Assembly: GCF_002810445.1 (NCBI RefSeq)
Contig: NZ_NEXS01000011.1
Location: 1-64,000 of the forward strand
DNA length: 64,000 nt
Direction: 5' to 3'
Source: Advenella sp. S44
GTDB lineage: Bacteria > Pseudomonadota > Gammaproteobacteria > Burkholderiales > Burkholderiaceae_B
Position 1 is the stretch's first letter. Every line of letters starts with the position of its first letter. Position numbers and translations under genes: made by a program. Shown here in pieces: positions 1 to 64,000 of this stretch. The notes under the pieces are model-generated. The model did no database searches and was not told the DNA's origin. It worked only from the letters and a program-made list of their open reading frames with translations.

Positions 1-330
1 GTGTTGGGGATTGGACAACCCACATAAGATACGCGACCTGGCTTTAGCTCTTAAATCGGAGCCAAAATCAACTACTTAAGCCGCTGCCCTTTTACATATC
101 GTAACCAACCGTGGTGACGTATTTAGGCAAAGGGCTTAGGGAGGTTGTGCATCCCTCGTACCAAGCTAAATTAGCAATGTACTCAGAGGAAAAAGGAGAA
201 CAGCCCTTCCTTAAGAACCTATAAGTATGATTCTGGCGCTTGAAATGAAAGCCACCCTGGGATGCCGGATCATATCAATGTAGACGAGCTTTTGAGTAAA
301 TCCTAAGCTTCATAAGCCTGGACTTGTGAA
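1..330. other. Intergenic, no gene recognised
   Basis: No convincing coding sequence, RNA gene or repeat was recognised here. The stretch is relatively AT-rich with frequent stops in all frames. It lies downstream of the minus-strand HxlR gene, so it may hold that gene's 3' untranslated region or the tail of a gene outside the window. Confidence 0.4.
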
Positions 331-735
331 TTAGCGCTCATTTGAATCGTAAACGCGCCGAGATTCTTCTACATGTGGCAAATTTTCTCTGATCCATAAA
401 TTAACGGCTTCCAGTGCGTGCAACATGCTTTTCCCCAAGTTCGTTATTTCATACTCGACTCGTGGAGGAATTTCAGGGAAATAATGGCGTTTTACGAGTC
501 CGTCTCTTTCCAACCTTCGTAATGTTAATGTGAGCATGCGCTGCGTGATTCCTTCCACCTCGCGCTTGAGCGCGGAAAACCGAAGTCGGCGATTACCCGC
601 TATGTTCAAGCGCCAGATGATCAAGACAGTCCATTTGTCACCAAGTCGCGTACAGATTCCGTTTAAGGGAAGCGGTTTGAACGATGACATGTCTGCGTGG
701 TTCTCGCTGAGGCGATCCGATACTGAGTTATTCAT
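331..735 (-). CDS. HxlR/MarR-like winged-helix transcriptional regulator
   Basis: A 134-residue protein of usual HxlR length. The one-domain winged helix runs from about residue 28 to 110. It opens with the family hallmark C-T-R-L-G-D-K-W-T (28-36), continues with the recognition-helix region GITQRMLTLTLRRLERDGLV (62-81), then the wing (RVEYEITNLG). HxlR proteins are cytosolic dimers that bind a palindrome and often respond to electrophiles or redox stress. This one is transcribed away from the NmrA-like reductase 97 bp to its right, so control of that gene and autoregulation are likely. The family call is firm; the signal is unknown. Confidence 0.88.
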   Translation of the reverse strand: MNNSVSDRLSENHADMSSFKPLPLNGICTRLGDKWTVLIIWRLNIAGNRRLRFSALKREVEGITQRMLTLTLRRLERDGLVKRHYFPEIPPRVEYEITNLGKSMLHALEAVNLWIRENLPHVEESRRVYDSNER

Positions 736-832
736 AAGTTACCTTTTTGTGCCTGAGGTTAAAAAAAGTGCGGTCTTGCGCAATCCTAATGCAGGGTTCA
801 GAATTGGGTACTTTCATTATCCGAGGTTAATC

Positions 833-1720
833 ATGGCTACAGTGCGTCGTCCTATTTTAGTTTTGGGAGCTACCGGTCGGCAAGGCGGATCGGTAGTCAA
901 AGGGTTGCGAAAAATTCAATGGCCCGTCCGCGCTTTTGTACGAGACCCTTCAGACCCCGCGTCTATTGCGCTGCGAGAGGCAAGCGCAGAAATTGTACAT
1001 GGGTCTTTGGAAGATTCTGATACCATCGCATCCGCTATGAAGGATGTACATGGCGTTTTCAGCGTGCTGCCAGCTAATCTGTCGGCGGATGATGAGGTCC
1101 GCTATGGAACACTTATCGCTGATCTGGCAGCAGAGAGTCAGATTGACCACTTCATCTATTCGTCGGGCGCAAGCGTTGGCGACAAATTGACGGGCATTCC
1201 GCGCTTCGATGCCAAGCCTCGTATCGAGGCACACATTCGCGCATTACCGCTCACTGCAACCATTGTTCGACCCATGATCTTTATGGAAATGCTTGTGCGC
1301 CCCGGATTTGGGCTAGAAGAAGGACGTTTAATTTCTCTGATCCGTCCTGATCATTCGATACAGCTCACTGCTGTGGACGATATCGGTAAAATTGTTGCGG
1401 CCATGTTCGTGGACAAAGCGCGGTTTGCTGGATTGACGTTGAAGATTGCCAGCGACCGAGTAACAGGCCATGAGCTGGAGTCCATCTTTACGGAGGCTGC
1501 AGATAAGCCCATCACTTATGCTCGATTTTCGGATGATGTCCTGGCAGCTAATGGTGATTTGGCGCACATGGCTTCGAGTTTGGAGGATGGCCCACTCGCA
1601 GAGCATGTGGATCTTAAGCTCATGCGAGAAATCAATCCCGAAGTTGTCTCGCTGCGTTCGTGGCTCCGCGGGGCCGGACGAACGCAGCTCAAAGAAGCCC
1701 TGCACAGAGGAAAAGTTTAA
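833..1720 (+). CDS. NmrA-like NAD(P)-binding oxidoreductase / redox sensor
   Basis: A 295-residue atypical short-chain dehydrogenase of the NmrA/HSCARG type. The Rossmann dinucleotide motif is GATGRQGGS at residues 12-20, after a hydrophobic first strand (PILVLGA). The open frame reaches further upstream, but the family-typical N-terminus (MATVRRPILV) begins at the ATG used here; the upstream part overlaps the HxlR gene and has no homology I recognise. NmrA proteins bind NAD(P) as sensors or reduce quinone-like or NADPH-linked substrates. Its HxlR partner suggests induction by reactive electrophiles, which is inference from neighbourhood only. Confidence 0.85.
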   Translation: MATVRRPILVLGATGRQGGSVVKGLRKIQWPVRAFVRDPSDPASIALREASAEIVHGSLEDSDTIASAMKDVHGVFSVLPANLSADDEVRYGTLIADLAAESQIDHFIYSSGASVGDKLTGIPRFDAKPRIEAHIRALPLTATIVRPMIFMEMLVRPGFGLEEGRLISLIRPDHSIQLTAVDDIGKIVAAMFVDKARFAGLTLKIASDRVTGHELESIFTEAADKPITYARFSDDVLAANGDLAHMASSLEDGPLAEHVDLKLMREINPEVVSLRSWLRGAGRTQLKEALHRGKV

Positions 1721-1965
1721 GCAAGCCATCAGTACCGCACATACCCGAGGCTTTCTATTTCCATTACGGCTGGATTCCGATGTTCTTGATCGTAATTTTC
1801 ATCAAACTCTATATCAAGGGCTGCTCATTCGAAGATTATTGGATGTTCAGGAATTTGCGACTATTACCGACGGCTCATGGATTCCCAGTCGTAATGAGAT
1901 GTGTATGAGCGGGGATTATGATCCGCGTCGCCGTGCCAGCAACCAGCCGACGCGTTAGCCGCATC
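1721..1965. other. Intergenic between convergent genes
   Basis: Lies between the NmrA-like gene and the convergent TetR gene. Short open frames run through it but show no family resemblance. No clear terminator hairpin with a T-run was seen. Confidence 0.3.
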
Positions 1966-2598
1966 TCAATGTCTCCCCAGATCTTTGACATAAGCGCTGA
2001 ACATATCAGCCATGGCATCCGCATAGACTTTGATTTCATTTTGCGTGCGAGGCGTTTCCGAAAAGCGGCTTCCCACCGCGCTGAAGGTGCTGGTGATCAA
2101 GTCTGCAGCCACTGCACGGGTATCCACACTGGCGGTGGGAAGCAAGTCCCGCATAAACGCTTCGAAGGCGCGATCCGACGTGGCCCTCGCCTGTTTGGCC
2201 TCTGGAGCGTCGCGGTAGAGCGGCGCAGCGTCGTTGAGCGCCACGCGCATCCTGGCTTCTTCGCATTCGGAACGCAAAAAAGCGTGCACCAGTTCGCGCA
2301 GGCGATCAAGCGGCGGCTTGCTCTCGTTCTCAAGGATGCGGCAAAGCATCCCTGCCGTCTCTTTCCACTCGTCTGATTGAAGTCGAAACAGAATCGCCGC
2401 CTTGTTCGGGAAATATTGATATAGCGATCCGACACTGACCCCGGCTTTCTCTGCTACCCGCCCGGTGGTGAAACGCGTGGCGCCCTCTTCGGCCAGCACT
2501 TGGGCGGCCGCTTGCAGGATCGCCTCAACCAGCTCCGCGGAACGGGCTTGCTGGGGTTGTTTGCGAGTGGCAATTTGCGGACGGTGTCGTTTAATCAT
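1966..2598 (-). CDS. TetR/AcrR family transcriptional regulator
   Basis: A 210-residue regulator, normal for TetR. The DNA-binding domain is residues 20-67, with helix-turn-helix TTGRVAEKAGVSVGSLYQYF (44-63) and the usual FPNKAAIL continuation. The start was set at MIKRHRPQ because residues upstream in the open frame have no family resemblance. The C-terminal half is the variable ligand-binding dimerisation domain. It is transcribed away from an O-methyltransferase/MFS pair, and two near-identical palindromes lie between them. The classical role would be repression of that efflux and detoxification pair until a small molecule binds. Confidence 0.88.
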   Translation of the reverse strand: MIKRHRPQIATRKQPQQARSAELVEAILQAAAQVLAEEGATRFTTGRVAEKAGVSVGSLYQYFPNKAAILFRLQSDEWKETAGMLCRILENESKPPLDRLRELVHAFLRSECEEARMRVALNDAAPLYRDAPEAKQARATSDRAFEAFMRDLLPTASVDTRAVAADLITSTFSAVGSRFSETPRTQNEIKVYADAMADMFSAYVKDLGRH

Positions 2599-2866
2599 GG
2601 CGGCATAAATAGGAAAAAAAACGGTGATGAATGCAAAGCGGTGCTCCGCCGCATTCCCAATACGATGGATTGATCTCATTCTAAAACGTCCGGGAAGGTC
2701 GTGCATGTCCACAGCAGTTCCAACTGTGCCGCTTCCTGAGTAAAAACCTGAGGCAGGCATCCATTTACCCCCAGAAAAGCGCTCATTCTCCACTAGAAGG
2801 CAGGCTTAATAAGGATTTGCGGGGCAAGCTCGGAAACGCCAAACGCGAACAATAATGCGAATAGAA

Positions 2867-2919
2867 AATGCGAATAATTCATCGTATTATAGATCGCAAT
2901 GCGAATAATTAATCGCATT
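2867..2919. promoter_or_regulatory. Two tandem palindromic operators (probable TetR sites)
   Basis: Two 22-bp imperfect palindromes at 2867-2888 and 2898-2919 share the form AATGCGA-N8-TCGyATT and start exactly 31 bp apart, about three helical turns, so both would face the same side of DNA. A further half site (AATGCGA) lies near 2853. They sit just before the methyltransferase start and inside the divergent promoter region, the standard place for the TetR repressor encoded to the left. Confidence 0.6.
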
Positions 2920-2953
2920 TCTTCCACCATCTTTTGCTAAAGAGTTTCATCCC

Positions 2954-3625
2954 ATGAAAATGACTATGACTACCCCCCTCACCGCTTCTACGCTTGGCCC
3001 CTTGCTGGACCGCCTGTTTGCGCAAGCTGCTGCTGCGACGAGTCCCGAAATAGATGCACTGACGCAAGAGGAGCGTGAACGTCTGATGCACAGCAGGACT
3101 GAGTATCAGGCGTTTTACAGCCGCCTGAAGGACCTCTGGTTGCCCGTGACGCGTGAGACCGGCAGGCTGCTCTATATGTTGGCGCGCACCATGAACGCGC
3201 GCAATATCGTCGAGTTTGGAACGTCTTTCGGTATCTCGACATTGCATTTGGCTGCGGCGCTACGCAATAACGGCGGCGGCCGCCTGATCAGCAGCGAATT
3301 CGAACCCTCCAAGGTGACGCGGGCGCGCGAGCATATCGCCGAAGGTGGGTTTACCGATCTCGTGGATATCCGTGAGGGCGACGCGGTCAAAACCTTGGCG
3401 ACCGATCTTCCTGAAACTATTGACCTGGTTCTGCTCGACGGAGCCAAGCCGCTTTACGGCGATATTCTGGCGCTGTTGGAGCATCGCCTGCGCCCTGGCG
3501 CGATGATTGTGGCTGACAACGCCGACTACAGCCCCGACTACCTGGCGCGGGTGTGCGCTGCCAACAGCGGTTATCTATCTATCCCTTTCGCACAAGACAT
3601 AGAGCTTTCCATGCGAGTGGGATGA
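2954..3625 (+). CDS. O-methyltransferase (SAM-dependent, family 3 / caffeoyl-CoA OMT type)
   Basis: A 223-residue cytosolic SAM-dependent methyltransferase. SAM motif I is EFGTSFGIS (87-95), the acidic residue after strand 2 lies in SSEFEPSK (113-120), and the metal/substrate region is LLDGAK (160-165), all as in caffeoyl-CoA/catechol-type O-methyltransferases. Its stop overlaps the start of the MFS gene (ATGA), so the two are translationally coupled. A modifying enzyme plus exporter under a TetR repressor suggests detoxification of a phenolic or similar compound; the substrate cannot be read from the sequence. An ATG two codons later is an alternative start. Confidence 0.85.
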   Translation: MKMTMTTPLTASTLGPLLDRLFAQAAAATSPEIDALTQEERERLMHSRTEYQAFYSRLKDLWLPVTRETGRLLYMLARTMNARNIVEFGTSFGISTLHLAAALRNNGGGRLISSEFEPSKVTRAREHIAEGGFTDLVDIREGDAVKTLATDLPETIDLVLLDGAKPLYGDILALLEHRLRPGAMIVADNADYSPDYLARVCAANSGYLSIPFAQDIELSMRVG

Positions 3626-4890
3626 CATTCAACAAATGGCTGAACAACAATATGACTAATGCACATTCTTCATCCACGACAGCACAGGCAATGGATACGC
3701 CGCCAGCTGTCAACGTCTTTCTAAAATTGCTGCCGATCACACTTGCGGTTTTTATCGGCTTTCTCACAATAGGACTGCAATTGCCGGTGTTGCCCTTGCA
3801 TCTGCATGAAACGCTGGGTATGGGAACCCTCGTCGTGGGACTGGTAATCGGCTCGCAGTTCGTTGCGGCGCTGCTATCCCGGTCCTGGGCGGGCAACTTT
3901 GCCGATATGCGCGGCCCCAAGCGGGCCGTGATTACAGGCTTGCTGCTTGCGGCCAGTTCCGGACTCGCTTACCTTGCGTCACTCGCCTTTATCGATATGC
4001 CGTCTACTTCCTTGTGGATATTGCTGCTTGGCCGCATCCTGCTGGCGCTGGGCGAAAGCCTGATCACCACCGGAGCGTTGGGCTGGTCCCTTGGACTGGT
4101 CGGACCGCAGAATGCCGGCAAGGTCATGGTCTGGATCGGCATCGCCATTTTTGGGGCTTATGCCCTGGGCGCTCCCATCGGCGTGCTGGCCAACAGCCAA
4201 TGGGGCTTCGCCGGCATCGCCATTGCCACAGTTCTTATTCCGCTTCTGGCGCTGACGGCAATTTCAGGCGTGCGTGCCGTTGCGCCCTCAGCAACAAGAA
4301 GAACACCTTTCTATAAGGTGCTGGGCGCCGTATGGATGCCTGGCCTGGGGCTGGCGTTGTCCAGTGTCGGTTTCGGCCTGATCACCGCTTTCATTGCCTT
4401 GCTGTTCGTCGCCAAGGACTGGGGCAACGCCTCGCTGGCCTTCACCACATTCGGACTGTCTTTCATTGGCGCGCGCATTTTCTTCGGACATCTGCCCGAT
4501 AAGATTGGCGGTGCAAAGGTCGCATTGGCGAGCGTGGCCATCGAAGCGGTGGGCCAATTGCTGATCTGGGGAGCCGATGTTGCGCCATTCGCCTACCTTG
4601 GCACGGCACTGACTGGGTTTGGCTACTCGCTTGCCTTCCCAGGGTTTGGCGTTGAAGCAGTCAGGCGCGCTCCGCCCAGGACCCGCAGCCTGGCGATGGG
4701 CGCGTATGTGGCGTTCCTGGACATTGCCTTGGGCATTACCAGTCCGGCAGCCGGCGCTCTCGCCGGCAAGTGGGGAATCGCTTCCGTGTATCTGGCCGGT
4801 GCCATAGCCGTGGGATTGGCCCTGGTGGTCGCCTTAAGGTTGTTGGTCACGGAACCGGTCCAGGAAAAATCACCGACTGGCGCGGCTTAG
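3622..4890 (+). CDS. MFS transporter, YhhS-like
   Basis: A 422-residue major facilitator superfamily protein with about 12 hydrophobic segments in the inner membrane. It resembles the YhhS/arabinose-efflux-like group, seen in the C-terminal half with phrases such as FGLSFIGARIFFGHLPDKIGG and GFGYSLAFPGFGVEAVRR. The start chosen is the ATG overlapping the methyltransferase stop; this gives a short polar leader before the first membrane segment (FLKLLPITLAVFIGF). Probably a proton-driven exporter for the methylated product or its precursor. Family firm, substrate unknown. Confidence 0.85.
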   Translation: MTFNKWLNNNMTNAHSSSTTAQAMDTPPAVNVFLKLLPITLAVFIGFLTIGLQLPVLPLHLHETLGMGTLVVGLVIGSQFVAALLSRSWAGNFADMRGPKRAVITGLLLAASSGLAYLASLAFIDMPSTSLWILLLGRILLALGESLITTGALGWSLGLVGPQNAGKVMVWIGIAIFGAYALGAPIGVLANSQWGFAGIAIATVLIPLLALTAISGVRAVAPSATRRTPFYKVLGAVWMPGLGLALSSVGFGLITAFIALLFVAKDWGNASLAFTTFGLSFIGARIFFGHLPDKIGGAKVALASVAIEAVGQLLIWGADVAPFAYLGTALTGFGYSLAFPGFGVEAVRRAPPRTRSLAMGAYVAFLDIALGITSPAAGALAGKWGIASVYLAGAIAVGLALVVALRLLVTEPVQEKSPTGAA

Positions 4891-5138
4891 AGAGGACTGG
4901 AGCAGATCGGCAGGATAAATGGCAATCGCCCGGCACGGCAAACTCCTGTACATTCAGGGGCGCGCCGGGCTGGCAAAGAACAAAAGACAACAGGATGCAA
5001 AAACATATACGGATCTGAAAAACAACGCATTTATGATGAAAAGCACGATAAATACAAAACAGCTCAGCTAGAATAGCCTTCGGTGCAGCGTTTTTTCAGA
5101 ACCCCCCAACCCTGAACCAAACGCTTTTGACTACTCCC

Positions 5139-6068
5139 ATGAAAACAAAAGTACAAGCCTCCATGCCGCGCTTTGATTTGTTCACCTTGCAACTGGTCTT
5201 GGCCGTCCAAGCCACCGGCAGCGTTGCGCGTGCCGCTGAAAGCATGCACTTGACAGCGTCTGCCGTTAGCAAGCGGATATTGGAGCTGGAAGATCAACTT
5301 GGTACGGCAATACTGGAGCGCCATTCCCAGGGAGCACGTCTGAATCCGGCTGGCGTTGCACTCTCACGCCGGGCCCAGTCGATACTGAAGGAGTTTCACA
5401 GTCTTCAGGACGATATGGCCGACTTTACGAATGGCACGGCCGGAAGCATACGCTTGGCCTCCAATACATCGGGCCTGGCCTGTGGGCTTGCTGATCAGTT
5501 GGTTTCTTTCAACTGTAATTATCCGGATGTCAGGATATCGGTTCGCGAAGCCACCAGCATTGCCGTTGTGCAGGCGGTCGCCGAGGGCTGGGCCGATATT
5601 GGTATTGCCAGTGCCCAAACCGAACTGGGTGGACTCACGGCACGTCCATATCGGTCCACACCTTTGGTATTGGCGGTGCCAAAAGACCATCCGTTAAGTC
5701 AACGCAAGGCCGTTCTTTATGCGGATACATTGGCCTATCCGCATATTGGTCGCGCTGCCGACAGCGCGCTTGGACGCCTGGCCGGCGCTCCGCCAGCGGC
5801 CACGCCGCAAGAGGTTGCGCTGGACTCGCTGGTTACCAGTTTTTCTGCTGTGTTCTCGCTGGTGCGCGCCGGTGCCGGCGTAGCGGTGGTGCCGTTGAGT
5901 CCGACGCAGTTGATTACCGTGCCGGATATCGCACTGGTGCCGTTAAAAGACGCGTGGGCAAAGTTCGACCTGTGCCTGGTCTGCGACCCGGGGATCATCA
6001 TGTCGCCAGCCGCATCCCGCCTGCTGAATACACTGAGCAGCAGTACGGGAACGACAAAAGCAGACTAA
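5139..6068 (+). CDS. LysR family transcriptional regulator
   Basis: A 309-residue LysR-type regulator. The N-terminal winged helix includes TGSVARAAESMHLTASAVSKRI and the linker ILELEDQLGTAILER, followed by a periplasmic-binding-protein-like effector domain to the end. The ATG used here is four codons inside a possible TTG start; another ATG (MPRFDLF) follows 24 bases later. It is convergent with a Bug receptor gene whose stop codon abuts its own, so its direct target is uncertain. The Bug-PrpF operon and the amidase on the right are candidates. Confidence 0.87.
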   Translation: MKTKVQASMPRFDLFTLQLVLAVQATGSVARAAESMHLTASAVSKRILELEDQLGTAILERHSQGARLNPAGVALSRRAQSILKEFHSLQDDMADFTNGTAGSIRLASNTSGLACGLADQLVSFNCNYPDVRISVREATSIAVVQAVAEGWADIGIASAQTELGGLTARPYRSTPLVLAVPKDHPLSQRKAVLYADTLAYPHIGRAADSALGRLAGAPPAATPQEVALDSLVTSFSAVFSLVRAGAGVAVVPLSPTQLITVPDIALVPLKDAWAKFDLCLVCDPGIIMSPAASRLLNTLSSSTGTTKAD

Positions 6069-7043
6069 TCAACCTACGACAACGCCGGCGTCGTGAATGA
6101 CCTTGCTCCATTTCTTGCGGTCATTGGCGATCAAGTCCGAAAACGCGCTCGGCGAATCATACGCCGGCTCGAAACCGCTGCCGACAAGCCAGGCATTTGA
6201 CTCGGCGTCCTTAAAAAACTCGCCCATGGCCTGGTTCCAGCGGTCGATGGCCGCCTGTGGTGTGCCTGCAGGCGCGGCCACGCCCCACCATTCGTCGGCT
6301 GAGTAACCGGGTAGCGCGTCTTCCGCAACGGTAGGCAGATCCGGCAAGACGACCGAGCGCTGTTCACCAGTGGTGGCAAGCGCGCGCAAGGCACCCGATT
6401 TGATCGCTGGCAACGCCGCGCCAAGAATGGCGAACATCATGGAGATCTGCCCGCCCTGCAGGTCGACAAGCGCAGGAGAAGTGCCACGATAGGGAATATG
6501 CTGGATATCGATGTCTGCCATATTTTTGAACAGTTCGGCCGGCAAGTGGCCGGCGGCACCGTTACCTGCGGTGCCGAAGGTCAGGGTACCGGGTTCGCTT
6601 TTTGCCAGAGCGATGAGCTCCTTCATCGATTGCACTTGCAATGACGGGTTGACCACGACAACAAACACGGTCGAGGCAACGCGGCTGATCGGGCTAAATT
6701 GCGTGGCCGGGTCGTAGGACAGTTTGCGGTAAAGCTCGGGATTAATGGAACTGACGCCAGCCGTAGTCATCAGTAGCGTATGGCCATCCGGTTTCGAGGA
6801 GGCAACCTGGGCTGCGCCGATGCCGCCCCCTGCACCGGGTTTATTTTCGACAACGATCGGCACACCCCATTTATCGGCAACAAACATGGCCAGGCGACGG
6901 GCCAGGATATCTGTCCCGCCCCCGGCTGGAAACGGCACGATAAGCGTCACCGGACGCGCGGGATAGCTTGAAGCAAAGGCAGTCGGGAAAGCGAGTGTAC
7001 CTGCGGCGATCGAGCCGCTAAGAAGGAATTGGCGACGGTTCAT
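6069..7043 (-). CDS. Bug-family tripartite tricarboxylate receptor (TctC-like), periplasmic
   Basis: A 324-residue Bug receptor. The N-terminus carries a twin-arginine-like leader (RRQFLLSG followed by a hydrophobic stretch to AFAS), then the family core YPARPVTLIVPFPAGGGTD, the nucleation of the carboxylate-binding loop, and later TAGNGAAGHLPAELF and YRGTSPALVDLQGGQI. Bug proteins capture organic acids in the periplasm. Its start overlaps the stop of the PrpF gene (ATGA), so the two are co-translated. No TctAB membrane partner is adjacent; it must use one elsewhere or act in sensing. The ligand is probably an unsaturated or hydroxylated polycarboxylate, given the PrpF isomerase. Confidence 0.9.
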   Translation of the reverse strand: MNRRQFLLSGSIAAGTLAFPTAFASSYPARPVTLIVPFPAGGGTDILARRLAMFVADKWGVPIVVENKPGAGGGIGAAQVASSKPDGHTLLMTTAGVSSINPELYRKLSYDPATQFSPISRVASTVFVVVVNPSLQVQSMKELIALAKSEPGTLTFGTAGNGAAGHLPAELFKNMADIDIQHIPYRGTSPALVDLQGGQISMMFAILGAALPAIKSGALRALATTGEQRSVVLPDLPTVAEDALPGYSADEWWGVAAPAGTPQAAIDRWNQAMGEFFKDAESNAWLVGSGFEPAYDSPSAFSDLIANDRKKWSKVIHDAGVVVG

Positions 7044-8176
7044 GATGTGACTATCTCCTGAAGAATATTTTCCGGCGCCGGGACTAAGCTGGCATCCGGG
7101 ACGTAAACGGTCCCTTCAAACAGACGCCTGGCGGTACGCAGCAGACTGACGGCGCGTATGTCCGGATCGCCATTGGCGTCAGCACTATCGCCCTGTACAT
7201 CCACCTCAATACTTCCCTGCGGGTGCTCAATGCAGACGGGACCGGCTGTGTGCCGGGCAAAACGATGAGCGACAGAACCGGGTAGAAACGCGGCTACCCC
7301 CAGGCAAACCGCGCCGGTCACGGCAAATCCCGAATGGCATGTATAGGGCATGAAATAGCGGGCGGCCAGCGTCGCGTCGTTGCCGGCAGGTGTTGCCACC
7401 AGCGTCAGCTTGGGCATTTCAGAGCGCGATACATCGCCCAGGCCCATGGCGCGACCGGCAATACAGCGCAAATTTTCCACCTTTGCCAGCAGATCGGCAT
7501 TGGCATTGATCACCTCGGCTGGCTCATGCCCCGTCAGCCCGAATGCTTCGGCTGCGACAATGGCCATGGGTACGGCGGCATCCACGCAGCTCACTTCGAA
7601 GCCGTCCATTACATCGACAACGTGTCCGGTTGGCAGCAGTTTGCCCGTTTTGGCGCCGGCCATGTCTTCGAAGCGCAGCCAGACAGGCGCAGCCTGGCCC
7701 GGCACGCCATCGATGCGCGCATCGCCCTGGTACAGGGTGCGCCCATTATCAGTCTGTATCGTCGCGACGATGCGCTTGGCGGTATTAACATTGAATATTC
7801 GGACCGTGGTCGTCTTGCCTCGCGCTTTCACCAGACCCTGGTCAATGGCGTACGGACCCACGGCCGCCAGCATATTGCCACAGTTGACGTTGTAATCAAT
7901 CGTATTCTTGTGAACGCAGACCTGGGCAAACAAGTAATCGACATCCGCATCGGCGCGTTTGGACGGGGAGATAATCGCAATCTTGTTCACCAGCGGGTCC
8001 GGCCCGCCAATGCCATCGATACGTCTGGGCTCAAGCGCGCCCAAAACCCGCAGCAAGATGCGATCGCGCTGCTCGCCGGGCGGGGGCAGATCGGACGCCA
8101 GAAAAAACGGGCCCTTGGATGTGCCACCGCGCATAACAACGCAGGGCAAACCCAGCTGATCAGAAAATGTGTGCAT
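7040..8176 (-). CDS. PrpF-family isomerase (4-oxalomesaconate tautomerase / methylaconitate isomerase type)
   Basis: A 378-residue PrpF protein with the two-fold diaminopimelate-epimerase-like fold. Visible hallmarks are the N-terminal MRGGTSKGPFF, the DGIGGPDPLVNKIAI stretch, the catalytic cysteine region VNCGNMLAAVGPYA, and the second-half FMPYTCHSGFAVTGAVC. Characterised members move double bonds in unsaturated tricarboxylates: cis/trans-methylaconitate (PrpF) or keto/enol oxalomesaconate (GalD). It is the first gene of an operon with a Bug receptor, so an imported unsaturated polycarboxylate is a reasonable substrate. The exact substrate within the family is not decidable here. Confidence 0.87.
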   Translation of the reverse strand: MHTFSDQLGLPCVVMRGGTSKGPFFLASDLPPPGEQRDRILLRVLGALEPRRIDGIGGPDPLVNKIAIISPSKRADADVDYLFAQVCVHKNTIDYNVNCGNMLAAVGPYAIDQGLVKARGKTTTVRIFNVNTAKRIVATIQTDNGRTLYQGDARIDGVPGQAAPVWLRFEDMAGAKTGKLLPTGHVVDVMDGFEVSCVDAAVPMAIVAAEAFGLTGHEPAEVINANADLLAKVENLRCIAGRAMGLGDVSRSEMPKLTLVATPAGNDATLAARYFMPYTCHSGFAVTGAVCLGVAAFLPGSVAHRFARHTAGPVCIEHPQGSIEVDVQGDSADANGDPDIRAVSLLRTARRLFEGTVYVPDASLVPAPENILQEIVTS

Positions 8177-8302
8177 GGAAGATGCCTCCTATGTGAAGCA
8201 TTCTCGCCCAACTTGCGCTGCCGTGACAAACAATCATTCGGAACGGCAGCGCTTCCAAAAAGTCACGCCGCGGCCGGTCCGTTTTGCAGCATACTCCAGA
8301 CG

Positions 8303-9592
8303 ATGAATGCGAACAAACCCTACGAAGACCTGCGCGATCCTGACATATATAGTCAATGGCTAGAACGCCTGGGCCAGTGCGAATCTGCCGTGCAAGCCTG
8401 GGCCTGGTTTAACCAGGACGTTGTTGCCGATTCGCTTAAAGGACTGAAATCGCAGGCTCATGAAGGGCTGCTTTCAGGACTGGCGGTGGGAATCAAGGAC
8501 ATTATCAACGTTGCCGGCATGCCGACCGGCAATGGCGTGAAACACAGTACGCCATTGCCATGCGCAGGCGCTGATGCCGACTGCGTAATCCTTTTACGGG
8601 AAGCGGGGGCAGTGCCTGTCGGCAAAACCGTCACCGCTGAAATGGCATACGCCCACCCCGGCGCTACAAGAAACCCCTGGGATGTAGCCCATACGCCTGG
8701 CGGCTCGTCCAGCGGATCGGCTGCAGCCGTGGCATGCGGGATGGTAGCGGCAGCACTCGGAACCCAGACCGGGGGATCAATCATCCGCCCCGCCGCATAT
8801 TGCGGCGCCGTTGGATTCAAGCCAACCTATGACCTTGTCTCCATGACAGGCATAACGGGCGTCAGCCCACGCCTGGACACACTGGGCTGGTTTACCACAA
8901 ATGTGAGACTGGCCGATCGTATGGCCCAGGTGCTGCTGCCACACCAGCCGGCACCCTCTGCCTTCAAGCTGAACGCGTTGCGGGTCGCTCGCGTGGATGC
9001 AATACATGCCGGCCCTGATGCCGAGACTGTGAGCGCGATGGACATGGCATGCATCACTTTGAAAGAAAACGGCGCCAACGTTTCGTGTCTGAATATGGAA
9101 GACGAATGGAACACGCTGACCACAGCACATAAAACGATCATGTTTTACGAAATGGCTCACATCATCCAGACGGCACATTCGGCAAACTGGCGACACTTCA
9201 GTGCAACGCTGCGTGCTACTTGCGAACAGGGCTCTCGCATTTCAACGGCCAACTATCAGCTTGCGCTGGATGCGGCAAAATCTTGTCAGGCGCGCTTGCT
9301 GCATAAGCTCGCGGATACAGATGTGATATTGACGCCCAGCGCAAAAGGGCCTGCGCCCCGTGGATTGGAAAATACGGGAGAATCCACATTCAATCGAATC
9401 TGGACGCTGCTTGGCTGGCCCGCCATACATTTGCCTATCACCCAGTCACGCGAGGGGCTGCCACTGGGCGTACAACTTATCGGAAAGCCGGCGACCGACA
9501 GGCCGTTGTTATTGATCGCTGATCAGATACATAAATTGATTGATCGTCGAACAACAACAACAACAACAACAACAACAACCTGCGCAGGGTGA
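8303..9592 (+). CDS. Amidase signature family hydrolase with C-terminal poly-Thr tail
   Basis: A 429-residue amidase signature enzyme. The Ser-cis-Ser-Lys triad is visible: Lys65 in GIKDI, Ser135 in GGSSSGS and Ser159 in GTQTGGSI. The open frame continues far upstream, but that part is antisense to the PrpF gene; the ATG chosen starts a normal amidase N-terminus. The protein ends in a run of ten threonines encoded by a trinucleotide repeat, then CAG, which is not a family feature. It is transcribed away from the PrpF-Bug pair, so it may hydrolyse an amide of the same acid. Substrate unknown. Confidence 0.87.
   Translation: MNANKPYEDLRDPDIYSQWLERLGQCESAVQAWAWFNQDVVADSLKGLKSQAHEGLLSGLAVGIKDIINVAGMPTGNGVKHSTPLPCAGADADCVILLREAGAVPVGKTVTAEMAYAHPGATRNPWDVAHTPGGSSSGSAAAVACGMVAAALGTQTGGSIIRPAAYCGAVGFKPTYDLVSMTGITGVSPRLDTLGWFTTNVRLADRMAQVLLPHQPAPSAFKLNALRVARVDAIHAGPDAETVSAMDMACITLKENGANVSCLNMEDEWNTLTTAHKTIMFYEMAHIIQTAHSANWRHFSATLRATCEQGSRISTANYQLALDAAKSCQARLLHKLADTDVILTPSAKGPAPRGLENTGESTFNRIWTLLGWPAIHLPITQSREGLPLGVQLIGKPATDRPLLLIADQIHKLIDRRTTTTTTTTTTCAG
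9551..9580 (+). repeat. (ACA)n trinucleotide microsatellite in amidase 3' end
   Basis: Nine consecutive ACA codons followed by ACC, all threonine in the amidase frame. On the other strand the same bases read as a leucine run at the end of the antitoxin remnant. A perfect 9-unit trinucleotide tract is uncommon in proteobacterial genes and prone to slippage, which would change tail length without breaking the frame. Confidence 0.9.
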
Positions 9593-9734
9593 TCGCGCCA
9601 GGCAAGCCAGTCGCTTCAGAGATCTGAGCTATACCTTGCGCCTTCGCAACCTCTTTCACGCGTGCCGAGAACAGCTCGTCGTCGTCCTCTTCAATATTGC
9701 TTTCCGCTGTGGGCGAACGGCGTAAGGAAATCAT
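9590..9734 (-). pseudogene. Remnant of addiction-module antidote (HigA/HTH type)
   Basis: The reverse strand encodes DELFSARVKEVAKAQGIAQ followed by ISEATGLP. This matches the core of small XRE-type addiction-module antidote proteins, whose typical phrase is AAL-x-D-(I/V)-A-(K/R)-A-(K/R)-G-(M/I)-(T/A)-Q-(I/L)-A-x-x-(T/A)-GL. The normal continuation (SRESLYKAL...) is missing: the frame runs instead into the leucine run antisense to the amidase tail. No toxin gene is nearby. I read this as a truncated, decayed antitoxin; chance resemblance is possible because the matching part is only about 28 residues. Confidence 0.45.
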
Positions 9735-9803
9735 CAGCCCCCTTGGCTATGTTCGAGCAAGCACTCGAAACAGAACAACCCCGATGCATCCACAAATCCA
9801 ACC

Positions 9804-10568
9804 TTACGATCTCGGTCGATACCCGAGCAAAGAAGAAACTCTATCGCACGCCTCGATGATCGCAGGGGCCAGGTTGTGCATAACTCTGGGTTTAAGCCGG
9901 TCCGCTGGACCTGACACGCCTAATGCAGCAACAACTTTACCGGAGCCATCGCGAATTGGTCCGGCAACGCCGCAGACCTGTTCGCGCCATTCTCCGATAT
10001 TAATTGCGAATCCCTGCACGCGTACCCGGTCCAACTCGTTTTCCAATTGTTCCGAACGCACAATACTTTTGGATGTGTATTTGGCCAGTGCGATCTTAAC
10101 GGATTCTATCGTGGCCGGATCGGACCAGGCGAGCTGAGCCTTGCCCGTTGCCACACACTGTGCTGGCGCGCGTCCTCCCACGGTCGTGTAAGCCCGAACC
10201 GGTTGAGGACTGTCAATTTTTGCAAGATACAATACCTCGATGCCCTCCAACGAAGACAAATGCACCGTTTCTGACGTTGCTGCGGCCAGTTCCTTCATGA
10301 AAGGATCTGCAACGTGCCGCACGTCTAATTTGCCAAAAACATGCGAACCCAATTCCCATAATTTCATTGTCAATTCGTAGCGGCCGGTGCTGGCCACGTT
10401 TCGCGCAAATCCCTGGTACACCAGACCTTGCAGCAGTCTGTGTACATTGCTTTTGGTAAGTTCCAGCTCCTTGGCCAGTTCTGTCACGCCACAGGGGCGC
10501 TCGCTTCTCGCAAGTGTTTCGAGCAGAACCAGGCCTTTCAAGAAAGTTTTATCCATATGTTGAACCAT
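9804..10568 (-). CDS. IclR family transcriptional regulator
   Basis: A 254-residue IclR regulator. The N-terminal winged helix spans about residues 8-65 (GVTELAKELELTKSNVHRLL is the HTH). The C-terminal GAF-like effector domain carries the typical GGRAPAQCVATGKAQLAW, and the VCGVAGPIRDGSGKVVAALGVSGP region. A second in-frame ATG four codons later is an alternative start. It diverges from the tctCBA/epimerase/lyase operon across a 264-bp intergenic region, the usual arrangement for an IclR repressor or activator of a catabolic operon. The effector is probably the transported acid or an intermediate. Confidence 0.88.
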   Translation of the reverse strand: MVQHMDKTFLKGLVLLETLARSERPCGVTELAKELELTKSNVHRLLQGLVYQGFARNVASTGRYELTMKLWELGSHVFGKLDVRHVADPFMKELAAATSETVHLSSLEGIEVLYLAKIDSPQPVRAYTTVGGRAPAQCVATGKAQLAWSDPATIESVKIALAKYTSKSIVRSEQLENELDRVRVQGFAINIGEWREQVCGVAGPIRDGSGKVVAALGVSGPADRLKPRVMHNLAPAIIEACDRVSSLLGYRPRS

Positions 10569-10832
10569 ATAACAAATTCATCTTATTTTATATAGTGTAA
10601 TCAAAATTCAAATATTAGAACAACAATTATTATTCTCATTCATCTGCGCTCAGCCGGTGCCTTATCTCTGAAAGACCCAGCGCCTCACCGCTCGCTCGTG
10701 CCACAACGATTTGTTTTGCCAGGCATTGGGAAAACCCTTATAGATAATTATTGACACGTTCAATAGGTCAAGTATATAGTGTTTTTATTACAAAGAAGAA
10801 CGGCGTTCTAAATAGTAAAACATGAGGAAGAC
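10569..10832. promoter_or_regulatory. Divergent promoter region with sigma70-like promoter for tctCBA operon
   Basis: AT-rich spacer between the IclR gene and the transporter operon. On the plus strand TTGACA (10751-10756) and TATAGT (10775-10780) are 18 bp apart, a good sigma70 match about 50 bp before tctC, which has a GAGGAAG ribosome site. A direct repeat CCATAT-N6-CCATAT lies over the IclR start (10552-10569) and could be part of its own control. Confidence 0.5.
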
Positions 10833-11828
10833 ATGAAAAATCACGAAACTTTATGGCCCGGACGATGGCTTGTACCCGCAACGGTCGTTTTAACCTGCCT
10901 GATCGGAGCGAGCGCACAAGCGGCAGAGGATTCTTTTCCGAACAAACCAATTACCATTGTGGTACATACTGGCGCGGGATCATCAACGGATATATTTGCA
11001 AGAGAATTGGCGCAAGGCGCTCGCAAAGTATTTGGAAAACCGGTTGTTGTCGTCAATAGGCCAGGTGGAAGCGGTGCAACGCAAATGGCATTTATCAAAT
11101 CCGCCCCACCTGATGGCTATACCGTAGGAGTCAATACTGCCTCGCATTTGACTGCAATGCAGTCAAACTTGAAGGGTGTGTACAAATGGCAAGACTTTTC
11201 CTGGATAACGTTGAATCAACTGGATCCATATGTCACAGTCGTGGCAGCAGACAGCCCATACAAAACGTTGAAAGATCTGGTCGAAGGAGGCAAGAAAGAA
11301 GGAGTCAATCTCAAAATAGGTGGATTTGGCACGGTTGGTGCAGCTCACAATATTGGTTTTAATCTGCTTGCAGACAAGGCAAATATGCCATTTACATGGG
11401 TCAGTTACACTGGCGGCCCTCAGGCAATGACCGCGCTGCTTGGCAAACATATTGATGCCGTCAACACTAATCCAGGCCCGGCCTTGCAATTTGCTGCAGC
11501 CGGCCGTGTGCGCGTTCTGGGCATCCTTGATGATAAACGGGCAGAGTCGTTGCCGGACACGCCCACCTACGCCGAGGCCGGATATCCCGTGGATACTTCC
11601 TGGAAGCAGATCCGCGGCATATTTGGTCCGAAGGATATCCCCTTGGAAATTCAGAAAAAACTCGCCGACGGCTTCTTCAAAGCCATGCAAACACCGGCCT
11701 TTCAGAAATACATGAAAGACACTGCGCAGATTGCAGGCGATGAGGGGCCAGAACAATACCCCGCCTATATTGAAAAAATAGATAGTGTCGGCAGCGAGTG
11801 GCTGAAAAAATTGGGACTGGCCAAATGA
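10833..11828 (+). CDS. tctC: Tripartite tricarboxylate transporter receptor (TctC/Bug)
   Basis: A 331-residue periplasmic receptor with a signal peptide (hydrophobic LVPATVVLTCLIGASAQAA, cleavage near residue 31). The mature protein opens FPNKPITIVVHTGAGSSTD, the Bug carboxylate-binding region, followed by KSAPPDGYTVGVNT and YTGGPQAMTALLGKHID. Unlike the other five Bug genes of the window it is directly followed by tctB and tctA, with an ATGA overlap, so it is the receptor of a complete TTT system. Co-transcribed MmgE/PrpD and lyase genes suggest that the ligand is a C4-derived polycarboxylate such as iminodisuccinate. Confidence 0.92.
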   Translation: MKNHETLWPGRWLVPATVVLTCLIGASAQAAEDSFPNKPITIVVHTGAGSSTDIFARELAQGARKVFGKPVVVVNRPGGSGATQMAFIKSAPPDGYTVGVNTASHLTAMQSNLKGVYKWQDFSWITLNQLDPYVTVVAADSPYKTLKDLVEGGKKEGVNLKIGGFGTVGAAHNIGFNLLADKANMPFTWVSYTGGPQAMTALLGKHIDAVNTNPGPALQFAAAGRVRVLGILDDKRAESLPDTPTYAEAGYPVDTSWKQIRGIFGPKDIPLEIQKKLADGFFKAMQTPAFQKYMKDTAQIAGDEGPEQYPAYIEKIDSVGSEWLKKLGLAK

Positions 11829-12301
11829 CTGTCGGCTCAACAACGGACGATACACTCGCCATGAATACGTGGCTCTGCGAAATGAAATCTACCCGGGTGG
11901 TTGCAATTCTGTGCCTGCTCGCTTTCGGCTGGATAGCCTGGTTGAGCCACGGCTTTCCGCCGCCCCTCAATCCAGTAGACGTCGGACCAGGAAAAGTCCC
12001 AACGCTCATCGCATACCTCGGCATGATCTGCAGCGTTGTTCTGTTTGTACAGGCAGGCCGAATAACCACCAGAATTGAACTGCGTCGCCCTGCTGCGGTG
12101 GCATCGGGCATGCTGGTGATCGCCGGATATGTGCTTTTGATCCCCTTTGTTGGATTCTATATCACATCTGTATTCGCGGTGCCTGCATTGATGCTGGTCG
12201 GTGGCGAGCGACGCCCATTGCGCCTGCTTCTCTCTTCTACGGGATTTGTCCTCTTTATTTATCTGTGTTTCCAGTTGCTGCTGGGCGTCGAATTTCCATA
12301 G
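11825..12301 (+). CDS. tctB: Tripartite tricarboxylate transporter small membrane subunit (TctB)
   Basis: A 158-residue membrane protein with about four hydrophobic segments, the size and layout of TctB. The pattern is an N-terminal segment VVAILCLLAFGWIAW, a conserved-looking PVDVGPGKVPTLIA loop, then segments ending in IYLCFQLLLGVEFP. The start overlaps the tctC stop (ATGA), giving translational coupling. TctB is the poorly conserved small subunit that pairs with TctA in the inner membrane; the assignment rests as much on position between tctC and tctA as on sequence. Confidence 0.87.
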   Translation: MTVGSTTDDTLAMNTWLCEMKSTRVVAILCLLAFGWIAWLSHGFPPPLNPVDVGPGKVPTLIAYLGMICSVVLFVQAGRITTRIELRRPAAVASGMLVIAGYVLLIPFVGFYITSVFAVPALMLVGGERRPLRLLLSSTGFVLFIYLCFQLLLGVEFP

Positions 12302-12311
12302 GAGAGTCATT

Positions 12312-13808
12312 GTGTTTGCTGATCTAATGAATGGATTCGCACTGGTCCTGCACCCATACGTCTTGCTGGCTCTGATGGGTGGCACCCTCGTCGGCTACCT
12401 GATCGGGGCGATGCCCGGACTGGGGCCTAGCCTTGGCGTAGCGCTCCTCGTGCCTTTTACTTACGGCATTGATCCTGTCATAGCCATGGTTGCGCTAGTC
12501 AGTTTATATATGGCCGCAGAATATGGTGGCGCGATCACCGCCATTTTATTGAATACGCCCGGCACGGCCGCTGCAGTAGCTACGGCCTGGGACGGTTATC
12601 CCATGGCGAAAAAGGGCGAAGCGGGCTTTGCTTTGCATATTTCAATTATCAGTTCCGGCATTGGTGCACTAATCAGCGCATTCCTGTTGATTGCAACCGC
12701 TATTCCATTGTCAGAACTTGCTCTTCAGTTCGGTCCTACAGAATATTGCGCACTTGGAGTCTTCGGATTGAGCCTGGTCAGCAGCCTAGGTGGCGTATCT
12801 CCACTAAGAGGTTTGTTGGCGCTGTGTATCGGGGTCGCTTTTGCCGTTATCGGCATGGATCCTGAGAATGGTACACCTCGATTCGCATTTACGCCTGAAC
12901 TCTTTGACGGTATTCCACTGGTGCCGGCACTGCTCGGCTTATATGCAATTTCAGAAGCGCTATTCATGCTTGAAGGACAGGATGCTAACGCCCCGGCCAT
13001 CAAGGTCAGTAAAGTTTGGTCGCTGCCGTGGTCCCGATACCGGAATCTATGGATAACGATCCTTCGTGGTTCGGGCATCGGATACATTATTGGTGTTATA
13101 CCAGGAGCCGGCGCATCAATTGCCAGTCTCATCTCTTATAACGAGACAAAACGTGCGTCTCATGACCCGGCATCATTTGGCGAGGGTAATCCCAAAGGAG
13201 TGGCCGCTTCGGAATCGGCCAATAATGCAGCTGTGTCCGGTGCAATGGCTCCTCTATTGGCACTTGGCATCCCTGGATCAGCTACAGCGGCAATTCTGAT
13301 TGGCGCGCTGATGATACAGGGAATCCAGCCCGGACCTCTTTTGTTCGTCAGGAATCCAGAGATTCCTTACTCGATTTTTGCTTCTTTGATTATTGGCGTA
13401 CCTCTGATGGTCATTGTTGGGTTATTTGGAGCGAGGCTTTGGGTTCGAGTGATCGATATTCCCGCTTCGCTGCTTGCGGCAGTTGTCACCGCGATTTCCA
13501 TTGTGGGTGCCTATGCATCAGAAAACTCCATGTTTCCCGTCTATGTCACGCTTTTCTTCGGTTTTCTTGGCTATGTTTTGCGCAAGGTGAATATACCATT
13601 GGCACCAATCGTACTTGCATTGGTACTCTTGCCGATGGCCGAGACAAACTATCGACAGGCACTGGTTGTAGCAGAGGGTAATCATATGATTTTTCTTCAA
13701 CAACCGATTACCGTCGTCCTGTTAGTGTTGGCGCTGCTATCGTTCCTGGTTCCGCTGATCAGAAACCGTCGTCCGATCCCTGCCAGTAAAGCAGACTCAA
13801 AGAAATGA
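12312..13808 (+). CDS. tctA: Tripartite tricarboxylate transporter large membrane subunit (TctA)
   Basis: A 498-residue, 12-segment inner-membrane permease. TctA hallmarks are clear: GYLIGAMPGLGPSLGVALLVPF near the N-terminus, the AAEYGGAITAILLNTPGTAAAVATAWDGYPMA motif region, and the repeat of the same pattern in the second half (GVIPGAGASIASLISYNE). The start is a GTG preceded by AGGAGAG at proper distance; a longer open frame overlapping tctB is not needed. The stop overlaps the next ATG (ATGA). It imports the acid captured by TctC using the proton or sodium gradient. Confidence 0.94.
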   Translation: MFADLMNGFALVLHPYVLLALMGGTLVGYLIGAMPGLGPSLGVALLVPFTYGIDPVIAMVALVSLYMAAEYGGAITAILLNTPGTAAAVATAWDGYPMAKKGEAGFALHISIISSGIGALISAFLLIATAIPLSELALQFGPTEYCALGVFGLSLVSSLGGVSPLRGLLALCIGVAFAVIGMDPENGTPRFAFTPELFDGIPLVPALLGLYAISEALFMLEGQDANAPAIKVSKVWSLPWSRYRNLWITILRGSGIGYIIGVIPGAGASIASLISYNETKRASHDPASFGEGNPKGVAASESANNAAVSGAMAPLLALGIPGSATAAILIGALMIQGIQPGPLLFVRNPEIPYSIFASLIIGVPLMVIVGLFGARLWVRVIDIPASLLAAVVTAISIVGAYASENSMFPVYVTLFFGFLGYVLRKVNIPLAPIVLALVLLPMAETNYRQALVVAEGNHMIFLQQPITVVLLVLALLSFLVPLIRNRRPIPASKADSKK

Positions 13809-15202
13809 ACGATGACAAGCTGAAAAACACATTGACCCTGAAGCTGGCGGAATGGGCATGCGCAGTCGACGAATCCCAGTTACCTTCGGACGTGTTGAAG
13901 ATCGCCAGCCATTCTTTATTGGATTGGTATACGATGGTGCTGGTGGGCTGGAACGAGCCGGCGGTTGCAAACCTGCGTCGATATCTGAATGACGAACCTG
14001 GTGCACCACAAGCCACCCTGCTCGGCAGTAATTCCCTGGCATCGTTGACACATGCTGCGCTCATCAACGGAATTTCCGGCCATGTTCTGGATTTTGATGA
14101 CGCCCATTTACCATCGCGCGTACACCCGTCGGTTCCCTTGTGGCCGGCCATTCTCGCCCTATGCGAACACCAAGGGTTGTCCGGAAAGCAGGCTTTGGCC
14201 GCATTTGTCATCGGCGTAGAAATTCAGACTCGACTTGCTGCCCTCATGGGAGAAAGTCACTATCGGCTTGGCTGGCACAATACCGCCACACTAGGCAGTT
14301 TTGGCGCTACCGCTGCCCTTGGCTGGTTACGTAAACTCACCCCGATACAAATGTGTCATGCCTTTGGTATCACTGCCAGCCAGACCGGCGGCTTAAGATC
14401 ATCATTTGGCACGTCGTGCAAACCGCTACATGCCGGCCGTGCGGCAGCAAACGGGCTTTTCGCTACCGGATTGGCAAAACACGCTTTTGACGCGCAATCC
14501 GCTGTCTTTGATGTCGCCGACGGCTTCCCGGCACTCTATGCCGATGAGACTTTTCCGGATGCTGTCATCCAGAAAGATGGCAACTGGGATATCCGTCAGG
14601 TAATTTTCAAATATCACGCCTCATGCTACGGAACGCAAGCTCCAGTGGAGGCTGCGCTCAAGTTCAATAGGCCAGATTTTGCGTCCGTCAGTTCGGTGCG
14701 AGTTGGTGTAGAGACACAATACCTGTCTGTATGCAATATTCAGACACCAAAGACCGCGGCACAAGCCCGATTCAGCATACGCCATATGGTGGCCTTGGCC
14801 CTCGAAGGCTTCAATACCGCCAGCCAACACGCATTCTCTTCAGAATGCCTGACGGATCCGCAGATCGCTGCGTGGCGGGAACGCATCGCGGTCTATGGCG
14901 ATGCAGCAATCGCCCGCGCTAACTCCAGTATCGATGTTGAATTCACAGATGGGACACAACAGCGTGTCACCGTCGATGCTAGCCGTCCAGAAAGTAATCT
15001 TGAACGACAGCAGCACCGACTCTGTGAAAAATCGGCTGCGCTACTGCAGGATCTATACATTGAGGGCAGTGAAAAAATTTTGCATGATCGCATTCTTGGT
15101 ATCGACAAGGCGCCTGATCTGCATGGGTGGATGGAAGACTTTCGCGTATGGGAAAGCCAGCATCGCCGTAACCAACATGAACACACCAATACAGGAGAAT
15201 AG
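13805..15202 (+). CDS. MmgE/PrpD family protein, candidate iminodisuccinate epimerase
   Basis: A 465-residue MmgE/PrpD protein. Family marks are the HVLDFDDAHLPSRVHPSVPLWPAILAL stretch, GWHNTATLGSFGATAALGWLR, and FGTSCKPLHAGRAAANGLFATGLA. Known members include 2-methylcitrate dehydratase, cis-aconitate decarboxylase and iminodisuccinate epimerase. Here it is translationally coupled to tctA (ATGA) and followed two bases later by a fumarase/ASL-type lyase. In Agrobacterium tumefaciens BY6, iminodisuccinate is degraded by exactly an MmgE/PrpD epimerase and a C-N lyase yielding fumarate and aspartate. That makes the epimerase role my preferred inference, but other polycarboxylate isomerase or dehydratase roles remain open. 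Confidence 0.8.
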   Translation: MNDDKLKNTLTLKLAEWACAVDESQLPSDVLKIASHSLLDWYTMVLVGWNEPAVANLRRYLNDEPGAPQATLLGSNSLASLTHAALINGISGHVLDFDDAHLPSRVHPSVPLWPAILALCEHQGLSGKQALAAFVIGVEIQTRLAALMGESHYRLGWHNTATLGSFGATAALGWLRKLTPIQMCHAFGITASQTGGLRSSFGTSCKPLHAGRAAANGLFATGLAKHAFDAQSAVFDVADGFPALYADETFPDAVIQKDGNWDIRQVIFKYHASCYGTQAPVEAALKFNRPDFASVSSVRVGVETQYLSVCNIQTPKTAAQARFSIRHMVALALEGFNTASQHAFSSECLTDPQIAAWRERIAVYGDAAIARANSSIDVEFTDGTQQRVTVDASRPESNLERQQHRLCEKSAALLQDLYIEGSEKILHDRILGIDKAPDLHGWMEDFRVWESQHRRNQHEHTNTGE

Positions 15203-15204
15203 AA

Positions 15205-16554
15205 ATGGGAGCTTATGTCATTGATAGTGCATTATTTCGGGATCAGTTCGGTACCGATACAATGCGTGAGTTGTTCAGCGATGAAACCACGGTACAGCGC
15301 TGGCTGGATGTAGAAGCCGCTTTGGCAAAAGTGCAGGTAGAGCTGGGAATTATTCCCAAGGAGGCCGGAGAAGAAATTCAAAGGAAAAGCAAGGTTGAAA
15401 ATATCGATCTTCCAGAGCTGAAGCGGGAAATGGACCGAACGGCTCATCCTATTGTTCCATTGCTAAGGGCAATGAAAAAAGCATGCGAGGGAGAAGCCGG
15501 TGAGTTCATCCACTGGGGCGCAACCACGCAGGACATAATGGATACAGGAACCATTCTTCAGGTGCGCGATGCGTTAGACGAGATAGAAGCTGCATATCGC
15601 GAACTTTATGCAAACACCCGTCGCCTGGCCGAAACCTATCGAGACCAGGTCATGGTAGGACGCAGTCATGGACAACATGCGCTGCCCATTACCTTCGGTT
15701 TTAAAGCGGCAGGCTGGGCCGAAGAGCTCAGGCGTAATTTCAAAAGATTGAAACAGATGCGGGAGCGTGTGCTTGTTGGGCAGTTTTCCGGGGCAGTAGG
15801 CACACTGGCTGCATTGGGCGACCAGGGCCTAACCGTACAGCGTAGACTTTTTGATGAGCTTGGACTCGAGTGCCCGACCATCACGTGGCATACATCGCGA
15901 GACAATATTGCAGAATTGATATGTGTCCTCGCTATCGCCTGCGGCACCGCCGGAAAAATTGCACATGAGATATTCAGCCTGCAGAAGACGGATGTCGCCG
16001 AACTGGAAGAACCGTTTGCGCCTGGCAAGGTTGGCAGCAGTACGATGCCACACAAGCGAAACCCGCCTGTTTGTGAGGGAGTCATAGCGCTTACGCGTGT
16101 GGTTCGGACGACTGTTCCACTGGCGATCGAGGCTATTGTTGCCGATCACGAACGTGATAAGGTTGTGCTGCAGACTGAAAGAGAGTTCATCGGAAAAGTG
16201 TTTAACATGACACATGCCGCTGTCAAAAAAATGATTTTTGTGACTGGCCAATTGAGCGTGCGAACAGAAAATATGGAAAAAAATCTTTTTGCCCAAAATG
16301 GACTGTTAATGTCCGAAGCCGTCATGATGGGATTGAGTGATGCATTGGGCAGACAGGAAGCACACGACATCGTATACCGGATTTGCATGGATGTTTTCGA
16401 AAAAGGTGGGTCACTGAAAGAGGCATTGCTGGCGGACCCCGGTGTATCCGGGCGGCTAAAAGAAGCCGATATTGAACGAATGCTCGAGCCGCATGGTTAT
16501 ATCGGACATGCGGGAGACTTTGTGGACCAGGTGCTCGCAAACTCGCTGGACTGA
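15205..16554 (+). CDS. Fumarase/aspartase-superfamily lyase (adenylosuccinate-lyase type), candidate iminodisuccinate C-N lyase
   Basis: A 449-residue cytosolic lyase of the ASL/fumarase superfamily. The signature loop GSSTMPHKRNP is intact, as are the HWGATTQDIMDTG and GRSHGQHALPITFG regions that carry the catalytic His and substrate-binding residues. Members cleave C-N or C-O bonds to release fumarate, or act as carboxymuconate cycloisomerases. Purine biosynthesis (PurB) is unlikely because the gene is last in a transporter operon, right behind the MmgE/PrpD gene with an AGGAGA ribosome site. Cleavage of an imported aspartate-succinate conjugate fits best. A strong terminator follows. Confidence 0.85.
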   Translation: MGAYVIDSALFRDQFGTDTMRELFSDETTVQRWLDVEAALAKVQVELGIIPKEAGEEIQRKSKVENIDLPELKREMDRTAHPIVPLLRAMKKACEGEAGEFIHWGATTQDIMDTGTILQVRDALDEIEAAYRELYANTRRLAETYRDQVMVGRSHGQHALPITFGFKAAGWAEELRRNFKRLKQMRERVLVGQFSGAVGTLAALGDQGLTVQRRLFDELGLECPTITWHTSRDNIAELICVLAIACGTAGKIAHEIFSLQKTDVAELEEPFAPGKVGSSTMPHKRNPPVCEGVIALTRVVRTTVPLAIEAIVADHERDKVVLQTEREFIGKVFNMTHAAVKKMIFVTGQLSVRTENMEKNLFAQNGLLMSEAVMMGLSDALGRQEAHDIVYRICMDVFEKGGSLKEALLADPGVSGRLKEADIERMLEPHGYIGHAGDFVDQVLANSLD

Positions 16555-16559
16555 CTAAA

Positions 16560-16590
16560 CTTGATGGGCCGCAAAAGGCCCATCAAGACT
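16560..16590. terminator. Bidirectional rho-independent terminator
   Basis: A perfect 11-bp stem (CTTGATGGGCC / GGCCCATCAAG) with a 6-base loop GCAAAA, followed by ACTTTT. It lies between the convergent lyase and AhpD-like genes and probably ends both. Confidence 0.85.
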
Positions 16591-16598
16591 TTTACGCC

Positions 16599-16940
16599 TT
16601 ACTTATCAAACTGACCAAACGCTTCCATCGCCCGAACAGAGTACACATAAGCAGCACCGGCATTAAGCGCAATTGCCGTGCCAAGCGCTTCGCTCAATTC
16701 AGCTTCAGTAGCGCCTGCTTGTCGGGCGGCTGCAGCATGGGAAGAGATGCATCCGTCACAGCGAGTTGTTACAGCAACGGCGAGGGAAATGAGTTCCCTT
16801 GTTTTGGCATCCAGCGCTGATCCACTTGCCTGCGCTTTATTGAGCCCTTGATAAGCCTCAACGACCGCCGGGTTGGCTTGGGCAAATGTCTTGGCTGATT
16901 GGCGTAAGTTGGATAATTGATCTTTCCAGTTATTAAGCAT
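16599..16940 (-). CDS. Carboxymuconolactone decarboxylase / AhpD-like protein
   Basis: A 113-residue all-helical CMD-family protein. The AhpD-type redox motif is visible as C61-x-x-C64-x-x-x-H68 (CDGCISSH), preceded by LDAKTRELISLAVAV and followed by QAGATEAELSEALGTAI. The pair of cysteines favours a peroxidase or disulfide-reductase role over aromatic lactone decarboxylation. It diverges from the CoA-transferase/dioxygenase operon across a 129-bp gap, so a link to thiol metabolism is possible. That link is inference. Confidence 0.85.
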   Translation of the reverse strand: MLNNWKDQLSNLRQSAKTFAQANPAVVEAYQGLNKAQASGSALDAKTRELISLAVAVTTRCDGCISSHAAAARQAGATEAELSEALGTAIALNAGAAYVYSVRAMEAFGQFDK

Positions 16941-17069
16941 CTATTTATCTCCAAAAAAAGATTCGTTCTACTATTTAGAACGACGTTTTGTATTTCGGGA
17001 AGTTAATGGTACACTTTCGTAAAACTCGTTGCAAGCTTTAAGAAAAAAATTAATTGACATAGGTGCACA

Positions 17070-18248
17070 ATGAAGGAAATTGACACGCAAGATCTACCGC
17101 TGGCAGGAATCAAAATCATAGAGTTTTGTTCAGTCGCTGCCGGCCCATTCTGTGGCATGCTGCTCGCCGACATGGGTGCGGAAGTAATTAAAGTAGAGCC
17201 GCCAGACGGTGACACACTTAGACAATGGCCGCCCCTCAATAACGGTTACAGTGAAAATTTTGCATCGCTCAATCGAAATAAAATGTCTGTACAGCTTAAT
17301 TTGAAAAATTCGGACGACCTTCGTCTGGCTCGACAGATGATTTTAAGTTCGGACGTCGTAATCGAAAATAATCGACCTGGCGTCATGAAGCGATTAGGAC
17401 TGAGTTATGAAACGTTCTCCGAGGAAAAGCCCGCTCTTATTTATTGCTCTATCTCTGCATACGGCCAAAGTGGTCCTCGATCAACTGAGGGGGGATTCGA
17501 CCTTACCATGCAGGCTGCAGCGGGCGTCATGAGCGTGACGGGCGAGGAAAACGGTGCCCCAGCCAAATGCGGAGTGCCAATCTCCGATTTTTCGTCTGGA
17601 CTGTATGCTGCTTTTGCCATTGCTTCAACATTAGCAAGTGTACGCGCTGGTGGCACAGGCAAACATATTGACGTCCCCATGTTTGGCTGTACTTTGGGCG
17701 TGGCTGCCTTGCAGACCAGCGAGTATTTTGGCACCGGCCTCAATCCACGCCGCCTCGGCTCTGCACATCCCCGAAATGCGCCATACCAGGCATTTAGTGC
17801 TAAAGACGGTTATTTCGCCATAGCAGCCGGAAACCAGAAACTCTGGTCAGCTGTCTGCGAGGTAGTACAAATACCTGAATTGGAGCAGGACCCACGGTTC
17901 GCCACTACCTCATTACGCGCCCAAAACCAGATAGCGCTCAAGGAGATGCTTGAGCGGTCTTTTAATCTTCAATCTGTGGACCACTGGATTAACGCTTTCA
18001 AAGAAGCTGGCGTACCACATGCACATATTAATGATTACGCGTCTGCTTTGAACGATCCGCAAGTTGCACATATGAACTGGGTGCGAGCGGTTAATTTACC
18101 GGATGGCACTGAAATAAAAACGTTTGCGTCACCACTTATGCTGAGTGGCGAAGGACTACCGATTCGTATTAATCCGCCCGCGTTAGGCGCACATACCAAT
18201 CTTATACGATCACAATTTTCAACAACTAAAGGAGACATTGAGCAATGA
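17070..18248 (+). CDS. Class III (CaiB/BaiF) CoA-transferase, candidate 3-sulfinopropionate CoA-transferase
   Basis: A 392-residue family III CoA-transferase. The N-terminal LAGIKIIEFCSVAAGPFCGMLLADMGAEVIKVEPP is typical, and the catalytic aspartate is D173 in GVPISDFSSGLYAAF. It is coupled by ATGA overlap to a thiol dioxygenase with the residues of 3-mercaptopropionate dioxygenase. In Variovorax and Advenella, 3-mercaptopropionate is oxidised to 3-sulfinopropionate, which a class III CoA-transferase (Act) activates using succinyl-CoA. That precedent makes Act the best hypothesis. The third step, a sulfinopropionyl-CoA desulfinase, is not in the window. Confidence 0.8.
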   Translation: MKEIDTQDLPLAGIKIIEFCSVAAGPFCGMLLADMGAEVIKVEPPDGDTLRQWPPLNNGYSENFASLNRNKMSVQLNLKNSDDLRLARQMILSSDVVIENNRPGVMKRLGLSYETFSEEKPALIYCSISAYGQSGPRSTEGGFDLTMQAAAGVMSVTGEENGAPAKCGVPISDFSSGLYAAFAIASTLASVRAGGTGKHIDVPMFGCTLGVAALQTSEYFGTGLNPRRLGSAHPRNAPYQAFSAKDGYFAIAAGNQKLWSAVCEVVQIPELEQDPRFATTSLRAQNQIALKEMLERSFNLQSVDHWINAFKEAGVPHAHINDYASALNDPQVAHMNWVRAVNLPDGTEIKTFASPLMLSGEGLPIRINPPALGAHTNLIRSQFSTTKGDIEQ

Positions 18249-18835
18249 GTTACAACAAACTCCAGACAACAGTAGAGGCGCTCAGCCGCCTCGTGGAACG
18301 CAAAGGGCTGACAGAAGCTCAGGCACTTGAGGAATCCAGAAAGCTAATTGCTGATCTGGTCAAAACAGACGACTGGCTGCCTGATCAGATGGCGCAGCCA
18401 CATCCAGATTATTATCGGCAATATCTCTTGTATGGAGATCCGCAAGACAGATTCTCGTTAGTGAGTTTTGTGTGGGGCCCCGGACAAAAGACTCCCGTTC
18501 ACGACCACACCGTTTGGGGTGTAATCGGTATGCTCCGAGGCGCGGAAGTCGACCAGCCCTTCCGTCGAACAGAGAATGGACTGGAGCCGACGGGACCGCA
18601 ACACACACTGCAACCGGGTGATACTGCTTGTGTATCTCCTACTATTGGCGATATTCATCGGGTGAGTAACGCCTACGCTGATCAGGTCTCAATAAGTATT
18701 CATTTGTACGGCGGTAATATCGGTCGTATTCAACGAAGCGTGTATGATCCCGTGACAGGACAACCCAAGCAATTCATCTCAGGTTATTCCAATGCTCTTG
18801 CTCCCAATCTCTGGGTCGAAACCCCACAATCCTGA
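18245..18835 (+). CDS. mdo: Cysteine-dioxygenase-family thiol dioxygenase, probable 3-mercaptopropionate dioxygenase
   Basis: A 196-residue cupin of the cysteine dioxygenase family. The non-haem iron ligands are H86 and H88 (PVHDHTVWGV) and H138 (GDIHRVSN). The outer-sphere triad S151-x-H153-x-Y155 (SIHLY) is spaced exactly as the Ser-His-Tyr triad of bacterial 3-mercaptopropionate dioxygenases, and the C-terminal FISGYSN is intact. These enzymes convert 3-mercaptopropionate (or cysteine, less well) to the sulfinic acid with O2 in the cytosol. The start overlaps the CoA-transferase stop. Together they would oxidise and then activate the thiol acid. Cysteine dioxygenase activity cannot be excluded. 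Confidence 0.83.
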   Translation: MSYNKLQTTVEALSRLVERKGLTEAQALEESRKLIADLVKTDDWLPDQMAQPHPDYYRQYLLYGDPQDRFSLVSFVWGPGQKTPVHDHTVWGVIGMLRGAEVDQPFRRTENGLEPTGPQHTLQPGDTACVSPTIGDIHRVSNAYADQVSISIHLYGGNIGRIQRSVYDPVTGQPKQFISGYSNALAPNLWVETPQS

Positions 18836-19153
18836 GATAGAACCAAACGCAACATACACAGCACGTGGCGAATTGTCCAGCGAACGCAAACCAGTGAGTT
18901 ATTGTTTCTGGATTCATAGCCCAGAGCGCTCAGTCGCTGGCAGAAAGTCGTGTATTAAACGTTGAAAAAGTAGCTGTTTATCAATGTTGTTGATAAATAA
19001 ACATGGCAGTTCGTCTGCGCACGTCCTGCTATGTCCCGGAAAATCGTATGGCGTCTGGCTACTATCAAGCTTAACGCTCAAATTTGTCACCGCCTGACTT
19101 TTTTCCCTCTCGATGCCAGCCGCAAACCCTCTTTTGAAGCCCGGAATACTTTC
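18836..19153. other. Intergenic with an 8-bp inverted repeat
   Basis: No intact gene. An inverted repeat TTTATCAA-TGTTG-TTGATAAA lies at 18977-18997; it has no T-run and could be a protein-binding site or a weak hairpin. The region leads into the decayed YcaQ-like gene. Confidence 0.4.
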
Positions 19154-19436
19154 CCCAAAGCTCGCCGTATCGTCCCCCCAGCCCGAGGCTCAATACTCAT
19201 AATCGGAATGGTGGCGTCAAAATGCGGCAGCTTCGTCGGTCAATCAGACAGCTCGACGTGGTCCAAATCGACAGTGTCAACGTCCTTGCGCGTGTCCACT
19301 ATTACTTTACCTGCCACTCTTTCCACGCCTCAGTTCCAACAACCGCAGTCTTCTGGACCCAGATACCGCCGCCAAGTTCAAAATTTTCTTCGAATATTGG
19401 GCACATGCGGCGTTGATGTTGTTGATACACTGCTAG
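19154..19436 (+). pseudogene. Decayed YcaQ-family (winged-helix DNA glycosylase) gene, N-terminal part
   Basis: Three reading frames together restore the start of a YcaQ-family protein. One frame gives PKARRIVPPARG (family: ARRIALAAQG). A second gives MRQLRRSIRQLDVVQIDSVN followed by VLARVHY, the hallmark QIDSVNVLxRxHY. A third gives PLFPRLSSNNRSLLD and then KFKIFFEYWAHAALML, matching PLFSRLG...LLD...FEYWAHEASLLP. At least two frameshifts and the loss of about 300 C-terminal residues show that the gene is dead. YcaQ proteins unhook DNA crosslinks. The match order and spacing make chance very unlikely. Confidence 0.75.
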
Positions 19437-19472
19437 TCGTTACGGTGCAGTAGATAGCCATCGACCAAACGC

Positions 19473-20078
19473 TCATTCTGCCCTTCTGATCGCCTCTTCC
19501 AGCATATCCAGCCTGTCCTGCCCCCAAAACAGTTCGTTCTTAAAAACATACGAAGGAGAACCGAATACACCGCAAGCCACGGCTTCATCGGTAAATTTCC
19601 GGTAGAGAGCAATAATCTGCGGCGCTTGTGCCTGGTTCATCAGCGTCAGGCCATCCAGGCCATGTTTATTCGCAATATCAATCAGAGTTATGTCAGATGA
19701 AATATCCTCATCTTCGCACCACTCGGCACGAAGAATGGATTTGGACAATTGGGCGATATCGATGCCGTTCTGGCTTGCTGCAATCACCATGCACGATGCC
19801 AGGTCTGCATTCGGGCACATGTATTTAGGCTGCAGGTTAATGCTGATGTCCAGTTTGCGGCACCACCGTTTCAATTCGGCGATGCGATAGGCCTGGCGTT
19901 CGGGCGAGCGCTGATGCAGAAGCATCCCGCCCGTCCTGGCGTAGACATCAGGAAGGTCTACTGGCTTGTAGTTAATTGCTGCATCGTATTTTTCCGCAAT
20001 ACGCGCCAGGCGATCCGCCCCCAGATAGGCCCAGTCGGAGTTCAGCCAAAAATAATAGTCTATGGTTTTGCCACTCAT
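19473..20078 (-). CDS. DsbA-fold oxidoreductase, 2-hydroxychromene-2-carboxylate isomerase-like
   Basis: A 201-residue thioredoxin-fold protein of the DsbA/kappa-GST family. Features are the N-terminal IDYYFWLNSDWAYLGADRL, where a serine or asparagine replaces the CxxC of true DsbA, the central helical insertion, and the C-terminal GVFGSPSYVFKNELFWGQDRLDML typical of HCCA isomerases. The upstream extension of the frame lies inside the transporter gene, so the ATG overlapping the transporter stop (ATGA) is used. Known members use glutathione for cis-trans isomerisation in aromatic ring cleavage. With the aldolase and transporter this suggests a small aromatic or hydroxy-acid catabolic operon. 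Confidence 0.83.
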   Translation of the reverse strand: MSGKTIDYYFWLNSDWAYLGADRLARIAEKYDAAINYKPVDLPDVYARTGGMLLHQRSPERQAYRIAELKRWCRKLDISINLQPKYMCPNADLASCMVIAASQNGIDIAQLSKSILRAEWCEDEDISSDITLIDIANKHGLDGLTLMNQAQAPQIIALYRKFTDEAVACGVFGSPSYVFKNELFWGQDRLDMLEEAIRRAE

Positions 20079-21403
20079 GACCGGGCCTCTTGCATTTCCG
20101 TCAGCGGCGCAAATTTGGCGGGGCCATGCATGAATATGGAGCTGATAATGGCAATCACACCCAAACCGCTCAGGTACCACACGATATAGCGTGGATCGCC
20201 GTCACCATAGGCAAGCAGCGACGTTGCAATCAGTGGTGCCAGGCCGCCGCCGATAGCGCCAGAGACCTGCACTGCGATCGATATACCACTATATCTGACC
20301 TCAGGCGGGAACTGGGCAGAAAAAAGACTTCCCTCGGGACCATACAGGCAGGCGTAGACCACACCGATGGCAATGATCATTGCAATATTGATGGACGCGA
20401 CGTCCAAGCTGCCGAGCATAGAAAAAAACAAGGAGGAAAACAGCAATATGCCAATAGAACCTGCCATGAATACCCATTTAAAACTCAGGCGATCGCCAAG
20501 AATGCCAAACAGCGGCATGGTAAAGAGCGATACCAATGCGCCCCAGATAGTGGCATCCAGCATCACCATCCGATCAACACCAAGGGTATTGGTGGTATAG
20601 GCCAGTGCAAAGGTGACCACTGTGTAGAACCAGGTTACTTCGGCAAGCCTGCCGCCCACAACAACAAGCACTTCTTTCGGATACTTCTTCAGGACGATCA
20701 TGGCCGGCATCCCAACCTTTTCGCCTTTCTTTTTCATGCGCTCAAAGTCTGGGGATTCGGCAACCTTGACGCGGATGAACCAGCCAACCAGCAAGAGTAG
20801 AACGCTGGCCAGGAAAGGAATTCTCCACCCCCAGGCCAACATGTCTTCGTTGGGCAATGACGCCACGGCGCCCATTGCCAAAGAAGACAGAATCAGGCCC
20901 GGGGCAACCCCCGCTTGAGGCAGGCTGCCAAAGAATCCTTTTTTGCCTTCGGGGGCATGCTCCACGGCCATCAATACAGCGCCGCCCCATTCGCCGCCCA
21001 CGGCGATACCCTGTATAAATCGCATGAGCACCAGCAACACCGCGCCCCAGTAGCCAATGGATTCATACGAGGGAATGAGCCCGATCAGGATCGTCGGAAT
21101 CCCCATCATGAACAATGTAATGAGCAGCATAGACTTTCGGCCGACCTTGTCACCGAAATGGCCGAAAATAATACCACCCAGCGGTCGGGCAAAGAATCCC
21201 ACGGAATAGGTGGCAAACGCAGCCAGCGTCCCCGTCAATGGATCGAACGAAGGAAAAAAGATCGTATTGAAAACCAGTGCTGCGGCTGTTCCGTATAAGA
21301 AAAAGTCGTACCACTCAATGGTTGTCCCCATCATGCTTGCCAGGCCTGCCGTCACATATTGCGAACGCGAACGGACAGACCCGGATGTCGTATTATTCGC
21401 CAT
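20075..21403 (-). CDS. MFS transporter, metabolite:H+ symporter (MHS) family
   Basis: A 442-residue, 12-segment inner-membrane symporter of the MHS group (ShiA, KgtP, ProP relatives). Typical stretches are GTTIEWYDFFLYGTAAALVF in segment 1, the loop GHFGDKVGRKSMLLITL, and FIQGIAVGGEWGGAVLMAVEHAP. MHS proteins import organic acids or compatible solutes with protons. It lies between the class II aldolase gene (53-bp gap) and the DsbA-like gene (ATGA overlap), in one minus-strand operon, so it probably imports the operon's substrate. Confidence 0.9.
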   Translation of the reverse strand: MANNTTSGSVRSRSQYVTAGLASMMGTTIEWYDFFLYGTAAALVFNTIFFPSFDPLTGTLAAFATYSVGFFARPLGGIIFGHFGDKVGRKSMLLITLFMMGIPTILIGLIPSYESIGYWGAVLLVLMRFIQGIAVGGEWGGAVLMAVEHAPEGKKGFFGSLPQAGVAPGLILSSLAMGAVASLPNEDMLAWGWRIPFLASVLLLLVGWFIRVKVAESPDFERMKKKGEKVGMPAMIVLKKYPKEVLVVVGGRLAEVTWFYTVVTFALAYTTNTLGVDRMVMLDATIWGALVSLFTMPLFGILGDRLSFKWVFMAGSIGILLFSSLFFSMLGSLDVASINIAMIIAIGVVYACLYGPEGSLFSAQFPPEVRYSGISIAVQVSGAIGGGLAPLIATSLLAYGDGDPRYIVWYLSGLGVIAIISSIFMHGPAKFAPLTEMQEARS

Positions 21404-21456
21404 CCCGGTTCCTTTTAATAATAATGAACTTTATCGTCTGTTTAACGTGCCAGTAA

Positions 21457-22236
21457 CTACTTCAGATCTAGCGGCGCAATACCATGCGTCTGCCTGCACC
21501 AGTAATTAAAGGTCGCCTTGACGATTGAATTTTTAAGCAGATAATCGTGGGCTTCAGCGGCAAGCTTGTCATCAACGGGAGTCAGCTTGCCAAATGCCTG
21601 CGCACGGATCTGCATACGAGCTGCGCGCTCAAGGTAAACCGACAGGTAGGTCGCCTCTTCACAGGAGGTACCCGCGGTCAAATACCCATGATGGGCCAGG
21701 ATAATTGCCTTTTTTTGTCCCAATGCCTTTGAAATAATGACGCCTTCTTCATCGGCAATCGGCACACCGGGCCATTCACCCAGAAATGCGCAATCGTTAT
21801 GCAAGGGAGTCATATCCATTTGGGAGATAATCAATGGCTGTCGCGCAGCGGCAAGGGCGGACGCCCAGGGCGAGTGAGTATGAATAATGCTGTTGACATC
21901 GGGGCGGGCATCGTAGACCCACAGGTGAAAGCGAGTCGCCGGGTTGGCCATGCCCTCTCCCGTCAACGTATTGAGATCGCGATCAACTTCGATGAAATCT
22001 TCAGGTTTCGCTTCGTCAAAACCCAGGCCAAAGCGCAAGGTCCAATAGGCACCCGGGCGCTCCGATCTTACGCTGATCTGCCCTGCCAGGCCCGCTTCCT
22101 GTTCGGTCATGGCCAGGATTCGACAGGCGTAGGCCATAGTCTCTTTTGTGTCCCGCTCTACAATTTGCAGATGCTTGGACATCTCCTGGGTTGCACGCTT
22201 ATCGAAGTAGGATTTTTCTCTTAATGGCGCATTCAT
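21457..22236 (-). CDS. Class II aldolase/adducin family protein
   Basis: A 259-residue class II aldolase-like protein. Zinc ligands are visible as H119 and H121 in SIIHTHSPWASAL and at H182/H183 in ILAHHGYLTAG; the N-terminal CRILAMTEQEAGLAGQISVR is typical of the family. The start was placed at MNAPLREK because GGAGG lies 8 bases upstream; a start six codons earlier is possible. Members are retro-aldolases, epimerases or decarboxylases of sugar and hydroxy acids. It heads an operon with an MHS transporter and a DsbA-like isomerase. Confidence 0.85.
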   Translation of the reverse strand: MNAPLREKSYFDKRATQEMSKHLQIVERDTKETMAYACRILAMTEQEAGLAGQISVRSERPGAYWTLRFGLGFDEAKPEDFIEVDRDLNTLTGEGMANPATRFHLWVYDARPDVNSIIHTHSPWASALAAARQPLIISQMDMTPLHNDCAFLGEWPGVPIADEEGVIISKALGQKKAIILAHHGYLTAGTSCEEATYLSVYLERAARMQIRAQAFGKLTPVDDKLAAEAHDYLLKNSIVKATFNYWCRQTHGIAPLDLK

Positions 22237-22341
22237 GCTGTGGCCTCCATACATGATCTGTTTATATAAAAACTTTCAAGGTTCTATGACAGATTCTATT
22301 GATTCAAATCAAATATAGCTATAAAGCAAAACTCATAGCAG

Positions 22342-23238
22342 CTATTCCACCTGTTCGTTCATGGCTTTCGACAACTGCAATATGCATTGCTCCAGGGCAA
22401 TGGCCAAAGCACTCAGCGGTTTGTCATGATGCTTGATCAATACCATTCTTCGTCGCAATAAGGGCAGTTCGATTTTCACCTTCTTCAAGCCATAGTCTGC
22501 CAGCACTTTTGTCGGAATCCTGGACGGCAAAATGCAATCGCCGACGCCTGAAGAAACAAGCTTTAACATGGCGTCCACCGTTTCGGCTTCCGTCACGAAA
22601 TGTGGCTCCAGGCCGCCACTGTGTATCATTTTGCGAAGGGCATAGTGTGGGGGGAAGCCGACCAGCTGGAGTGTTGTGCAGGTCAGATCCTGTGGCCCAC
22701 TCAAGGCGCTGTCCTGTCTGACAATCAGCGCCATGTCTTCTTCAAACAGCGCAGTAGACACTAGCACATCAGAATTGACTGCCGAATCGTAGACCAATCC
22801 CAGCTCTGCATTTCCGTGTTCGACCAGCGTCACGACTTCTGGCGAGCTTCTACCCATGAGTGAAAGATTGACATGCGGCCGGTTGCTGACAAAAGTGGCC
22901 ACGCAATCTGCCGTGAAATAATAGCTAAGCGTGTGCACGGCCGCCAGGCGCACCGTACCCTGAGTAATGCCTTGCTTGCGCACCTGATCCATCGCCCGGT
23001 CTATTTCCAGAAAGGCGGGTTTGACTGATTCATAGAGAATCTCTCCGGCCTCAGTCAGCTTGAGTCCCCGCCCGGTCCGCACGAACAAGCGCTGGTCTAC
23101 ATGGGCCTCAAGCAGCGCCAATTGTTTACTAAGTCCGGATTGCGTTTGATCCAGGACTGTTGCCGCCTTTGACAGAGAACCCAAATCGGCAATAGAAACA
23201 AAAAAACGCAATCGACGGTCAACCGAGTCTAAAGACAT
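22342..23238 (-). CDS. LysR family transcriptional regulator
   Basis: A 298-residue LysR regulator. The HTH is LGSLSKAATVLDQTQSGLSKQL and the linker helix ALLEAHVDQRLFVRTGRGLKLTEAG. The effector domain contains VEHGNAELGLVYDS and SSGVGDCILPSR. The start MSLDSVDRR was chosen because a GGGGAG site lies just upstream; earlier residues in the frame look non-native. It lies upstream of, and on the same strand as, the aldolase-MHS-DsbA operon with a 105-bp gap holding the likely promoter, so it is the natural regulator of that operon. Confidence 0.87.
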   Translation of the reverse strand: MSLDSVDRRLRFFVSIADLGSLSKAATVLDQTQSGLSKQLALLEAHVDQRLFVRTGRGLKLTEAGEILYESVKPAFLEIDRAMDQVRKQGITQGTVRLAAVHTLSYYFTADCVATFVSNRPHVNLSLMGRSSPEVVTLVEHGNAELGLVYDSAVNSDVLVSTALFEEDMALIVRQDSALSGPQDLTCTTLQLVGFPPHYALRKMIHSGGLEPHFVTEAETVDAMLKLVSSGVGDCILPSRIPTKVLADYGLKKVKIELPLLRRRMVLIKHHDKPLSALAIALEQCILQLSKAMNEQVE

Positions 23239-23420
23239 ATTATTCTCCCCGGGCAAACATTGAAATGAGCCCCGTGATATCCATCGGCAAGAACAGCAAT
23301 CACCTTCATTATGGTTCAAACAGAAACTGACGTTTGATTTAACCGCTGTCCTTGGAGCAGTATGGCAAAGCGAAAGCTATCCTCAACCTCCAATTCAGGA
23401 GATTGTGCCGATAGACATCT

Positions 23421-24272
23421 TCAACGCGCCACCATCCCGCCACTTATCAACGACGCAAAGACAGCCTCGGCGTCCCGCGCGTCCAGCGTCCCGCGCACCA
23501 AAGCAGATGACAACGCTTCTCCTGCCCCCACAAAGCCGATGCACCGCTTTTCCAGCTCTCCCTCAGGCAAAGTGTCGAAAGGCTTTAGCACCGCGACGAA
23601 CATCATGATCACGTTGTCGAGCAGTTCCTGGAAAACGGCTGCCTTCTCTTGGCTACCGGCCAAGGCCGCGCCTACGGTGTGAAAGTCATCAGTGATGTCC
23701 GTTGCGCAATGGATATAGCTTGTTGCCAGCAAACGAATGGTCTCGCCCTGGTCTCGCGTTTCAGCAGCCATTGCCGCTTGAAATGCACTTACCCTCTCGG
23801 TATCGATCCACCGGTATAGCTCGATAAGCAGCACCGAGCGCGTACCGAAATGTTCGTACACCACGGGCTTGGAAACTCCGGCGCAGACAGCCAGGTTGCC
23901 CAGGGTAAGACGATCTGCGCCTTCATCACGGATGATAAGCAACGCTGTTTCAAGCAGTTGCTGGCGCCGTTCTTCCTTCGGCATCCTGCGTGCCGGCGCG
24001 TTTGAAGTCGGCTTTGAAGGCATCCTGGAAACCGTCTTTTGCAGCGTCTTTGAAGATATCTTTGAAGTAATCTTTGTCGGTGCCTTTGAAGTCGGCTTTG
24101 AAGGCTTCTTTGCACGTGCTTTTGAAGCCATACCTGGATGCATCTTTGAAGCAGCCGTTGTCGACGCCTTTGAAGCCGTTGTTGAAGTGGCCTTTGAAGC
24201 GGTGGTTGAAGACCCCTTTGAAGTTGTCTTTGCGGGCGGATTCAGGGCATTCTGGTCGGAAGCGTTAATCAC
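23421..24272 (-). CDS. TetR family regulator with long Lys/Ser/Thr/Ala-rich N-terminal extension
   Basis: A 283-residue protein in two parts. Residues 1 to about 95 are low-complexity and basic, built of short units ending in SK or TK (TTASKATSTTASKAS, KPTSKAPTKITSKISSK), and resemble histone-H1/AlgP-like tails. From about residue 97 (PKEERRQQLLETALLII) a normal TetR domain follows, with HTH TLGNLAVCAGVSKPVVYEHF and a ligand domain. The start is GTG with AAGGAGA nine bases upstream, which supports real translation of the tail. It diverges from the saccharopine-dehydrogenase-like gene over repeated GTAGGTT sites. The tail could add non-specific DNA binding; its function is unknown. Confidence 0.82.
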   Translation of the reverse strand: MINASDQNALNPPAKTTSKGSSTTASKATSTTASKASTTAASKMHPGMASKARAKKPSKPTSKAPTKITSKISSKTLQKTVSRMPSKPTSNAPARRMPKEERRQQLLETALLIIRDEGADRLTLGNLAVCAGVSKPVVYEHFGTRSVLLIELYRWIDTERVSAFQAAMAAETRDQGETIRLLATSYIHCATDITDDFHTVGAALAGSQEKAAVFQELLDNVIMMFVAVLKPFDTLPEGELEKRCIGFVGAGEALSSALVRGTLDARDAEAVFASLISGGMVAR

Positions 24273-24290
24273 AGTCGAATTTCTCCTTGC

Positions 24291-24347
24291 TTAACCTACC
24301 ATTAGTAGGTTAAGCTACTTTAAGTAGGTTTCCCCACTGTTAGTAGA
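24291..24347. promoter_or_regulatory. Triplicated operator-like sites between TetR and reductase genes
   Basis: A perfect 9-bp inverted repeat (TTAACCTAC-CATTA-GTAGGTTAA, 24291-24313) is followed by a weaker palindrome (CTACT-TTA-AGTAG, 24315-24327) and a third half site. The GTAG cores begin at 24305, 24324 and 24343, exactly 19 bp apart. The position between the divergent TetR and enzyme genes makes them probable operators of the tailed TetR protein. Confidence 0.6.
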
Positions 24348-24375
24348 TTCTAACCCTCTGCAAGGAAATATGACA

Positions 24376-25413
24376 ATGATTTCAGACGCAATTTTGTTGA
24401 TGGGCGGCACCGGCGCAATTGGACGCCAGACCGCAAGTGCACTGCGCAGCGCCTATCCCGATGTTCCTTTACTGATCGGCAGCCGCGATCTGGTTAAAAG
24501 CCGACAGGTGGCCAACGAGATCGGCAACGCCGAAGGCGTGGTGATCAATCCGCAGGCAGTCGATCTCGGCCTGGGCGAGCGTCGGGTCAGCGCGGTTGCG
24601 GTCTTTTACGCCGACCATCGCCTGGCGAGCCTGCGATTTGCGCACGCTCGCGGCGTACCTCACCTGAGCATTTCTTCGGGCATTTACGAAATCGCTCCTG
24701 AAGTGGCAACCTATATGCATTCCCCCGGTACTGCGGCCATTGTCCTGGGCTATGAATGGCTGGTCGGCGCCACAACCATCAGCGTGCTCAATTGTGCCAA
24801 ACCATTTGCCCAGTTGGATCAGATCACGATGAATGCGCTTGTTGATGAGCAGGATGAAGGCGGTCCGGCGGTTGCCGAAGATTTTGAACGCCTGGGCCGG
24901 ATGATGCCCGCTGCCTTCACCCGCCGCGGCGGCAGCTATGTCTGGCGCAGTAACGACGATGCAAAAGCCCGCTTCCGTGCGATCGATGGCACCGAAATGG
25001 AAAGCACTGGCTTTTCGTCTATCGATGTTGCCGGCCTGGCGGCCGCCACCGGGGCGTCGGACGTGCAATTTAATCTGGCCATCGGCGTCAGTTCATCACG
25101 ACGTCGTAGCGAACCCAAGTCCACGGAAATCATTATCGAAATGGCTGGCAAAGACCGTGACGGCCACCCGCTGCGCACCCGTCATGGCGTGTTCCATCCA
25201 GGCGGCGCCGCCCCGTTGACTGCGTTGGGAGTTAGCATGATTCTGGAGCGACTGGCCGGGCTGGACGGCAAAGCGCCAACGCGGCCAGGATTGTATTTTC
25301 CTTTCCAGGTTATCGATCATGCGAGTTATCTATCCCGCTTGCAGACCGAAGGCGGCAGCGTCGTGTCATTGGATGTGGAGGGATGTGAGTGTGGATCAGG
25401 CCATCCTGCCTAA
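24376..25413 (+). CDS. Saccharopine-dehydrogenase-like NAD(P)-binding oxidoreductase
   Basis: A 345-residue Rossmann-fold enzyme. The dinucleotide motif GGTGAIGR lies near the N-terminus after AILLM, followed by [18 protein letters not shown], where the basic residues suggest NADP. The overall layout is that of trans-acting saccharopine-dehydrogenase-like reductases. Two ATGs compete: the one used here has AAGGA nine bases upstream, while an ATG two codons earlier would be too close. The product probably acts on a small lipophilic or carbonyl compound controlled by the neighbouring TetR. It overlaps the convergent ABC operon end by 4 bp. Specific function not recognised. Confidence 0.75.
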
Positions 25414-26135
25414 TGGATAATTTTGCCAAGAAAGTCCTGTGCTCGCTGGGATCGCGGCTCTTCAAAGAATGCGGTCTTATCGCAGTCCTCGACAATAACG
25501 CCGCCGTCCATGAAAATAACCCGGTCGGCCACTTTTTTGGCGAAACCCATTTCGTGCGTCACCACCATCATAGTCATGCCGTCACGCGCCAATCCGACCA
25601 TGACGTCCAGCACTTCGTTGATCATCTCCGGATCCAGTGCAGACGTAGGTTCATCGAACAGCATCGCGATGGGGTCCATTGCCAGCGCCCGCGCAATTGC
25701 GACGCGTTGTTGCTGTCCGCCCGAGAGCTGAGCAGGCAACTTCGACGCGTGGCCTGCCAGGCCAACGCGATCCAGATACTCAACCGCCTTCCCGGCCGCC
25801 GACGCACGGTCACGTTGCAACACTTTCATCTGCCCCAGAAGCATATTGTCAAGAACACTCAGGTGGGGAAATAACTCGAAGCCCTGGAACACCATGCCAA
25901 TGCGAGCGCGCAGTTGCGGAAGATTCGTATCCTTCGCAGCAACCGAAACGCCATCGATCACGATGCTGCCCCGATCAATAGTTTCCAAACCGTTTACCGT
26001 CTTGATCAAGGTCGACTTGCCCGAGCCGGAAGGCCCGCATACAACCACCACTTCGCCCTTGCTGACGGACGCGCTACATTGGTTTAGTACCTGGAAATTG
26101 CCGTACCACTTGGAAATATTATTTATTTCGATCAT
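25410..26135 (-). CDS. Polar amino acid ABC transporter ATP-binding protein (GlnQ/GltL type)
   Basis: A 241-residue ABC ATPase. Walker [10 protein letters not shown] lies at residues 34-42, signature LSGGQQQR at 137-144, and Walker [13 protein letters not shown] at about 158-169. The close match to GlnQ/GltL/HisP ([40 protein letters not shown]) marks it as a polar amino acid importer subunit. It is the last gene of the minus-strand operon ridA-dapA-like-permease-permease-ATPase, starting 3 bases after the upstream permease stop. The matching binding protein is encoded separately, beyond the MocR gene. Confidence 0.93.
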
Positions 26136-26138
26136 TTT

Positions 26139-26825
26139 TTAGCCATTTTGAAATTGACGCATGCGTCTGACAAGGGATGAAAGCGTAAAGCAGATGCAGA
26201 AATAGACCACGGCCACGAACAGATACATTTCCAGCAATCGCCCATCGCGCTGCGCAATCGCGGCGGCAGCGCCGACAAAGTCGGTGATTGAAACCACGTA
26301 CACAAGCGAAACCTCTTGCAAAAGAATAATCGATTGCGTTAGCAGCAGGGGCAGCATGCTTTTTATTGCCTGTGGAAGAATCACGTATGTCATCGCCATG
26401 CGGTGGTTCATGCCCAACGCCTGTGCCGCCTGTACTTGTCCGCGTGAAACACCCAGGATGCCAGCCCGTATGATTTCGCAGTAATATGCAGCCTCGAACA
26501 TAACGAATGTGACCAGTGCCGAACTGAACGCGCCCACTTCGATAGGCGTGTCCGAACCCATTATCCAGCCTCCGATATACGGCACCAGAAAGAAGAACCA
26601 GAAAATTACCAACACCAGCGGGATAGAGCGAATAACGTTGACATAAACGCCGGCGACGGTGCGCAGGGTAGCTGAGTGCGACAGCCTCATGAGCGCCAGC
26701 AGCGTTCCCAATATCAACCCACCCACCATAGCCAGGAGCGTCAATTTGACAGTGAAGACCATGCCTACGCCAAATAGAAACGGCAAGGCCTGGACGATCA
26801 CGCTAAAGTCGAATGAGTCAAGCAT
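26139..26825 (-). CDS. Polar amino acid ABC transporter permease (GltK type)
   Basis: A 228-residue HisM/GlnP-type permease with about five membrane segments. The EAA loop is visible as EIIRAGILGVSRGQVQAAQALGMNHRMAMTYVILPQA. Its start overlaps the stop of the upstream permease gene by 8 bp, so both form a heterodimeric channel, as in GltJK. It sits in the inner membrane and works with the ATPase gene downstream. Confidence 0.92.
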   Translation of the reverse strand: MLDSFDFSVIVQALPFLFGVGMVFTVKLTLLAMVGGLILGTLLALMRLSHSATLRTVAGVYVNVIRSIPLVLVIFWFFFLVPYIGGWIMGSDTPIEVGAFSSALVTFVMFEAAYYCEIIRAGILGVSRGQVQAAQALGMNHRMAMTYVILPQAIKSMLPLLLTQSIILLQEVSLVYVVSITDFVGAAAAIAQRDGRLLEMYLFVAVVYFCICFTLSSLVRRMRQFQNG

Positions 26826-27582
26826 GACGATTCACCCGTCGGTTACGTGGCAGCAGGCTTCTGAACGAGCGCCCAGGTATCACAGCTGACTCGATCAGTC
26901 GCATAACCCCCACAGCAGACAAGTTCACCACCAGGTAGATCAGCGTTGCAGCGGTGAAAGCCTCAAAGACCTGAAACGAGAACTCCTGCATTGCTCGGGC
27001 GGTGGCGGTCAGTTCAATCAGACCGATGGTCAGCCCCACCGAGGTGTTCTTGATATTGTTCAGAAATTCGTTCGTCAACGGCAACAGCATCCGCCGTCCG
27101 GCCACAGGCAAAAGCACATAGCGGTAAATTTGCCATGTCCGCAGTCCAAGCGCTTTGGCTGCCGCACGCTGACCACGTGGCAAGGCGTCGATACCCGCCG
27201 ATACCTGGACCGCAACCCGGGCCGACGCAAAGAACCCAAGACACACAACAGCGGCGACAAAGGGACCGTTAGACAAGGTTTTGATCCAGTAACCCATCGC
27301 ACCTGGCAAGAGCTCGGGGATCACAAAATACCAGACAAACATCTGGACCAATAGCGGAATATTGCGAAACAGCTCAATGTAGGCAAACGCCAGTCGGCGA
27401 GCTGTCGCTGACTCTGTGGTTTTCAAAACGCCAACGACCACGCCCAACACCATTGCAATGGCCCAGGCCAGCAGTGCGGTGGTGAGCGTCCAGCTCAGTC
27501 CCGACAACAGGCTGTCCATGTAGGTGCCTGTTCCATCCGGCGCGGGCTCTGCAAAAATCATCCAGTTCCAGTGGTAGTTCAT
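26818..27582 (-). CDS. Polar amino acid ABC transporter permease (GltJ type)
   Basis: A 254-residue permease with the EAA loop VSAGIDALPRGQRAAAKALGLRTWQIYRYVLLPVAGR. The start MNYHWNWMIFAEPAPDG was preferred over a longer frame because GAGAGG lies 7 bases upstream and GltJ proteins begin with such a YxWNW phrase. It pairs with the next permease gene (8-bp overlap). The gap to the upstream DapA-like gene is only 10 bp, so uptake and catabolic genes are co-transcribed. Confidence 0.92.
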   Translation of the reverse strand: MNYHWNWMIFAEPAPDGTGTYMDSLLSGLSWTLTTALLAWAIAMVLGVVVGVLKTTESATARRLAFAYIELFRNIPLLVQMFVWYFVIPELLPGAMGYWIKTLSNGPFVAAVVCLGFFASARVAVQVSAGIDALPRGQRAAAKALGLRTWQIYRYVLLPVAGRRMLLPLTNEFLNNIKNTSVGLTIGLIELTATARAMQEFSFQVFEAFTAATLIYLVVNLSAVGVMRLIESAVIPGRSFRSLLPRNRRVNRHA

Positions 27583-27592
27583 TGTTGCCTCT

Positions 27593-28516
27593 CTAAATGG
27601 CCAGACGGTCTTGGTCGCTGTTGTGCCGGTTAGGCTGGGCTGCAGCCAGTCCGTTTTGCAACTGGGCACGCTGCATTGAACTCAGGGGAACCAGGGGCAG
27701 TTTCATCGTTGCCCAACTTTCGTCCTGGCGCTGCCAGGCCAGAGCGGCCTTCACCGCCGGCACCAGGGGAACACTGGTCAAGGCCTTGCGCGCATTGACC
27801 ATCGGGCTATAGATTTCATCGGACGTATCCACACCGGCCTGATAGGCCGCGCATGCCAGATGCGGGAATACATTCACCGAAGCAGATATGCAGCCGGCAA
27901 ATTTTTTCCTGGCACCGTCCCTGAGCGTCGCTTCATCACTCGGAAACACGGCAAGCTGGCTGAAATTTGTCGCTACCACCTCGGCATACGGCAAATCGCC
28001 AGAGCTATCCTTTATGCCCGCCAGTAATGCGCCAAGACTGCGTGTCAGACGTTCGATCACATCCAGCGAGTACTTCAGGCCGGTAAATTGCGGGATGTTG
28101 TAAAGATACAATCTGCTGCGCTGCAGGCTCGCGCGCTCCGCCAGGGCCTCAACATACTGCACTAGCGCGCTGTCGCCAACACCCTTGTAATAAAAAGGAG
28201 GCAACAGAAGCGCGCCGGCAAAGCCCATCGTGTCGGCCGCTTGGGTCAAGGCAACTGCGTCAGCCAATGCAGCGCCACCGGTGCCGACCATCATCCGCTG
28301 CGCCAGGCCGGCCGTTGCCACCGCTTCCATGACCTGCAAACGCGTGGTTCGGTCAAAAGACGTCGCCTCTCCGGTCGTTCCTAGCAAATTAACCCCCTGG
28401 CAACCGGCATCGAACAGATCGCCGATGAACGCCACAAGCTTTGCTGTATCAGGCTGGCCATCAGCACGCAATGGCGTCGGCACGGCGGGAATCACGCCAT
28501 GAAGAATCGGGTTCAT
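27593..28516 (-). CDS. DapA-family aldolase/lyase (dihydrodipicolinate synthase-like)
   Basis: A 307-residue TIM-barrel Schiff-base enzyme. Visible family residues are the GTTGE carboxylate-binding loop (46-50), the catalytic tyrosine Y139 in LYLYNIP, and Schiff-base lysine K169 in LAGIKDSSGD. The gene is not expected to make lysine: it sits in an operon with RidA and an amino acid importer. DapA paralogues in such settings cleave or condense 2-oxo acids (4-hydroxy-2-oxoglutarate aldolase, N-acetylneuraminate lyase and similar). Its start overlaps the ridA stop (ATGA). Confidence 0.87.
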   Translation of the reverse strand: MNPILHGVIPAVPTPLRADGQPDTAKLVAFIGDLFDAGCQGVNLLGTTGEATSFDRTTRLQVMEAVATAGLAQRMMVGTGGAALADAVALTQAADTMGFAGALLLPPFYYKGVGDSALVQYVEALAERASLQRSRLYLYNIPQFTGLKYSLDVIERLTRSLGALLAGIKDSSGDLPYAEVVATNFSQLAVFPSDEATLRDGARKKFAGCISASVNVFPHLACAAYQAGVDTSDEIYSPMVNARKALTSVPLVPAVKAALAWQRQDESWATMKLPLVPLSSMQRAQLQNGLAAAQPNRHNSDQDRLAI

Positions 28517-28926
28517 AGCACCACCTCCTGCTTACGGGCCGACAAGGGAACGTAAGCCACCACATCGATCTCGACCTGCACACCGTTGAGCTTGCAGCCT
28601 ACCGTGGTTCGTGCCGGCCGGAAGGTCGAAAAATGTCTGGCGTAGACCTTATCGAAGCAAGCGGCATCTGCAAGGTCACTCAGAAAAACACCAACCTTGA
28701 CCACATCCTCCAGCACACCGCCTGCAGCCTCGAGCGTCAGACGCACGTTTTCGAGGGTGACCGCCGTTTGTTCTTCAATAGTCTCTCCAACTACCGCACG
28801 CAAGCCGTCGCGCGGCGTCTGTCCCGACACAAAGATAAAGTCTCCGGCGCGAACCGCGTGCGAATAGTGGCCGCCGCAAGCCTTATCGCGCGGCGTATGG
28901 ATCATCTTCAGCATGTTATTTTCCAT
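28513..28926 (-). CDS. RidA family protein (enamine/imine deaminase)
   Basis: A 137-residue Rid/YjgF trimer-forming protein. Features are HYSHAVRAGDFIFVSGQTP near the N-terminus, ENVRLTLEAAGGVLEDVVKVGVFLSD in the middle, and the C-terminal RPARTTVGCKLNGVQVEIDVVAYVP; the arginine of RPARTTV is the residue that binds the carboxylate of 2-imino acids. RidA proteins hydrolyse reactive imines released by PLP enzymes. It heads the minus-strand operon facing MocR and fits with the D-cysteine-desulfhydrase-like PLP enzyme to the right. A start four codons later (MLKMIHTP), preceded by GGAA, is an alternative. Confidence 0.88.
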   Translation of the reverse strand: MENNMLKMIHTPRDKACGGHYSHAVRAGDFIFVSGQTPRDGLRAVVGETIEEQTAVTLENVRLTLEAAGGVLEDVVKVGVFLSDLADAACFDKVYARHFSTFRPARTTVGCKLNGVQVEIDVVAYVPLSARKQEVVL

Positions 28927-28943
28927 GTAAAATAGGTTAATTG

Positions 28944-28986
28944 TTTTGTATCACACATTATTCTATTTTGTATCGATACAAAATAG
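28944..28986. promoter_or_regulatory. Perfect 24-bp palindrome and half site, probable MocR operator
   Basis: A perfect 24-bp palindrome at 28963-28986 has the core TTGTATCGATACAA. A half site TTTTGTATC lies at 28944-28952, and a related CTATTTTACAT (minus strand) overlaps the ridA start, giving the repeated arrangement that MocR/GabR proteins bind. It is placed between the divergent ridA operon and the MocR gene. A sister site precedes the ABC binding-protein gene at about 30537. Confidence 0.7.
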
Positions 28987-29062
28987 ATTGTTCCGATAAT
29001 AGACGGGTACATTTATTCCTGTCAAGCCTTGCGCTAAGGCTACGAATCGAAAAAGGCAATAT

Positions 29063-30475
29063 ATGCAAAGCTCAAACGACTGGGCGCCAGATCTGTCTGC
29101 AACCAGCGGACCGATGTACAAAAGAATCGCCCAGGCCCTCATTCAGGACATCCGTAGCGGCAAGCTCAAGCCCGGCGACCAGCTACCGCCAAACCGCCAA
29201 CTGTCATCCCAGCTTGGCGTGACCGTTGGCACTGTGTCCCGCGCATTCGGCGAGGTCGTAAGAGCAAAGTTGCTCGAAACCGGCGCGCGCCGCGGCACGC
29301 GCGTGAAGGATCCGGCCACAGCAGATGTCGTTGAGGCAGCAGCTGGCGCAACCACTGCCAGAAATCGAATGGCAGATCTGCGTGGTCACCAGGCTGCATT
29401 GAAAAGCTGGGGAAACGACATCGGGCAGGCGCTGTCAGTGTTGCACCAATCGCCCACCTTTGGTGAGCTCCTGCGCTACGATGACCCGGCCGGACGCGCC
29501 ACCCACCGCCAGGCTGGCGCCCAGTGGCTCAGCCGCAACGCCGATACTCCCGTAGACCCTGCCCGGGTAGTCGTGACAGATGGCGCACAACACGCGCTTT
29601 TATGCGGTTTGCTGGCATGCAGCAAGGCCGGCGACTCTATCGCCACGGAGCAACTGACCTATACGGGCCTGAGAACCCTGGCGCCCCGGCTAGGACTCAA
29701 CTTAGTGCCTATCGACATCGACGAGCACGGCCTGGTACCAGATTCCCTGCGCGAAGCAATCGCGACACACCCGATCAAAGGCCTTGTCTGTGTGCCCAAT
29801 ATCCACAACCCGACAACAGCAACGATCCCGGCAGACCGACGAATGGAGATCGCCGACATTGCAAAGCGGGCCGGCATTTTCCTGCTGGAGGACGATGTGT
29901 ACGGGTGTCTTGCGCAGACCTCCGTGCCTACCCTGGCATCCCTGGCTCCGGAACTGACCATCAGAATTACCAGCTTTTCCAAATCCCTGGGCCCTGGGTT
30001 GCGTGTAGGCTACATGGAAACACCACGCCAGCTAACAGCAGCAGCAATCGAGGCGGTACGCGCCACAACCTGGATGGCCTCGCCAATCTCAGCTGAGGTG
30101 GCAGCCCAACTTGTCACTTCAGGAAGTGCCGAACGGGTACTGCAAGAGAACAGGCTTGAGCTGGGCGAACGAAACAAGGCGCTTGCTCAGGCGCTTGCCG
30201 GATTCGATTTGCAGACAAGTGCGTTTAGCTCCCATGCGTGGTTGCGACTTCCCGATCCATGGACTGCGAGCCAGTTTTGCCGACGGGTAGAAACGATGGG
30301 CTATCGAGTTGCCCACTCAGAAGCCTTTGCCACGAGTCTTCCCGCCGTAGACAACGCCGTGCGCATCAGCGTCAGCGCAGCACAGGACAGAGCCGAGCTG
30401 CGCAACTTTGGATTACTTATTGCAGACATGCTGAATGAAGAACCACACCCCCCCTTCATTGGGATTTTCCCCTAG
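29063..30475 (+). CDS. MocR/GabR-type regulator (GntR winged helix fused to class I aminotransferase)
   Basis: A 470-residue fusion. Residues about 15-80 are a GntR winged helix (YKRIAQALIQDIRSGKLKPG, QLSSQLGVTVGTVSRAFGEV). From about 110 to the end is a fold type I aminotransferase-like domain with the PLP lysine at K307 in ITSFSKSLGPGLRVGY. MocR proteins sense PLP adducts with amines or amino acids and switch transport and degradation genes. It stands between the RidA/DapA/ABC operon and the binding-protein gene, with matching palindromes on both sides, so it very likely controls both arms. Confidence 0.92.
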   Translation: MQSSNDWAPDLSATSGPMYKRIAQALIQDIRSGKLKPGDQLPPNRQLSSQLGVTVGTVSRAFGEVVRAKLLETGARRGTRVKDPATADVVEAAAGATTARNRMADLRGHQAALKSWGNDIGQALSVLHQSPTFGELLRYDDPAGRATHRQAGAQWLSRNADTPVDPARVVVTDGAQHALLCGLLACSKAGDSIATEQLTYTGLRTLAPRLGLNLVPIDIDEHGLVPDSLREAIATHPIKGLVCVPNIHNPTTATIPADRRMEIADIAKRAGIFLLEDDVYGCLAQTSVPTLASLAPELTIRITSFSKSLGPGLRVGYMETPRQLTAAAIEAVRATTWMASPISAEVAAQLVTSGSAERVLQENRLELGERNKALAQALAGFDLQTSAFSSHAWLRLPDPWTASQFCRRVETMGYRVAHSEAFATSLPAVDNAVRISVSAAQDRAELRNFGLLIADMLNEEPHPPFIGIFP

Positions 30476-30508
30476 TCCGCCAGCAATATATACCATTGAC
30501 TTTCTTTA

Positions 30509-30553
30509 TGTATCGATTGATAATTGAATTTCATCGTTTTGTAACGATACAAT
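30509..30553. promoter_or_regulatory. Second MocR-like palindromic site before binding-protein operon
   Basis: TTTTGTAACGATACAAT (30537-30553) matches the palindrome in front of ridA with one changed base in the core, and TGTATCGAT (30509-30517) is another half site. The pair lies 45-90 bases before the ABC substrate-binding gene, so both transporter arms would share one regulator. Confidence 0.6.
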
Positions 30554-30599
30554 AAGAAGTCCGTGAGCGATTCACGCTGCGGCACCGGAGAAGACACCC

Positions 30600-31499
30600 A
30601 TGAAAACTTCAATGTTTGTCGCAGCCCTTACGCTGATCGCCAGCACGTGCGCAACCGCCCAGCCAGTTGACACACTCAGCAAAATCAAGCAAAAGAACGA
30701 GATCGCGCTGGGCGTTCGGGAAACCGCACAACCCTTTTCCTATCTCGATGCATCACACCAGTTTGTCGGCTATTCGGTGGACCTCTGCCTTAAAGTCGTA
30801 GAAGGAATAAAGACCCACCTCAATCAGCCCGATCTCAAGATCAGGATGGTACCCATAGCCTCTTCCAACCGTATCCCGCTCATGGCCAATGGCACAATCG
30901 ACCTGGAGTGCGGCACCACCTCGAATACAGTCGAGCGCCAGAAACAGGTCGCCTTCTCATCAACCATCTTTGTGTCCAGCACACGATTTGTCTCCAAGAA
31001 AAGCGCCAACCTGGCTGATCTGAGTTCTCTGGCCGGCAAGGCGGTTGTCGCCACGGCGGGTTCGTCAAACATTCGGCAGATCACGGCCCTGAACGTCGCG
31101 CACAAATACGGCATGCGTATCGCGCCGGCACGCGATTTTGCCGAAGGCTTCCTGATGATGGAAACCGACAGGGCAGCCGCATTCTTCCTGGACGACATTA
31201 CACTTGCCGGTCTGGTGGCCAACGCAAAAACGCCGGATGCATACGTGATTTCCAAGACCCCCCTGTCGGTCGAGCCGTACGCCCTAATGATGAGAAAGGG
31301 GGATGCCTCCTTCAAGAGACTGGTGGACGATGTGCTCAAATCCACATTTGCAAGTAATACCATCGACGGCATTTATGCCAAATGGTTCGAGTCGGCGATT
31401 CCACCCAAATCCATCAACTTACGGGTCCCCATGAGTCCAGCACTGCGACGCGCCATTGCCACTCCTACCGACAGCACCGACGCTGCCTCATACCAATAA
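30600..31499 (+). CDS. Polar amino acid ABC transporter substrate-binding protein (GltI type)
   Basis: A 299-residue periplasmic protein with a signal peptide (MFVAALTLIASTCATAQ). The mature part has PBPb family features: KIKQKNEIALGVRETAQPFSY, FVGYSVDLCLKVVEG, MANGTIDLECGTTSNTVERQ and the hinge ADLSSLAGKAVVATAGSS. It resembles GltI and glutamate/aspartate-type receptors. It lies on the strand opposite to the two permeases and ATPase, but shares their regulator site, so it is the missing part of that importer. The PLP enzyme downstream suggests a D-amino acid or sulfur amino acid ligand. Confidence 0.9.
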   Translation: MKTSMFVAALTLIASTCATAQPVDTLSKIKQKNEIALGVRETAQPFSYLDASHQFVGYSVDLCLKVVEGIKTHLNQPDLKIRMVPIASSNRIPLMANGTIDLECGTTSNTVERQKQVAFSSTIFVSSTRFVSKKSANLADLSSLAGKAVVATAGSSNIRQITALNVAHKYGMRIAPARDFAEGFLMMETDRAAAFFLDDITLAGLVANAKTPDAYVISKTPLSVEPYALMMRKGDASFKRLVDDVLKSTFASNTIDGIYAKWFESAIPPKSINLRVPMSPALRRAIATPTDSTDAASYQ

Positions 31500-31512
31500 C
31501 GAGCGCTGCCAC

Positions 31513-32502
31513 ATGAAATGGAATGCATTTCCCAGAATCGGCTTCACTGAACATGCAACGCCCCTGCAGCCGCTCTCGCGACTGTCTGACCATCTGGGCG
31601 GGCCGAAGATATTTATCAAGCGCGACGACCTCACAGGTCTGGCCGGCGGCGGCAACAAGGCTCGCAAACTGGAGTATCTGGCAGCTGACGCGCTCGCCCA
31701 GGGTGCCGATACCCTGATTGCGACGGGCGCGACCCAGTCGAATCATGCCCGGCAAACCGCGGCGGCTGCCGCCCAGTTGGGCCTGGACTGCATATTGCTG
31801 CTGGAACGACGCTTGCAAGGGCAACCCGCCGAATATTACCGGGCAGGCAATGCGCTCCTGAACCGAGTGCTCGGCGCGACGCTCTGCGAGGAGTTGCCTG
31901 CAGGCGCGAACATTGCGACAGCTGTTGCCGAGCTGGAAACGCAATTGATCCAGCAAGGGCGCAAACCCTACGTCGTCGCCGCTGGAGGTTCAAGCCCATT
32001 GGGCGCGATGGGGTATGTTGGCTGCGCACATGAAATCACTACCCAGGCGTCCGATCTGGGAATTAAGGTCGACTACATTGTGCATGCGGCCGGAAGTGGC
32101 GGAACGCAAGCGGGCCTGGTTGCCGCACTGTGCCGTCACAAACATACCCGGGTGCGAGGCTATAGCGTGCGATTCGATTCGAATCGCATGTCGGCAATCG
32201 TTCATGCCATCGCCAACCAGACTACGAGCCTGATGGATGCACCCTCCGTACGCGCCGACCGGATAGAGGTCGATGACACTCATATCGGCGATGGATATGG
32301 TATCGCAACCCCCGAAGCCCTGGATGCCATCAAGCTCCTGGGACGACAAGAAGGCATCCTGTTGGATCCTGTGTACACAGGCAAGGCCATGGCAGGCTTG
32401 ATCGCTGATATTCATTCGGGTAGGTTTTCTGCGGACCAGAATATTGTTTTTCTCCACACCGGCGGCGCAGCCGTACTGTCTGCTTACACCTCTTTGCTCT
32501 AG
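31513..32502 (+). CDS. PLP-dependent D-cysteine desulfhydrase / L-cysteate sulfo-lyase / ACC deaminase family
   Basis: A 329-residue fold type II PLP enzyme. The Schiff-base lysine is K49 in GGGNKARKLEYL, and TGATQSNHARQTAAAAAQLG and AAGSGGTQAGL hold the phosphate and substrate groups. Length and sequence suit D-cysteine desulfhydrase (DcyD) or cysteate lyase (CuyA), which both deaminate and release the beta substituent. True ACC deaminases differ at the substrate loop, but I cannot separate the three by reading alone. The reaction releases 2-aminoacrylate, an imine that RidA (divergent operon) would clear. It follows the ABC binding-protein gene by 13 bases. Confidence 0.85.
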   Translation: MKWNAFPRIGFTEHATPLQPLSRLSDHLGGPKIFIKRDDLTGLAGGGNKARKLEYLAADALAQGADTLIATGATQSNHARQTAAAAAQLGLDCILLLERRLQGQPAEYYRAGNALLNRVLGATLCEELPAGANIATAVAELETQLIQQGRKPYVVAAGGSSPLGAMGYVGCAHEITTQASDLGIKVDYIVHAAGSGGTQAGLVAALCRHKHTRVRGYSVRFDSNRMSAIVHAIANQTTSLMDAPSVRADRIEVDDTHIGDGYGIATPEALDAIKLLGRQEGILLDPVYTGKAMAGLIADIHSGRFSADQNIVFLHTGGAAVLSAYTSLL

Positions 32503-32530
32503 CTTGTTTTCCATTCTAAAAGGAAGAATC

Positions 32531-33508
32531 ATGAACCAAATAATTTGCGCATTTATTGTCTCCTTGGGTGTAATATCAAGCTTGCAATGCAGCCACGCCA
32601 CCGAGACTGCCTGGCCGACAAAGCCGGTTACCATTGTGCTGCCGTCGACACCTGGCGCGGCATCTGATGTATTGACGCGAGCCGTCGCCGCCGAGTTGGC
32701 CAAAATCACCGGCCAATCTTTCATCATCGAGAATCGGCCGGGTGCCGCAGGCGCGATCGCGCTATCGCATTTGAAACGTTCAGCGCCTGATGGCTACACG
32801 CTGAGTTATGGAAATATCAATAACCTGGCTATTAATCCCGCGTTGTTCAAGAAACTTACATACGACGTGAACCGAGATTTTGTCCCGGCCGGCCCGATGT
32901 ATACAGTACCCAATCTAGTCGTGGTGCGAAAGGATTCCCCCTACAAAACGATCGCCGAACTGATTGCCGCCGCCAAAAAATCCCCGGGCCAGATGACATG
33001 GGCAGCCTCCAACATCGGAAGCAGCGGCCATATGGGGGGTGAGCTCTTCAAAGATCTCAGCGGCATTGATAGCCAATTTATTCCGTATACCGGCGATCCT
33101 CAATCACTGACAGACCTGGTGGGAGGCCGGCTTGACTATACGTTCACTAATGCCACGGTCGCATACCCGATGGTTGAAAGCGGCAAGCTGCGTGCACTGG
33201 CAATTACAACCAGCGAGCGCGCGGAGATGGATTCCTCAATACCGACCCTCGCGGAAAGCGGCCTCAAAGATTATGAGAATAGCGCCTGGGGTGGACTGAT
33301 CGCCCCAGCCGGTACGCCCAAGGACATTGTCATGAAAATAAGTGAAACGCTCAACACAGCGATGCGTTCACCCACGGTACAGGCAACGCTAAAGCACTCC
33401 TTTGCCACTCCCACCCCGGGAACTCAGCAAGAGTACAGCGAGTTGATCGCCCAGGAGCAGCATAAATGGGCGCAGCTTATCGAAAGCGCCAAAATCGAAA
33501 AACAATAA
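32531..33508 (+). CDS. Bug-family periplasmic receptor (TctC-like)
   Basis: A 325-residue Bug receptor with a signal peptide (IICAFIVSLGVISSLQCSHA). The mature start WPTKPVTIVLPSTPGAASD, KRSAPDGYTLSYGNINNLA and YTGDPQSLTDLVGGRLDYTFT follow the family pattern. The ATG used has an AAGGAAG site 5 bases upstream; a longer frame overlaps the desulfhydrase gene. It is sandwiched between the PLP enzyme and an N-acyl-D-amino-acid deacylase in one operon, so an acylated amino acid is a possible ligand, unusual for this family. No TctAB nearby. Confidence 0.88.
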   Translation: MNQIICAFIVSLGVISSLQCSHATETAWPTKPVTIVLPSTPGAASDVLTRAVAAELAKITGQSFIIENRPGAAGAIALSHLKRSAPDGYTLSYGNINNLAINPALFKKLTYDVNRDFVPAGPMYTVPNLVVVRKDSPYKTIAELIAAAKKSPGQMTWAASNIGSSGHMGGELFKDLSGIDSQFIPYTGDPQSLTDLVGGRLDYTFTNATVAYPMVESGKLRALAITTSERAEMDSSIPTLAESGLKDYENSAWGGLIAPAGTPKDIVMKISETLNTAMRSPTVQATLKHSFATPTPGTQQEYSELIAQEQHKWAQLIESAKIEKQ

Positions 33509-33562
33509 TACGGGCCGCGTACTTGATCGCGCTCACCCAACCCCAAGGTATCCCTATCACTT

Positions 33563-35152
33563 ATGCACGACTTCATTCTCTCTCACGGTTCAATCATTGA
33601 TGGCAGCGGCAAACCACGCGCAACCGGCGATGTTGCCTTAAAAGACGGCCGTATATCCGCAATCGGCGATTTGACAGACGAATCGGCCGCAAGGCGAATC
33701 GACTGTAGCGGGCGGATCATCGCGCCCGGATTCATCGACTGCCACTGCCACTCGGAACTCTCCCTGATTGCCAACCCCGGCGCTGAAAGCAAGGTTCGTC
33801 AGGGCGTAACCACCGAGGTGCTAGGAAACTGCGGATGGTCCACTTTTCCATTGGCTGGTGCGAACGCGGCTGCGTTCCGTGAACAGGCTGCCCCCATCTT
33901 CGGCCACCCCACCATTGAGTGGGAATGGGAGGACCTCGACGGTTACTTCGAGCGCGTATTCAGGCAAGGCGCCGCCGTCAACGTCGCCACACTGACAGGA
34001 CACGGTGCGCTGCGTGCTGCGGTTATGGGGCTTGAGGCGCGAGCACCAACCCCGGCCGAACTCGAATCCATGAAGGCCCTGCTTCATCGGACAATGCAAC
34101 AGGGCTCGCTAGGTTTGTCATCAGGCCTTTGTTATGTACCTGGCGTCTACGCCGATTCGGACGAACTCGTTGCTCTGGCAGGCATTTCCAATGACTATGG
34201 CGGGTTGTATGCGACCCATATGCGGGACCAGGTAGATGGGCTGCTCCAATCCGTTGACGAGTCTGTGGATGTTGCCCTGCGTGCGCATATTCCGTTGCTG
34301 ATCTCTCATCACAAGACTAGCGGTACGAGAAACTTCGGCAAGACACGTCTGTCGCTTGCCAAGCTGGACAAGGCCCGCCAACACGGTATCAGGACGTATT
34401 CTGATATGTACCCCTACCTGGCCGGCAGCACGACCCTGTCCATGTTGTTTCCACCCTGGGTACTGGATGGCGGGCGGGACGCGATGATGGAAAGATTGGC
34501 ATCGCACGAATGCCGCACGCGCATCAGGCACGACTGGACGCATGGCCTCCCAGGTTGGGAAAACCGTATCGCGGCCCTGGGCTGGCACAACATTTCCATC
34601 TCCTATCTCAAGCACGCCGAACGCCAGGCCTACGTCGGCCTGACGGTACTCGAAGCCGCGCAACAGGCAGGCCAGGAGGTCTGCGAATTTGTCTTTGACC
34701 TGATGCTGGCAGAACAAGGCGAAGTTGGCCAAATTATGCAAAACTCGTGTGACGAGGACCTTCGGAATGTGCTCACGCACGCACACAGCATGATCGGCAG
34801 TGACGGCCTGGACGTCGGCGATCACCCGCATCCGCGTCAATACGGAACATTCCCGAAAGTCCTGGGGGAACTCGTACGCGACAAAGGGTGGATGACGCTT
34901 GAAGAAAGTATATTCAAAATGACCGGCTACACGGCGCGCACATTTAAGCTCGGCGATATGGGGCTGCTCAAGCAAGGTTATCGGGCTAACATCACTGTCT
35001 TTGATCCCGCCAATGTACAAGCGAACGCCACTTATGAAAATCCGCGACAGTTCGCCAGTGGCATCGAATGGGTATTTGTGAATGGACGTCCCAGTTTGGC
35101 CGATGGAGCGGCGACCGGCGATCTTGCGGGTACTGCAGTTCGCAGATGCTAA
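33563..35152 (+). CDS. N-acyl-D-amino-acid deacylase (D-aminoacylase), amidohydrolase superfamily
   Basis: A 529-residue amidohydrolase of D-aminoacylase type, close to the usual 480-530 residues. Metal ligands are visible: H61 and H63 in IDCHCHSEL, the bridging cysteine C90 in LGNCGWS, histidines in YATHMRDQ and LISHHKTSG, and the aspartate of MIGSDG. N- and C-terminal beta strands (HGSIIDGSGKPRATGDVALKDGRISAIG; GYRANITVFDPANV) form the small domain. It releases D-amino acids from N-acyl forms in the cytosol. The neighbouring D-cysteine desulfhydrase-like enzyme and amino acid importer support a D-amino-acid salvage operon. Confidence 0.9.
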   Translation: MHDFILSHGSIIDGSGKPRATGDVALKDGRISAIGDLTDESAARRIDCSGRIIAPGFIDCHCHSELSLIANPGAESKVRQGVTTEVLGNCGWSTFPLAGANAAAFREQAAPIFGHPTIEWEWEDLDGYFERVFRQGAAVNVATLTGHGALRAAVMGLEARAPTPAELESMKALLHRTMQQGSLGLSSGLCYVPGVYADSDELVALAGISNDYGGLYATHMRDQVDGLLQSVDESVDVALRAHIPLLISHHKTSGTRNFGKTRLSLAKLDKARQHGIRTYSDMYPYLAGSTTLSMLFPPWVLDGGRDAMMERLASHECRTRIRHDWTHGLPGWENRIAALGWHNISISYLKHAERQAYVGLTVLEAAQQAGQEVCEFVFDLMLAEQGEVGQIMQNSCDEDLRNVLTHAHSMIGSDGLDVGDHPHPRQYGTFPKVLGELVRDKGWMTLEESIFKMTGYTARTFKLGDMGLLKQGYRANITVFDPANVQANATYENPRQFASGIEWVFVNGRPSLADGAATGDLAGTAVRRC

Positions 35153-35223
35153 GCCCGATTATTGATGTTGAGACGGACTGGTTTGTGAAGTAGAACACGG
35201 TGCCGGGGTGGTCAATCACTGCC

Positions 35224-35604
35224 CTATCGCTTCGCGAATGCCCTTATGACATTTGTATTTGTCGGACTATTTTCGTGGTTTGGGAAACAACAAGATCGTC
35301 CGCATGATTGCGAAACGCACCACTCAGCATTTGCTGCCAATCTCTGCTTAAGCGCTTCTATTGCGGCATAATTGTCGTGAGCTGTGATCTGGATAAATTT
35401 GTTCAGGCTCCCGACTTCAGAAATATAAATACTAGCCATGCCGACCCGATTTTGCACCCTGGACCGTTTTGACAACGGCTGTGCAACGAGTGGGGCCATA
35501 TTGTAAGTGCCTGCGATAAAAAACAAATTAATCTCTATTAAGCACGCCACCCTTTGGCGCAAGAACATCAATCCAGAAACTGCTGTGCAGTTATAGACAA
35601 GCAC
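35224..35604 (-). pseudogene. Probable NIPSNAP-family remnant
   Basis: The minus strand encodes VGMASIYISEVGSLNKFIQI followed by TAHDNYAAIEALKQRLAANAEW, which matches the second half of NIPSNAP-family proteins (GYFTTEIGPLN-x-V-x-x-x-WAY-x-(S/D)-L-x-x-R-x-x-x-R-x-x-LAADPEW). The expected N-terminal half and the C-terminal ENRILRPT end are not intact, so I read it as a decayed gene; a rapidly evolved small protein is possible. It overlaps the 3' end of the IclR gene upstream on the same strand by 37 bases, which also argues against an intact gene. Confidence 0.45.
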
Positions 35605-36347
35605 GCTACCTCATCTGCAACGCGGGCCATCGAGTTGGCCAATTCCCCTGTTTTCGCTCCAATCAATACACTGGGGAAAGTCGTAACCGACAGCACTGCC
35701 AGTATCCTGCGCTCATGCAAAACGGGCACTGCAAGCGTCGCATTTTGGTGTTGCCTGTTGGGCAAGCGCAAAGCATACTTCTGCGATTTTACGAGCGCCA
35801 GCTGCGCGCGCAGACCGCGCTCTACTGAGCGCCACTCGTTCTCGCTTAATTCCCCGGTTTCATGCCATGCGATCAAACGCTCGCGTTCCTCGTCATTACA
35901 GAAAGCCAAATACACCTGCCCCAGAGCCGAATCAAGCATACTATGCGTATTGCCAACTGTCGTGTGCATTGGCCCGATAGGACTATATGGCATGCTGCTG
36001 TATCGCACGACCATGTGACTATGCTCTGCAATGCCGATTGCAAAGGGAAGACCCGTTTCTCTGGTGGTACGCAGCAAAATGGGAATCGCCTGCTCCACGA
36101 TGGTTTCATGCTCGCTAAAACCCTCGCTCAGCAACCGTACCTTTTCTGTGAGCGAGTAAATGCCTCTTACCACGTCAGAGCGTACATACCCTTCATTTTT
36201 CAACGTCGCCAACAAGCGGTGTATGGTCGTCTTGGGCATCCCTGTTTCTTGCTGCAGGCTGACCAGCGTGCTGGCAGGCTGTCTGTTCATTGCGCGCAAT
36301 AGTTCAAGCGTTCGAACCACGAGTAACATGGATTGTTGTGTCGCCAT
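35568..36347 (-). CDS. IclR family transcriptional regulator
   Basis: A 259-residue IclR regulator. The winged helix covers residues about 5-70 (LVSLQQETGMPKTTIHRLLATLKNEGYVR), followed by the GAF-like effector domain (GPMHTTVGNTHSMLDSALGQVYLAF; NATLAVPVLHERRILAVLSVTTF). It diverges from the FAH-family hydrolase gene across a 172-bp gap and is the likely controller of that gene. The effector is probably an aromatic breakdown product or an organic acid. Confidence 0.87.
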   Translation of the reverse strand: MATQQSMLLVVRTLELLRAMNRQPASTLVSLQQETGMPKTTIHRLLATLKNEGYVRSDVVRGIYSLTEKVRLLSEGFSEHETIVEQAIPILLRTTRETGLPFAIGIAEHSHMVVRYSSMPYSPIGPMHTTVGNTHSMLDSALGQVYLAFCNDEERERLIAWHETGELSENEWRSVERGLRAQLALVKSQKYALRLPNRQHQNATLAVPVLHERRILAVLSVTTFPSVLIGAKTGELANSMARVADEVACLSITAQQFLD

Positions 36348-36519
36348 TTTTCTGCATGAGCATTGTTAAGATGAAAGTAGATTATGGCATGGCCCCATGG
36401 GTTACAGACCGCGCCAATTCCTCCCCACGGAATAAATGAATATCTGTAACGGATAAAAGCCAGATGCTGCTTATACTGGACTACGGACTAACGAGACTTC
36501 AACTACATTTAGGAATCCC

Positions 36520-37455
36520 ATGAAAATTGGAACAATCGAACGCGAAGGCATCCCGTTGCTTGTGGCAAGTATGACAGATGACCAGGCAACCGTTTTAGCC
36601 GACGTTATGTCGGATGCCCCCACCGATATCCTTCAAGTAATAAGCCACGGCCAGCCTATACTCAAGGCCATCGCCACAGCAATTGAAGGGCGGCACGGTC
36701 AAGACGTCGACGCCCTCAAATGGCTTCCTCCCGTACCCCGTCCCGGGAAAATCGTTTGCCTGGCGCTCAATAACAGCGCGAACAAAGACCGGATCATGAA
36801 GGGCCCCAGCCATCCGGCGACCTTTATCAAACCCTCTTCATCATTGGTGGGCCACGGTCAGCCGATTCGCTTACGGGAAAGCTTTGGCCGAGTTCATCCC
36901 GAGCCGGAATTGACTGTTATCATCGGCACCGGCGGCGCAGACATCCAAAAAGAAAACGCTTTGGATCATGTCTTTGGCTACAGCATTATCAATGACCTGA
37001 CCGCACCATTGATGCGGGGTGAGGACACGTTCCACTACCGCGCCATACATCCGAAGGCAGATGGCAGCACCGGCATTGAATACAAGGATAGTTGGGTCTC
37101 ATACCCAGGCCGCTACAAAGGTACGGACACGTTCGGTCCGATGGGACCATGGATTGCCACTGCCGATTCCATTCCCGACCCACATAACCTTACTGTAAGC
37201 TGCCTGCACAAGGGTGAGTTAATCACAGAAGACAACACAGCCAATCTGACGTACAAAGTGGCCGACGCCATTGCTTTTATTTCTTCCTTCATGACGCTGG
37301 AGCCAGGAGACATTATTTCCATGGGTACTGCACTCAAAGCCGCCGGGTCGGAAGGTAAAGCTGTGCAGAATATTGATCTTACCCAGCTGGGTGGACCGAT
37401 AGAAGTGAAAATTTCCGGGATCGGAAGACTGATCAATCCGGTCGAACAACGCTGA
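36520..37455 (+). CDS. Fumarylacetoacetate hydrolase (FAH) family protein
   Basis: A 311-residue FAH-superfamily enzyme. The metal-binding glutamates are E128 and E130 in HPEPELTVIIG, and the downstream aspartate is in FGYSIINDLTAPLMRGED. The C-terminal LEPGDIISMGTALKAAG is typical of the fold. Members hydrolyse or decarboxylate beta-diketo acids (fumarylpyruvate, oxaloacetate, 2-hydroxyhepta-diene-dioate). It is a single-gene unit under the divergent IclR regulator and ends in a clear terminator. The Bug receptor on the opposite strand might supply substrate. Reaction not decidable from sequence. Confidence 0.86.
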   Translation: MKIGTIEREGIPLLVASMTDDQATVLADVMSDAPTDILQVISHGQPILKAIATAIEGRHGQDVDALKWLPPVPRPGKIVCLALNNSANKDRIMKGPSHPATFIKPSSSLVGHGQPIRLRESFGRVHPEPELTVIIGTGGADIQKENALDHVFGYSIINDLTAPLMRGEDTFHYRAIHPKADGSTGIEYKDSWVSYPGRYKGTDTFGPMGPWIATADSIPDPHNLTVSCLHKGELITEDNTANLTYKVADAIAFISSFMTLEPGDIISMGTALKAAGSEGKAVQNIDLTQLGGPIEVKISGIGRLINPVEQR

Positions 37456-37479
37456 TTCGCTGACCCTTAAAAAACAATG

Positions 37480-37503
37480 GGCCCCATCGGTTGGGGCCTT
37501 TTC
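37480..37503 (+). terminator. Rho-independent terminator
   Basis: A 7-bp stem GGCCCCA / TGGGGCC with a 5-base loop TCGGT, then TTTT. It lies 25 bases after the FAH gene and before the convergent Bug gene. Confidence 0.85.
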
Positions 37504-37541
37504 AACTTACGGACATTATCCGTAAGTTGTGTGTTCTGCGC

Positions 37542-38516
37542 TTAAGGCGCGATACCGTGTTTGCGGGAAAACTCGGTCCATTGCTCGGTATCGCTACGCA
37601 TTTCCTCCTTGAACGTCTCGCCGGTCTCAACATTAAGATCAAAGCCGTTGCGAGCCAACTGGCTTCTTATTTCACTGTCGTTATTCAAATCGTGCATCGC
37701 TTTGTCCAGCGCGGCCGTCACGTCCTGCGGTAATCCTTTTGGGCCCAGCAAGGCATACCAAACGGAAACACGATAGCCGGGTGCGACATCAGCAACGGTA
37801 GGCACGCCTGGCAGCAATGGGCTGGCCTGCCCTTCGGCTACGGCAAGAATTTTCAATTTTCCGCTATCAACATACGGTTTGACCAAACCCAATGAAGAAA
37901 ACACAACATCCGTTTCAGCGGACGCAGTCGACAGCGCCGCCTTGGATCCTCCTTTGTAAGGCACATGCAGCAACCTGATTCCCGCCAATTGTTCAAACAG
38001 CGCACCGCTCAGGTGATTGAATGATCCGTTTCCGGCGGAGGCGTAGGTCAGACCTTCCGGCTGTTTTTTTGCAGCATCGATCAGCTCGCCTGCTGAGGAA
38101 ACCGGCAATTCTGATCTGACGGCTAGCACGTTCGTGATAAAACCCAGGCGTGCAATTGGCGTAAAATCATCGATAGGCTGGAAAGGCCCTTTCAGGCCGA
38201 TGGCGGGCTGCAAGATATGAGTGCTCATCGAGCCTAGTACCAGCGTGTAGCCATCCGGCGCCGAACGCGCCACCTGTTGCGTTCCAATATTGCCGGATGC
38301 CCCCGGTTTGTTTTCGACAACGAAGGACTGGCCCGTATATTTCCCGAGACGTTCGGCTACCAGCCGCCCCAGCATATCGGCAGAACCGCCTGCCTCCCAC
38401 GGCACAACAATTTTCACCGGTTTTTCCGGATAGGCGGCATAGCTCGCGGCCGACATGCAAACAGTGGCACATGTGGCCAATATAAGCGTGGCAATATTCA
38501 AACAGCGCTTTGACAT
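37542..38516 (-). CDS. Bug-family periplasmic receptor (TctC-like)
   Basis: A 324-residue Bug receptor with signal peptide (NIATLILATCATVCMSAASYA). The mature protein starts YPEKPVKIVVPWEAGGSAD and contains RSAPDGYTLVLGSMSTH, ASAGNGSFNHLSGALFEQLAG and YKGGSKAALSTASAETDVVFSS. It stands alone on the minus strand, convergent with the FAH gene. The SDR gene further upstream was separated from it by a terminator that the insertion sequence later interrupted. Ligand and membrane partner are unknown. Confidence 0.9.
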   Translation of the reverse strand: MSKRCLNIATLILATCATVCMSAASYAAYPEKPVKIVVPWEAGGSADMLGRLVAERLGKYTGQSFVVENKPGASGNIGTQQVARSAPDGYTLVLGSMSTHILQPAIGLKGPFQPIDDFTPIARLGFITNVLAVRSELPVSSAGELIDAAKKQPEGLTYASAGNGSFNHLSGALFEQLAGIRLLHVPYKGGSKAALSTASAETDVVFSSLGLVKPYVDSGKLKILAVAEGQASPLLPGVPTVADVAPGYRVSVWYALLGPKGLPQDVTAALDKAMHDLNNDSEIRSQLARNGFDLNVETGETFKEEMRSDTEQWTEFSRKHGIAP

Positions 38517-38822
38517 AACGTCCCTCTCATATGAACAGATTTTGTCCCATCATATGGCCACCTCGGCGTTTACTGCTACGGAATCCTTGCGACGTTCCGT
38601 GCGGCGGAATCAAAATATGAGAGGTATACTGCGCTATTGATGCGAAAAGCAGCCATGCTACGCGACGATTTGCCGCCCTTTTCCACTGCGCGTGAGAACA
38701 ATTGCCAGCCGTCCAGGAGTCAACACCGGCTAAATCGAACCTCACGCGATAACACCCGCGTCCGCTCGCAGTGATACCTGGGTTTTATGGTATTAATCGT
38801 AAGGGCGCCCAAGTTTCGAAAC
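38517..38822. other. Intergenic upstream of Bug gene
   Basis: About 300 bases between the Bug start and the disrupted terminator. It must hold the Bug promoter (minus strand). Short open frames here have no family resemblance. No repeat or RNA gene was recognised. Confidence 0.4.
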
Positions 38823-38912
38823 AAAACGCCGGCCGTGGGACTGTAACTACCCCGTAAAATAATACAGATTACTCGTAGAATTTCTTTTAAGCTAAACGAA
38901 AGGAGTTTGACG

Positions 38913-39173
38913 ATGAGCAAACGAAAGACTGAAAGCCAAATTGTGGCGATTTTGAAAGAAGCTGAAGTTGGTATGCCGATCAAAGACCTCTGCCGTAAGT
39001 ATGGCATCGGCAATTCAACGTTTTATAAGTGGCGCGAAAAATACGGCGGTATGGAAGCATCCGATGTGCGCCGTTTAAAAGAGCTTGAAGAAGAAAACCG
39101 TCGGCTCAAACAAATGTATGCGGATTTGAGCCTAAAATCGCAGATGCAAGAAGATATTATAAAAAAGCTTTAG
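38913..39173 (+). CDS. IS3-family transposase OrfA
   Basis: An 86-residue OrfA. It has the N-terminal helix-turn-helix (SQIVAILKEAEVGMPIKDLC, KYGIGNSTFYKWREKYGG) and the C-terminal leucine-zipper region (LKELEEENRRLKQMYADLSL). The ATG has AGGAG seven bases upstream. Near its end the heptamer A-AAA-AAG (39161-39167), in the correct phase, is a classical slippery site: a -1 shift there joins OrfA to OrfB and makes the active transposase. Confidence 0.93.
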   Translation: MSKRKTESQIVAILKEAEVGMPIKDLCRKYGIGNSTFYKWREKYGGMEASDVRRLKELEEENRRLKQMYADLSLKSQMQEDIIKKL

Positions 39174-39178
39174 CACCT

Positions 39179-39988
39179 GTGGCAGAACGAAAAGTTTGGG
39201 CACGTGAGCTACAGGTGCAGTATAACGCGAGCGTTGTAACCTGCTGTAATGCGGTTGGCATCAGCCGTACCGCTTATTATTACGAACCTAAGTTAACCGA
39301 TGACACTGCAATCATTGATGCACTCAATGCGTTGATTGAAAAACATCATCGCTGGGGTTTTCCTAAGTGCTTCAAACGTCTTCGCAAGCTAGGCCACCGC
39401 TGGAACCACAAACGAGTGTATCGTGTTTATACTGAGTTAAAACTGAACCTACGGCGCAAAGGAAAGCGACGCTTGCCTAACCGCAACCCTGAGCCTTTGG
39501 TTGCGCCTAGTGCGCTGGGTAAGTGCTGGTCAATGGACTTTATGAGCGACAGCTTGCACAACAAAGTCCGGTTTCGGACATTCAATGTTATTGATGATTT
39601 TAACCGTGAAATACTCGGCATTGATATCGCGACCAGTATGCCATCGTTGCGTGTAATACGTTATCTGGACCAACTGGCTGAATGGCACGGTTACCCTGAG
39701 AAAATTCGCGTTGATAACGGCAGTGAATTTACCTCAGAAGTCTTCACCAGCTGGGCAAAAGTGCATGGCATTATGATTGATTACATCAAACCTGGTTGCC
39801 CTTACCAGAACGCATACATTGAGCGATTTAACCGAACGTATCGTGATGATGTACTGGATTTATATATTTTCAACAACCTGAATGAGGTAAAGCAAATAAC
39901 CGAAAACTGGATTGAGTTATATAACACTGAACGACCACACGACTCACTGAATGACATGACGCCGTTAGAGTACCGAAATGCGGCATAA
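39179..39988 (+). CDS. IS3-family transposase OrfB (DDE integrase domain)
   Basis: A 269-residue catalytic part, made mainly as an OrfAB fusion by frameshifting. The retroviral-integrase-type DDE triad is visible as D in CWSMDFMSD, D in IRVDNGSEFTS and E in PYQNAYIERFNRTYRDDVLD, with the usual spacing and the IS407-type phrases HHRWGFPKCFKRLR and NTERPHDSLNDMTPLEY. The frame is complete, so the element is probably still active. Confidence 0.93.
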   Translation: MAERKVWARELQVQYNASVVTCCNAVGISRTAYYYEPKLTDDTAIIDALNALIEKHHRWGFPKCFKRLRKLGHRWNHKRVYRVYTELKLNLRRKGKRRLPNRNPEPLVAPSALGKCWSMDFMSDSLHNKVRFRTFNVIDDFNREILGIDIATSMPSLRVIRYLDQLAEWHGYPEKIRVDNGSEFTSEVFTSWAKVHGIMIDYIKPGCPYQNAYIERFNRTYRDDVLDLYIFNNLNEVKQITENWIELYNTERPHDSLNDMTPLEYRNAA

Positions 39989-40111
39989 ATTCTCTACGAG
40001 ATGACTGTGTTATAAATGGGGTATTTACAGGACCTCCCCGCGGCCGGCGTTTTTGTCGCCTGCCACCGTTATGCCAGCAGGCGTGCTTTATCCAATATTT
40101 AATATCAAATA

Positions 40112-40873
40112 TCAGATCCCCAGACCCCCGGAGATGCTCAGCGTCTCGCCGGTAATATAGCCTGCAGAAGGCCCGGCAAGAAAGCAGACTGTTTCGGCCA
40201 CCTCTTCCAGGGTCGCAATGCGCCGGATCGGATGCAAGTCCAGAATGGCCTCGCGCGTTGGCAGTTCACTAGCGACTTCGGCAGCCATATCAGTTGGCAT
40301 AATGCCTGGCTGGACAACATTCACGGTAATGTTGCGCGATCCCAGATCACGCGCAATACCCTTCGCATAACCGACTAACGCCGCTTTGGTTCCGGCATAG
40401 TCTGCCACTGAAGCAAAGGGTGTGCTGGTGCCAAGCCGTGAACCGATGAAGATAATCCGACCTCCATCGGACAGTTTTGACGCGGCGGCGCGCGTATTGG
40501 CGATCGTGCCCATGACATTGACCTGCCATTGCTGATTGTAGTTTTCTGCATCCAGCGCAGGATCGTCCACCAACTGGCCCTGGATGGCGATGCCGGCATT
40601 GTTCACAAGAATGTCCAGCCTGCCTAATGCCGCTATCACGCCGTCAATCAGCGGCTGAGCGGATTTCAGTTCGGACTGGTCGCTCTGGATGGCAATGGCG
40701 CGCACGCCCTTGGCCTTTAATGCTTCCACGACGGCTGCCGCCTTGTCGGCCGAAGTCGCGTAGCTGATCGCCACGTCTGCGCCACGATCGGCAAACGCAT
40801 GTGCCAGTGCGACGCCAAGTCCGCGTGAGCCGCCGGTAATAAGAACGGTTTTGCCGTTGAGGTCTTTGTGCAT
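40112..40873 (-). CDS. Short-chain dehydrogenase/reductase (SDR), FabG-like
   Basis: A 253-residue classical SDR. The cofactor motif is TGGSRGLGVALAHA near the N-terminus, NNAG lies at about residue 90, and the catalytic Ser/Tyr/Lys appear as FIGSRLGTSTPFASVADYAGTKAAL. The C-terminal PSAGYITGETLSISGGLGI is the family end. It uses NAD(P)H to reduce or oxidise a small carbonyl or alcohol. It diverges from a TetR gene over a repeat-rich 261-bp spacer, and that TetR is its likely regulator. Confidence 0.88.
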   Translation of the reverse strand: MHKDLNGKTVLITGGSRGLGVALAHAFADRGADVAISYATSADKAAAVVEALKAKGVRAIAIQSDQSELKSAQPLIDGVIAALGRLDILVNNAGIAIQGQLVDDPALDAENYNQQWQVNVMGTIANTRAAASKLSDGGRIIFIGSRLGTSTPFASVADYAGTKAALVGYAKGIARDLGSRNITVNVVQPGIMPTDMAAEVASELPTREAILDLHPIRRIATLEEVAETVCFLAGPSAGYITGETLSISGGLGI

Positions 40874-40895
40874 GGTAATTCCTTTTTTGAAAAAT

Positions 40896-40996
40896 GGACC
40901 GGTGGGTCCGGGGGTACGTTAATGGACTGATAAGTCCTGGGTTTACGTTCAGTGGGCTGATAAGCCCTGATTTACGTTATGTGGACCAATAAGGGA
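40896..40996. repeat. Tandem ~29-bp repeats, each with a covarying small hairpin
   Basis: Three copies with perfect 5-bp stems stand at 40896-40909 (GGACC-GGTG-GGTCC), 40924-40937 (GGACT-GATA-AGTCC) and 40954-40967 (GGGCT-GATA-AGCCC), followed by a degenerate fourth at 40983-40996. Starts are 28, 30 and 29 bp apart, with TACGTTnA between copies. Stem changes are compensated on both sides, so the dyad symmetry itself is conserved. They lie between the SDR and TetR genes, before the SDR start on the minus strand. Confidence 0.7.
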
Positions 40997-41134
40997 TGAT
41001 GCAAGCCGGCGTTTCGGCTTGAACCACCCATCCAGAATCCATATCGTAATGATCATTACGATAACGGACGGTATGATATACTGTCAAGCACTTTCGTAAT
41101 GCTTGTTATGTTTAAGAAAAAAGGATCAACTTCA

Positions 41135-41734
41135 ATGGGACGCCGTCGTCAGTTTGATGTAGACAAAGCACTTGATGCCGTACTCTGTGTCTTTTGGCGT
41201 AAGGGGTATGAAGGCGCATCGTATACAGACCTTACCGAAGCCGCCGGTGTGGAGCGCCCTGCGCTGTACTCTGCGTTCGGCAATAAAGAAGCCCTCTTTC
41301 GCCGGGCGCTGCAGCGCTATTACGAGCAGCATCAGCGCTTTATTCCAGAAGCGCTCGCAAAGCCCACCGCAAGGGAAGTTGCGGCGCACCTGCTGTTTGG
41401 CTCGGTCGAGCTGACTACGAGCAGTCCTGAGCATATGGGGTGCTTTCTCGTCAATGGCGTCATGGCCGGATCTGACCAAGCCGAGCCGCTGCGACAAGCA
41501 TTGATAGAAGCCCGCGCAGCCGGCGAAGCCAAACTTCGTGAGCGTTTCGAGCGGGCAAAGGCAGAAGGTGATTTGCCCAAAACCGCCAAACCCGAAGCCC
41601 TTGCGGCATTTCTGATGGCTGTGCTCCATGGTATGGCGGTGCAAGCCAAAGCAGGATTTAGCCGCGACATGCTGCAAGCGGTTGCCGAACAGGCGCTATT
41701 GAGCTGGCCTGTCCGCAACGCCAAACGTTCCTGA
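41135..41734 (+). CDS. TetR family transcriptional regulator
   Basis: A 199-residue TetR regulator. It starts with the typical MGRRRQFDVDKALDAVLCVF; AAGGA lies 10 bases upstream, so the 12 extra codons of the longer frame were left out. The HTH is SYTDLTEAAGVERPALYSAF. The C-terminal domain resembles the group with PEHMGCFLVNGVM (TetR_C-type, NemR/YcdC-like). It diverges from the SDR gene and probably controls it and itself through the repeat region between them. Confidence 0.87.
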   Translation: MGRRRQFDVDKALDAVLCVFWRKGYEGASYTDLTEAAGVERPALYSAFGNKEALFRRALQRYYEQHQRFIPEALAKPTAREVAAHLLFGSVELTTSSPEHMGCFLVNGVMAGSDQAEPLRQALIEARAAGEAKLRERFERAKAEGDLPKTAKPEALAAFLMAVLHGMAVQAKAGFSRDMLQAVAEQALLSWPVRNAKRS

Positions 41735-41939
41735 TAGTGATCGGAGATTGAAGTGCGGCAACGCTATTTATTGGTCTACGATTACGAGGAACGCACAAAA
41801 AAAATCGCTCATAAACAAGCGTTAATGCATTTTTGTAATGTACTGCCGGCATGCACAGACAGCATGCATAGAAAGGAAAGAAAACACCGACCGAATACAC
41901 TGACAAAATGCACAGACAGACCCGGAAAAAGGAGACAGG

Positions 41940-42185
41940 ATGCCAAACTATGTTGCATTATTGCGCGCCGTGAGCGCTGGCGGAACCTGCAAACTGCCGA
42001 TGGCCGAATTGAAAGCCATGTGTATCGCCGAGGGATTCGAAGCGGTCCAAACGTATATCGCCAGCGGTAATGTCGTTTTTTCTACCGAACTATCGGAAGT
42101 CCAGGTAAAGGCGGCGCTTGAAAAGCGGCTGCAAACCTATGCCGACAAGCCCGTTGCTGTACCGCTGGCTGAAGCGCATGGCCCG
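41940..42185 (+). pseudogene. Truncated DUF1697-family gene
   Basis: The first 75-80 codons match the N-terminal half of DUF1697 proteins: NYVALLRAVSAGGTCKLPMAELKAM, then TYIASGNVVF and VKAALEKRLQTYADKPV. After that the frame continues to 42569 without resemblance and runs antisense into the AraC gene. DUF1697 proteins are about 170-180 residues, so roughly half is lost. No function is known for the family. Confidence 0.65.
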
Positions 42186-42380
42186 GCGATTACATTTGCC
42201 ATATCATCCCGAAAATACGATGTAATCGGTTGCCCAGGTCCAACCAGGCCTGCAACCACGCATGCCGTTTCGGTCATCTCAATGCCCGGAGACCGCGCTA
42301 TCAACTGGCCAATACAACCCTCAGGATTACCCACCTTTCCAAGTTCAAAGATGTCCCGGATGCTGCCGGTTCGGTTACGC

Positions 42381-43250
42381 CTACAGCAGCGAATCGATAC
42401 CGTCATCCATCAAATCGACCACGCGCCGGTATTCTCCGGGTGTAATCCCCAGATGCTGACGAAAAAAACGAGTGAAATGCCCCGGTGCCGAAAACCCGAC
42501 ATTATAGGAAATATCGCCGATTCGCATGTCCGGCTTGCAAAGCTCTGCGATCGCAGATTCCACCTTTAGCGCATTGGCGTACACGGCTGGCGTCAAATTG
42601 GTGCAGCGGCGGAACAGTTCGAAGAAATGGGCGCGAGACAACCCGCTTTCGGCCGCCAACTCCGTAAAGTTCTCGCCATAATCCAGGTTCTCGCGCATTC
42701 TGGCCACGGCGCGTCGAATGCGTGGATCCATTGTATTGGATCGCAGGCTGGAAAATAACTGCGAAGAATCGCGAAGGGATGAGTGACGCTCGGCGGTTGC
42801 CATGAACAGGTCGAAAATCCTGCCCTCAAGGATGTCAGATGCAATTTCCTGGGATACCAGCATCTCGGCGGCCAGCGAATTGACCAGCAGCCGCGCGCCA
42901 GCAGGTAGTGCGGCACAGGGCTTGGGAAAAAACTGTGGGTGCCCACTCACGGTGAGCGAGCGCAGCACCTTGCTCAGCCAGGCGGTTTCAAGATACAGCG
43001 CCATCAGGATGCATCGCCCCTCGCCGCTGGGCGTATGCTCATAAGCATGGGGCTCCCAGGCATTGATGAGCACAACACTGTCTTTTGTAAGCGGCTGGCT
43101 TCGTCCCTTGACCAGAAACGAACTGTCGACCCCGCTTATCTTGATCAGGGCGTGGCAATGATGGTGGGCATGAATGACCAGCGGTTTGCTCATATCGAGC
43201 AACGATACGCGGCCAAAGGCGCCTTGAAATATTTTAATCGCCGTTGACAT
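42381..43250 (-). CDS. AraC family transcriptional regulator
   Basis: A 289-residue regulator. The N-terminal cupin-like sensor domain (HAHHHCHALIKISGVDSSFLVKG; VLINAWEPHAYEH) precedes a C-terminal double HTH (FTELAAESGLSRAHFFELFRR and IGDISYNVGFSAPGHFTRFFRQHLGITPGEYRR). The start MSTAIKIFQG is a choice; a start 21 codons earlier is open. It lies downstream of, and on the same strand as, the benE gene and the furoate-type cluster, with a 101-bp gap, so it is a candidate regulator of that cluster. Confidence 0.87.
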   Translation of the reverse strand: MSTAIKIFQGAFGRVSLLDMSKPLVIHAHHHCHALIKISGVDSSFLVKGRSQPLTKDSVVLINAWEPHAYEHTPSGEGRCILMALYLETAWLSKVLRSLTVSGHPQFFPKPCAALPAGARLLVNSLAAEMLVSQEIASDILEGRIFDLFMATAERHSSLRDSSQLFSSLRSNTMDPRIRRAVARMRENLDYGENFTELAAESGLSRAHFFELFRRCTNLTPAVYANALKVESAIAELCKPDMRIGDISYNVGFSAPGHFTRFFRQHLGITPGEYRRVVDLMDDGIDSLL

Positions 43251-43351
43251 GGTACCCAAATGAGAACACCCGCCCGCGCGGGAGGCGACAGACTCAGTAA
43301 GCCTGTCGCACAATATTTGTTAATTATATCAACAATTTGGCGATTAAACGG

Positions 43352-44671
43352 CTAGGCTGCGCCTCGCTCGCCGGACACCTTGGGCAGTTTTTTGGAACCA
43401 GATCCGGGCTCATTACTTTTTTCCAATGTGAGCCTGTCTGCCAGCACAGAGGCGAGCACACCGAATACCAGCGCCCAGAATGGTGCGCTGATACCAAGCA
43501 GGTTGAGCGAACTCATGCCAACAACAAAAGCCACAAAAGCGCCAACCTGATTACCCAGCTTTGGCCCGAATGCTCCCTGCAACGAGCTGAGCAGCACGCC
43601 AATCATTGCCAGGCCGGCAACGACGCCGATCAGGGGTTTGGGCAACGCCATGACAAAAGGAACCGCAAGACCTGCTACCAGGCCAAACGCGCCGAACAGA
43701 ACACCATTGACAATCGTGGCTCCGTAGCGTTTGTCCTTGTCCTCTCCGGCCTGTTCAGAAGCACAAATCGCCGTCATGGGCCCGGCAATATTGGCGTTAT
43801 GTCCACCCATCATGCCGGCAACAATGCCGCCAATACCGCTGATAACTGTCATGGTATTGATAGGCGGTTTGTAACCTTCGGCCATGAGTACGCCGATGGA
43901 CTGCGCATTTTCGGCGCCGATCACCAAGGCGGCCAGTGGCACGGCAATGCCAAAGAATGCCCCTACGCTAAATACGGGAGCAGTGAACTGGGGCATGACA
44001 AAGGCCAGATCCGTTGTGCCGGTCTGCAGTCCCCCTGTGGCCACGGTAATAATCAGTCCGACAACCAGTGCGGCCAGCACCGGCGGAACACGACGCGTCA
44101 GTCGCCCAGTCAAAAAGAAAGCAAGCGCAGCCAGCCCTGCAATCAATGGTGCCGCGCTCACTGCTTCCACTGCACCAATTCCAAAACGTATCATTGCGCC
44201 GGCAATCATCGCCATCACAATTGGCATGGGCACCCAGCGCATGATACGTCCGATCACACCCGTGACACCAAGAATGAGCACCAGCACGCCGGCCATGATA
44301 AAGGCACCCACCGCTTCCTGATATGAAAAGGAGGCGAAGGCGGCAGCCATGATCGCGGCGCCCGGGATAGAGTATGCCCCGGTAATCGGCATACGGTAGC
44401 GCATGCCCATAAAAATACTGATGATGCCGCCCAGCAAATAGATGGCCAGCAACCATGCAACGGTCTGACCGTTGCTCAACTGTCCAGCCTGGGCTGCTCC
44501 GATCACGATCAACGCGGGGCCGGAGCAACCAAAAATGGCGGCGACCAGGCCTGCACTTATCGAATTGAGATTCAACGCGGCAGGCAAGCCTCTTAATCCT
44601 GCAATCCACCCCGGTGCGACCGGATCTTTGTGAGCTTCCTTGCGCTCAACCGCAGATTGTCTTGTATCCAT
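43352..44671 (-). CDS. benE: BenE-family benzoate/H+ symporter
   Basis: A 439-residue inner-membrane protein with about 12 segments. BenE family phrases are clear: GLVAAIFGCSGPALIVIGAA, YRMPITGAYSIPGAAI, GHNANIAGPMTAICASEQAGEDKDKRY. BenE proteins import aromatic carboxylates with protons. Here it follows the five-gene cluster that looks like hmfABCDE, so its natural substrate may be 2-furoate (a small aromatic acid) and not benzoate; no benzoate-degrading genes are in the window. The name follows the family, the substrate is inference. Confidence 0.88.
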   Translation of the reverse strand: MDTRQSAVERKEAHKDPVAPGWIAGLRGLPAALNLNSISAGLVAAIFGCSGPALIVIGAAQAGQLSNGQTVAWLLAIYLLGGIISIFMGMRYRMPITGAYSIPGAAIMAAAFASFSYQEAVGAFIMAGVLVLILGVTGVIGRIMRWVPMPIVMAMIAGAMIRFGIGAVEAVSAAPLIAGLAALAFFLTGRLTRRVPPVLAALVVGLIITVATGGLQTGTTDLAFVMPQFTAPVFSVGAFFGIAVPLAALVIGAENAQSIGVLMAEGYKPPINTMTVISGIGGIVAGMMGGHNANIAGPMTAICASEQAGEDKDKRYGATIVNGVLFGAFGLVAGLAVPFVMALPKPLIGVVAGLAMIGVLLSSLQGAFGPKLGNQVGAFVAFVVGMSSLNLLGISAPFWALVFGVLASVLADRLTLEKSNEPGSGSKKLPKVSGERGAA

Positions 44672-44683
44672 ACTTGTCTCCTG

Positions 44684-44714
44684 AAAGGCTCGATATTGAT
44701 CGAGCCTTTTGTTG
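44684..44714. terminator. Strong hairpin between the furoate-type operon and benE
   Basis: A perfect 11-bp stem AAAGGCTCGAT / ATCGAGCCTTT with a 4-base loop. On the minus strand it falls after the crotonase gene and is followed by TTTC and directly by the CAGGAGA ribosome site of benE. It may terminate the upstream operon, or act as a partial stop or attenuator that sets benE expression lower than the enzymes. Confidence 0.65.
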
Positions 44715-44757
44715 TAACCGGCATGCCCGTGCCTTGCCGGCCGGCGTGCCGGATGTT

Positions 44758-45564
44758 TTATTTGCCCGTGAAATTGGCCTTACGCTTGCCGTGGAACGCT
44801 TCCACCCCTTCACGGAAGTCCTCTGAACTGCGCAAGCGGCTATAGCAATGACCTTCCAGTTCGATGGCGGTCGTCAGCGAAGCGTCCTCGCTGTCATTCA
44901 GTAATTTTTTGGCGGTGCGTTGTGCGAGCGGGGAAAACTTCAACAGTTCTGCCACCAATTTGTCAGTCGCCGCTTCAAGCTGATCATCCTGTACACACTC
45001 CAGCGCCAGCCCCCAGTCATACGCCTGCGGACCGGGGATGCGGCGTGAACGCATGACGATGTCCTTGGTGCGACCGATACCCACCATTTTTTGCAACCGG
45101 GCCGAGCCGCCGGAGCCTGGGATTTGCCCCAGTTTTTGCTCTGGCAGCGCATATTGCGTTGTCGTAGTCACGATACGAAAATCGCAGGCCAGCGAAATTT
45201 CAAACCCCACCCCGAAACAATAGCCGCGGTTGGCCGCGATCACCGGTTTGGAGCAACGCTCAGGCGAGGCAATATTCCAGGCCAGCTTGGAGACATGCTC
45301 GGGCGAGGCATCCAGAAAACCGCGAATATCGCCGCCGCTGGAAAAATGCTCGCCCTCCGAGCGCAAAACAATGACACGCACATCATCATTGGCGTCCAGA
45401 GCTTCGAAAACCAGACGCAATTGCTCGCGCTGCGGCATGGAAATGATATTAAATGGTGGTCGCTGCAGCACAATGTCTGCACGCTGTCCGGCCGGATCGA
45501 TATCGACCCGGAAGCCATCCAGTTGCTCCAGCAGGTCGTGCGCAGGGTGTTTAATTTGAGTCAT
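44758..45564 (-). CDS. hmfE: Enoyl-CoA hydratase/isomerase family, probable 2-oxoglutaryl-CoA hydrolase (HmfE)
   Basis: A 268-residue crotonase-fold protein. The oxyanion-hole regions are FSSGGDIRGFL and YCFGVGFEISLACDFRIV, and the conserved acidic residue lies in ALPEQKLGQIPGSGG. It is the fifth gene in the order molybdenum-enzyme large, FAD and FeS subunits, CoA ligase, crotonase, which is the hmfABCDE arrangement of Cupriavidus basilensis HMF14. There HmfE hydrolyses 2-oxoglutaryl-CoA at the end of the furoate pathway. Without that context only the superfamily would be safe. Confidence 0.75.
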   Translation of the reverse strand: MTQIKHPAHDLLEQLDGFRVDIDPAGQRADIVLQRPPFNIISMPQREQLRLVFEALDANDDVRVIVLRSEGEHFSSGGDIRGFLDASPEHVSKLAWNIASPERCSKPVIAANRGYCFGVGFEISLACDFRIVTTTTQYALPEQKLGQIPGSGGSARLQKMVGIGRTKDIVMRSRRIPGPQAYDWGLALECVQDDQLEAATDKLVAELLKFSPLAQRTAKKLLNDSEDASLTTAIELEGHCYSRLRSSEDFREGVEAFHGKRKANFTGK

Positions 45565-45585
45565 TCGGTAATCCTTATTTAAATT

Positions 45586-47139
45586 TCAATTAGTCAGATC
45601 GATGGCAGGCGTGCAATCGGTATCGGCTTCATACTCACCGGACACTAACTTGCGACGCAGAATTTTTCCAACGGGGGATTTGGGTAAGGCGGCCACAAAA
45701 ACGTATTCGCGCGGCCGCTTAAAGTTGGCCAGGTCAGTGGACCGGCAGTACCGGTCAAGCTCCTGCGCGTCCACTTTTGCCTGACGTTTGACGAATGCAA
45801 CCACCCGGTGGCCCCATCGTTCATCCTTGACGCCGGCCACGGCAACTTCATCGACCGCAGGGTGCAGGGAAATCACAGATTCGATATCCACCGGCGAGAT
45901 GTTTTCTCCACCACTGATAATCATGTCGTCCACACGTCCGCTAACGAACAGTTCGCCATCGGGATCGTAATAGCCAATATCACCAGTGAAATACCAGTGG
46001 CCGATCAGTGATTTTTCGTTGGCGTCCGGCCGATTCCAGTATCCTTCGAACGCCTCGTCGCCATCCAGATGGGCAATGATCTGCCCCTCTTCCATGGCTT
46101 GAACCCGTTCCTCCGGATTGCTGCTGCCAAGCCTGATGACACGCAAACGGCAATTGATGGCCGCGCGACCGCAGGAGCCAGCCTTGAGCCGCGCATTCTG
46201 GGTAATTGCCATGGTGTAGACTTCAGAACTGCCATAGTGATTCACAAACAGATCGGGAGCAAACGCCTTGTCGATGCGACGCAATAGCGCTTCGGACATT
46301 GGCGCACCGGCAAATCCTAGCTTGCGTACGCGACTGACGTCAGTAGCAGAAAATTGGGGATGCGACAGCATATCGTGATAGAGCGTGGGCACCAGGTACA
46401 GGTTGGTCACGCCTTCAGCTTCAATCAGCGACAGCGCCTGGGCCACATCGAATTTGGGCATGCACACGAAACTCCCGTCAATGAGCGCCATGGAGAGCAA
46501 AGAGCGCACGCCCATGGTGTGATAAAGCGGCATGACGCCCAGGGTACATTCCCCATAGGCGTACAGGTTCTGTGCAACGTGAGCCACAGCCGCGGCGCGC
46601 TCGTGCCGATGCCTGCGCGGCACCCCCTTGGGCTTGCCCGTGGTGCCCGAGGTATAAAGCATGAGCGAGACGTCTTGCGCACTGGCGCGCGATGTGCCTT
46701 CGATCGGCGTGGCCGCCAGCAACTGTTCGAACCGCAGGCTGCCAGGCGCACCCTGACCAACGGCGATCGCACCGATCGTCGACATGGCCTTGGCGCCTCG
46801 CACCGCCTCGATGCAGGAATCGTCGTAGATGATCAATTTGGCGGTTGAGTCGACAATACAGTAATCGATCTCGTCAGCCTTGGACCGCCAGTTCAGCGGC
46901 GTTACGATCGCGCCAAGCAACTGGCAGGCCCAGTGCACGGTCGCCATCTCCCAGCGATTCTGCATCACCACCAGCAGATGATCACCGTGTCCAAGCCCCT
47001 GTTTCTCCAGACCGCCCGCAACAGCCTTGATCGTTTCAAACCATTGCGCATAAGTCAGCCGCTTTCCCTCGGCCACCAGGGCCAGCGCGTTCGGGTTGCG
47101 TTCAACACTTTGGATAAAAGTGCTTCCCAGATCAAGCAT
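45586..47139 (-). CDS. hmfD: AMP-dependent acyl-CoA synthetase, probable 2-furoate--CoA ligase (HmfD)
   Basis: A 517-residue adenylate-forming ligase. The AMP-binding P-loop is LMLYTSGTTGKPKG, the A5 motif region VNHYGSSEVYT, A7/A8 GHWYFTGDIGYYDPDG...GRVDDMIISGGENISP, and the A10 lysine is in PKSPVGKILRRKL. It resembles aryl-CoA ligases such as 4-chlorobenzoate-CoA ligase. It overlaps the FeS subunit gene by 8 bp. In the hmf order it activates 2-furoate to 2-furoyl-CoA with ATP before hydroxylation by the molybdenum enzyme. Confidence 0.8.
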   Translation of the reverse strand: MLDLGSTFIQSVERNPNALALVAEGKRLTYAQWFETIKAVAGGLEKQGLGHGDHLLVVMQNRWEMATVHWACQLLGAIVTPLNWRSKADEIDYCIVDSTAKLIIYDDSCIEAVRGAKAMSTIGAIAVGQGAPGSLRFEQLLAATPIEGTSRASAQDVSLMLYTSGTTGKPKGVPRRHRHERAAAVAHVAQNLYAYGECTLGVMPLYHTMGVRSLLSMALIDGSFVCMPKFDVAQALSLIEAEGVTNLYLVPTLYHDMLSHPQFSATDVSRVRKLGFAGAPMSEALLRRIDKAFAPDLFVNHYGSSEVYTMAITQNARLKAGSCGRAAINCRLRVIRLGSSNPEERVQAMEEGQIIAHLDGDEAFEGYWNRPDANEKSLIGHWYFTGDIGYYDPDGELFVSGRVDDMIISGGENISPVDIESVISLHPAVDEVAVAGVKDERWGHRVVAFVKRQAKVDAQELDRYCRSTDLANFKRPREYVFVAALPKSPVGKILRRKLVSGEYEADTDCTPAIDLTN

Positions 47140-47644
47140 GTGAAGTCTCCGATTTTTCAGTTTTCAATTGGTTAGCCACATCAAGGATGGCCTCTACTAT
47201 CGGTGTATATCCGGTGCACCGGCACAGGTGCCCGGACAGCATGTCGCGAACCTGCTCTTCGGTCGGGTCGGCAAGCCGCTCAAGGAAATCGACACAGGAC
47301 ATAAGAATGCCGGCTGTGCAAAAGCCGCATTGCAAAGCGTGGTGTTTCTTGAAAGCCTGCTGCAGAGCACCAAGCGTGCCGTCGTGGTTGCCCAGGCCCT
47401 CGACCGTGCGCAGATCGCAACCGTCCACCTGGCGGGCCAGGCACAGGCAGGACCGCGTGGCAACGCCATCAATCTGTACCGTGCATGCGCCGCAGACACC
47501 GTGCTCACAGCCTACATGGGTGCCAGTGGCCCCCAATTCGTGCCGGATGAAATCAGACAGCAGCATGCGGCTTTCTGCGTGACCAGTACGGGCGACACCG
47601 TTGACCGTAACGTTAATGGGATGCCTGGTACGTTGTTCCGACAT
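47132..47644 (-). CDS. hmfC: (2Fe-2S) small subunit of molybdenum hydroxylase, probable furoyl-CoA dehydrogenase (HmfC)
   Basis: A 170-residue electron-transfer subunit with two [2Fe-2S] domains. Plant-ferredoxin-type ligands are C46, C51, C54 and C66 (GCEHGVCGACTV); the second cluster uses C106, C109, C141 and C143 (CGFCTAG, CRCTGY). Length is the family norm. It passes electrons from the molybdenum centre to the FAD subunit, whose gene ends 2 bases before this one starts. Confidence 0.85.
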   Translation of the reverse strand: MSEQRTRHPINVTVNGVARTGHAESRMLLSDFIRHELGATGTHVGCEHGVCGACTVQIDGVATRSCLCLARQVDGCDLRTVEGLGNHDGTLGALQQAFKKHHALQCGFCTAGILMSCVDFLERLADPTEEQVRDMLSGHLCRCTGYTPIVEAILDVANQLKTEKSETSHA

Positions 47645-47646
47645 AA

Positions 47647-48486
47647 CTAGTCCTTGTTTTTTTCACAGCGGGAAAGCGCCGTTTCGATTGTGTGCTGCCC
47701 CAGCTCGCGCACCAGGTGACGCCGGTATGCTGCCGAAGCATGCTGATCGTCCTGAGCATCCAGTTGCCAGGCCAGGTCATTCAATGTTTCCGTGAACGAC
47801 GCCTGGTCATTGCGTGCCCATTGCACAACGACCGGCTTGTCGGCAACCCCGCCAATGCCCAGCCGTATCCTTTCCGGCCCCGCATCCACGGCGCATGCCA
47901 CAATCGCGAAATCGCCACGGCGCAACGCAAATTCATCAAACGCGTAGCCATGTCCGGCCTTGGCCACCGGAAAGCGCACTTCGGTCACCAGTTCATCAGC
48001 CTTTCTGGCAGTGGTGAGCATGCCTTGCTGGTACTGCGCCGCATCCAGCTTGCGCGCGCCTTGCCGTGAGCGCAGCACAACCTGGCCGCCAAGGGTTGCA
48101 AGACACAAGGGCAGCTCTGCACTGGGGTCCGCGTGCGCAATAGAACCGGCAATGGTTCCCCGATTGCGGATTTGATAGTGAGAGATAAACGGGATCGCCT
48201 CTGCCAGCATGGGGACGGCCCGGGCCAGATCGGGCCAATATTGCAGTTGGGCCTGTGTGGTGCTGGCGCCAATACACAGCATGCCTTTTTCCTGACGGAC
48301 GAACTTGAGTTCCTCACACCGCGATATATCCAACAGATAAGCAGGCTGGGCCAGCCGCATGTTCAGCAGGATGACAAGCGATTGTCCGCCAGCCAGTATG
48401 CGTGCGTTTTCTCCTGCCTCATGCAGCCATTGCACTGCCTCGGAAACCTTGTCAACGCGCTTGTATTCAAATGCCAGTGGCTTCAT
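47647..48486 (-). CDS. hmfB: FAD-binding medium subunit of molybdenum hydroxylase, probable furoyl-CoA dehydrogenase (HmfB)
   Basis: A 279-residue CoxM-type flavoprotein. The FAD motifs are ARILAGGQSLVILLNMRLAQP near the N-terminus and QIRNRGTIAGSIAHADPSAELP, with LGIGGVADKPV in the C-terminal domain. Its start overlaps the stop of the large subunit (ATGA), and the small subunit follows. It takes electrons from the FeS subunit and passes them to an acceptor. Confidence 0.85.
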   Translation of the reverse strand: MKPLAFEYKRVDKVSEAVQWLHEAGENARILAGGQSLVILLNMRLAQPAYLLDISRCEELKFVRQEKGMLCIGASTTQAQLQYWPDLARAVPMLAEAIPFISHYQIRNRGTIAGSIAHADPSAELPLCLATLGGQVVLRSRQGARKLDAAQYQQGMLTTARKADELVTEVRFPVAKAGHGYAFDEFALRRGDFAIVACAVDAGPERIRLGIGGVADKPVVVQWARNDQASFTETLNDLAWQLDAQDDQHASAAYRRHLVRELGQHTIETALSRCEKNKD

Positions 48487-51400
48487 TTTTTAATCCTCAG
48501 AAACCGCAACACGCGGTGCCAGACGCCTTCCGAGCCGCTAGCGGTGTCCTGCCCCGATGCCTGACGGCCAAGCTGCTCGAATAGTTGACCCAGCACCATG
48601 CGGGCCGCGCCTTCGAGCATGCGCCCCCCCACAGCAGCAACCTTGCCCTGAACTTCGGCTTCATACTGGTATTTCATCAGCGTGCCTTGCTCATTGGCCT
48701 GCAGCACAATGTCGCCGCCGCCTTCTGCGCCACCAAGCGATGAGACGCCTTTACCCTGCAAATGGAGTGAATGCGGCCGGTCGATATTGGTCAGGGAGAT
48801 CGTGGCTTCATAGCGCGCCTTGATCATCCCGATGCTGATCGTCACGTCGGCGCGGTATTGGTTTTCGCCGATGCGCTGCAGTTCCCGGCAGCCTGGAATC
48901 ACCTTGGCCAGCGCTTGCGGATCCATCAGTACATCGAATACTTTGTCGGGCGAAGCAGGGATCTGCGTACTTCCCGATGCGGACAACGCGTGTCCGCGTC
49001 CGGTTTTTTTGGCCGGCTTATGCACTTGCACGTCGCCAGACGGTGCCGGATCGTCAAAGCCGATAAGATCGAGCACCCGGTTCGGGGTCAGCGGCAGGCG
49101 GATATCCGGCTGTCTGCCCAACGGGCTTAATGCATCAGCCACGGCGTTCGCAATACACACGGGCGTGCTCATATTGTTGCCTTCGCCCAGGCCCTTTGCG
49201 CCCAGCGGGGTGAACGGACTGGGCGTTTCCAGATGCACAATGACAGGATCGGGCACTTCGTAGCTTGTAGGCACGAGGTAATCAGCAAAGGTACCGGACT
49301 GAAACCCACCATCGTCGCCATAGCGAAATTCCTCAAGCAAGGCGGCTCCCAATCCCTGGGCAAACGCGCCCCGGATTTGTCCGTCTGCCATGGCGGGATT
49401 CAGGATTTTGCCTGCGTCGTGGGCGGTCACATATCGGTCAATCGTGACGCGCCCGGTCTTGCGGTCAATTTCGACCGCACAAATATCGAAGGCAAAACCA
49501 TAGGCAGCCGACGTATTGACACGGTCGTCTTCAGTAGGCGCGCCCAACGACTCGGGCGTCCAGAACTCGGTCACCCTCATGCCAGGGGCCATCCCTTCAG
49601 GCAGCTCGGCAGGCGCCCAGTGAGCGCTGCTGGCCAGCCTTGCAAACGGTATTGCCTTGTCCGCCTGGCCCTTGCGAAACACTAACCCGTCTTCAAATGC
49701 CATGTCCGAAGCCTCGCCACCAAGCTGGTGGGCAGCCATGTCGGCCATTTTTGCCTTCAGCCGCGTTGCCGCCAGGTGAACCGTTCCAGCAACCGCGCCG
49801 GCAAACCGGCTGGAGTAGTTGCCGGCGGCAACCGACCAGGCATCCTTGTCCGTATCGAAATCCACATTGACGTGGATATCCTTCGGCTGCAGACCGAACA
49901 CATCTGCCACTACCTGGGCGCATACCGTGACATGGCCTTGTCCTGCCGGAGAGGATGCAATAATCACTGTCACGCTGCCCAGTAAATCGATATTGACTGT
50001 CGCCGTTGCGATGCCGCCATTCTTGGGGCCTGCCTTGGCCCGCTGCTGCGGCGTCAGCGCAACCGTGATGTAGCCCATATTGGAAATCGACGGCTCGACA
50101 ATGGCCGCATAGCCAATGCCATACAGTTTTCCCTGAGCGCGCGCCTGATCCCTTCGTTGCAATAGTTCTTCAAGTCCACCCTGTGCAATGGCCGCATCCA
50201 TGGCTTGCTGATAATCGCCAGAATCAAGCAGTGCGCCTGCCGCTGCCCGATACGGAAATTGATCCGCCTGGATAAAATTGCGTCGGTAGACGTCCAGCGG
50301 ATCCATCTTCAGATGCTGCGCAATCCGCTGCACCATGCGCTCAAGGGCAAAGTAAACCTGCGGGCCGCCGAATCCGCGCACCAGGCCCGAAGGCATCTTG
50401 TTCGTGACAACCACAAGGTTGCGCACCTGCAAGTCGGCGATACGGTAAGCCCCGGTCAATATGCCGTGCATGCGGTAAAAGGTGGCTGGCTCGGGCGCCC
50501 TCAGGTAGGCACCCACGTCGTCCATCTGGTCCAGGTCAAGCGCCCGAATCCTGCCATCACTGTCAAAAGCAGCCTTGATGGTGGCTTTTCGGCCGTTTGC
50601 CGCCGTTGCCGCGCTCAGATGTTCGAGCCGGTCCTCAACCCACTTGACTGGTGCGCCACCGGCCTTGCGGGAAGCCAGGCACATCAGAACCACCGCGGTA
50701 AACACAGCTTGCTTGACGCCAAAACTGCCGCCTGAGTCAGGTGCAGAACGATGCCGCAGACGATTGCCGGGCACCTGTAGCGCCAGCGACATGACCGCGT
50801 GCATGGAAAACGGTCCCATAAAGTTCGAACAGACGTCATATCCCGCCTCGCCCGCCAGGTGCTCGGCGATCACGACGCCGCATTCGATCGGCGTACAGGA
50901 GTTGCGCGGATATTCAATATTGAGCGACAGGGTATGCTCCGCCTCGCGAAAACGCGATTCCGGGTCCCCGTAAGTGAACTGGCGCTCATGAAGCACATTC
51001 GTGCCCACGGCTTCATGCAGTATTGCAGCGTCGTCTGACATGGCCCCGTCTATGCTGCTGACGGCCGGCAAGGCCTCAAATTCGATCTTAATACCGTCCA
51101 GGGCGTCCTCTGCCAGATAACGGTCTTCAGCAATGACAACTGCAATCGGCTCGCCAACGTAACGAACCTTGTCCATGGCCAGCGCCCACATTTCCATGGG
51201 CATTTTTACCCCATTGATGAACGGTCGCGACCATGCCCGCACATCGTCAGGCGTGAGCACCGCCCTGACGCCGGGCATTTTTTCCGCCTGCGAAACGTCA
51301 ATGGATTTGATGCGTGCGTGAGGGTAGCTGGAGCGATACACCGCCGCATGCAGAGTGCCTGGCTTGACCGCCAGGTCGTCGCCGAAGCGACCCCTTCCGG

Positions 51401-51488
51401 TAAGTAGCGGAATGCTTTCAAACCGCTCGACCCTTTGGCCGACAAACTTGCTGGCGCCACTGACTGGCGCGCTTTCAACGGTGCCCAT
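48483..51488 (-). CDS. hmfA: Molybdopterin large subunit fused to CoxG-like SRPBCC domain, probable furoyl-CoA dehydrogenase (HmfA)
   Basis: A 1001-residue protein made of two parts. Residues 1 to about 800 are a xanthine-dehydrogenase-family molybdenum-binding subunit: VGQRVERFESIPLLTGRGRFGDDL at the start and the active-site glutamate near E769 in AKGLGEGNN. From about residue 836 a CoxG-like SRPBCC domain follows (STQIPASPDKVFDVLMDP; GGRMLEGAARMVLGQL). Typical large subunits have about 780-800 residues. The start MGTVESA has GGAGG seven bases upstream; 70 further upstream codons look non-native. With the ligase and crotonase genes it fits hydroxylation of furoyl-CoA at C5. CoxG domains help membrane anchoring or assembly in CO dehydrogenase. 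Confidence 0.83.
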   Translation of the reverse strand: MGTVESAPVSGASKFVGQRVERFESIPLLTGRGRFGDDLAVKPGTLHAAVYRSSYPHARIKSIDVSQAEKMPGVRAVLTPDDVRAWSRPFINGVKMPMEMWALAMDKVRYVGEPIAVVIAEDRYLAEDALDGIKIEFEALPAVSSIDGAMSDDAAILHEAVGTNVLHERQFTYGDPESRFREAEHTLSLNIEYPRNSCTPIECGVVIAEHLAGEAGYDVCSNFMGPFSMHAVMSLALQVPGNRLRHRSAPDSGGSFGVKQAVFTAVVLMCLASRKAGGAPVKWVEDRLEHLSAATAANGRKATIKAAFDSDGRIRALDLDQMDDVGAYLRAPEPATFYRMHGILTGAYRIADLQVRNLVVVTNKMPSGLVRGFGGPQVYFALERMVQRIAQHLKMDPLDVYRRNFIQADQFPYRAAAGALLDSGDYQQAMDAAIAQGGLEELLQRRDQARAQGKLYGIGYAAIVEPSISNMGYITVALTPQQRAKAGPKNGGIATATVNIDLLGSVTVIIASSPAGQGHVTVCAQVVADVFGLQPKDIHVNVDFDTDKDAWSVAAGNYSSRFAGAVAGTVHLAATRLKAKMADMAAHQLGGEASDMAFEDGLVFRKGQADKAIPFARLASSAHWAPAELPEGMAPGMRVTEFWTPESLGAPTEDDRVNTSAAYGFAFDICAVEIDRKTGRVTIDRYVTAHDAGKILNPAMADGQIRGAFAQGLGAALLEEFRYGDDGGFQSGTFADYLVPTSYEVPDPVIVHLETPSPFTPLGAKGLGEGNNMSTPVCIANAVADALSPLGRQPDIRLPLTPNRVLDLIGFDDPAPSGDVQVHKPAKKTGRGHALSASGSTQIPASPDKVFDVLMDPQALAKVIPGCRELQRIGENQYRADVTISIGMIKARYEATISLTNIDRPHSLHLQGKGVSSLGGAEGGGDIVLQANEQGTLMKYQYEAEVQGKVAAVGGRMLEGAARMVLGQLFEQLGRQASGQDTASGSEGVWHRVLRFLRIKK

Positions 51489-51971
51489 GCACTGCCTCCG
51501 AAAATACCGTGATTGGAGCCAGTGCAGGCAAACTGACGGATCGCTCAGATTATCCCGGGGTGTTGGCTCCTGTTCATTGTTCGTCTTTTTTTCTATTGAC
51601 TTTTCTATCGGGCCAGCATGGCCAGAGATGAAAATGAACGTGTGACCGACAGTATAGGAATGGGGCATAGCAAAAGCTTTACCCGGCAGTCCGGTCAATT
51701 ACCTTTGAGTCTGATTTTTTTATTCAAGTGAAATACACGGACAACGGGTGAACCGCCCTGCAGGGTATTGCGGGCTGGCGGCACAAGACGTGAGCGCTGG
51801 AAACGAAGTAACCGTTAAATTGGTGTCTCTGTATCGGCTATGGGACGCATTTGGCGTTACCAACGTGCAAGCGCTTGCCCAACGAGCACGGGCCGCAAGA
51901 TGTCATAGCGTTATTTTCATCAATGTGGTCAAATTCATACTCATCGACACGCAACACGCTAAGATAAAACA
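51489..51971. other. Intergenic upstream of hmfA, no gene recognised
   Basis: About 480 bases between divergent genes. It must contain the promoter of the furoate-type operon on the minus strand and that of the DUF4202 gene on the plus strand. A possible 75-codon GTG-started frame (51748-51975) has no family resemblance and was not called. No clear palindromic operator was found. Confidence 0.4.
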
Positions 51972-52562
51972 ATGACTTTTTCTTCCAGGCTGAAGCAGGC
52001 TTATAGCGCCTTTGATGCCGTCAACAAAACCGATCCCAACGCTTTCCACTGGCAGGAACAAGACTGGCCGCGCGAGTTATTCCTGGCCATCAAACTGACT
52101 GAATGGGTTCTGAAACTTGCCCCGAATGCGTCTGAACCCTTGCGATTGGCGGCGCGCTGCCAGCATATCGGCCGCTGGCAAATTCCCCGGCGTGAGTACC
52201 CGCAAGGACGTATTGGTTACCTGACCTGGCGCAAGGCGCTGGCCCGGCATCATGCTGACATGGCCGCGCGTATACTGGGCCAATTGGAATACGATGAGCA
52301 AACGATTGGGCGCGTACAGATGATTGTCCTCAAACGCGGCATCAAGCAGGATGCCGATGTTCAGGTCATGGAAAATGCGCTGTGTCTGGTCTTTCTCCAG
52401 TATCAGTTCGACTCGTTCCGGCTGGATAATGAAGAGAAGATCGTAGGTATCATTCGCAAGTCGTTGCTCAAGATGGATGATGCAGGCCGCCGGCAGGCAC
52501 TGATGCTGGATTACAGTTCTGCCGGGCTGGCGGTGATTAACGAGGCGCTGTCGGGGTTGTAG
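51972..52562 (+). CDS. DUF4202 domain-containing protein
   Basis: A 196-residue protein matching the DUF4202 family over its full length: SRLKQAYSAFDAVNKTDPN, AARCQHIGRWQIPRREYPQGRIGYLTWRKALARHHADMA, LCLVFLQYQFDSFRLDNEEKIVGIIRKSLLKM and ending SSAGLAVINEALSGL. Conserved His residues (CQHIGRW, RHHADMA) suggest a metal-binding HD-like helical fold. The family has no established function. Its end overlaps the convergent CoA-transferase gene by 26 bp. Confidence 0.82.
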   Translation: MTFSSRLKQAYSAFDAVNKTDPNAFHWQEQDWPRELFLAIKLTEWVLKLAPNASEPLRLAARCQHIGRWQIPRREYPQGRIGYLTWRKALARHHADMAARILGQLEYDEQTIGRVQMIVLKRGIKQDADVQVMENALCLVFLQYQFDSFRLDNEEKIVGIIRKSLLKMDDAGRRQALMLDYSSAGLAVINEALSGL

Positions 52563-53688
52563 GCAAAGCGCCCAGCACCTCTTCATTGTGCTCGCCCAGG
52601 ACAGGTGGCGGTATCACCTCGGTGCTTCTTTGTCCATCAAACGAAACCGGCGGTCGCACCGTATGGAAGTCGCCCATGGTTTCGTGTCTGGCCGACACAA
52701 GAATTTGCAAATGCCGGGCCTGCGGGTCCTCCAGGGCCTCGCTGGTGTCGTACATGGGCGCATGCGGCACATCTTCCGATTCCAGGCGGCGACACCATTC
52801 GTTGCGTGAGTGCTTGGCAAATATCCCGCCCAGAATCTGGATCAATGCGTCCTGGTTCTGGATCCGTCCGTTGCGGTCACAAAAGCGCGGATCGTCAAAT
52901 AGCAAGGGTTGTTCAATCGCTCTTGCCAGGCCTTGCCAGAATTTCTCGGGCGAGGACATATGCAGGGCAATCCATTTTTGATCTGCGCATTTCAAGACAT
53001 AAGACTGGGAAACGCTCGGGCGACTGTACGGCCCCATGATTTCACCCGCCGAATAATAATGGGTAAAGGCATCCAGGTTGAAGTGGCTCATGGCCTCCAG
53101 CATAGACACCTCTACCTTGCGCCCCACGCCGGTACTATTGCGCTCATGCAGGGCACCCAGAATGCCGTATGCCGCGTAAAAGCCAGTAATGGAGTCGGCC
53201 AGCGCCGGGCCCACCACGCGCGGGTTTTCCGGGTTGATGAGCAATCCCAGGAAACCACTGGCCGCTTGCGCGACTGAATCGTAGGCCGGCCGCCCTGCAG
53301 CCGGACCGGTTGGTCCGAAACCACTGATTGAGCAGTAAATCAGTCCCGGATTGATTTTGCGCAGCCGCTCTTCGCCCACGTTAAGTCTTTCGGCCGCGCC
53401 CGGACGAAAGTTCTGAATATATACGTCTGCCGTACGGACCAACTTATCGAAGGCGGCCAGATCGTCAGCCTCCTTGGTATTGAGTGTGATACTGCGCTTG
53501 TTGCGATTGTATGTCTGAAAGTGTGGACTATACAGGCCGCCTTTGAAGGCACGAAACGGATCTCCCGTGCCTGGCTGCTCGATCTTGATGACATCTGCCC
53601 CAAGATCTCCCAAGAGCATGCCCGCTGCAGGACCCGTAATGAACGTGCCTTGCTCCAGGACACGAATGCCGTTAAGTACTTTGATCAT
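52537..53688 (-). CDS. Class III (CaiB/BaiF) CoA-transferase
   Basis: A 383-residue family III CoA-transferase. The N-terminus is LNGIRVLEQGTFITGPAAGMLLGDLGADVIKIEQP, with catalytic aspartate D165 in GPALADSITGFYAAYG. It is the last gene of the Bug-maleylacetate reductase-citryl-CoA-lyase-like operon, 22 bases after the lyase-like gene. It presumably activates the imported or formed dicarboxylic acid to a CoA thioester that the lyase-like protein then cleaves. Substrates cannot be read from sequence. Confidence 0.88.
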   Translation of the reverse strand: MIKVLNGIRVLEQGTFITGPAAGMLLGDLGADVIKIEQPGTGDPFRAFKGGLYSPHFQTYNRNKRSITLNTKEADDLAAFDKLVRTADVYIQNFRPGAAERLNVGEERLRKINPGLIYCSISGFGPTGPAAGRPAYDSVAQAASGFLGLLINPENPRVVGPALADSITGFYAAYGILGALHERNSTGVGRKVEVSMLEAMSHFNLDAFTHYYSAGEIMGPYSRPSVSQSYVLKCADQKWIALHMSSPEKFWQGLARAIEQPLLFDDPRFCDRNGRIQNQDALIQILGGIFAKHSRNEWCRRLESEDVPHAPMYDTSEALEDPQARHLQILVSARHETMGDFHTVRPPVSFDGQRSTEVIPPPVLGEHNEEVLGALPTTPTAPR

Positions 53689-53710
53689 GGTAAAACTCCA
53701 TCAGGGTATG

Positions 53711-54520
53711 CTAGGCGTTATCGGGGGTAAAGCCCTCGGGCAACTGACCATCGTAAACGTAATTGCGTGTCGCCTGATACGACAAGGCAAAACCGATAGG
53801 TTTCTGGAACTCCTCTGTCAGATGGCCGATAAGACCTGCCGTACGAGCCAGAATCGGCACGCCTCGCAACGCGGTGATCGGAAAACCCACGCCCAGCAGG
53901 ACGGCTGGAATGGCCGCAGATACATTGAGCATGAGGCGCTTTCCGACAACGTCTGGAATCACTTTTTCCACCGCATCGGCTATGTGCACATATGTCATAT
54001 CAGCCCCGGCCCGCTCAGCCACAGCGAACAGCGCAGTCACACGCGGGTCGCGCGCTTTGTGCAGCGGGTGGCCGTAACCCGGGATGGCGCGCTTGTCGGC
54101 ACGGTACTCGCCCACCACCTGCCTGGCTGCTTCAACATAGTCTTTGCTCTGGCCGGCACGAGTACGAATCTCTTCAAGAAAAATGCCGCTGGTTTCAGAA
54201 GCCCCGAGAATGACCGAGCCACAACCTAGAATTCCTGCCGCCACGGCGCCCTGCAAGGCGTCGGGTGCGGCGGCCAGTGTCATGCGACTGGCCTGAACGC
54301 TGGGGACCAGGCCATGTTCCGCAATGGCCACCAGGGTGGCATTTAACACTGCGGTTGCTGCCGCGGTTGGCGGCTGTCCCGTGACCAGCAAATGAAAATA
54401 GTCTGTGAAAGACATATTGCCGATCAGATCGACGGCAAGGTCTTTCCCCCTGACGACAATGGTCTCGGCGTTAGAGGTGCAGATGGCTGAATGGGGAATG
54501 GTTTCTTTACCGATTTTCAT
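53711..54520 (-). CDS. Citrate-synthase-family protein, citryl-CoA-lyase-like
   Basis: A 269-residue protein, much shorter than citrate synthase (about 430) and equal to the catalytic core found in citryl-CoA lyase-like proteins. The active-site histidine region is AIPGYGHPLHKARDPRV, and the later aspartate/arginine region follows FPITALRGVPILARTAGLIGHLTEE. The start MKIGKETIPHS was chosen because upstream residues look non-native. Such proteins cleave (or form) 3-hydroxy-3-carboxyacyl-CoA compounds. Placed between a maleylacetate reductase and a CoA-transferase, it may split a CoA-activated branched acid. This combination is unfamiliar to me. Confidence 0.82.
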   Translation of the reverse strand: MKIGKETIPHSAICTSNAETIVVRGKDLAVDLIGNMSFTDYFHLLVTGQPPTAAATAVLNATLVAIAEHGLVPSVQASRMTLAAAPDALQGAVAAGILGCGSVILGASETSGIFLEEIRTRAGQSKDYVEAARQVVGEYRADKRAIPGYGHPLHKARDPRVTALFAVAERAGADMTYVHIADAVEKVIPDVVGKRLMLNVSAAIPAVLLGVGFPITALRGVPILARTAGLIGHLTEEFQKPIGFALSYQATRNYVYDGQLPEGFTPDNA

Positions 54521-54649
54521 AAGGTTCCAATGAGAAGCATTCAGTCGGCTACGCATGCAGGCACGCGCTTGTCGCCGAATAAACGCATTGAACATATTAG
54601 GTTTTGCTAAAAGTTTTCATCGTCATCGATGTTTTAAGCACAGGGCATC

Positions 54650-55714
54650 TTAGGCGGGCCGCTGCCCTTCAAAAGCGGCTTGCAACAACGTGCGTATGCC
54701 ATCGCGTTCAATCGGACGCGGGTTCCAATAGGGTGTGGCAATTGCGATATCGGCCGCCCTGTCCACATCGCTGTCACGCATCCCAATGTCTTGCAAACCC
54801 ATCGGCGCACCCAGCGATTGAGCCAGATCGTATAAGGCGCCGGCAGCGCAAACGCCGTCCTGGCCCAGAGCGCGGGCAATCCGTTGCATGGCCTCTGGCG
54901 CGGCAGGCGCGTTATAGGCAATCGCGTGCGGCAAGACAATGGAGTGAGTCTGGGCATGCGGCAGATCAAAGCTGCCGGCCACGGTATGGCAAAGCTTGTG
55001 ATGCAAAGCCATGCCTGCGCCGGCAAGCGCCATGCCACAAAGCCAGGCGCCATACAGGCATTGGCTCCTTGCGGCAAGCGAGCTGGTGTTCGGGCTCAGT
55101 TGCCGCAAGCCGCTGGCCATGGCGCGTATACCCTCTTCTGCCATTAATGCCAGCACCGGGTTTCCGTCCTTGGCATACAATCCTTCCGCAGCATGGGCAA
55201 TGGCGTTCATGCCGCTGACGACAGAGACAGCAAAAGGCAGTTTCAAGGTCAGCGATGGGTCATAGATGACGGTGCGCGGCAAGGCTCGCGGACCTTTACC
55301 GGTTTTTTTGATGCCGTTCTCGGTGATGCCATAGATGCTGGTCATCTCCGAGCCTGAATAGGTGCTCGGCACTGCCAGGATGGGTAAACCATTTTCAACG
55401 GCCAGCGCCTTGGCCAATCCTATCGTGGAACCACCGCCGATTGCCACAATACAGTCGGCCTGCATTGTGCGCGCTGCATCTTGCGCATCGCGTACCGCAG
55501 CAACGGGCACATGCATGACTGCCTGATCAAAGATGCCAGCGGCGCACTCACCCAGGGCATCAACCGCCCGTTGAGCCAACGTCCGCTGGCGCGCCGTGCA
55601 AAGCACCAGCACTTTGCGCGCGCCAAGCAGGCCGGCTTCAGCTTTCAGCACGGTCCAGGCATCGCTGCCAAATACCACTCGTGCCTGTTGGGCGGTGTAT
55701 AGAAACGTATGCAT
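54650..55714 (-). CDS. Maleylacetate reductase (iron-containing alcohol dehydrogenase family)
   Basis: A 354-residue member of the Fe-ADH fold in the maleylacetate reductase branch (MacA/TfdF). Marks are MHTFLYTAQQARVVFG at the start, the NAD motif IGGGSTIGLAKALA, the substrate loop VPSTYSGSEMTSIYGITE with KTGKGPRALPRTVIYDPSLTL, and the histidines in ALHHKLCHTVAGSFDLPHAQTHS. It reduces maleylacetate to 3-oxoadipate with NAD(P)H, a step after hydroxyquinol or chlorocatechol ring cleavage, but no ring-cleavage gene is in the window. The start lies 4 bases after the Bug stop; an ATG 7 codons earlier would overlap. Confidence 0.87.
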   Translation of the reverse strand: MHTFLYTAQQARVVFGSDAWTVLKAEAGLLGARKVLVLCTARQRTLAQRAVDALGECAAGIFDQAVMHVPVAAVRDAQDAARTMQADCIVAIGGGSTIGLAKALAVENGLPILAVPSTYSGSEMTSIYGITENGIKKTGKGPRALPRTVIYDPSLTLKLPFAVSVVSGMNAIAHAAEGLYAKDGNPVLALMAEEGIRAMASGLRQLSPNTSSLAARSQCLYGAWLCGMALAGAGMALHHKLCHTVAGSFDLPHAQTHSIVLPHAIAYNAPAAPEAMQRIARALGQDGVCAAGALYDLAQSLGAPMGLQDIGMRDSDVDRAADIAIATPYWNPRPIERDGIRTLLQAAFEGQRPA

Positions 55715-55718
55715 CACG

Positions 55719-56723
55719 TCAGTTGACCTTTGCACCCGATTTTTTTACCAGTTCAGCCCACTTTTCAATTTCGGCCGCTTCGAAACCGGCCAGATCCCGG
55801 ACAGATTCACCGCCTGGCTCTACGCCCTGGTTCTTGAGCTTGGCAGCCAGATCGGGATCGGCCAGCGCCACGTCAGCCGCCTTTTTCAACTTGGCCATGA
55901 CAGGCTCGGGCGTGCCTGCCGGCGCGTACATCATGAACCACGCAACCAGATCGAATTCGCTATCGGTCTGCTCTGCAATAGAGGGCACGTCAGGCGCTGC
56001 GATACTGCGCTGGCTGCTGGATACGCCAATAGCCCGCAGCTTGCCTGCCTTCACATGGGGCAATACCGCGGCGGGGTGGTAAAACATGAACTGCACTTGC
56101 CCGGACATTACGTCCTGTAAAGCCATGCTGCCTTCCTTGTAAGGCACATGCAGCATGGTGCCGCCCAACCGGTCTTTCAGCAGATCACCGGCGAGATGCC
56201 CCGACGTGCCGCTGCCAGCAGACGAGAACGTGATGCCTGGCTCCGTGGCCGCTGCTTCGCCCAGGTCCTTGACCGTGTGATAGGCAGAGCTGCCGCTTAC
56301 CACCAGAAACGTCGGCGTTTGTCCCACAAAAGCAATGGGCTCGAAATCTGTCTCGGGATCATAACCACGTTTTGAGTACAGTTCCTTGTTGATCGCATGC
56401 GTGCCGACCGTACCCATGACGATCGTATAGCCATCGGGCGCGCTTCGGCTTACCTGCGCGGTCCCGATCGTTCCGCCTGCGCCAGCCTTGTTCTCGATAA
56501 TGATCGGTTGCCCAAGGACTTTGGACATTCTGTCCGAAAGCAGCCTGGCAATCGTGTCGGTCGTCGTGCCCGCGCCGAACGGTACGATCATGCGCACCGC
56601 TTTGGCGGGATATTCCGCAGTCTGAGCCGAGGCCGCCGCGCACAACAATGGCGCACAAACCAGCGCGGCAAGCAGGCCTCGCGCAGCGCGACCAAAGTGT
56701 GCATCTTTAAGAGCATTCATCAT
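55719..56723 (-). CDS. Bug-family periplasmic receptor (TctC-like)
   Basis: A 334-residue Bug receptor with signal peptide (GLLAALVCAPLLCAAASAQ). The mature protein opens YPAKAVRMIVPFGAGTTTD, then SRSAPDGYTIVMGTVGTH and YKEGSMALQDVMSGQVQFMFY. It heads the operon with maleylacetate reductase, the citryl-CoA-lyase-like gene and the CoA-transferase, so it probably binds the operon's starting acid. The divergent LysR gene with a LysR-type box in the spacer is the likely regulator. Confidence 0.9.
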   Translation of the reverse strand: MMNALKDAHFGRAARGLLAALVCAPLLCAAASAQTAEYPAKAVRMIVPFGAGTTTDTIARLLSDRMSKVLGQPIIIENKAGAGGTIGTAQVSRSAPDGYTIVMGTVGTHAINKELYSKRGYDPETDFEPIAFVGQTPTFLVVSGSSAYHTVKDLGEAAATEPGITFSSAGSGTSGHLAGDLLKDRLGGTMLHVPYKEGSMALQDVMSGQVQFMFYHPAAVLPHVKAGKLRAIGVSSSQRSIAAPDVPSIAEQTDSEFDLVAWFMMYAPAGTPEPVMAKLKKAADVALADPDLAAKLKNQGVEPGGESVRDLAGFEAAEIEKWAELVKKSGAKVN

Positions 56724-56841
56724 TGTCTCGTCCTGTGTAGTGCTTTTTGCACTGTATTGGTTGTTGGTATATGAATTACTACACGGGCAAGTCTAGCCGA
56801 CCTGGTGAAAAGATAGAAATGATTGTTTTCGTCTGATATGA

Positions 56842-56854
56842 TCGACAGTATCGA
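56842..56854. promoter_or_regulatory. LysR-type box T-N11-A
   Basis: TCGACAGTATCGA, inside the palindrome ATCGA-CAGTA-TCGAT (56841-56855), fits the T-N11-A dyad bound by LysR regulators. It lies 15 bases before the LysR start in the 145-bp spacer to the Bug operon, the expected place for autoregulation and divergent activation. Confidence 0.5.
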
Positions 56855-56868
56855 TAATTGGAATAGTC

Positions 56869-57780
56869 ATGGAACTCAGACACTTACGATATTTCCTTGC
56901 CCTGGCCAGCTCGCTGAACTTTACGCGCGCGGCTGAACGGGTCCATGTCACCCAGTCCACCCTGTCACACCAAATCCGCCAGTTAGAGGAAGAAATCGGC
57001 CAGCATTTGTTCGATCGCAGTAGCAAGCGCGTGGCACTGACCGAGGCCGGTGAATCATTCCTGATCTACGCTGCCCGCGCCCTGACGGTCATTGACCAGG
57101 GCCTGAGCGAGTTAAAGCAAACGGTTGTCCCCATGACCGGTACAGTGCGCATAGGTACAACCCATACGTTCAATCTGGGATTTTTGCCAGACTGCATCGC
57201 CCTGTTTCTGAAGCACAATCCAACGGTCAAGATCATTATTGAAGAATTGTCGGGAGACGCCATCACACAAGGCCTGAAGGCAGAGGAACTTGATGTAGGA
57301 ATCGCCTATCGCCCTGAACAGCAAAAGGAGATACGCTTTGAGCCATTATTTAACGAGGAACTGGCCCTGGTCGTAGCCAAGACGCATCCACTGGCCAAAC
57401 GCAAGCGTCTGCGCATTGCCGAGCTGCATCGGGAATCGCTGGTGTTATTGCCATCCAGCTTTTCAACGCGCCGACTGCTTGATGAATGCTTCAACGCTGC
57501 TGGTGCCAAGCCCAACATCATTGCCGAAATGAATACCATCCCGGCCATGCTGGGCCTGGTTATGCGCGATCATGTGGGCTTTATCGCCGCTCCTAGCGCT
57601 GTGACCGAACATAATAAACCCCTGCGCGTCATTCCACTAGAAGGGCCTACACCAATCCGAACCCATGGTCTGCTGTTTATGGACAGCCACGTTCAGACCC
57701 GGGCCAGCATGGCACTGATTGCCCTGATTCGCAAGCAGACCAAGGCCAAAGCCAGCGAACTGGGGGCCACGCCAGCGTAA
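56869..57780 (+). CDS. LysR family transcriptional regulator (CynR/CbbR-like)
   Basis: A 303-residue LysR regulator. The HTH is LNFTRAAERVHVTQSTLSHQIRQLEEEIGQHLFDR, followed by the effector domain (VRIGTTHTFNLGFLPDCIALFL; EELDVGIAYRP; PLAKRKRLRIAELHRESLVLL). It diverges from the Bug-maleylacetate reductase operon, and a T-N11-A box lies between them, so it most likely activates that operon in response to a pathway intermediate. Confidence 0.9.
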   Translation: MELRHLRYFLALASSLNFTRAAERVHVTQSTLSHQIRQLEEEIGQHLFDRSSKRVALTEAGESFLIYAARALTVIDQGLSELKQTVVPMTGTVRIGTTHTFNLGFLPDCIALFLKHNPTVKIIIEELSGDAITQGLKAEELDVGIAYRPEQQKEIRFEPLFNEELALVVAKTHPLAKRKRLRIAELHRESLVLLPSSFSTRRLLDECFNAAGAKPNIIAEMNTIPAMLGLVMRDHVGFIAAPSAVTEHNKPLRVIPLEGPTPIRTHGLLFMDSHVQTRASMALIALIRKQTKAKASELGATPA

Positions 57781-57799
57781 TCAGCAGTATCGCTAAGGC

Positions 57800-57820
57800 G
57801 CCCATCGTCAGACGATGGGC
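57800..57820 (+). terminator. Inverted repeat after LysR gene, possible terminator
   Basis: GCCCATCGTC-A-GACGATGGGC is a perfect 10-bp inverted repeat. A folded RNA would open the inner pairs to make a loop. No T-run follows, so termination is uncertain; it could also be a protein site. Confidence 0.4.
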
Positions 57821-57901
57821 CCGCATGGCAAAACCAGGCTATTGCCCGGCGTCGATTGCACCAATATAGTACCCACTATTATCTATTGTTATGAATGACT
57901 T

Positions 57902-58087
57902 ATGTCAACAAGCATTGCTTTGAGTACGCACTTTGAAGTATTCATACGCCAACAGGTAGAGTCGGGCCGTTATAACAACGCCCGCGAAGTCGTGCGCGCC
58001 GGTTTGCGCGTGCTAGAAGATCAGGAACGCCTCAACCAGGCCAAACTTGCCGGGCTTCGCCAGCCTATCGCCACTGGCGTGCAATAA
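57902..58087 (+). CDS. Orphan ParD-like antitoxin, C-terminally short
   Basis: A 61-residue ribbon-helix-helix protein of ParD type: LSTHFEVFIRQQVESGRYNNAREVVRAGLRVLEDQE matches the DNA-binding domain nearly perfectly. ParD antitoxins are usually 80-90 residues with a C-terminal toxin-binding tail; here the tail stops at RQPIATGVQ and no parE follows. Its last 23 bases overlap the convergent fumarase gene. It may be a remnant of a lost parDE pair or a stand-alone antitoxin or regulator. No good ribosome site was seen. Confidence 0.7.
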   Translation: MSTSIALSTHFEVFIRQQVESGRYNNAREVVRAGLRVLEDQERLNQAKLAGLRQPIATGVQ

Positions 58088-59579
58088 TCGGCACCACTCC
58101 CTTATGTATATAATCGCCCGTGCTATCTATCGCAACCGTCACCGGAAAGTTGCGGACTTCAAACTCATAAATGGCTTCCATGCCAAGGTCCTCGAAAGCA
58201 ACAACACGAGCGTGTGTAATTGTTTTGGCGATCAGGTACGCGGCGCCGCCTACCGCGCTCAGATAAGCGGTTCCTGTCTTTTTGATTACATCAATGGCAT
58301 GCCGGCTACGTTCGGCCTTGCCGATGGAAATGAGCAGCCCTGCCTTGTCGATGAAATCTTCCAGATAGGCGTCCATGCGATTGGACGTCGTCGGCCCGGC
58401 CGGCCCCACCACTTCATCGCCGGTGGCATCTACCGGACCCACATAGTAAATAGCACGCCCGCTCAATGACACAGGCAGCGGTTGATTGTGATGCAACATA
58501 TTCGCAATACGTTTATGTGCCGCATCGCGCGCTGTCAGCATTTTGCCCGATAGCAGCAGCATGTCCCCTGCTTTCCAGCTTCTTACCTCTTCTTTGGTCA
58601 GCGTATCCAGATTCACGGCAATGGATTCGGCCACATTGATCGTATCCGGAATATCCTCCCACAGACTGTCATCATGAACTGGCAGGCGGGCCGATCCACT
58701 CCCATCTAATTCAAACGTCATATAGCGGGTGGCTGCGCAATTGGGAACGATGGCAACGGGCAGCATGGCCGCATGACACGGCGCATGTCGCAGCTTGATA
58801 TCCAGCACGGTGGACTTGCCGCCAAGGCCCTGGGCACCGATATTCAATTCGTTATTGATACGGTGGTACAGTGACAGCCGCAAGCGTTCGTAATCATCAA
58901 GAGTGCTCTTGTGCTTCAGTTGCTGAATATCAATGGGCTGATGCAGCGACTCCTTTGCCATTTGCATGGCCTGCTCCGGGCTGCCGCCCAGGCCAATGCC
59001 TAGGACGCCGGGCGGGCACCAGCCCGCGCCCAGTTTCGGCATTTGTTTCATCACCCATTCCTCGACGGATTCGTTCGGATTCAACATGGCAAACCGGGCC
59101 TTGACGTCGCCCCCGCCCCCTTTGGCGCTCACGGTGACACGCAAGGCGTCGCCTCTGCACATGGTGATATGCAACACCGCTGGCGCATTATTTCCTGTAT
59201 TTTTGCGCGCACCCAGCGGTTCTCCGACCGTGGTTGCCCGCAATGGATTGTCTGCGTGCGTATAGGCTGCAATAACAGCATTGTCGGCCACTTCCTGCAA
59301 GGATGGCATGGGCTGCACGTCGGATGAAAAACGCACCTCCATACCGATTTGCAGGAACACATGCGCAATACCCGTATCCTGGCAGATTGGACGCCTGGCC
59401 GACGCGCTCAGCTTGCTATTGATCAGAATTTGCAGGATGGCGTTTTTGGCATATCGGTTGTCCTCTTCAATATAGGCGTGTTTCAGCGCATGAACGTAGT
59501 CAGGCGGATGATGATGGCTGACATATTGCAATGCACTGGCAATGCTTTTCTCCAGGTCTTCCAGGCGTATGACGTTCAT
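58065..59579 (-). CDS. Class I fumarate hydratase ([4Fe-4S])
   Basis: A 504-residue class I fumarase with both domains in one chain. The N-terminal iron-sulfur domain has a cluster cysteine at C66 (RRPICQDTGIA), with further conserved stretches AKGGGGDVKARFAML and GLGGSPEQAM; the C-terminal beta domain has YYVGPVDATGDEVVGPAGPTTSNRM. It interconverts fumarate and malate, anaerobically or under low oxidative stress. It is last in a minus-strand operon after a Bug receptor and an ASL-type lyase that would release fumarate, so it likely feeds that fumarate to central metabolism. A closely related tartrate or mesaconase role is possible. Confidence 0.85.
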   Translation of the reverse strand: MNVIRLEDLEKSIASALQYVSHHHPPDYVHALKHAYIEEDNRYAKNAILQILINSKLSASARRPICQDTGIAHVFLQIGMEVRFSSDVQPMPSLQEVADNAVIAAYTHADNPLRATTVGEPLGARKNTGNNAPAVLHITMCRGDALRVTVSAKGGGGDVKARFAMLNPNESVEEWVMKQMPKLGAGWCPPGVLGIGLGGSPEQAMQMAKESLHQPIDIQQLKHKSTLDDYERLRLSLYHRINNELNIGAQGLGGKSTVLDIKLRHAPCHAAMLPVAIVPNCAATRYMTFELDGSGSARLPVHDDSLWEDIPDTINVAESIAVNLDTLTKEEVRSWKAGDMLLLSGKMLTARDAAHKRIANMLHHNQPLPVSLSGRAIYYVGPVDATGDEVVGPAGPTTSNRMDAYLEDFIDKAGLLISIGKAERSRHAIDVIKKTGTAYLSAVGGAAYLIAKTITHARVVAFEDLGMEAIYEFEVRNFPVTVAIDSTGDYIHKGVVPIIARQWR

Positions 59580-59582
59580 ATT

Positions 59583-60557
59583 TCACTGAGGCTCGATGCC
59601 GGCCTGCTTGATAACGTCGGCCCATTTGCCGATTTCCGACTGGGTGAATTCCTGGAACGCATCCGGCGCGTAGTTTTTCTCTGGCAACAAAAATATTCCC
59701 TGTTGTTCCATCTTGTCGGTGAAGGCTTTGTTTTGCATAACTTTCTGATAAGCCTTATAGGTGGTATCAATCATGGCACGTGGTGTTCCCTTTGGAGCAT
59801 AAATACCATACCAGGTGGATGCCTCCAGGCCGGGCATGGTGCCTGAAATCGTCGGCACATCGGGAAACTGCGACATGGTTTGCGATGCCGTCAAAGCCAG
59901 TGCCCGAATCTTGTCGCCTTTGGTCTGGGGCAAGGCAGTATTGGTTTGATCGAACATGGCGTCAACCTGACCACCCATTACATCGTTCAGCGCCGGGCCA
60001 GCGCCTTTATAGGAAACCTGCGTGATTTTGATTTTTGCCTTGGCGGCAAACAACTCCGCCACCAGGTGAGAACTGGAGCCAACGCCTGCGTTGCCAAAAT
60101 TGATCTTGTCCGGGTTTGCCTTGGCAAACTCGATCATCTCGTCCACGGTCTTGTATTGCGAATCCGCGCCCACCAACAGCACCAGTGGCGTATCGGGAAA
60201 GCGAAACACCGCGTCAAAATCCTTAATAGGATCGTACTTCATTGTTTTGTACAATGAAGGGGCGGCGGCCATATAACCAAAATGCCCCACCAGAAACGTG
60301 TAGCCGTCAGGTTTGGCGTTCGAGGCCTTCGCTGCACCAATTTGCCCGCCGGCCCCACCGACGTTCTCAATAACAATGGGCTGCTTCAACTCTTTCGAAA
60401 CTTCTGCGGCAACCATCCGCGCCATACCATCGGTCGGTCCGCCTGCGGCAAAGGGAACGATCCAGGTTACCGCCCGCTCTGGGTAAGACTGGGCAAAAGA
60501 TGGGTTGCTGCAAATTAGTGCTGCCACACTTGTGATAAATAGATGAGTCGTTTTCAT
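59583..60557 (-). CDS. Bug-family periplasmic receptor (TctC-like)
   Basis: A 324-residue Bug receptor with signal peptide (HLFITSVAALICSNPSFAQ). The mature protein starts YPERAVTWIVPFAAGGPTDGM and contains AGGQIGAAKASNAKPDGYTFLVG and YKGAGPALNDVMGGQVDAMFDQ. It lies between the ASL-type lyase (20-bp gap) and the class I fumarase (3-bp gap) in one operon. The ligand is therefore probably a fumarate-yielding conjugate or dicarboxylate. Confidence 0.9.
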   Translation of the reverse strand: MKTTHLFITSVAALICSNPSFAQSYPERAVTWIVPFAAGGPTDGMARMVAAEVSKELKQPIVIENVGGAGGQIGAAKASNAKPDGYTFLVGHFGYMAAAPSLYKTMKYDPIKDFDAVFRFPDTPLVLLVGADSQYKTVDEMIEFAKANPDKINFGNAGVGSSSHLVAELFAAKAKIKITQVSYKGAGPALNDVMGGQVDAMFDQTNTALPQTKGDKIRALALTASQTMSQFPDVPTISGTMPGLEASTWYGIYAPKGTPRAMIDTTYKAYQKVMQNKAFTDKMEQQGIFLLPEKNYAPDAFQEFTQSEIGKWADVIKQAGIEPQ

Positions 60558-60577
60558 AACAGGTTCCTTATTGGCGT

Positions 60578-61939
60578 TCAGATACGTGCTGAAGCATTCA
60601 GGGCATGAGCGACCATTTCTGGTGCCTGTCCCAGGTAATTGGCCGGATCGGTCAAGGCGTGGATCTGCTCGTCGGATAGGTGTTGTGTGACGGCCGGTGT
60701 TTGCATGAGTACTTCGGCCAGCGTCTGGCTACCGCTGTTGACCCTAAGGCAGGCGTCGTAGACAACCTCATGGGCCTGGTGTTTTCCTAGATGGGCAGCC
60801 AATGCCATCATGACGGACTCGGCCACAATCAGGCCTTTGGAAATACCCAGGTTCTTCTGCATTTGCGCGGCATCCACTTCCAGACCGCCCAGCGCAAAAC
60901 GTGCCTGGGCCAGCCCGCTTGCCGTAAGCAGAAAGCTTTCGGGAATGGCGATCCACTCGGCATGCCAGGGGCCGGTCGCCCGCTCGAAATCCTGAATCAT
61001 CGCATCGAGCATCAGCCCGGCATGCTGTCGCACGCCCTTGGCGCAGGCCAGCATAATTTCACTTGAAATTGGATTCCGCTTTTGCGGCATGGTGCTGCTT
61101 GCCCCGCGTCCTTTAACGAAGGGCTCATACACTTCGGCATACTCGGTCGATGCCATCAGCATGATATCCAGCGCAATTTTGCCCAGGGAGCCGGTCACCA
61201 GCGCGAGAAAATTAAGGGCTTCTGCGAAATTGTCTCGTGCAACATGCCAGGTGGTCACCGGAATGCCCAGCCCAAGTTCGCGCATCATTTCTGCCTGTAC
61301 TTGCAACCCCATGTCGCCCAGCGAGGCCAGCGTGCCTGCTGCCCCGGCAAGCTGGCCAACCTCCACACGCGGCTTCAGTTCGCGCAAGCGTTGCTCATGC
61401 CGATCAAACATGCCAAGCCAGATGGCGCATTTGTAGCCGAACGTAATGGGAAGCGCCTGTTGCAGATGCGTGCGCCCTGCCATCGGCGTGTCTTTGTAAG
61501 TAGAAGCCAGCTCCTGAAGGATTGTTCGAAGTGCACGAATATCCGACTCAACCAGAGCCAGCGCCTCTTTGATTTGCAATGCGTTGGCGGTGTCCATAAT
61601 GTCCTGGGTGGTTGCCCCCCAATGGAGGTACTTACCCGCTTCTTCGCATTGCTCGGCAAGCTGCGTCACCAGCGGCAAAATGGGATAGCCTACGTTTTCC
61701 GTTTCGTGTTTAAGCCGCTCAAAATCGAGCTGCTCAAACTTTATTCGACTTTCGATGTCGGCCGCGGCCGTTGCCGGAATCACATTCAGGCGTGATTGCG
61801 CCTTTGCCAGGGCTATTTCAACCGCAATGTATTTGCGAATAAGACTGGCATCAGAAAATACGTTGCGCATGGCTGGCGTACCAAACGTATCGCGAAACAG
61901 CAGGGAGTCAAAAACAGTGGAGGCAGAAGCAGACAACAT
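60578..61939 (-). CDS. Fumarase/aspartase-superfamily lyase (adenylosuccinate-lyase / carboxymuconate cycloisomerase type)
   Basis: A 453-residue lyase with signature loop GASSTMPQKRNP, where Gln replaces the more usual His; with HWGATTQDIMDTA and GRTHLQQALPITFGYK it groups with carboxymuconate cycloisomerase-like and C-N lyase-like members. It is a paralogue of the lyase at 15.2 kb. It heads the lyase-Bug-fumarase operon and diverges from a GntR regulator with twin palindromes between them. A lyase releasing fumarate from an imported conjugate, followed by fumarase, is the simplest reading; cycloisomerase activity has no supporting neighbours. Confidence 0.83.
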   Translation of the reverse strand: MLSASASTVFDSLLFRDTFGTPAMRNVFSDASLIRKYIAVEIALAKAQSRLNVIPATAAADIESRIKFEQLDFERLKHETENVGYPILPLVTQLAEQCEEAGKYLHWGATTQDIMDTANALQIKEALALVESDIRALRTILQELASTYKDTPMAGRTHLQQALPITFGYKCAIWLGMFDRHEQRLRELKPRVEVGQLAGAAGTLASLGDMGLQVQAEMMRELGLGIPVTTWHVARDNFAEALNFLALVTGSLGKIALDIMLMASTEYAEVYEPFVKGRGASSTMPQKRNPISSEIMLACAKGVRQHAGLMLDAMIQDFERATGPWHAEWIAIPESFLLTASGLAQARFALGGLEVDAAQMQKNLGISKGLIVAESVMMALAAHLGKHQAHEVVYDACLRVNSGSQTLAEVLMQTPAVTQHLSDEQIHALTDPANYLGQAPEMVAHALNASARI

Positions 61940-61955
61940 AAGAGGTTATTTCCAT

Positions 61956-61997
61956 TATGTACGAACATATTAATATAATATATTATGTACGTACATA
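61956..61997. promoter_or_regulatory. Twin palindromic operators between GntR gene and lyase operon
   Basis: TATGTACGAACATA (61956-61969) and the perfect palindrome TATGTACGTACATA (61984-61997) are 28 bp apart, and both are embedded in AT...TATTAA flanks. They lie in the 110-bp divergent spacer, as expected for a GntR/HutC repressor dimer pair. Confidence 0.65.
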
Positions 61998-62049
61998 TTA
62001 AATATCGGTAATAACCCTCACTCGCTCAATTGCCCGTATAATTTCGAGC

Positions 62050-62790
62050 ATGAAAAAACTGACGAAATACAACGAAATCGCGCTCAGCCTGAAAGAGGAC
62101 ATCGTCTCCGGCAAGTACGGAATCGGCAGCCTGTTGCCAACAGAATTTGAGTTATCGGCCATGCACAGCGCAAGCCGGCAGACCATCAGATCTGCCATTG
62201 CGGAACTGGCGCGCCAGGGGTTTGTCAGTCGTACAAAAAAACTGGGCACACGCGTAGAATCTGCGATGCCGCAAAACATGTACTTGCATCGGCTCGATTC
62301 CATCAACGATCTGGTGCAGTTCAGCAACGAGAACAAAAAAGCGGTGCAAGGGATGGAACAGGTTGTACTGGACAAACAACTGGCTGCGGATCTGGGACTC
62401 GAACCCGGCCTGCATGCCCTGAAAATATCAACAATGCGATATGGCAAGGCCGGTGATAAATTGCCAATTGGCTGGACCGATATTTATGTCGTGCTGGCCG
62501 GCCTGGATTTATCTTTACTGGCTGAGAGGATCAAGGAAAAACCAGACGTTCTGGTCAGCGCAATATTGGAGGAAGAGTTCAACGTTACGCTCAAGGCCGT
62601 GAGTCAGGAAATTGATTCCATCCTTTTGCCGGCAGAGCTGGAGACCGTCCTGCAGACCCCCTCTCCTGCTCCGGCCTTGAAAGTGATCCGGCGGTATATC
62701 GATAGCCATGACGACGTTGTGCAGATCAGTATTACTTTACATCCCAGCGGCCGATTCTCTTTGCTGCTGGATGCAAAGCGGGAGATGTAG
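62050..62790 (+). CDS. GntR family regulator, HutC/UTRA type
   Basis: A 246-residue regulator. The winged helix spans about residues 5-72 (LKEDIVSGKYGIGSLLPTEF, ELSAMHSASRQTIRSAIAELARQGFVSR), and the rest is a UTRA ligand domain of the HutC subfamily (LHALKISTMRYGKAGDKLPIGWTDIYV; ISITLHPSGRFSLLLDAKRE). It diverges from the lyase-Bug-fumarase operon with two matching palindromes between them, so it is the probable repressor, released by the substrate or an intermediate. Confidence 0.87.
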   Translation: MKKLTKYNEIALSLKEDIVSGKYGIGSLLPTEFELSAMHSASRQTIRSAIAELARQGFVSRTKKLGTRVESAMPQNMYLHRLDSINDLVQFSNENKKAVQGMEQVVLDKQLAADLGLEPGLHALKISTMRYGKAGDKLPIGWTDIYVVLAGLDLSLLAERIKEKPDVLVSAILEEEFNVTLKAVSQEIDSILLPAELETVLQTPSPAPALKVIRRYIDSHDDVVQISITLHPSGRFSLLLDAKREM

Positions 62791-63134
62791 GGCGCTCTTC
62801 ACACGAACGCACTTACCGTGAACATGGCACAATCGAATAACACGCACATTAGTGCGCGAAATGGCAAACCAGAGAAGCTCAGCCACGCTCTGCGACGGGT
62901 CGATTCTGAATAGAGAAGCGTAATTGACATGGCCAGGCAACAAGCACCTGAGCGCCTGTCGTTCAACCTGCCTGTGCAGTCTTTGCAAATATTGCAAAAG
63001 TCATATCCGGCACCCTGCATTGTTTGCTCTGCCTGTCCTGCCTACAATCGGGCCATGACTTGCTTGCGACGGTACCGCAGCAAGCTACTATATAATCGTA
63101 TTTAATATAGAAATAGAACCAGGAGACATCGAAC
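62791..63134. other. Intergenic, no intact gene
   Basis: About 340 bases without a recognisable gene. Near the end a TATAAT hexamer (63091-63096) without a good -35, followed by CCAGGAGACAT (63120-63129), indicates the old promoter and ribosome site of the collapsed Ldh_2 gene that starts at 63135. Confidence 0.4.
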
Positions 63135-63553
63135 ATGCGTCTAATTGATGCGGATACACCTGAGAAAATTCGCCTGCAGCCCCAACAGGCTGTGCACCTG
63201 GGAGAGGCGGCGTGGTTCCGTTTGCCGGACACAAGGGGTATGGCTTATCGCTAGCCATCCAGGCGCTAGGCCTGCTTGCAGGCGCCAGGCGACGCTCTGG
63301 TAAGGTATCTGACTTTGGCTTTCTTTTTATTGCCTTTGACCCTGAAATATTAATGCCGGCGGCCGAGTTCAAAGCCCAGTTGTCGGAACTCCTGCAATCG
63401 ATAAAAGACCTGCCCAGGCAGGACGGCGTGGACGAGATCCGCATCCCTTCAGAACGGTCACAACGAGAGCGAAGCATCAGAGAAGAACAAGGCATTCTCG
63501 TGCAGCGCCGGGTCTATGATCGGCTGATGCAAATGCGTGACTCAGATGGATGA
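63135..63553 (+). pseudogene. Ldh_2-family dehydrogenase gene collapsed by internal deletion
   Basis: The first 25 or so codons (MRLIDADTPEKIRLQPQQAV then HLGEAA) resemble the start of malate/L-lactate dehydrogenase (Ldh_2) proteins and have AGGAG at proper distance. From 63212, in another frame, the C-terminal part follows: PFAGHKGYGLSLAIQALGLLAGA, FLFIAFDPEILMP and IRIPSERSQRERSIREEQGI. The family has about 340 residues; roughly 200 from the middle are missing and the frames do not match, so a deletion near 63205-63215 destroyed the gene. Its former role was NAD(P)-dependent oxidation of a 2-hydroxy acid or reduction of a cyclic imino acid. Confidence 0.7.
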
Positions 63554-64000
63554 GCTGGCTGCAATCCGGGTGTTCGCCCGGGTAGCCAGAGTGGGCACCT
63601 TTTCCGAGGCGGCGCGCCAGCTCGATATGTCAACGAGCTCGGTCTCACGCCAGATCAACGCGCTGGAAGAGTCCCTGGGAATACGTTTGTTCAAACGTTC
63701 AACTCGCAACCTGGTCTTGACCGAAGCAGGGGAAACCTATCTGACATCAATTGACCCGGCATTGAAGCAGCTGGAGCTGGCCAGAAGGACAGCGCTCTCC
63801 TATCAGCGCACGATCAGTGGCTCCATACGCTTTCATGCCCGTACCTCAGCGGGGACAGAAGTCATCGTACCGGCCCTGTCTGAGTTCTTCGTCCGCTACC
63901 CAGATATTGAAATTGATATCACCCTGACCGATGAGCGTGTCGATCTTCTTGCCAATGGCATTGATGTCGCGGTATGGCTGGGCAAACTCGAAGACTCCAG
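63546..64000 (+). CDS. LysR family transcriptional regulator (partial, cut by window end)
   Basis: The first 151 codons of a LysR regulator: MDELAAIRVFARVARVGTFS, AARQLDMSTSSVSRQINALEE and the linker LGIRLFKRSTRNLVLTEAGE, then the start of the effector domain (SGSIRFHARTSAGTEVIVPAL). It matches the subgroup of LysR proteins that begin MDxLxAIRVFxRV. The ATG overlaps the end of the Ldh_2 remnant by 8 bp. The rest lies beyond the window. Confidence 0.9.
   Translation, partial: MDELAAIRVFARVARVGTFSEAARQLDMSTSSVSRQINALEESLGIRLFKRSTRNLVLTEAGETYLTSIDPALKQLELARRTALSYQRTISGSIRFHARTSAGTEVIVPALSEFFVRYPDIEIDITLTDERVDLLANGIDVAVWLGKLEDS

Follow-up and report, generated by a model that had tools for sequence, protein, structure and literature searches.

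Which compound is handled by the products of an operon of Advenella sp. S44 that joins a transporter to an MmgE/PrpD-family protein and an ASL-type lyase? The operon occupies positions 10833-16554 of the window, i.e., the whole stretch of 64,000 nucleotides that was analysed, and encodes TctC, TctB, TctA, MmgE/PrpD and the lyase, with a divergent IclR gene alongside. An initial annotation had read it as a candidate iminodisuccinate operon.

Gene content and transcription signals

All five genes were found in the order first described by means of their Pfam families, and the tripartite tricarboxylate (TTT) transporter is complete, as TctA, TctB, and TctC each score above the Pfam cut-off. The four junctions comprise two ATGA overlaps (TctC/TctB and TctA/MmgE) and two gaps (2 bp for MmgE/lyase, 10 or 25 bp for TctB/TctA). 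The following features were assigned:

9804-10568, minus strand: IclR-family regulator (PF01614 and PF09339), divergent from the operon
10751-10780, plus strand: sigma-70-like promoter TTGACA-18-TATAGT, upstream of tctC, 11 of 12 consensus positions
10799-10821, plus strand: operator-like copy 1, upstream of tctC and immediately 3' of the -10 hexamer
10833-11828, plus strand: TctC, periplasmic receptor of the TTT transporter (PF03401, 141 bits)
11825-12301, plus strand: TctB, small membrane subunit (PF07331, 67 bits), in ATGA overlap with tctC
12312-13808, plus strand: TctA, large membrane subunit (PF01970, 489 bits), start at GTG 12312 or ATG 12327
13805-15202, plus strand: MmgE/PrpD-family protein (PF03972 and PF19305; two-base His/Tyr pair and active-site Arg; tree)
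15205-16554, plus strand: ASL-superfamily lyase (PF00206 and PF10397; both PurB-type His and the GSSTMPHKRNP loop; own clade)
16560-16587, no strand given: terminator-like hairpin separating the lyase and AhpD genes, which converge
16599-16940, minus strand: AhpD-like protein, carboxymuconolactone decarboxylase/alkylhydroperoxidase domain (PF02627 and TIGR00778, above cut-off)
16965-16987, minus strand: operator-like copy 2 in the AhpD-CaiB intergenic region, core palindrome TCGTTCTA-N5-TAGAACGA
17070-18248, plus strand: CaiB/BaiF (family III) CoA-transferase (PF02515)
18245-18835, plus strand: thiol dioxygenase of the 3-mercaptopropionate dioxygenase (MDO) clade (PDB matches)

The promoter is the best sigma-70-like site of its region, although sites of this kind are no more frequent there than in shuffled sequences. 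Concerning the strong terminator proposed downstream of the lyase gene, the stem could be confirmed: the hairpin 3' of the stop codon has a perfect 11-bp stem of -22 kcal/mol (z -6.3), and none of 200 shuffles was as stable. The tail is weak, consisting of four T, and a terminator scan demanding five T did not list the hairpin.

Directly beyond the lyase gene lie the AhpD-like, CaiB, and MDO genes, which the initial annotation had left out. Operator-like sites and synteny link these genes to the operon. The 23-bp operator-like palindrome, whose copy 2 has perfect 8-bp arms, is present at exactly two sites in the 4.3-Mb assembly (up to three mismatches) and was absent from 100 shuffles of the window.

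Synteny and the operator-like palindrome in related loci

Loci with a lyase identity of at least 60% (n=20) were regarded as orthologous, and those below 60% (n=11) served for comparison. A looser operator pattern gave 17 sites in 13 of the 20 orthologous loci, exactly the 13 loci with an IclR gene, and none in the 11 others. These sites precede MDO, CaiB, IclR, or MmgE; in Achromobacter sp. HZ34, two of them precede an MmgE gene located 2.9 kb from the lyase gene. We infer that the IclR protein recognises these sites, and both neighbouring operons of the window probably form one regulon under its control. Counterparts of the regulator with the same neighbouring genes occur in A. kashmirensis (85% identity) and in Candidimonas and Achromobacter sp. 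HZ34 (70%).

An MDO gene is situated within 2.3 kb of the lyase gene in 15 of the 20 orthologous loci, in several gene orders, and in none of the 11 comparison loci, of which just 4 have 10 kb on both sides. In A. kashmirensis it follows the lyase gene directly. Exceptions are A. vinelandii, Crenalkalicoccus, and a cut Zoogloeaceae contig, with MDO elsewhere in all three genomes, genome G361 (lyase 78% identical), and locus L084, whose genome yielded no MDO at E <= 1e-10. CaiB occurs within 3 kb of the lyase gene in 11, and an AhpD-like gene within 150 bp in 10 of the 20 orthologous loci; no MmgE gene was found near the lyase gene in 10 of them. Candidimonas has a second lyase gene, belonging to a different branch (42%), at a distance of 1.4 kb from the MDO gene of this locus. 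A crotonase, the neighbour of MDO elsewhere, is not linked here (the best match of the genome, 42%, lies at C6:332918). The cluster as such occurs across several proteobacterial families, and no link between this lyase and MDO was found among the titles and abstract openings listed in literature searches.

The thiol dioxygenase and a possible pathway

The best PDB matches of the dioxygenase are 4qma (4e-66) and 6xb9 (5e-66), both deposited as cysteine dioxygenase type I, followed by 3uss/4tlf (1.5e-61) and 4wvz (3e-60), which are named 3-mercaptopropionate dioxygenase. On inspection by eye, 6xb9 corresponds to the gene of locus L106 in A. vinelandii, a characterised MDO. A Gln is located 27 residues ahead of the HDH motif, a mark of the Gln type. 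Matches are far weaker to mammalian-type cysteine dioxygenase type 1 (8e-7) and to mercaptosuccinate dioxygenase, which was rejected for this cupin (1e-10 compared to 4e-66 to 3e-60 for MDO-type structures).

Considering the genes present and their synteny, the operator-like sites, the active-site residues, and the trees, the cluster probably serves, as an IclR regulon, the uptake, epimerisation, and C-S cleavage of an S-(2-succino) thioether, after which the thiol would be oxidised to a sulfinate and activated with CoA; from these observations we infer all of the reactions, the identity of the substrate, and the binding of IclR. The substrate would be a thioether in which succinate is joined via sulphur to another small acid, like the adducts of fumarate and thiols. 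Following import of the S-(2-succino) thiol by the TTT transporter, MmgE/PrpD would epimerise the sulphur-bearing carbon of the succino group, a step that would be needed because the adduct would be a mixture of stereoisomers, just one of them a substrate of the lyase. The latter, an ASL-type enzyme, would then release fumarate and the thiol by beta-elimination at the C-S bond, MDO would oxidise the thiol to the sulfinate, and the CaiB CoA-transferase would activate the latter for further breakdown.

Our leading guess for the thiol is 3-mercaptopropionate, the second cysteine. S-(2-succino)-3-mercaptopropionate is the fumarate adduct of the former. That the cluster is a dedicated IclR regulon for this very adduct, leading from import through epimerisation and C-S cleavage to the formation of a sulfinate and its CoA activation, with MmgE/PrpD as a thioether-succinate epimerase, is a narrower idea that we put forward tentatively and consider rather doubtful.

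The lyase

Both PurB-type His of fumarate-releasing lyases, presumably the acid/base catalytic residues, are conserved in all 16 ortholog rows, which bears out the original assignment as a fumarate-releasing lyase. The same two His occur in the 2SL-type rows L125, L129, and L131. Together with the HERD motif they are common to the window lyase, the lyases in 2SL-type clusters (defined by an acetyltransferase, an amino-acid ABC transporter, and an amidohydrolase), and the Xanthobacter lyase taken as XcbD. Judged from its sequence, the enzyme is predicted to be a C-S lyase yielding fumarate. In a lyase tree in which 2SL was represented by the lyases of 2SL-type clusters, the orthologs form their own clade (100/99), and these 2SL-type lyases, 37-39% identical to the window lyase, branch elsewhere.

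The sole curated NCBIfam cut-off passed by the lyase is that of TIGR00928 PurB (362.8 vs. 326.2), which is likewise exceeded by relatives in Niallia and Proteus. A housekeeping PurB was rejected: the lyase reaches 96.7 against the cut-off of 446 of NF006764, which a separate gene (C8:1306547) passes with 727.6. PcaB and trans-aconitate decarboxylase were also rejected, both being devoid of the two His; in place of the Tad1 active-site pattern (Tyr, Ser-Asn), the window lyase has His and Ser-His-Gly.

Rank 2 in NCBIfam is held by XcbD, a C-S bond-forming enzyme, with 468.6 bits, below the XcbD cut-off. This rank speaks for C-S chemistry, and it would also fit a lyase that works in reverse and forms a C-S bond, or one whose elimination substrate is a succinate bearing a sulfonate or hydroxyl group, while MDO acts on a different thiol; PMC9706529 reports that the 2SL reaction can be reversed. 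Such a function appears unlikely: the importer and epimerase genes in the lyase operon suggest that an outside compound is broken down, and the presumed XcbD of Xanthobacter shares just 35% identity with the lyase and sits on a long branch.

The MmgE/PrpD protein

The best solved relatives of the MmgE/PrpD protein are bsIRG1 (1.5e-53) and, next, iminodisuccinate (IDS) epimerase (1.5e-50). The two-base pair of the latter, His99 and Tyr145 (PMC7347537), is conserved in 11 of 11 lyase-linked MmgE proteins, as is its active-site Arg. A 2-methylcitrate dehydratase was rejected (NF042438, 44.8 bits vs. a cut-off of 950). From its sequence the protein is predicted to be an epimerase acting at C2 of a 2-substituted succinate. 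The unit first described, an epimerase-type MmgE/PrpD protein and a fumarate-releasing lyase with a dedicated TTT importer adjoining an IclR regulator, is supported.

Its proposed substrate fared worse. Iminodisuccinate, or another N-linked aminopolycarboxylate, would be converted by MmgE as IDS epimerase and by the lyase as a C-N lyase to fumarate and aspartate, in accordance with a match to IDS epimerase nearly as good as that to bsIRG1, the shared two-base pair and Arg, and a lyase type compatible with C-N chemistry. In the tree, however, the 11 lyase-linked MmgE proteins compared form a single clade separate from the characterised IDS epimerase and adjoining methylsuccinate-isomerase-like proteins, and an AU test rejected uniting it with IDS epimerase (p 4.7e-6; the BY6 fragment is long-branched and the test was chosen after the tree was seen). 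Due to the position of the clade nearer to methylsuccinate isomerase than to yxe-type/IDS epimerases, the common Arg may be convergent; furthermore, a Proteus MmgE lacks it, and therefore it is not a mark of all such pairs. An N-linked substrate would not need the thiol dioxygenase conserved in the orthologous loci, and neither this enzyme nor the CoA-transferase, both of which the operator-like sites and synteny link to the operon, would have a role. Moreover, iminodisuccinate is a man-made chelator, whereas the cluster is spread over several families. We consider this substrate improbable and a sulphur-compound pathway more likely. When the IDS epimerase fragment served as query against 398 genomes of the phylum, 2 of them matched at E <= 1e-55 (34-35% identity). 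Compared to the iminodisuccinate pair of Agrobacterium tumefaciens BY6, the window has in common an MmgE/PrpD protein and a lyase with shared active-site residues, but differs by the MmgE clade and by the TTT importer, IclR regulator, and thiol dioxygenase.

A route for methylsuccinate or another carbon-branched dicarboxylate, with MmgE as a methylsuccinate-type isomerase, is suggested by the sister relationship (98/98) of the lyase-linked clade to a group containing the MmgE of the methylsuccinate-type Tistrella cluster. (S)-(R)-methylsuccinate isomerase is likewise an MmgE/PrpD isomerase acting at C2 of a substituted succinate (PMC12290011), and its place in the tree was judged by the MmgE of the Tistrella cluster. 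In that MmgE, Gln takes the position of the Arg present in each of the 11 lyase-linked proteins, and the neighbouring genes differ; neither an acyl-CoA dehydrogenase nor MaoC nor a CoA ester lyase was detected in the ten window proteins scanned (7040-18835), and MDO and the lyase would be left unexplained, so that we give this route little credit.

Least probable is a route in which the TTT transporter imports trans-aconitate, the lyase acts as trans-aconitate decarboxylase, and CaiB as itaconate CoA-transferase. In its favour, tricarboxylates are transported by some TTT systems, Ustilago Tad1 ranks second among the solved relatives of the lyase (2.4e-92), and a 41% relative lies in an itaconate-type cluster (DctA, MaoC, CaiB, CoA ester lyase) of Bradyrhizobium sp. 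CB82. However, the two His kept by the window lyase are missing from Tad1 and from the CB82 lyase, which fall into another clade, neither MaoC nor CoA ester lyase was found in the ten scanned proteins or recognised by eye in the ortholog loci inspected, and MDO remains unexplained.

Comparison with known systems

Two sulphur pathways are among the nearest counterparts of the cluster. YxeQ is presumably a member of the MmgE/PrpD family. The initial annotation had named the IDS pair as the only known combination of an MmgE/PrpD protein with such a lyase, which is too narrow: according to PMC9706529, yxe loci contain yxeQ, and a lyase-class-I S-(2-succino) lyase is present in 27 of 102 yxe loci, mostly replacing yxeK. 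This 2SL/yxe (scm) pathway for S-(2-succino)cysteine resembles the window in a lyase-class-I enzyme releasing fumarate from an S-succino thiol and in a dedicated transporter. It differs by an ABC importer instead of a TTT system, and here a thiol dioxygenase and a CoA-transferase take the place of acetyltransferase and deacetylase; no N-acetyltransferase/deacetylase was found among the ten window proteins scanned.

The second counterpart, 3-mercaptopropionate/DTDP catabolism of Advenella mimigardefordensis DPN7 (PMC5373536), belongs to a member of the same genus and likewise pairs MDO with a CoA-transferase of family III. In genome G347, taken as that strain from its gene order, MDO is 58% identical to that of the window, the CoA-transferase just 33% to CaiB. 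No lyase or MmgE was recognised in the stretch called, and the DPN7 cluster has a desulfinase, Acd, without a match in the genome of the window at E <= 1e-60.

To our knowledge, the in vivo substrates of bacterial MDO enzymes are often unclear. If the thioether reading is right, some of these enzymes would gain a physiological role, and free-living bacteria would have a complete route from thiol-fumarate adducts to carbon and sulphur, distinct from the acetylate-cleave-deacetylate pathway of S-(2-succino)cysteine. It would also propose an epimerase function for YxeQ and a part of the large, mostly uncharacterised MmgE/PrpD family. A search with the bsIRG1 fragment, which had no positive control, covered 274 genomes from the class to which A. 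vinelandii belongs and gave nothing at E <= 1e-60. In all three annotated plasmid loci opened (99 records matched), bsIRG1-type MmgE genes adjoin genes of an LLM flavin monooxygenase, as in the S-succinocysteine (yxe) operon, and, judging by its length and by the genes that adjoin its relatives, bsIRG1 appears to be YxeQ.

Operon and Neighbouring Genes

The genes encoding the TTT importer (TctC, TctB, and TctA), an MmgE/PrpD protein, and an ASL-type lyase form a five-gene operon, for which the initial annotation described gene families, order, and overlaps correctly, in agreement with gene calls and domain matches. The junctions comprise two ATGA overlaps, one gap of 2 bp, and one gap of 10 or 25 bp, and a stable hairpin is situated 3' of the lyase gene. 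The cluster is larger than initially described: past the hairpin, an AhpD-like gene (-) is followed by genes encoding a CaiB CoA-transferase and a cupin (+). The cupin groups with 3-mercaptopropionate dioxygenase (MDO)-type enzymes; its top two matches are deposited as cysteine dioxygenase type I and the next two as MDO.

10833-16554, +, TctC-TctB-TctA-MmgE/PrpD-lyase operon; IclR gene divergent
58065-59579, apparent class I fumarase (by eye)
60578-61939, second ASL-superfamily lyase, 3c8t type

Directly upstream (5127-9592), a separate catabolic cluster contains LysR-like, amidase-like, and Bug receptor genes and one for a 4-oxalomesaconate tautomerase, which passes the NF033377 cut-off. Another fumarate-producing cluster is located at 58065-62790, where the second lyase gene adjoins those of a Bug receptor and the apparent fumarase, and a GntR-like gene, recognised by eye, is divergently oriented.

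Synteny of Lyase Loci

Across named genomes, the lyase alignment yielded 31 loci, 20 with a lyase at least 60% identical to the window lyase (orthologous loci) and 11 below 60%. With a threshold of at least 40% identity for neighbouring genes (35% for IclR and TctA), the counts among the 20 orthologous loci are 15 for MDO (up to 2.3 kb from the lyase), 13 for IclR (up to 4.7 kb), 11 for CaiB and 10 for MmgE (both up to 3 kb), and 10 for AhpD (up to 150 bp). None of the five occurs at these distances in the 11 loci below 60%, only four of which have 10 kb on both sides; among the 16 orthologous loci with such flanks, 14 contain MDO.

Its relatives assign the window's genome to Advenella. The closest named locus, A. 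kashmirensis W13003 (lyase 92% identical), has the order lyase-MDO, Achromobacter, Candidimonas, and Roseomonas have MDO-lyase, Cupriavidus and Pigmentiphaga CaiB-MDO-crotonase-Bug-AhpD-lyase, and Polynucleobacter lyase-MmgE-MDO. Outside the 20-locus count, a Cupriavidus campinensis plasmid carries IclR, CaiB, MDO, AhpD, and MmgE, and the 18.5 kb examined of genome G361 (lyase 78%) contain none of the five. In A. vinelandii, the order is TctB-TctA-MmgE-lyase-Bug, where TctA is dissimilar (37%), and MDO is encoded elsewhere in the genome; the genome of locus L084 lacks an MDO match at E <= 1e-10. As a within-genus control, the six paralogous lyases found in Advenella genomes (E <= 1e-100) either share no contig with an MDO gene or are separated from it by 40 kb or more. 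A counter-example is given by the second lyase of Candidimonas, which belongs to another branch and lies 1.4 kb from its MDO. Lyases of three Rhodospirillales MAGs (L074, L075, and L081; 53-54% identical to the window's) occur near methionine-salvage-looking genes (by eye), without MDO and MmgE partners.

MmgE/PrpD Protein

The closest solved relatives of the window MmgE/PrpD protein are bsIRG1 and iminodisuccinate (IDS) epimerase, about equally. In an alignment of 43 proteins, all 11 lyase-linked MmgE proteins (the window's and 10 others, several from closely related Cupriavidus) retain the His and Tyr that IDS epimerase uses as its two bases, together with an Arg placed two positions ahead of the His. 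IDS epimerase and 5/5 bsIRG1-type proteins share this Arg, and none of the 26 remaining proteins has it; these comprise PrpD-like, methylsuccinate-type, and unassigned ones and mouse decarboxylase, with L005 a poor fragment among them. PMC7347537 treats the counterpart of the Arg in bsIRG1, R100, as an active-site residue; according to PMC12290011, the function of bsIRG1 is probably a different one.

In the tree (42 rows, L005 left out), the 11 lyase-linked proteins form one clade (99/100), with a sister group (98/98) that includes the MmgE from a methylsuccinate-type cluster. The substrate initially proposed, iminodisuccinate, is in keeping with the conserved His, Tyr, and Arg and with IDS epimerase equalling bsIRG1 as best solved relative, but joining the lyase-linked clade to IDS epimerase was rejected (AU p 4.7e-6), as was joining it to IDS epimerase plus the bsIRG1 type (AU p 0.003); these tests followed sight of the tree, and IDS epimerase is a long branch. 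Iminodisuccinate is probably wrong and, in our view, a very doubtful substrate. Since the residues are kept and both tree and AU tests separate the proteins, the window MmgE resembles an enzyme epimerising a substituted succinate at C2, yet falls outside the IDS epimerase clade.

A stop codon flagged in the A. kashmirensis MmgE match is, going by the gene call, where a shorter gene ends normally. In the three annotated plasmids examined of 99 matched (Pantoea, Roseomonas, and Rhizobium), bsIRG1-type genes adjoin LLM flavin monooxygenase and amino-acid ABC transporter genes, resembling the yxe operon outlined in PMC9706529, and we infer that bsIRG1 is YxeQ. A Rhizobium daejeonense plasmid carries a TctB-TctA-TctC-MmgE-TauE/SafE exporter-MmgE operon, in which the first of the two MmgE proteins shows a weak grouping with IDS epimerase.

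Lyase

The window lyase and its orthologs form one clade (100/99), and the GSSTMPHKRNP loop and both PurB-type His residues, which we take to be catalytic, are kept in all 16 ortholog rows. Both His are missing from the PcaB row, the PcaB-like row, and both Tad1-type rows, and the 3c8t type (4/4 rows, including the window's second lyase) lacks the first. With five-gene operon, epimerase residues, and this His pair, the unit of epimerase, lyase, and importer is real and was rightly read at the outset.

The sole NCBIfam cut-off passed by the window lyase is that of TIGR00928 PurB (362.8 vs 326.2), which two relatives outside a purine context also pass; a separate PurB is encoded at position 1306547 of contig C8 (727.6 bits vs cut-off 446). 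The XcbD model ranks second, under its cut-off. The plasmid gene Xaut_5054, annotated only as fumarate lyase, is presumably XcbD, with a C-S role. Lyases on two Pantoea plasmids and one Niallia plasmid adjoin genes for a GNAT acetyltransferase, an amino-acid ABC transporter, and an amidohydrolase, i.e., these are S-(2-succino) lyase (2SL)-type clusters; their lyases share both His and HERD with the window lyase, but belong to a different branch of the lyase tree from its orthologs.

In Proteus mirabilis, a lyase-MmgE pair, with a lyase related to the window's, adjoins DcuC, cystathionine beta-lyase, and 3-mercaptopyruvate sulfurtransferase genes. Its MmgE lacks the Arg and its lyase the second His, and the pair possibly represents a separate S-succino thiol route. 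On a Bradyrhizobium sp. CB82 plasmid, the last gene of a DctA-MaoC-CaiB-CoA ester lyase-lyase operon encodes a lyase that shows the active-site pattern of Ustilago Tad1 and groups with it (100/100). This enzyme is a candidate for a trans-aconitate decarboxylase of bacteria, which would supply itaconate for breakdown.

Proposed Pathway and Fate of the Thiol

A thioether reading of the cluster is the one we moderately favour. The compound would be taken up via TTT, epimerised, and cleaved by beta-elimination at C-S to fumarate and a thiol, which MDO would oxidise before CoA transfer. MDO enzymes take their name from 3-mercaptopropionate. The desulfinase of G347, a genome that we take from gene order to be an A. 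mimigardefordensis strain, has no counterpart in the window's genome at E <= 1e-60, and its CoA-transferase is only 33% identical to the window's CaiB; thus the later steps must differ from those of G347. In A. mimigardefordensis, of the same genus, MDO belongs to the DTDP pathway according to PMC5373536.

At the MDO locus of G347 (L103), matches to IclR, a Bug receptor, and the AhpD-like protein (71%) are accompanied by genes that, judged by eye, resemble those for acyl-CoA synthetase, crotonase, and enolase-superfamily proteins. A lyase match is absent from this locus, where the thiol is perhaps freed by other means. A crotonase gene follows MDO in L062 and L105, and by eye in further relatives, and may take part in the pathway of all these; the nearest crotonase of the window's genome is unlinked to the cluster.

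Operator-Like Sites

A 23-bp operator-like sequence occurs twice in the window, vs none in 100 shuffles.

10799-10821, +, copy 1, before tctC
16965-16987, -, copy 2, between AhpD and CaiB

Exactly these two copies were found in the 4.3-Mb assembly (at most 3 mismatches over 22 of its bases; reversed control, 0), and copy 2 contains the perfect palindrome TCGTTCTA-N5-TAGAACGA. The looser pattern GTTCYNAATANTRGAAC (at most 2 mismatches), derived from the sites found in the window and in A. kashmirensis, gave 12 matches across 8 of 14 other loci (L054, L055, L056, L057, L059, L062, L066, and L105) and none in L058, L067, L073, L080, L083, and L103, at a simulated expectation of 0 to 0.2 per 22 kb. 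The sites in L055, L056, and L066 are not independent of the pattern, because the intergenic stretches of the former two and the match of the latter were inspected beforehand.

The 31 loci together gave 17 matches, all of them in orthologous loci (13 of 20; 391 kb); the 11 loci with a lyase below 60% (148 kb) gave none. Sixteen of the 17 are intergenic. Matches are situated before MDO (L055 and L056), before MmgE (two in L056), before IclR (L066), and between IclR and CaiB in nine Cupriavidus- and Pigmentiphaga-type loci, which were unseen when the pattern was written but are closely related among themselves. The L054 site lies within the 5' end of the called tctC, whose start is probably called too far upstream. 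The 13 loci with the pattern are exactly those with an IclR match, and we infer that IclR binds the operator-like sites.
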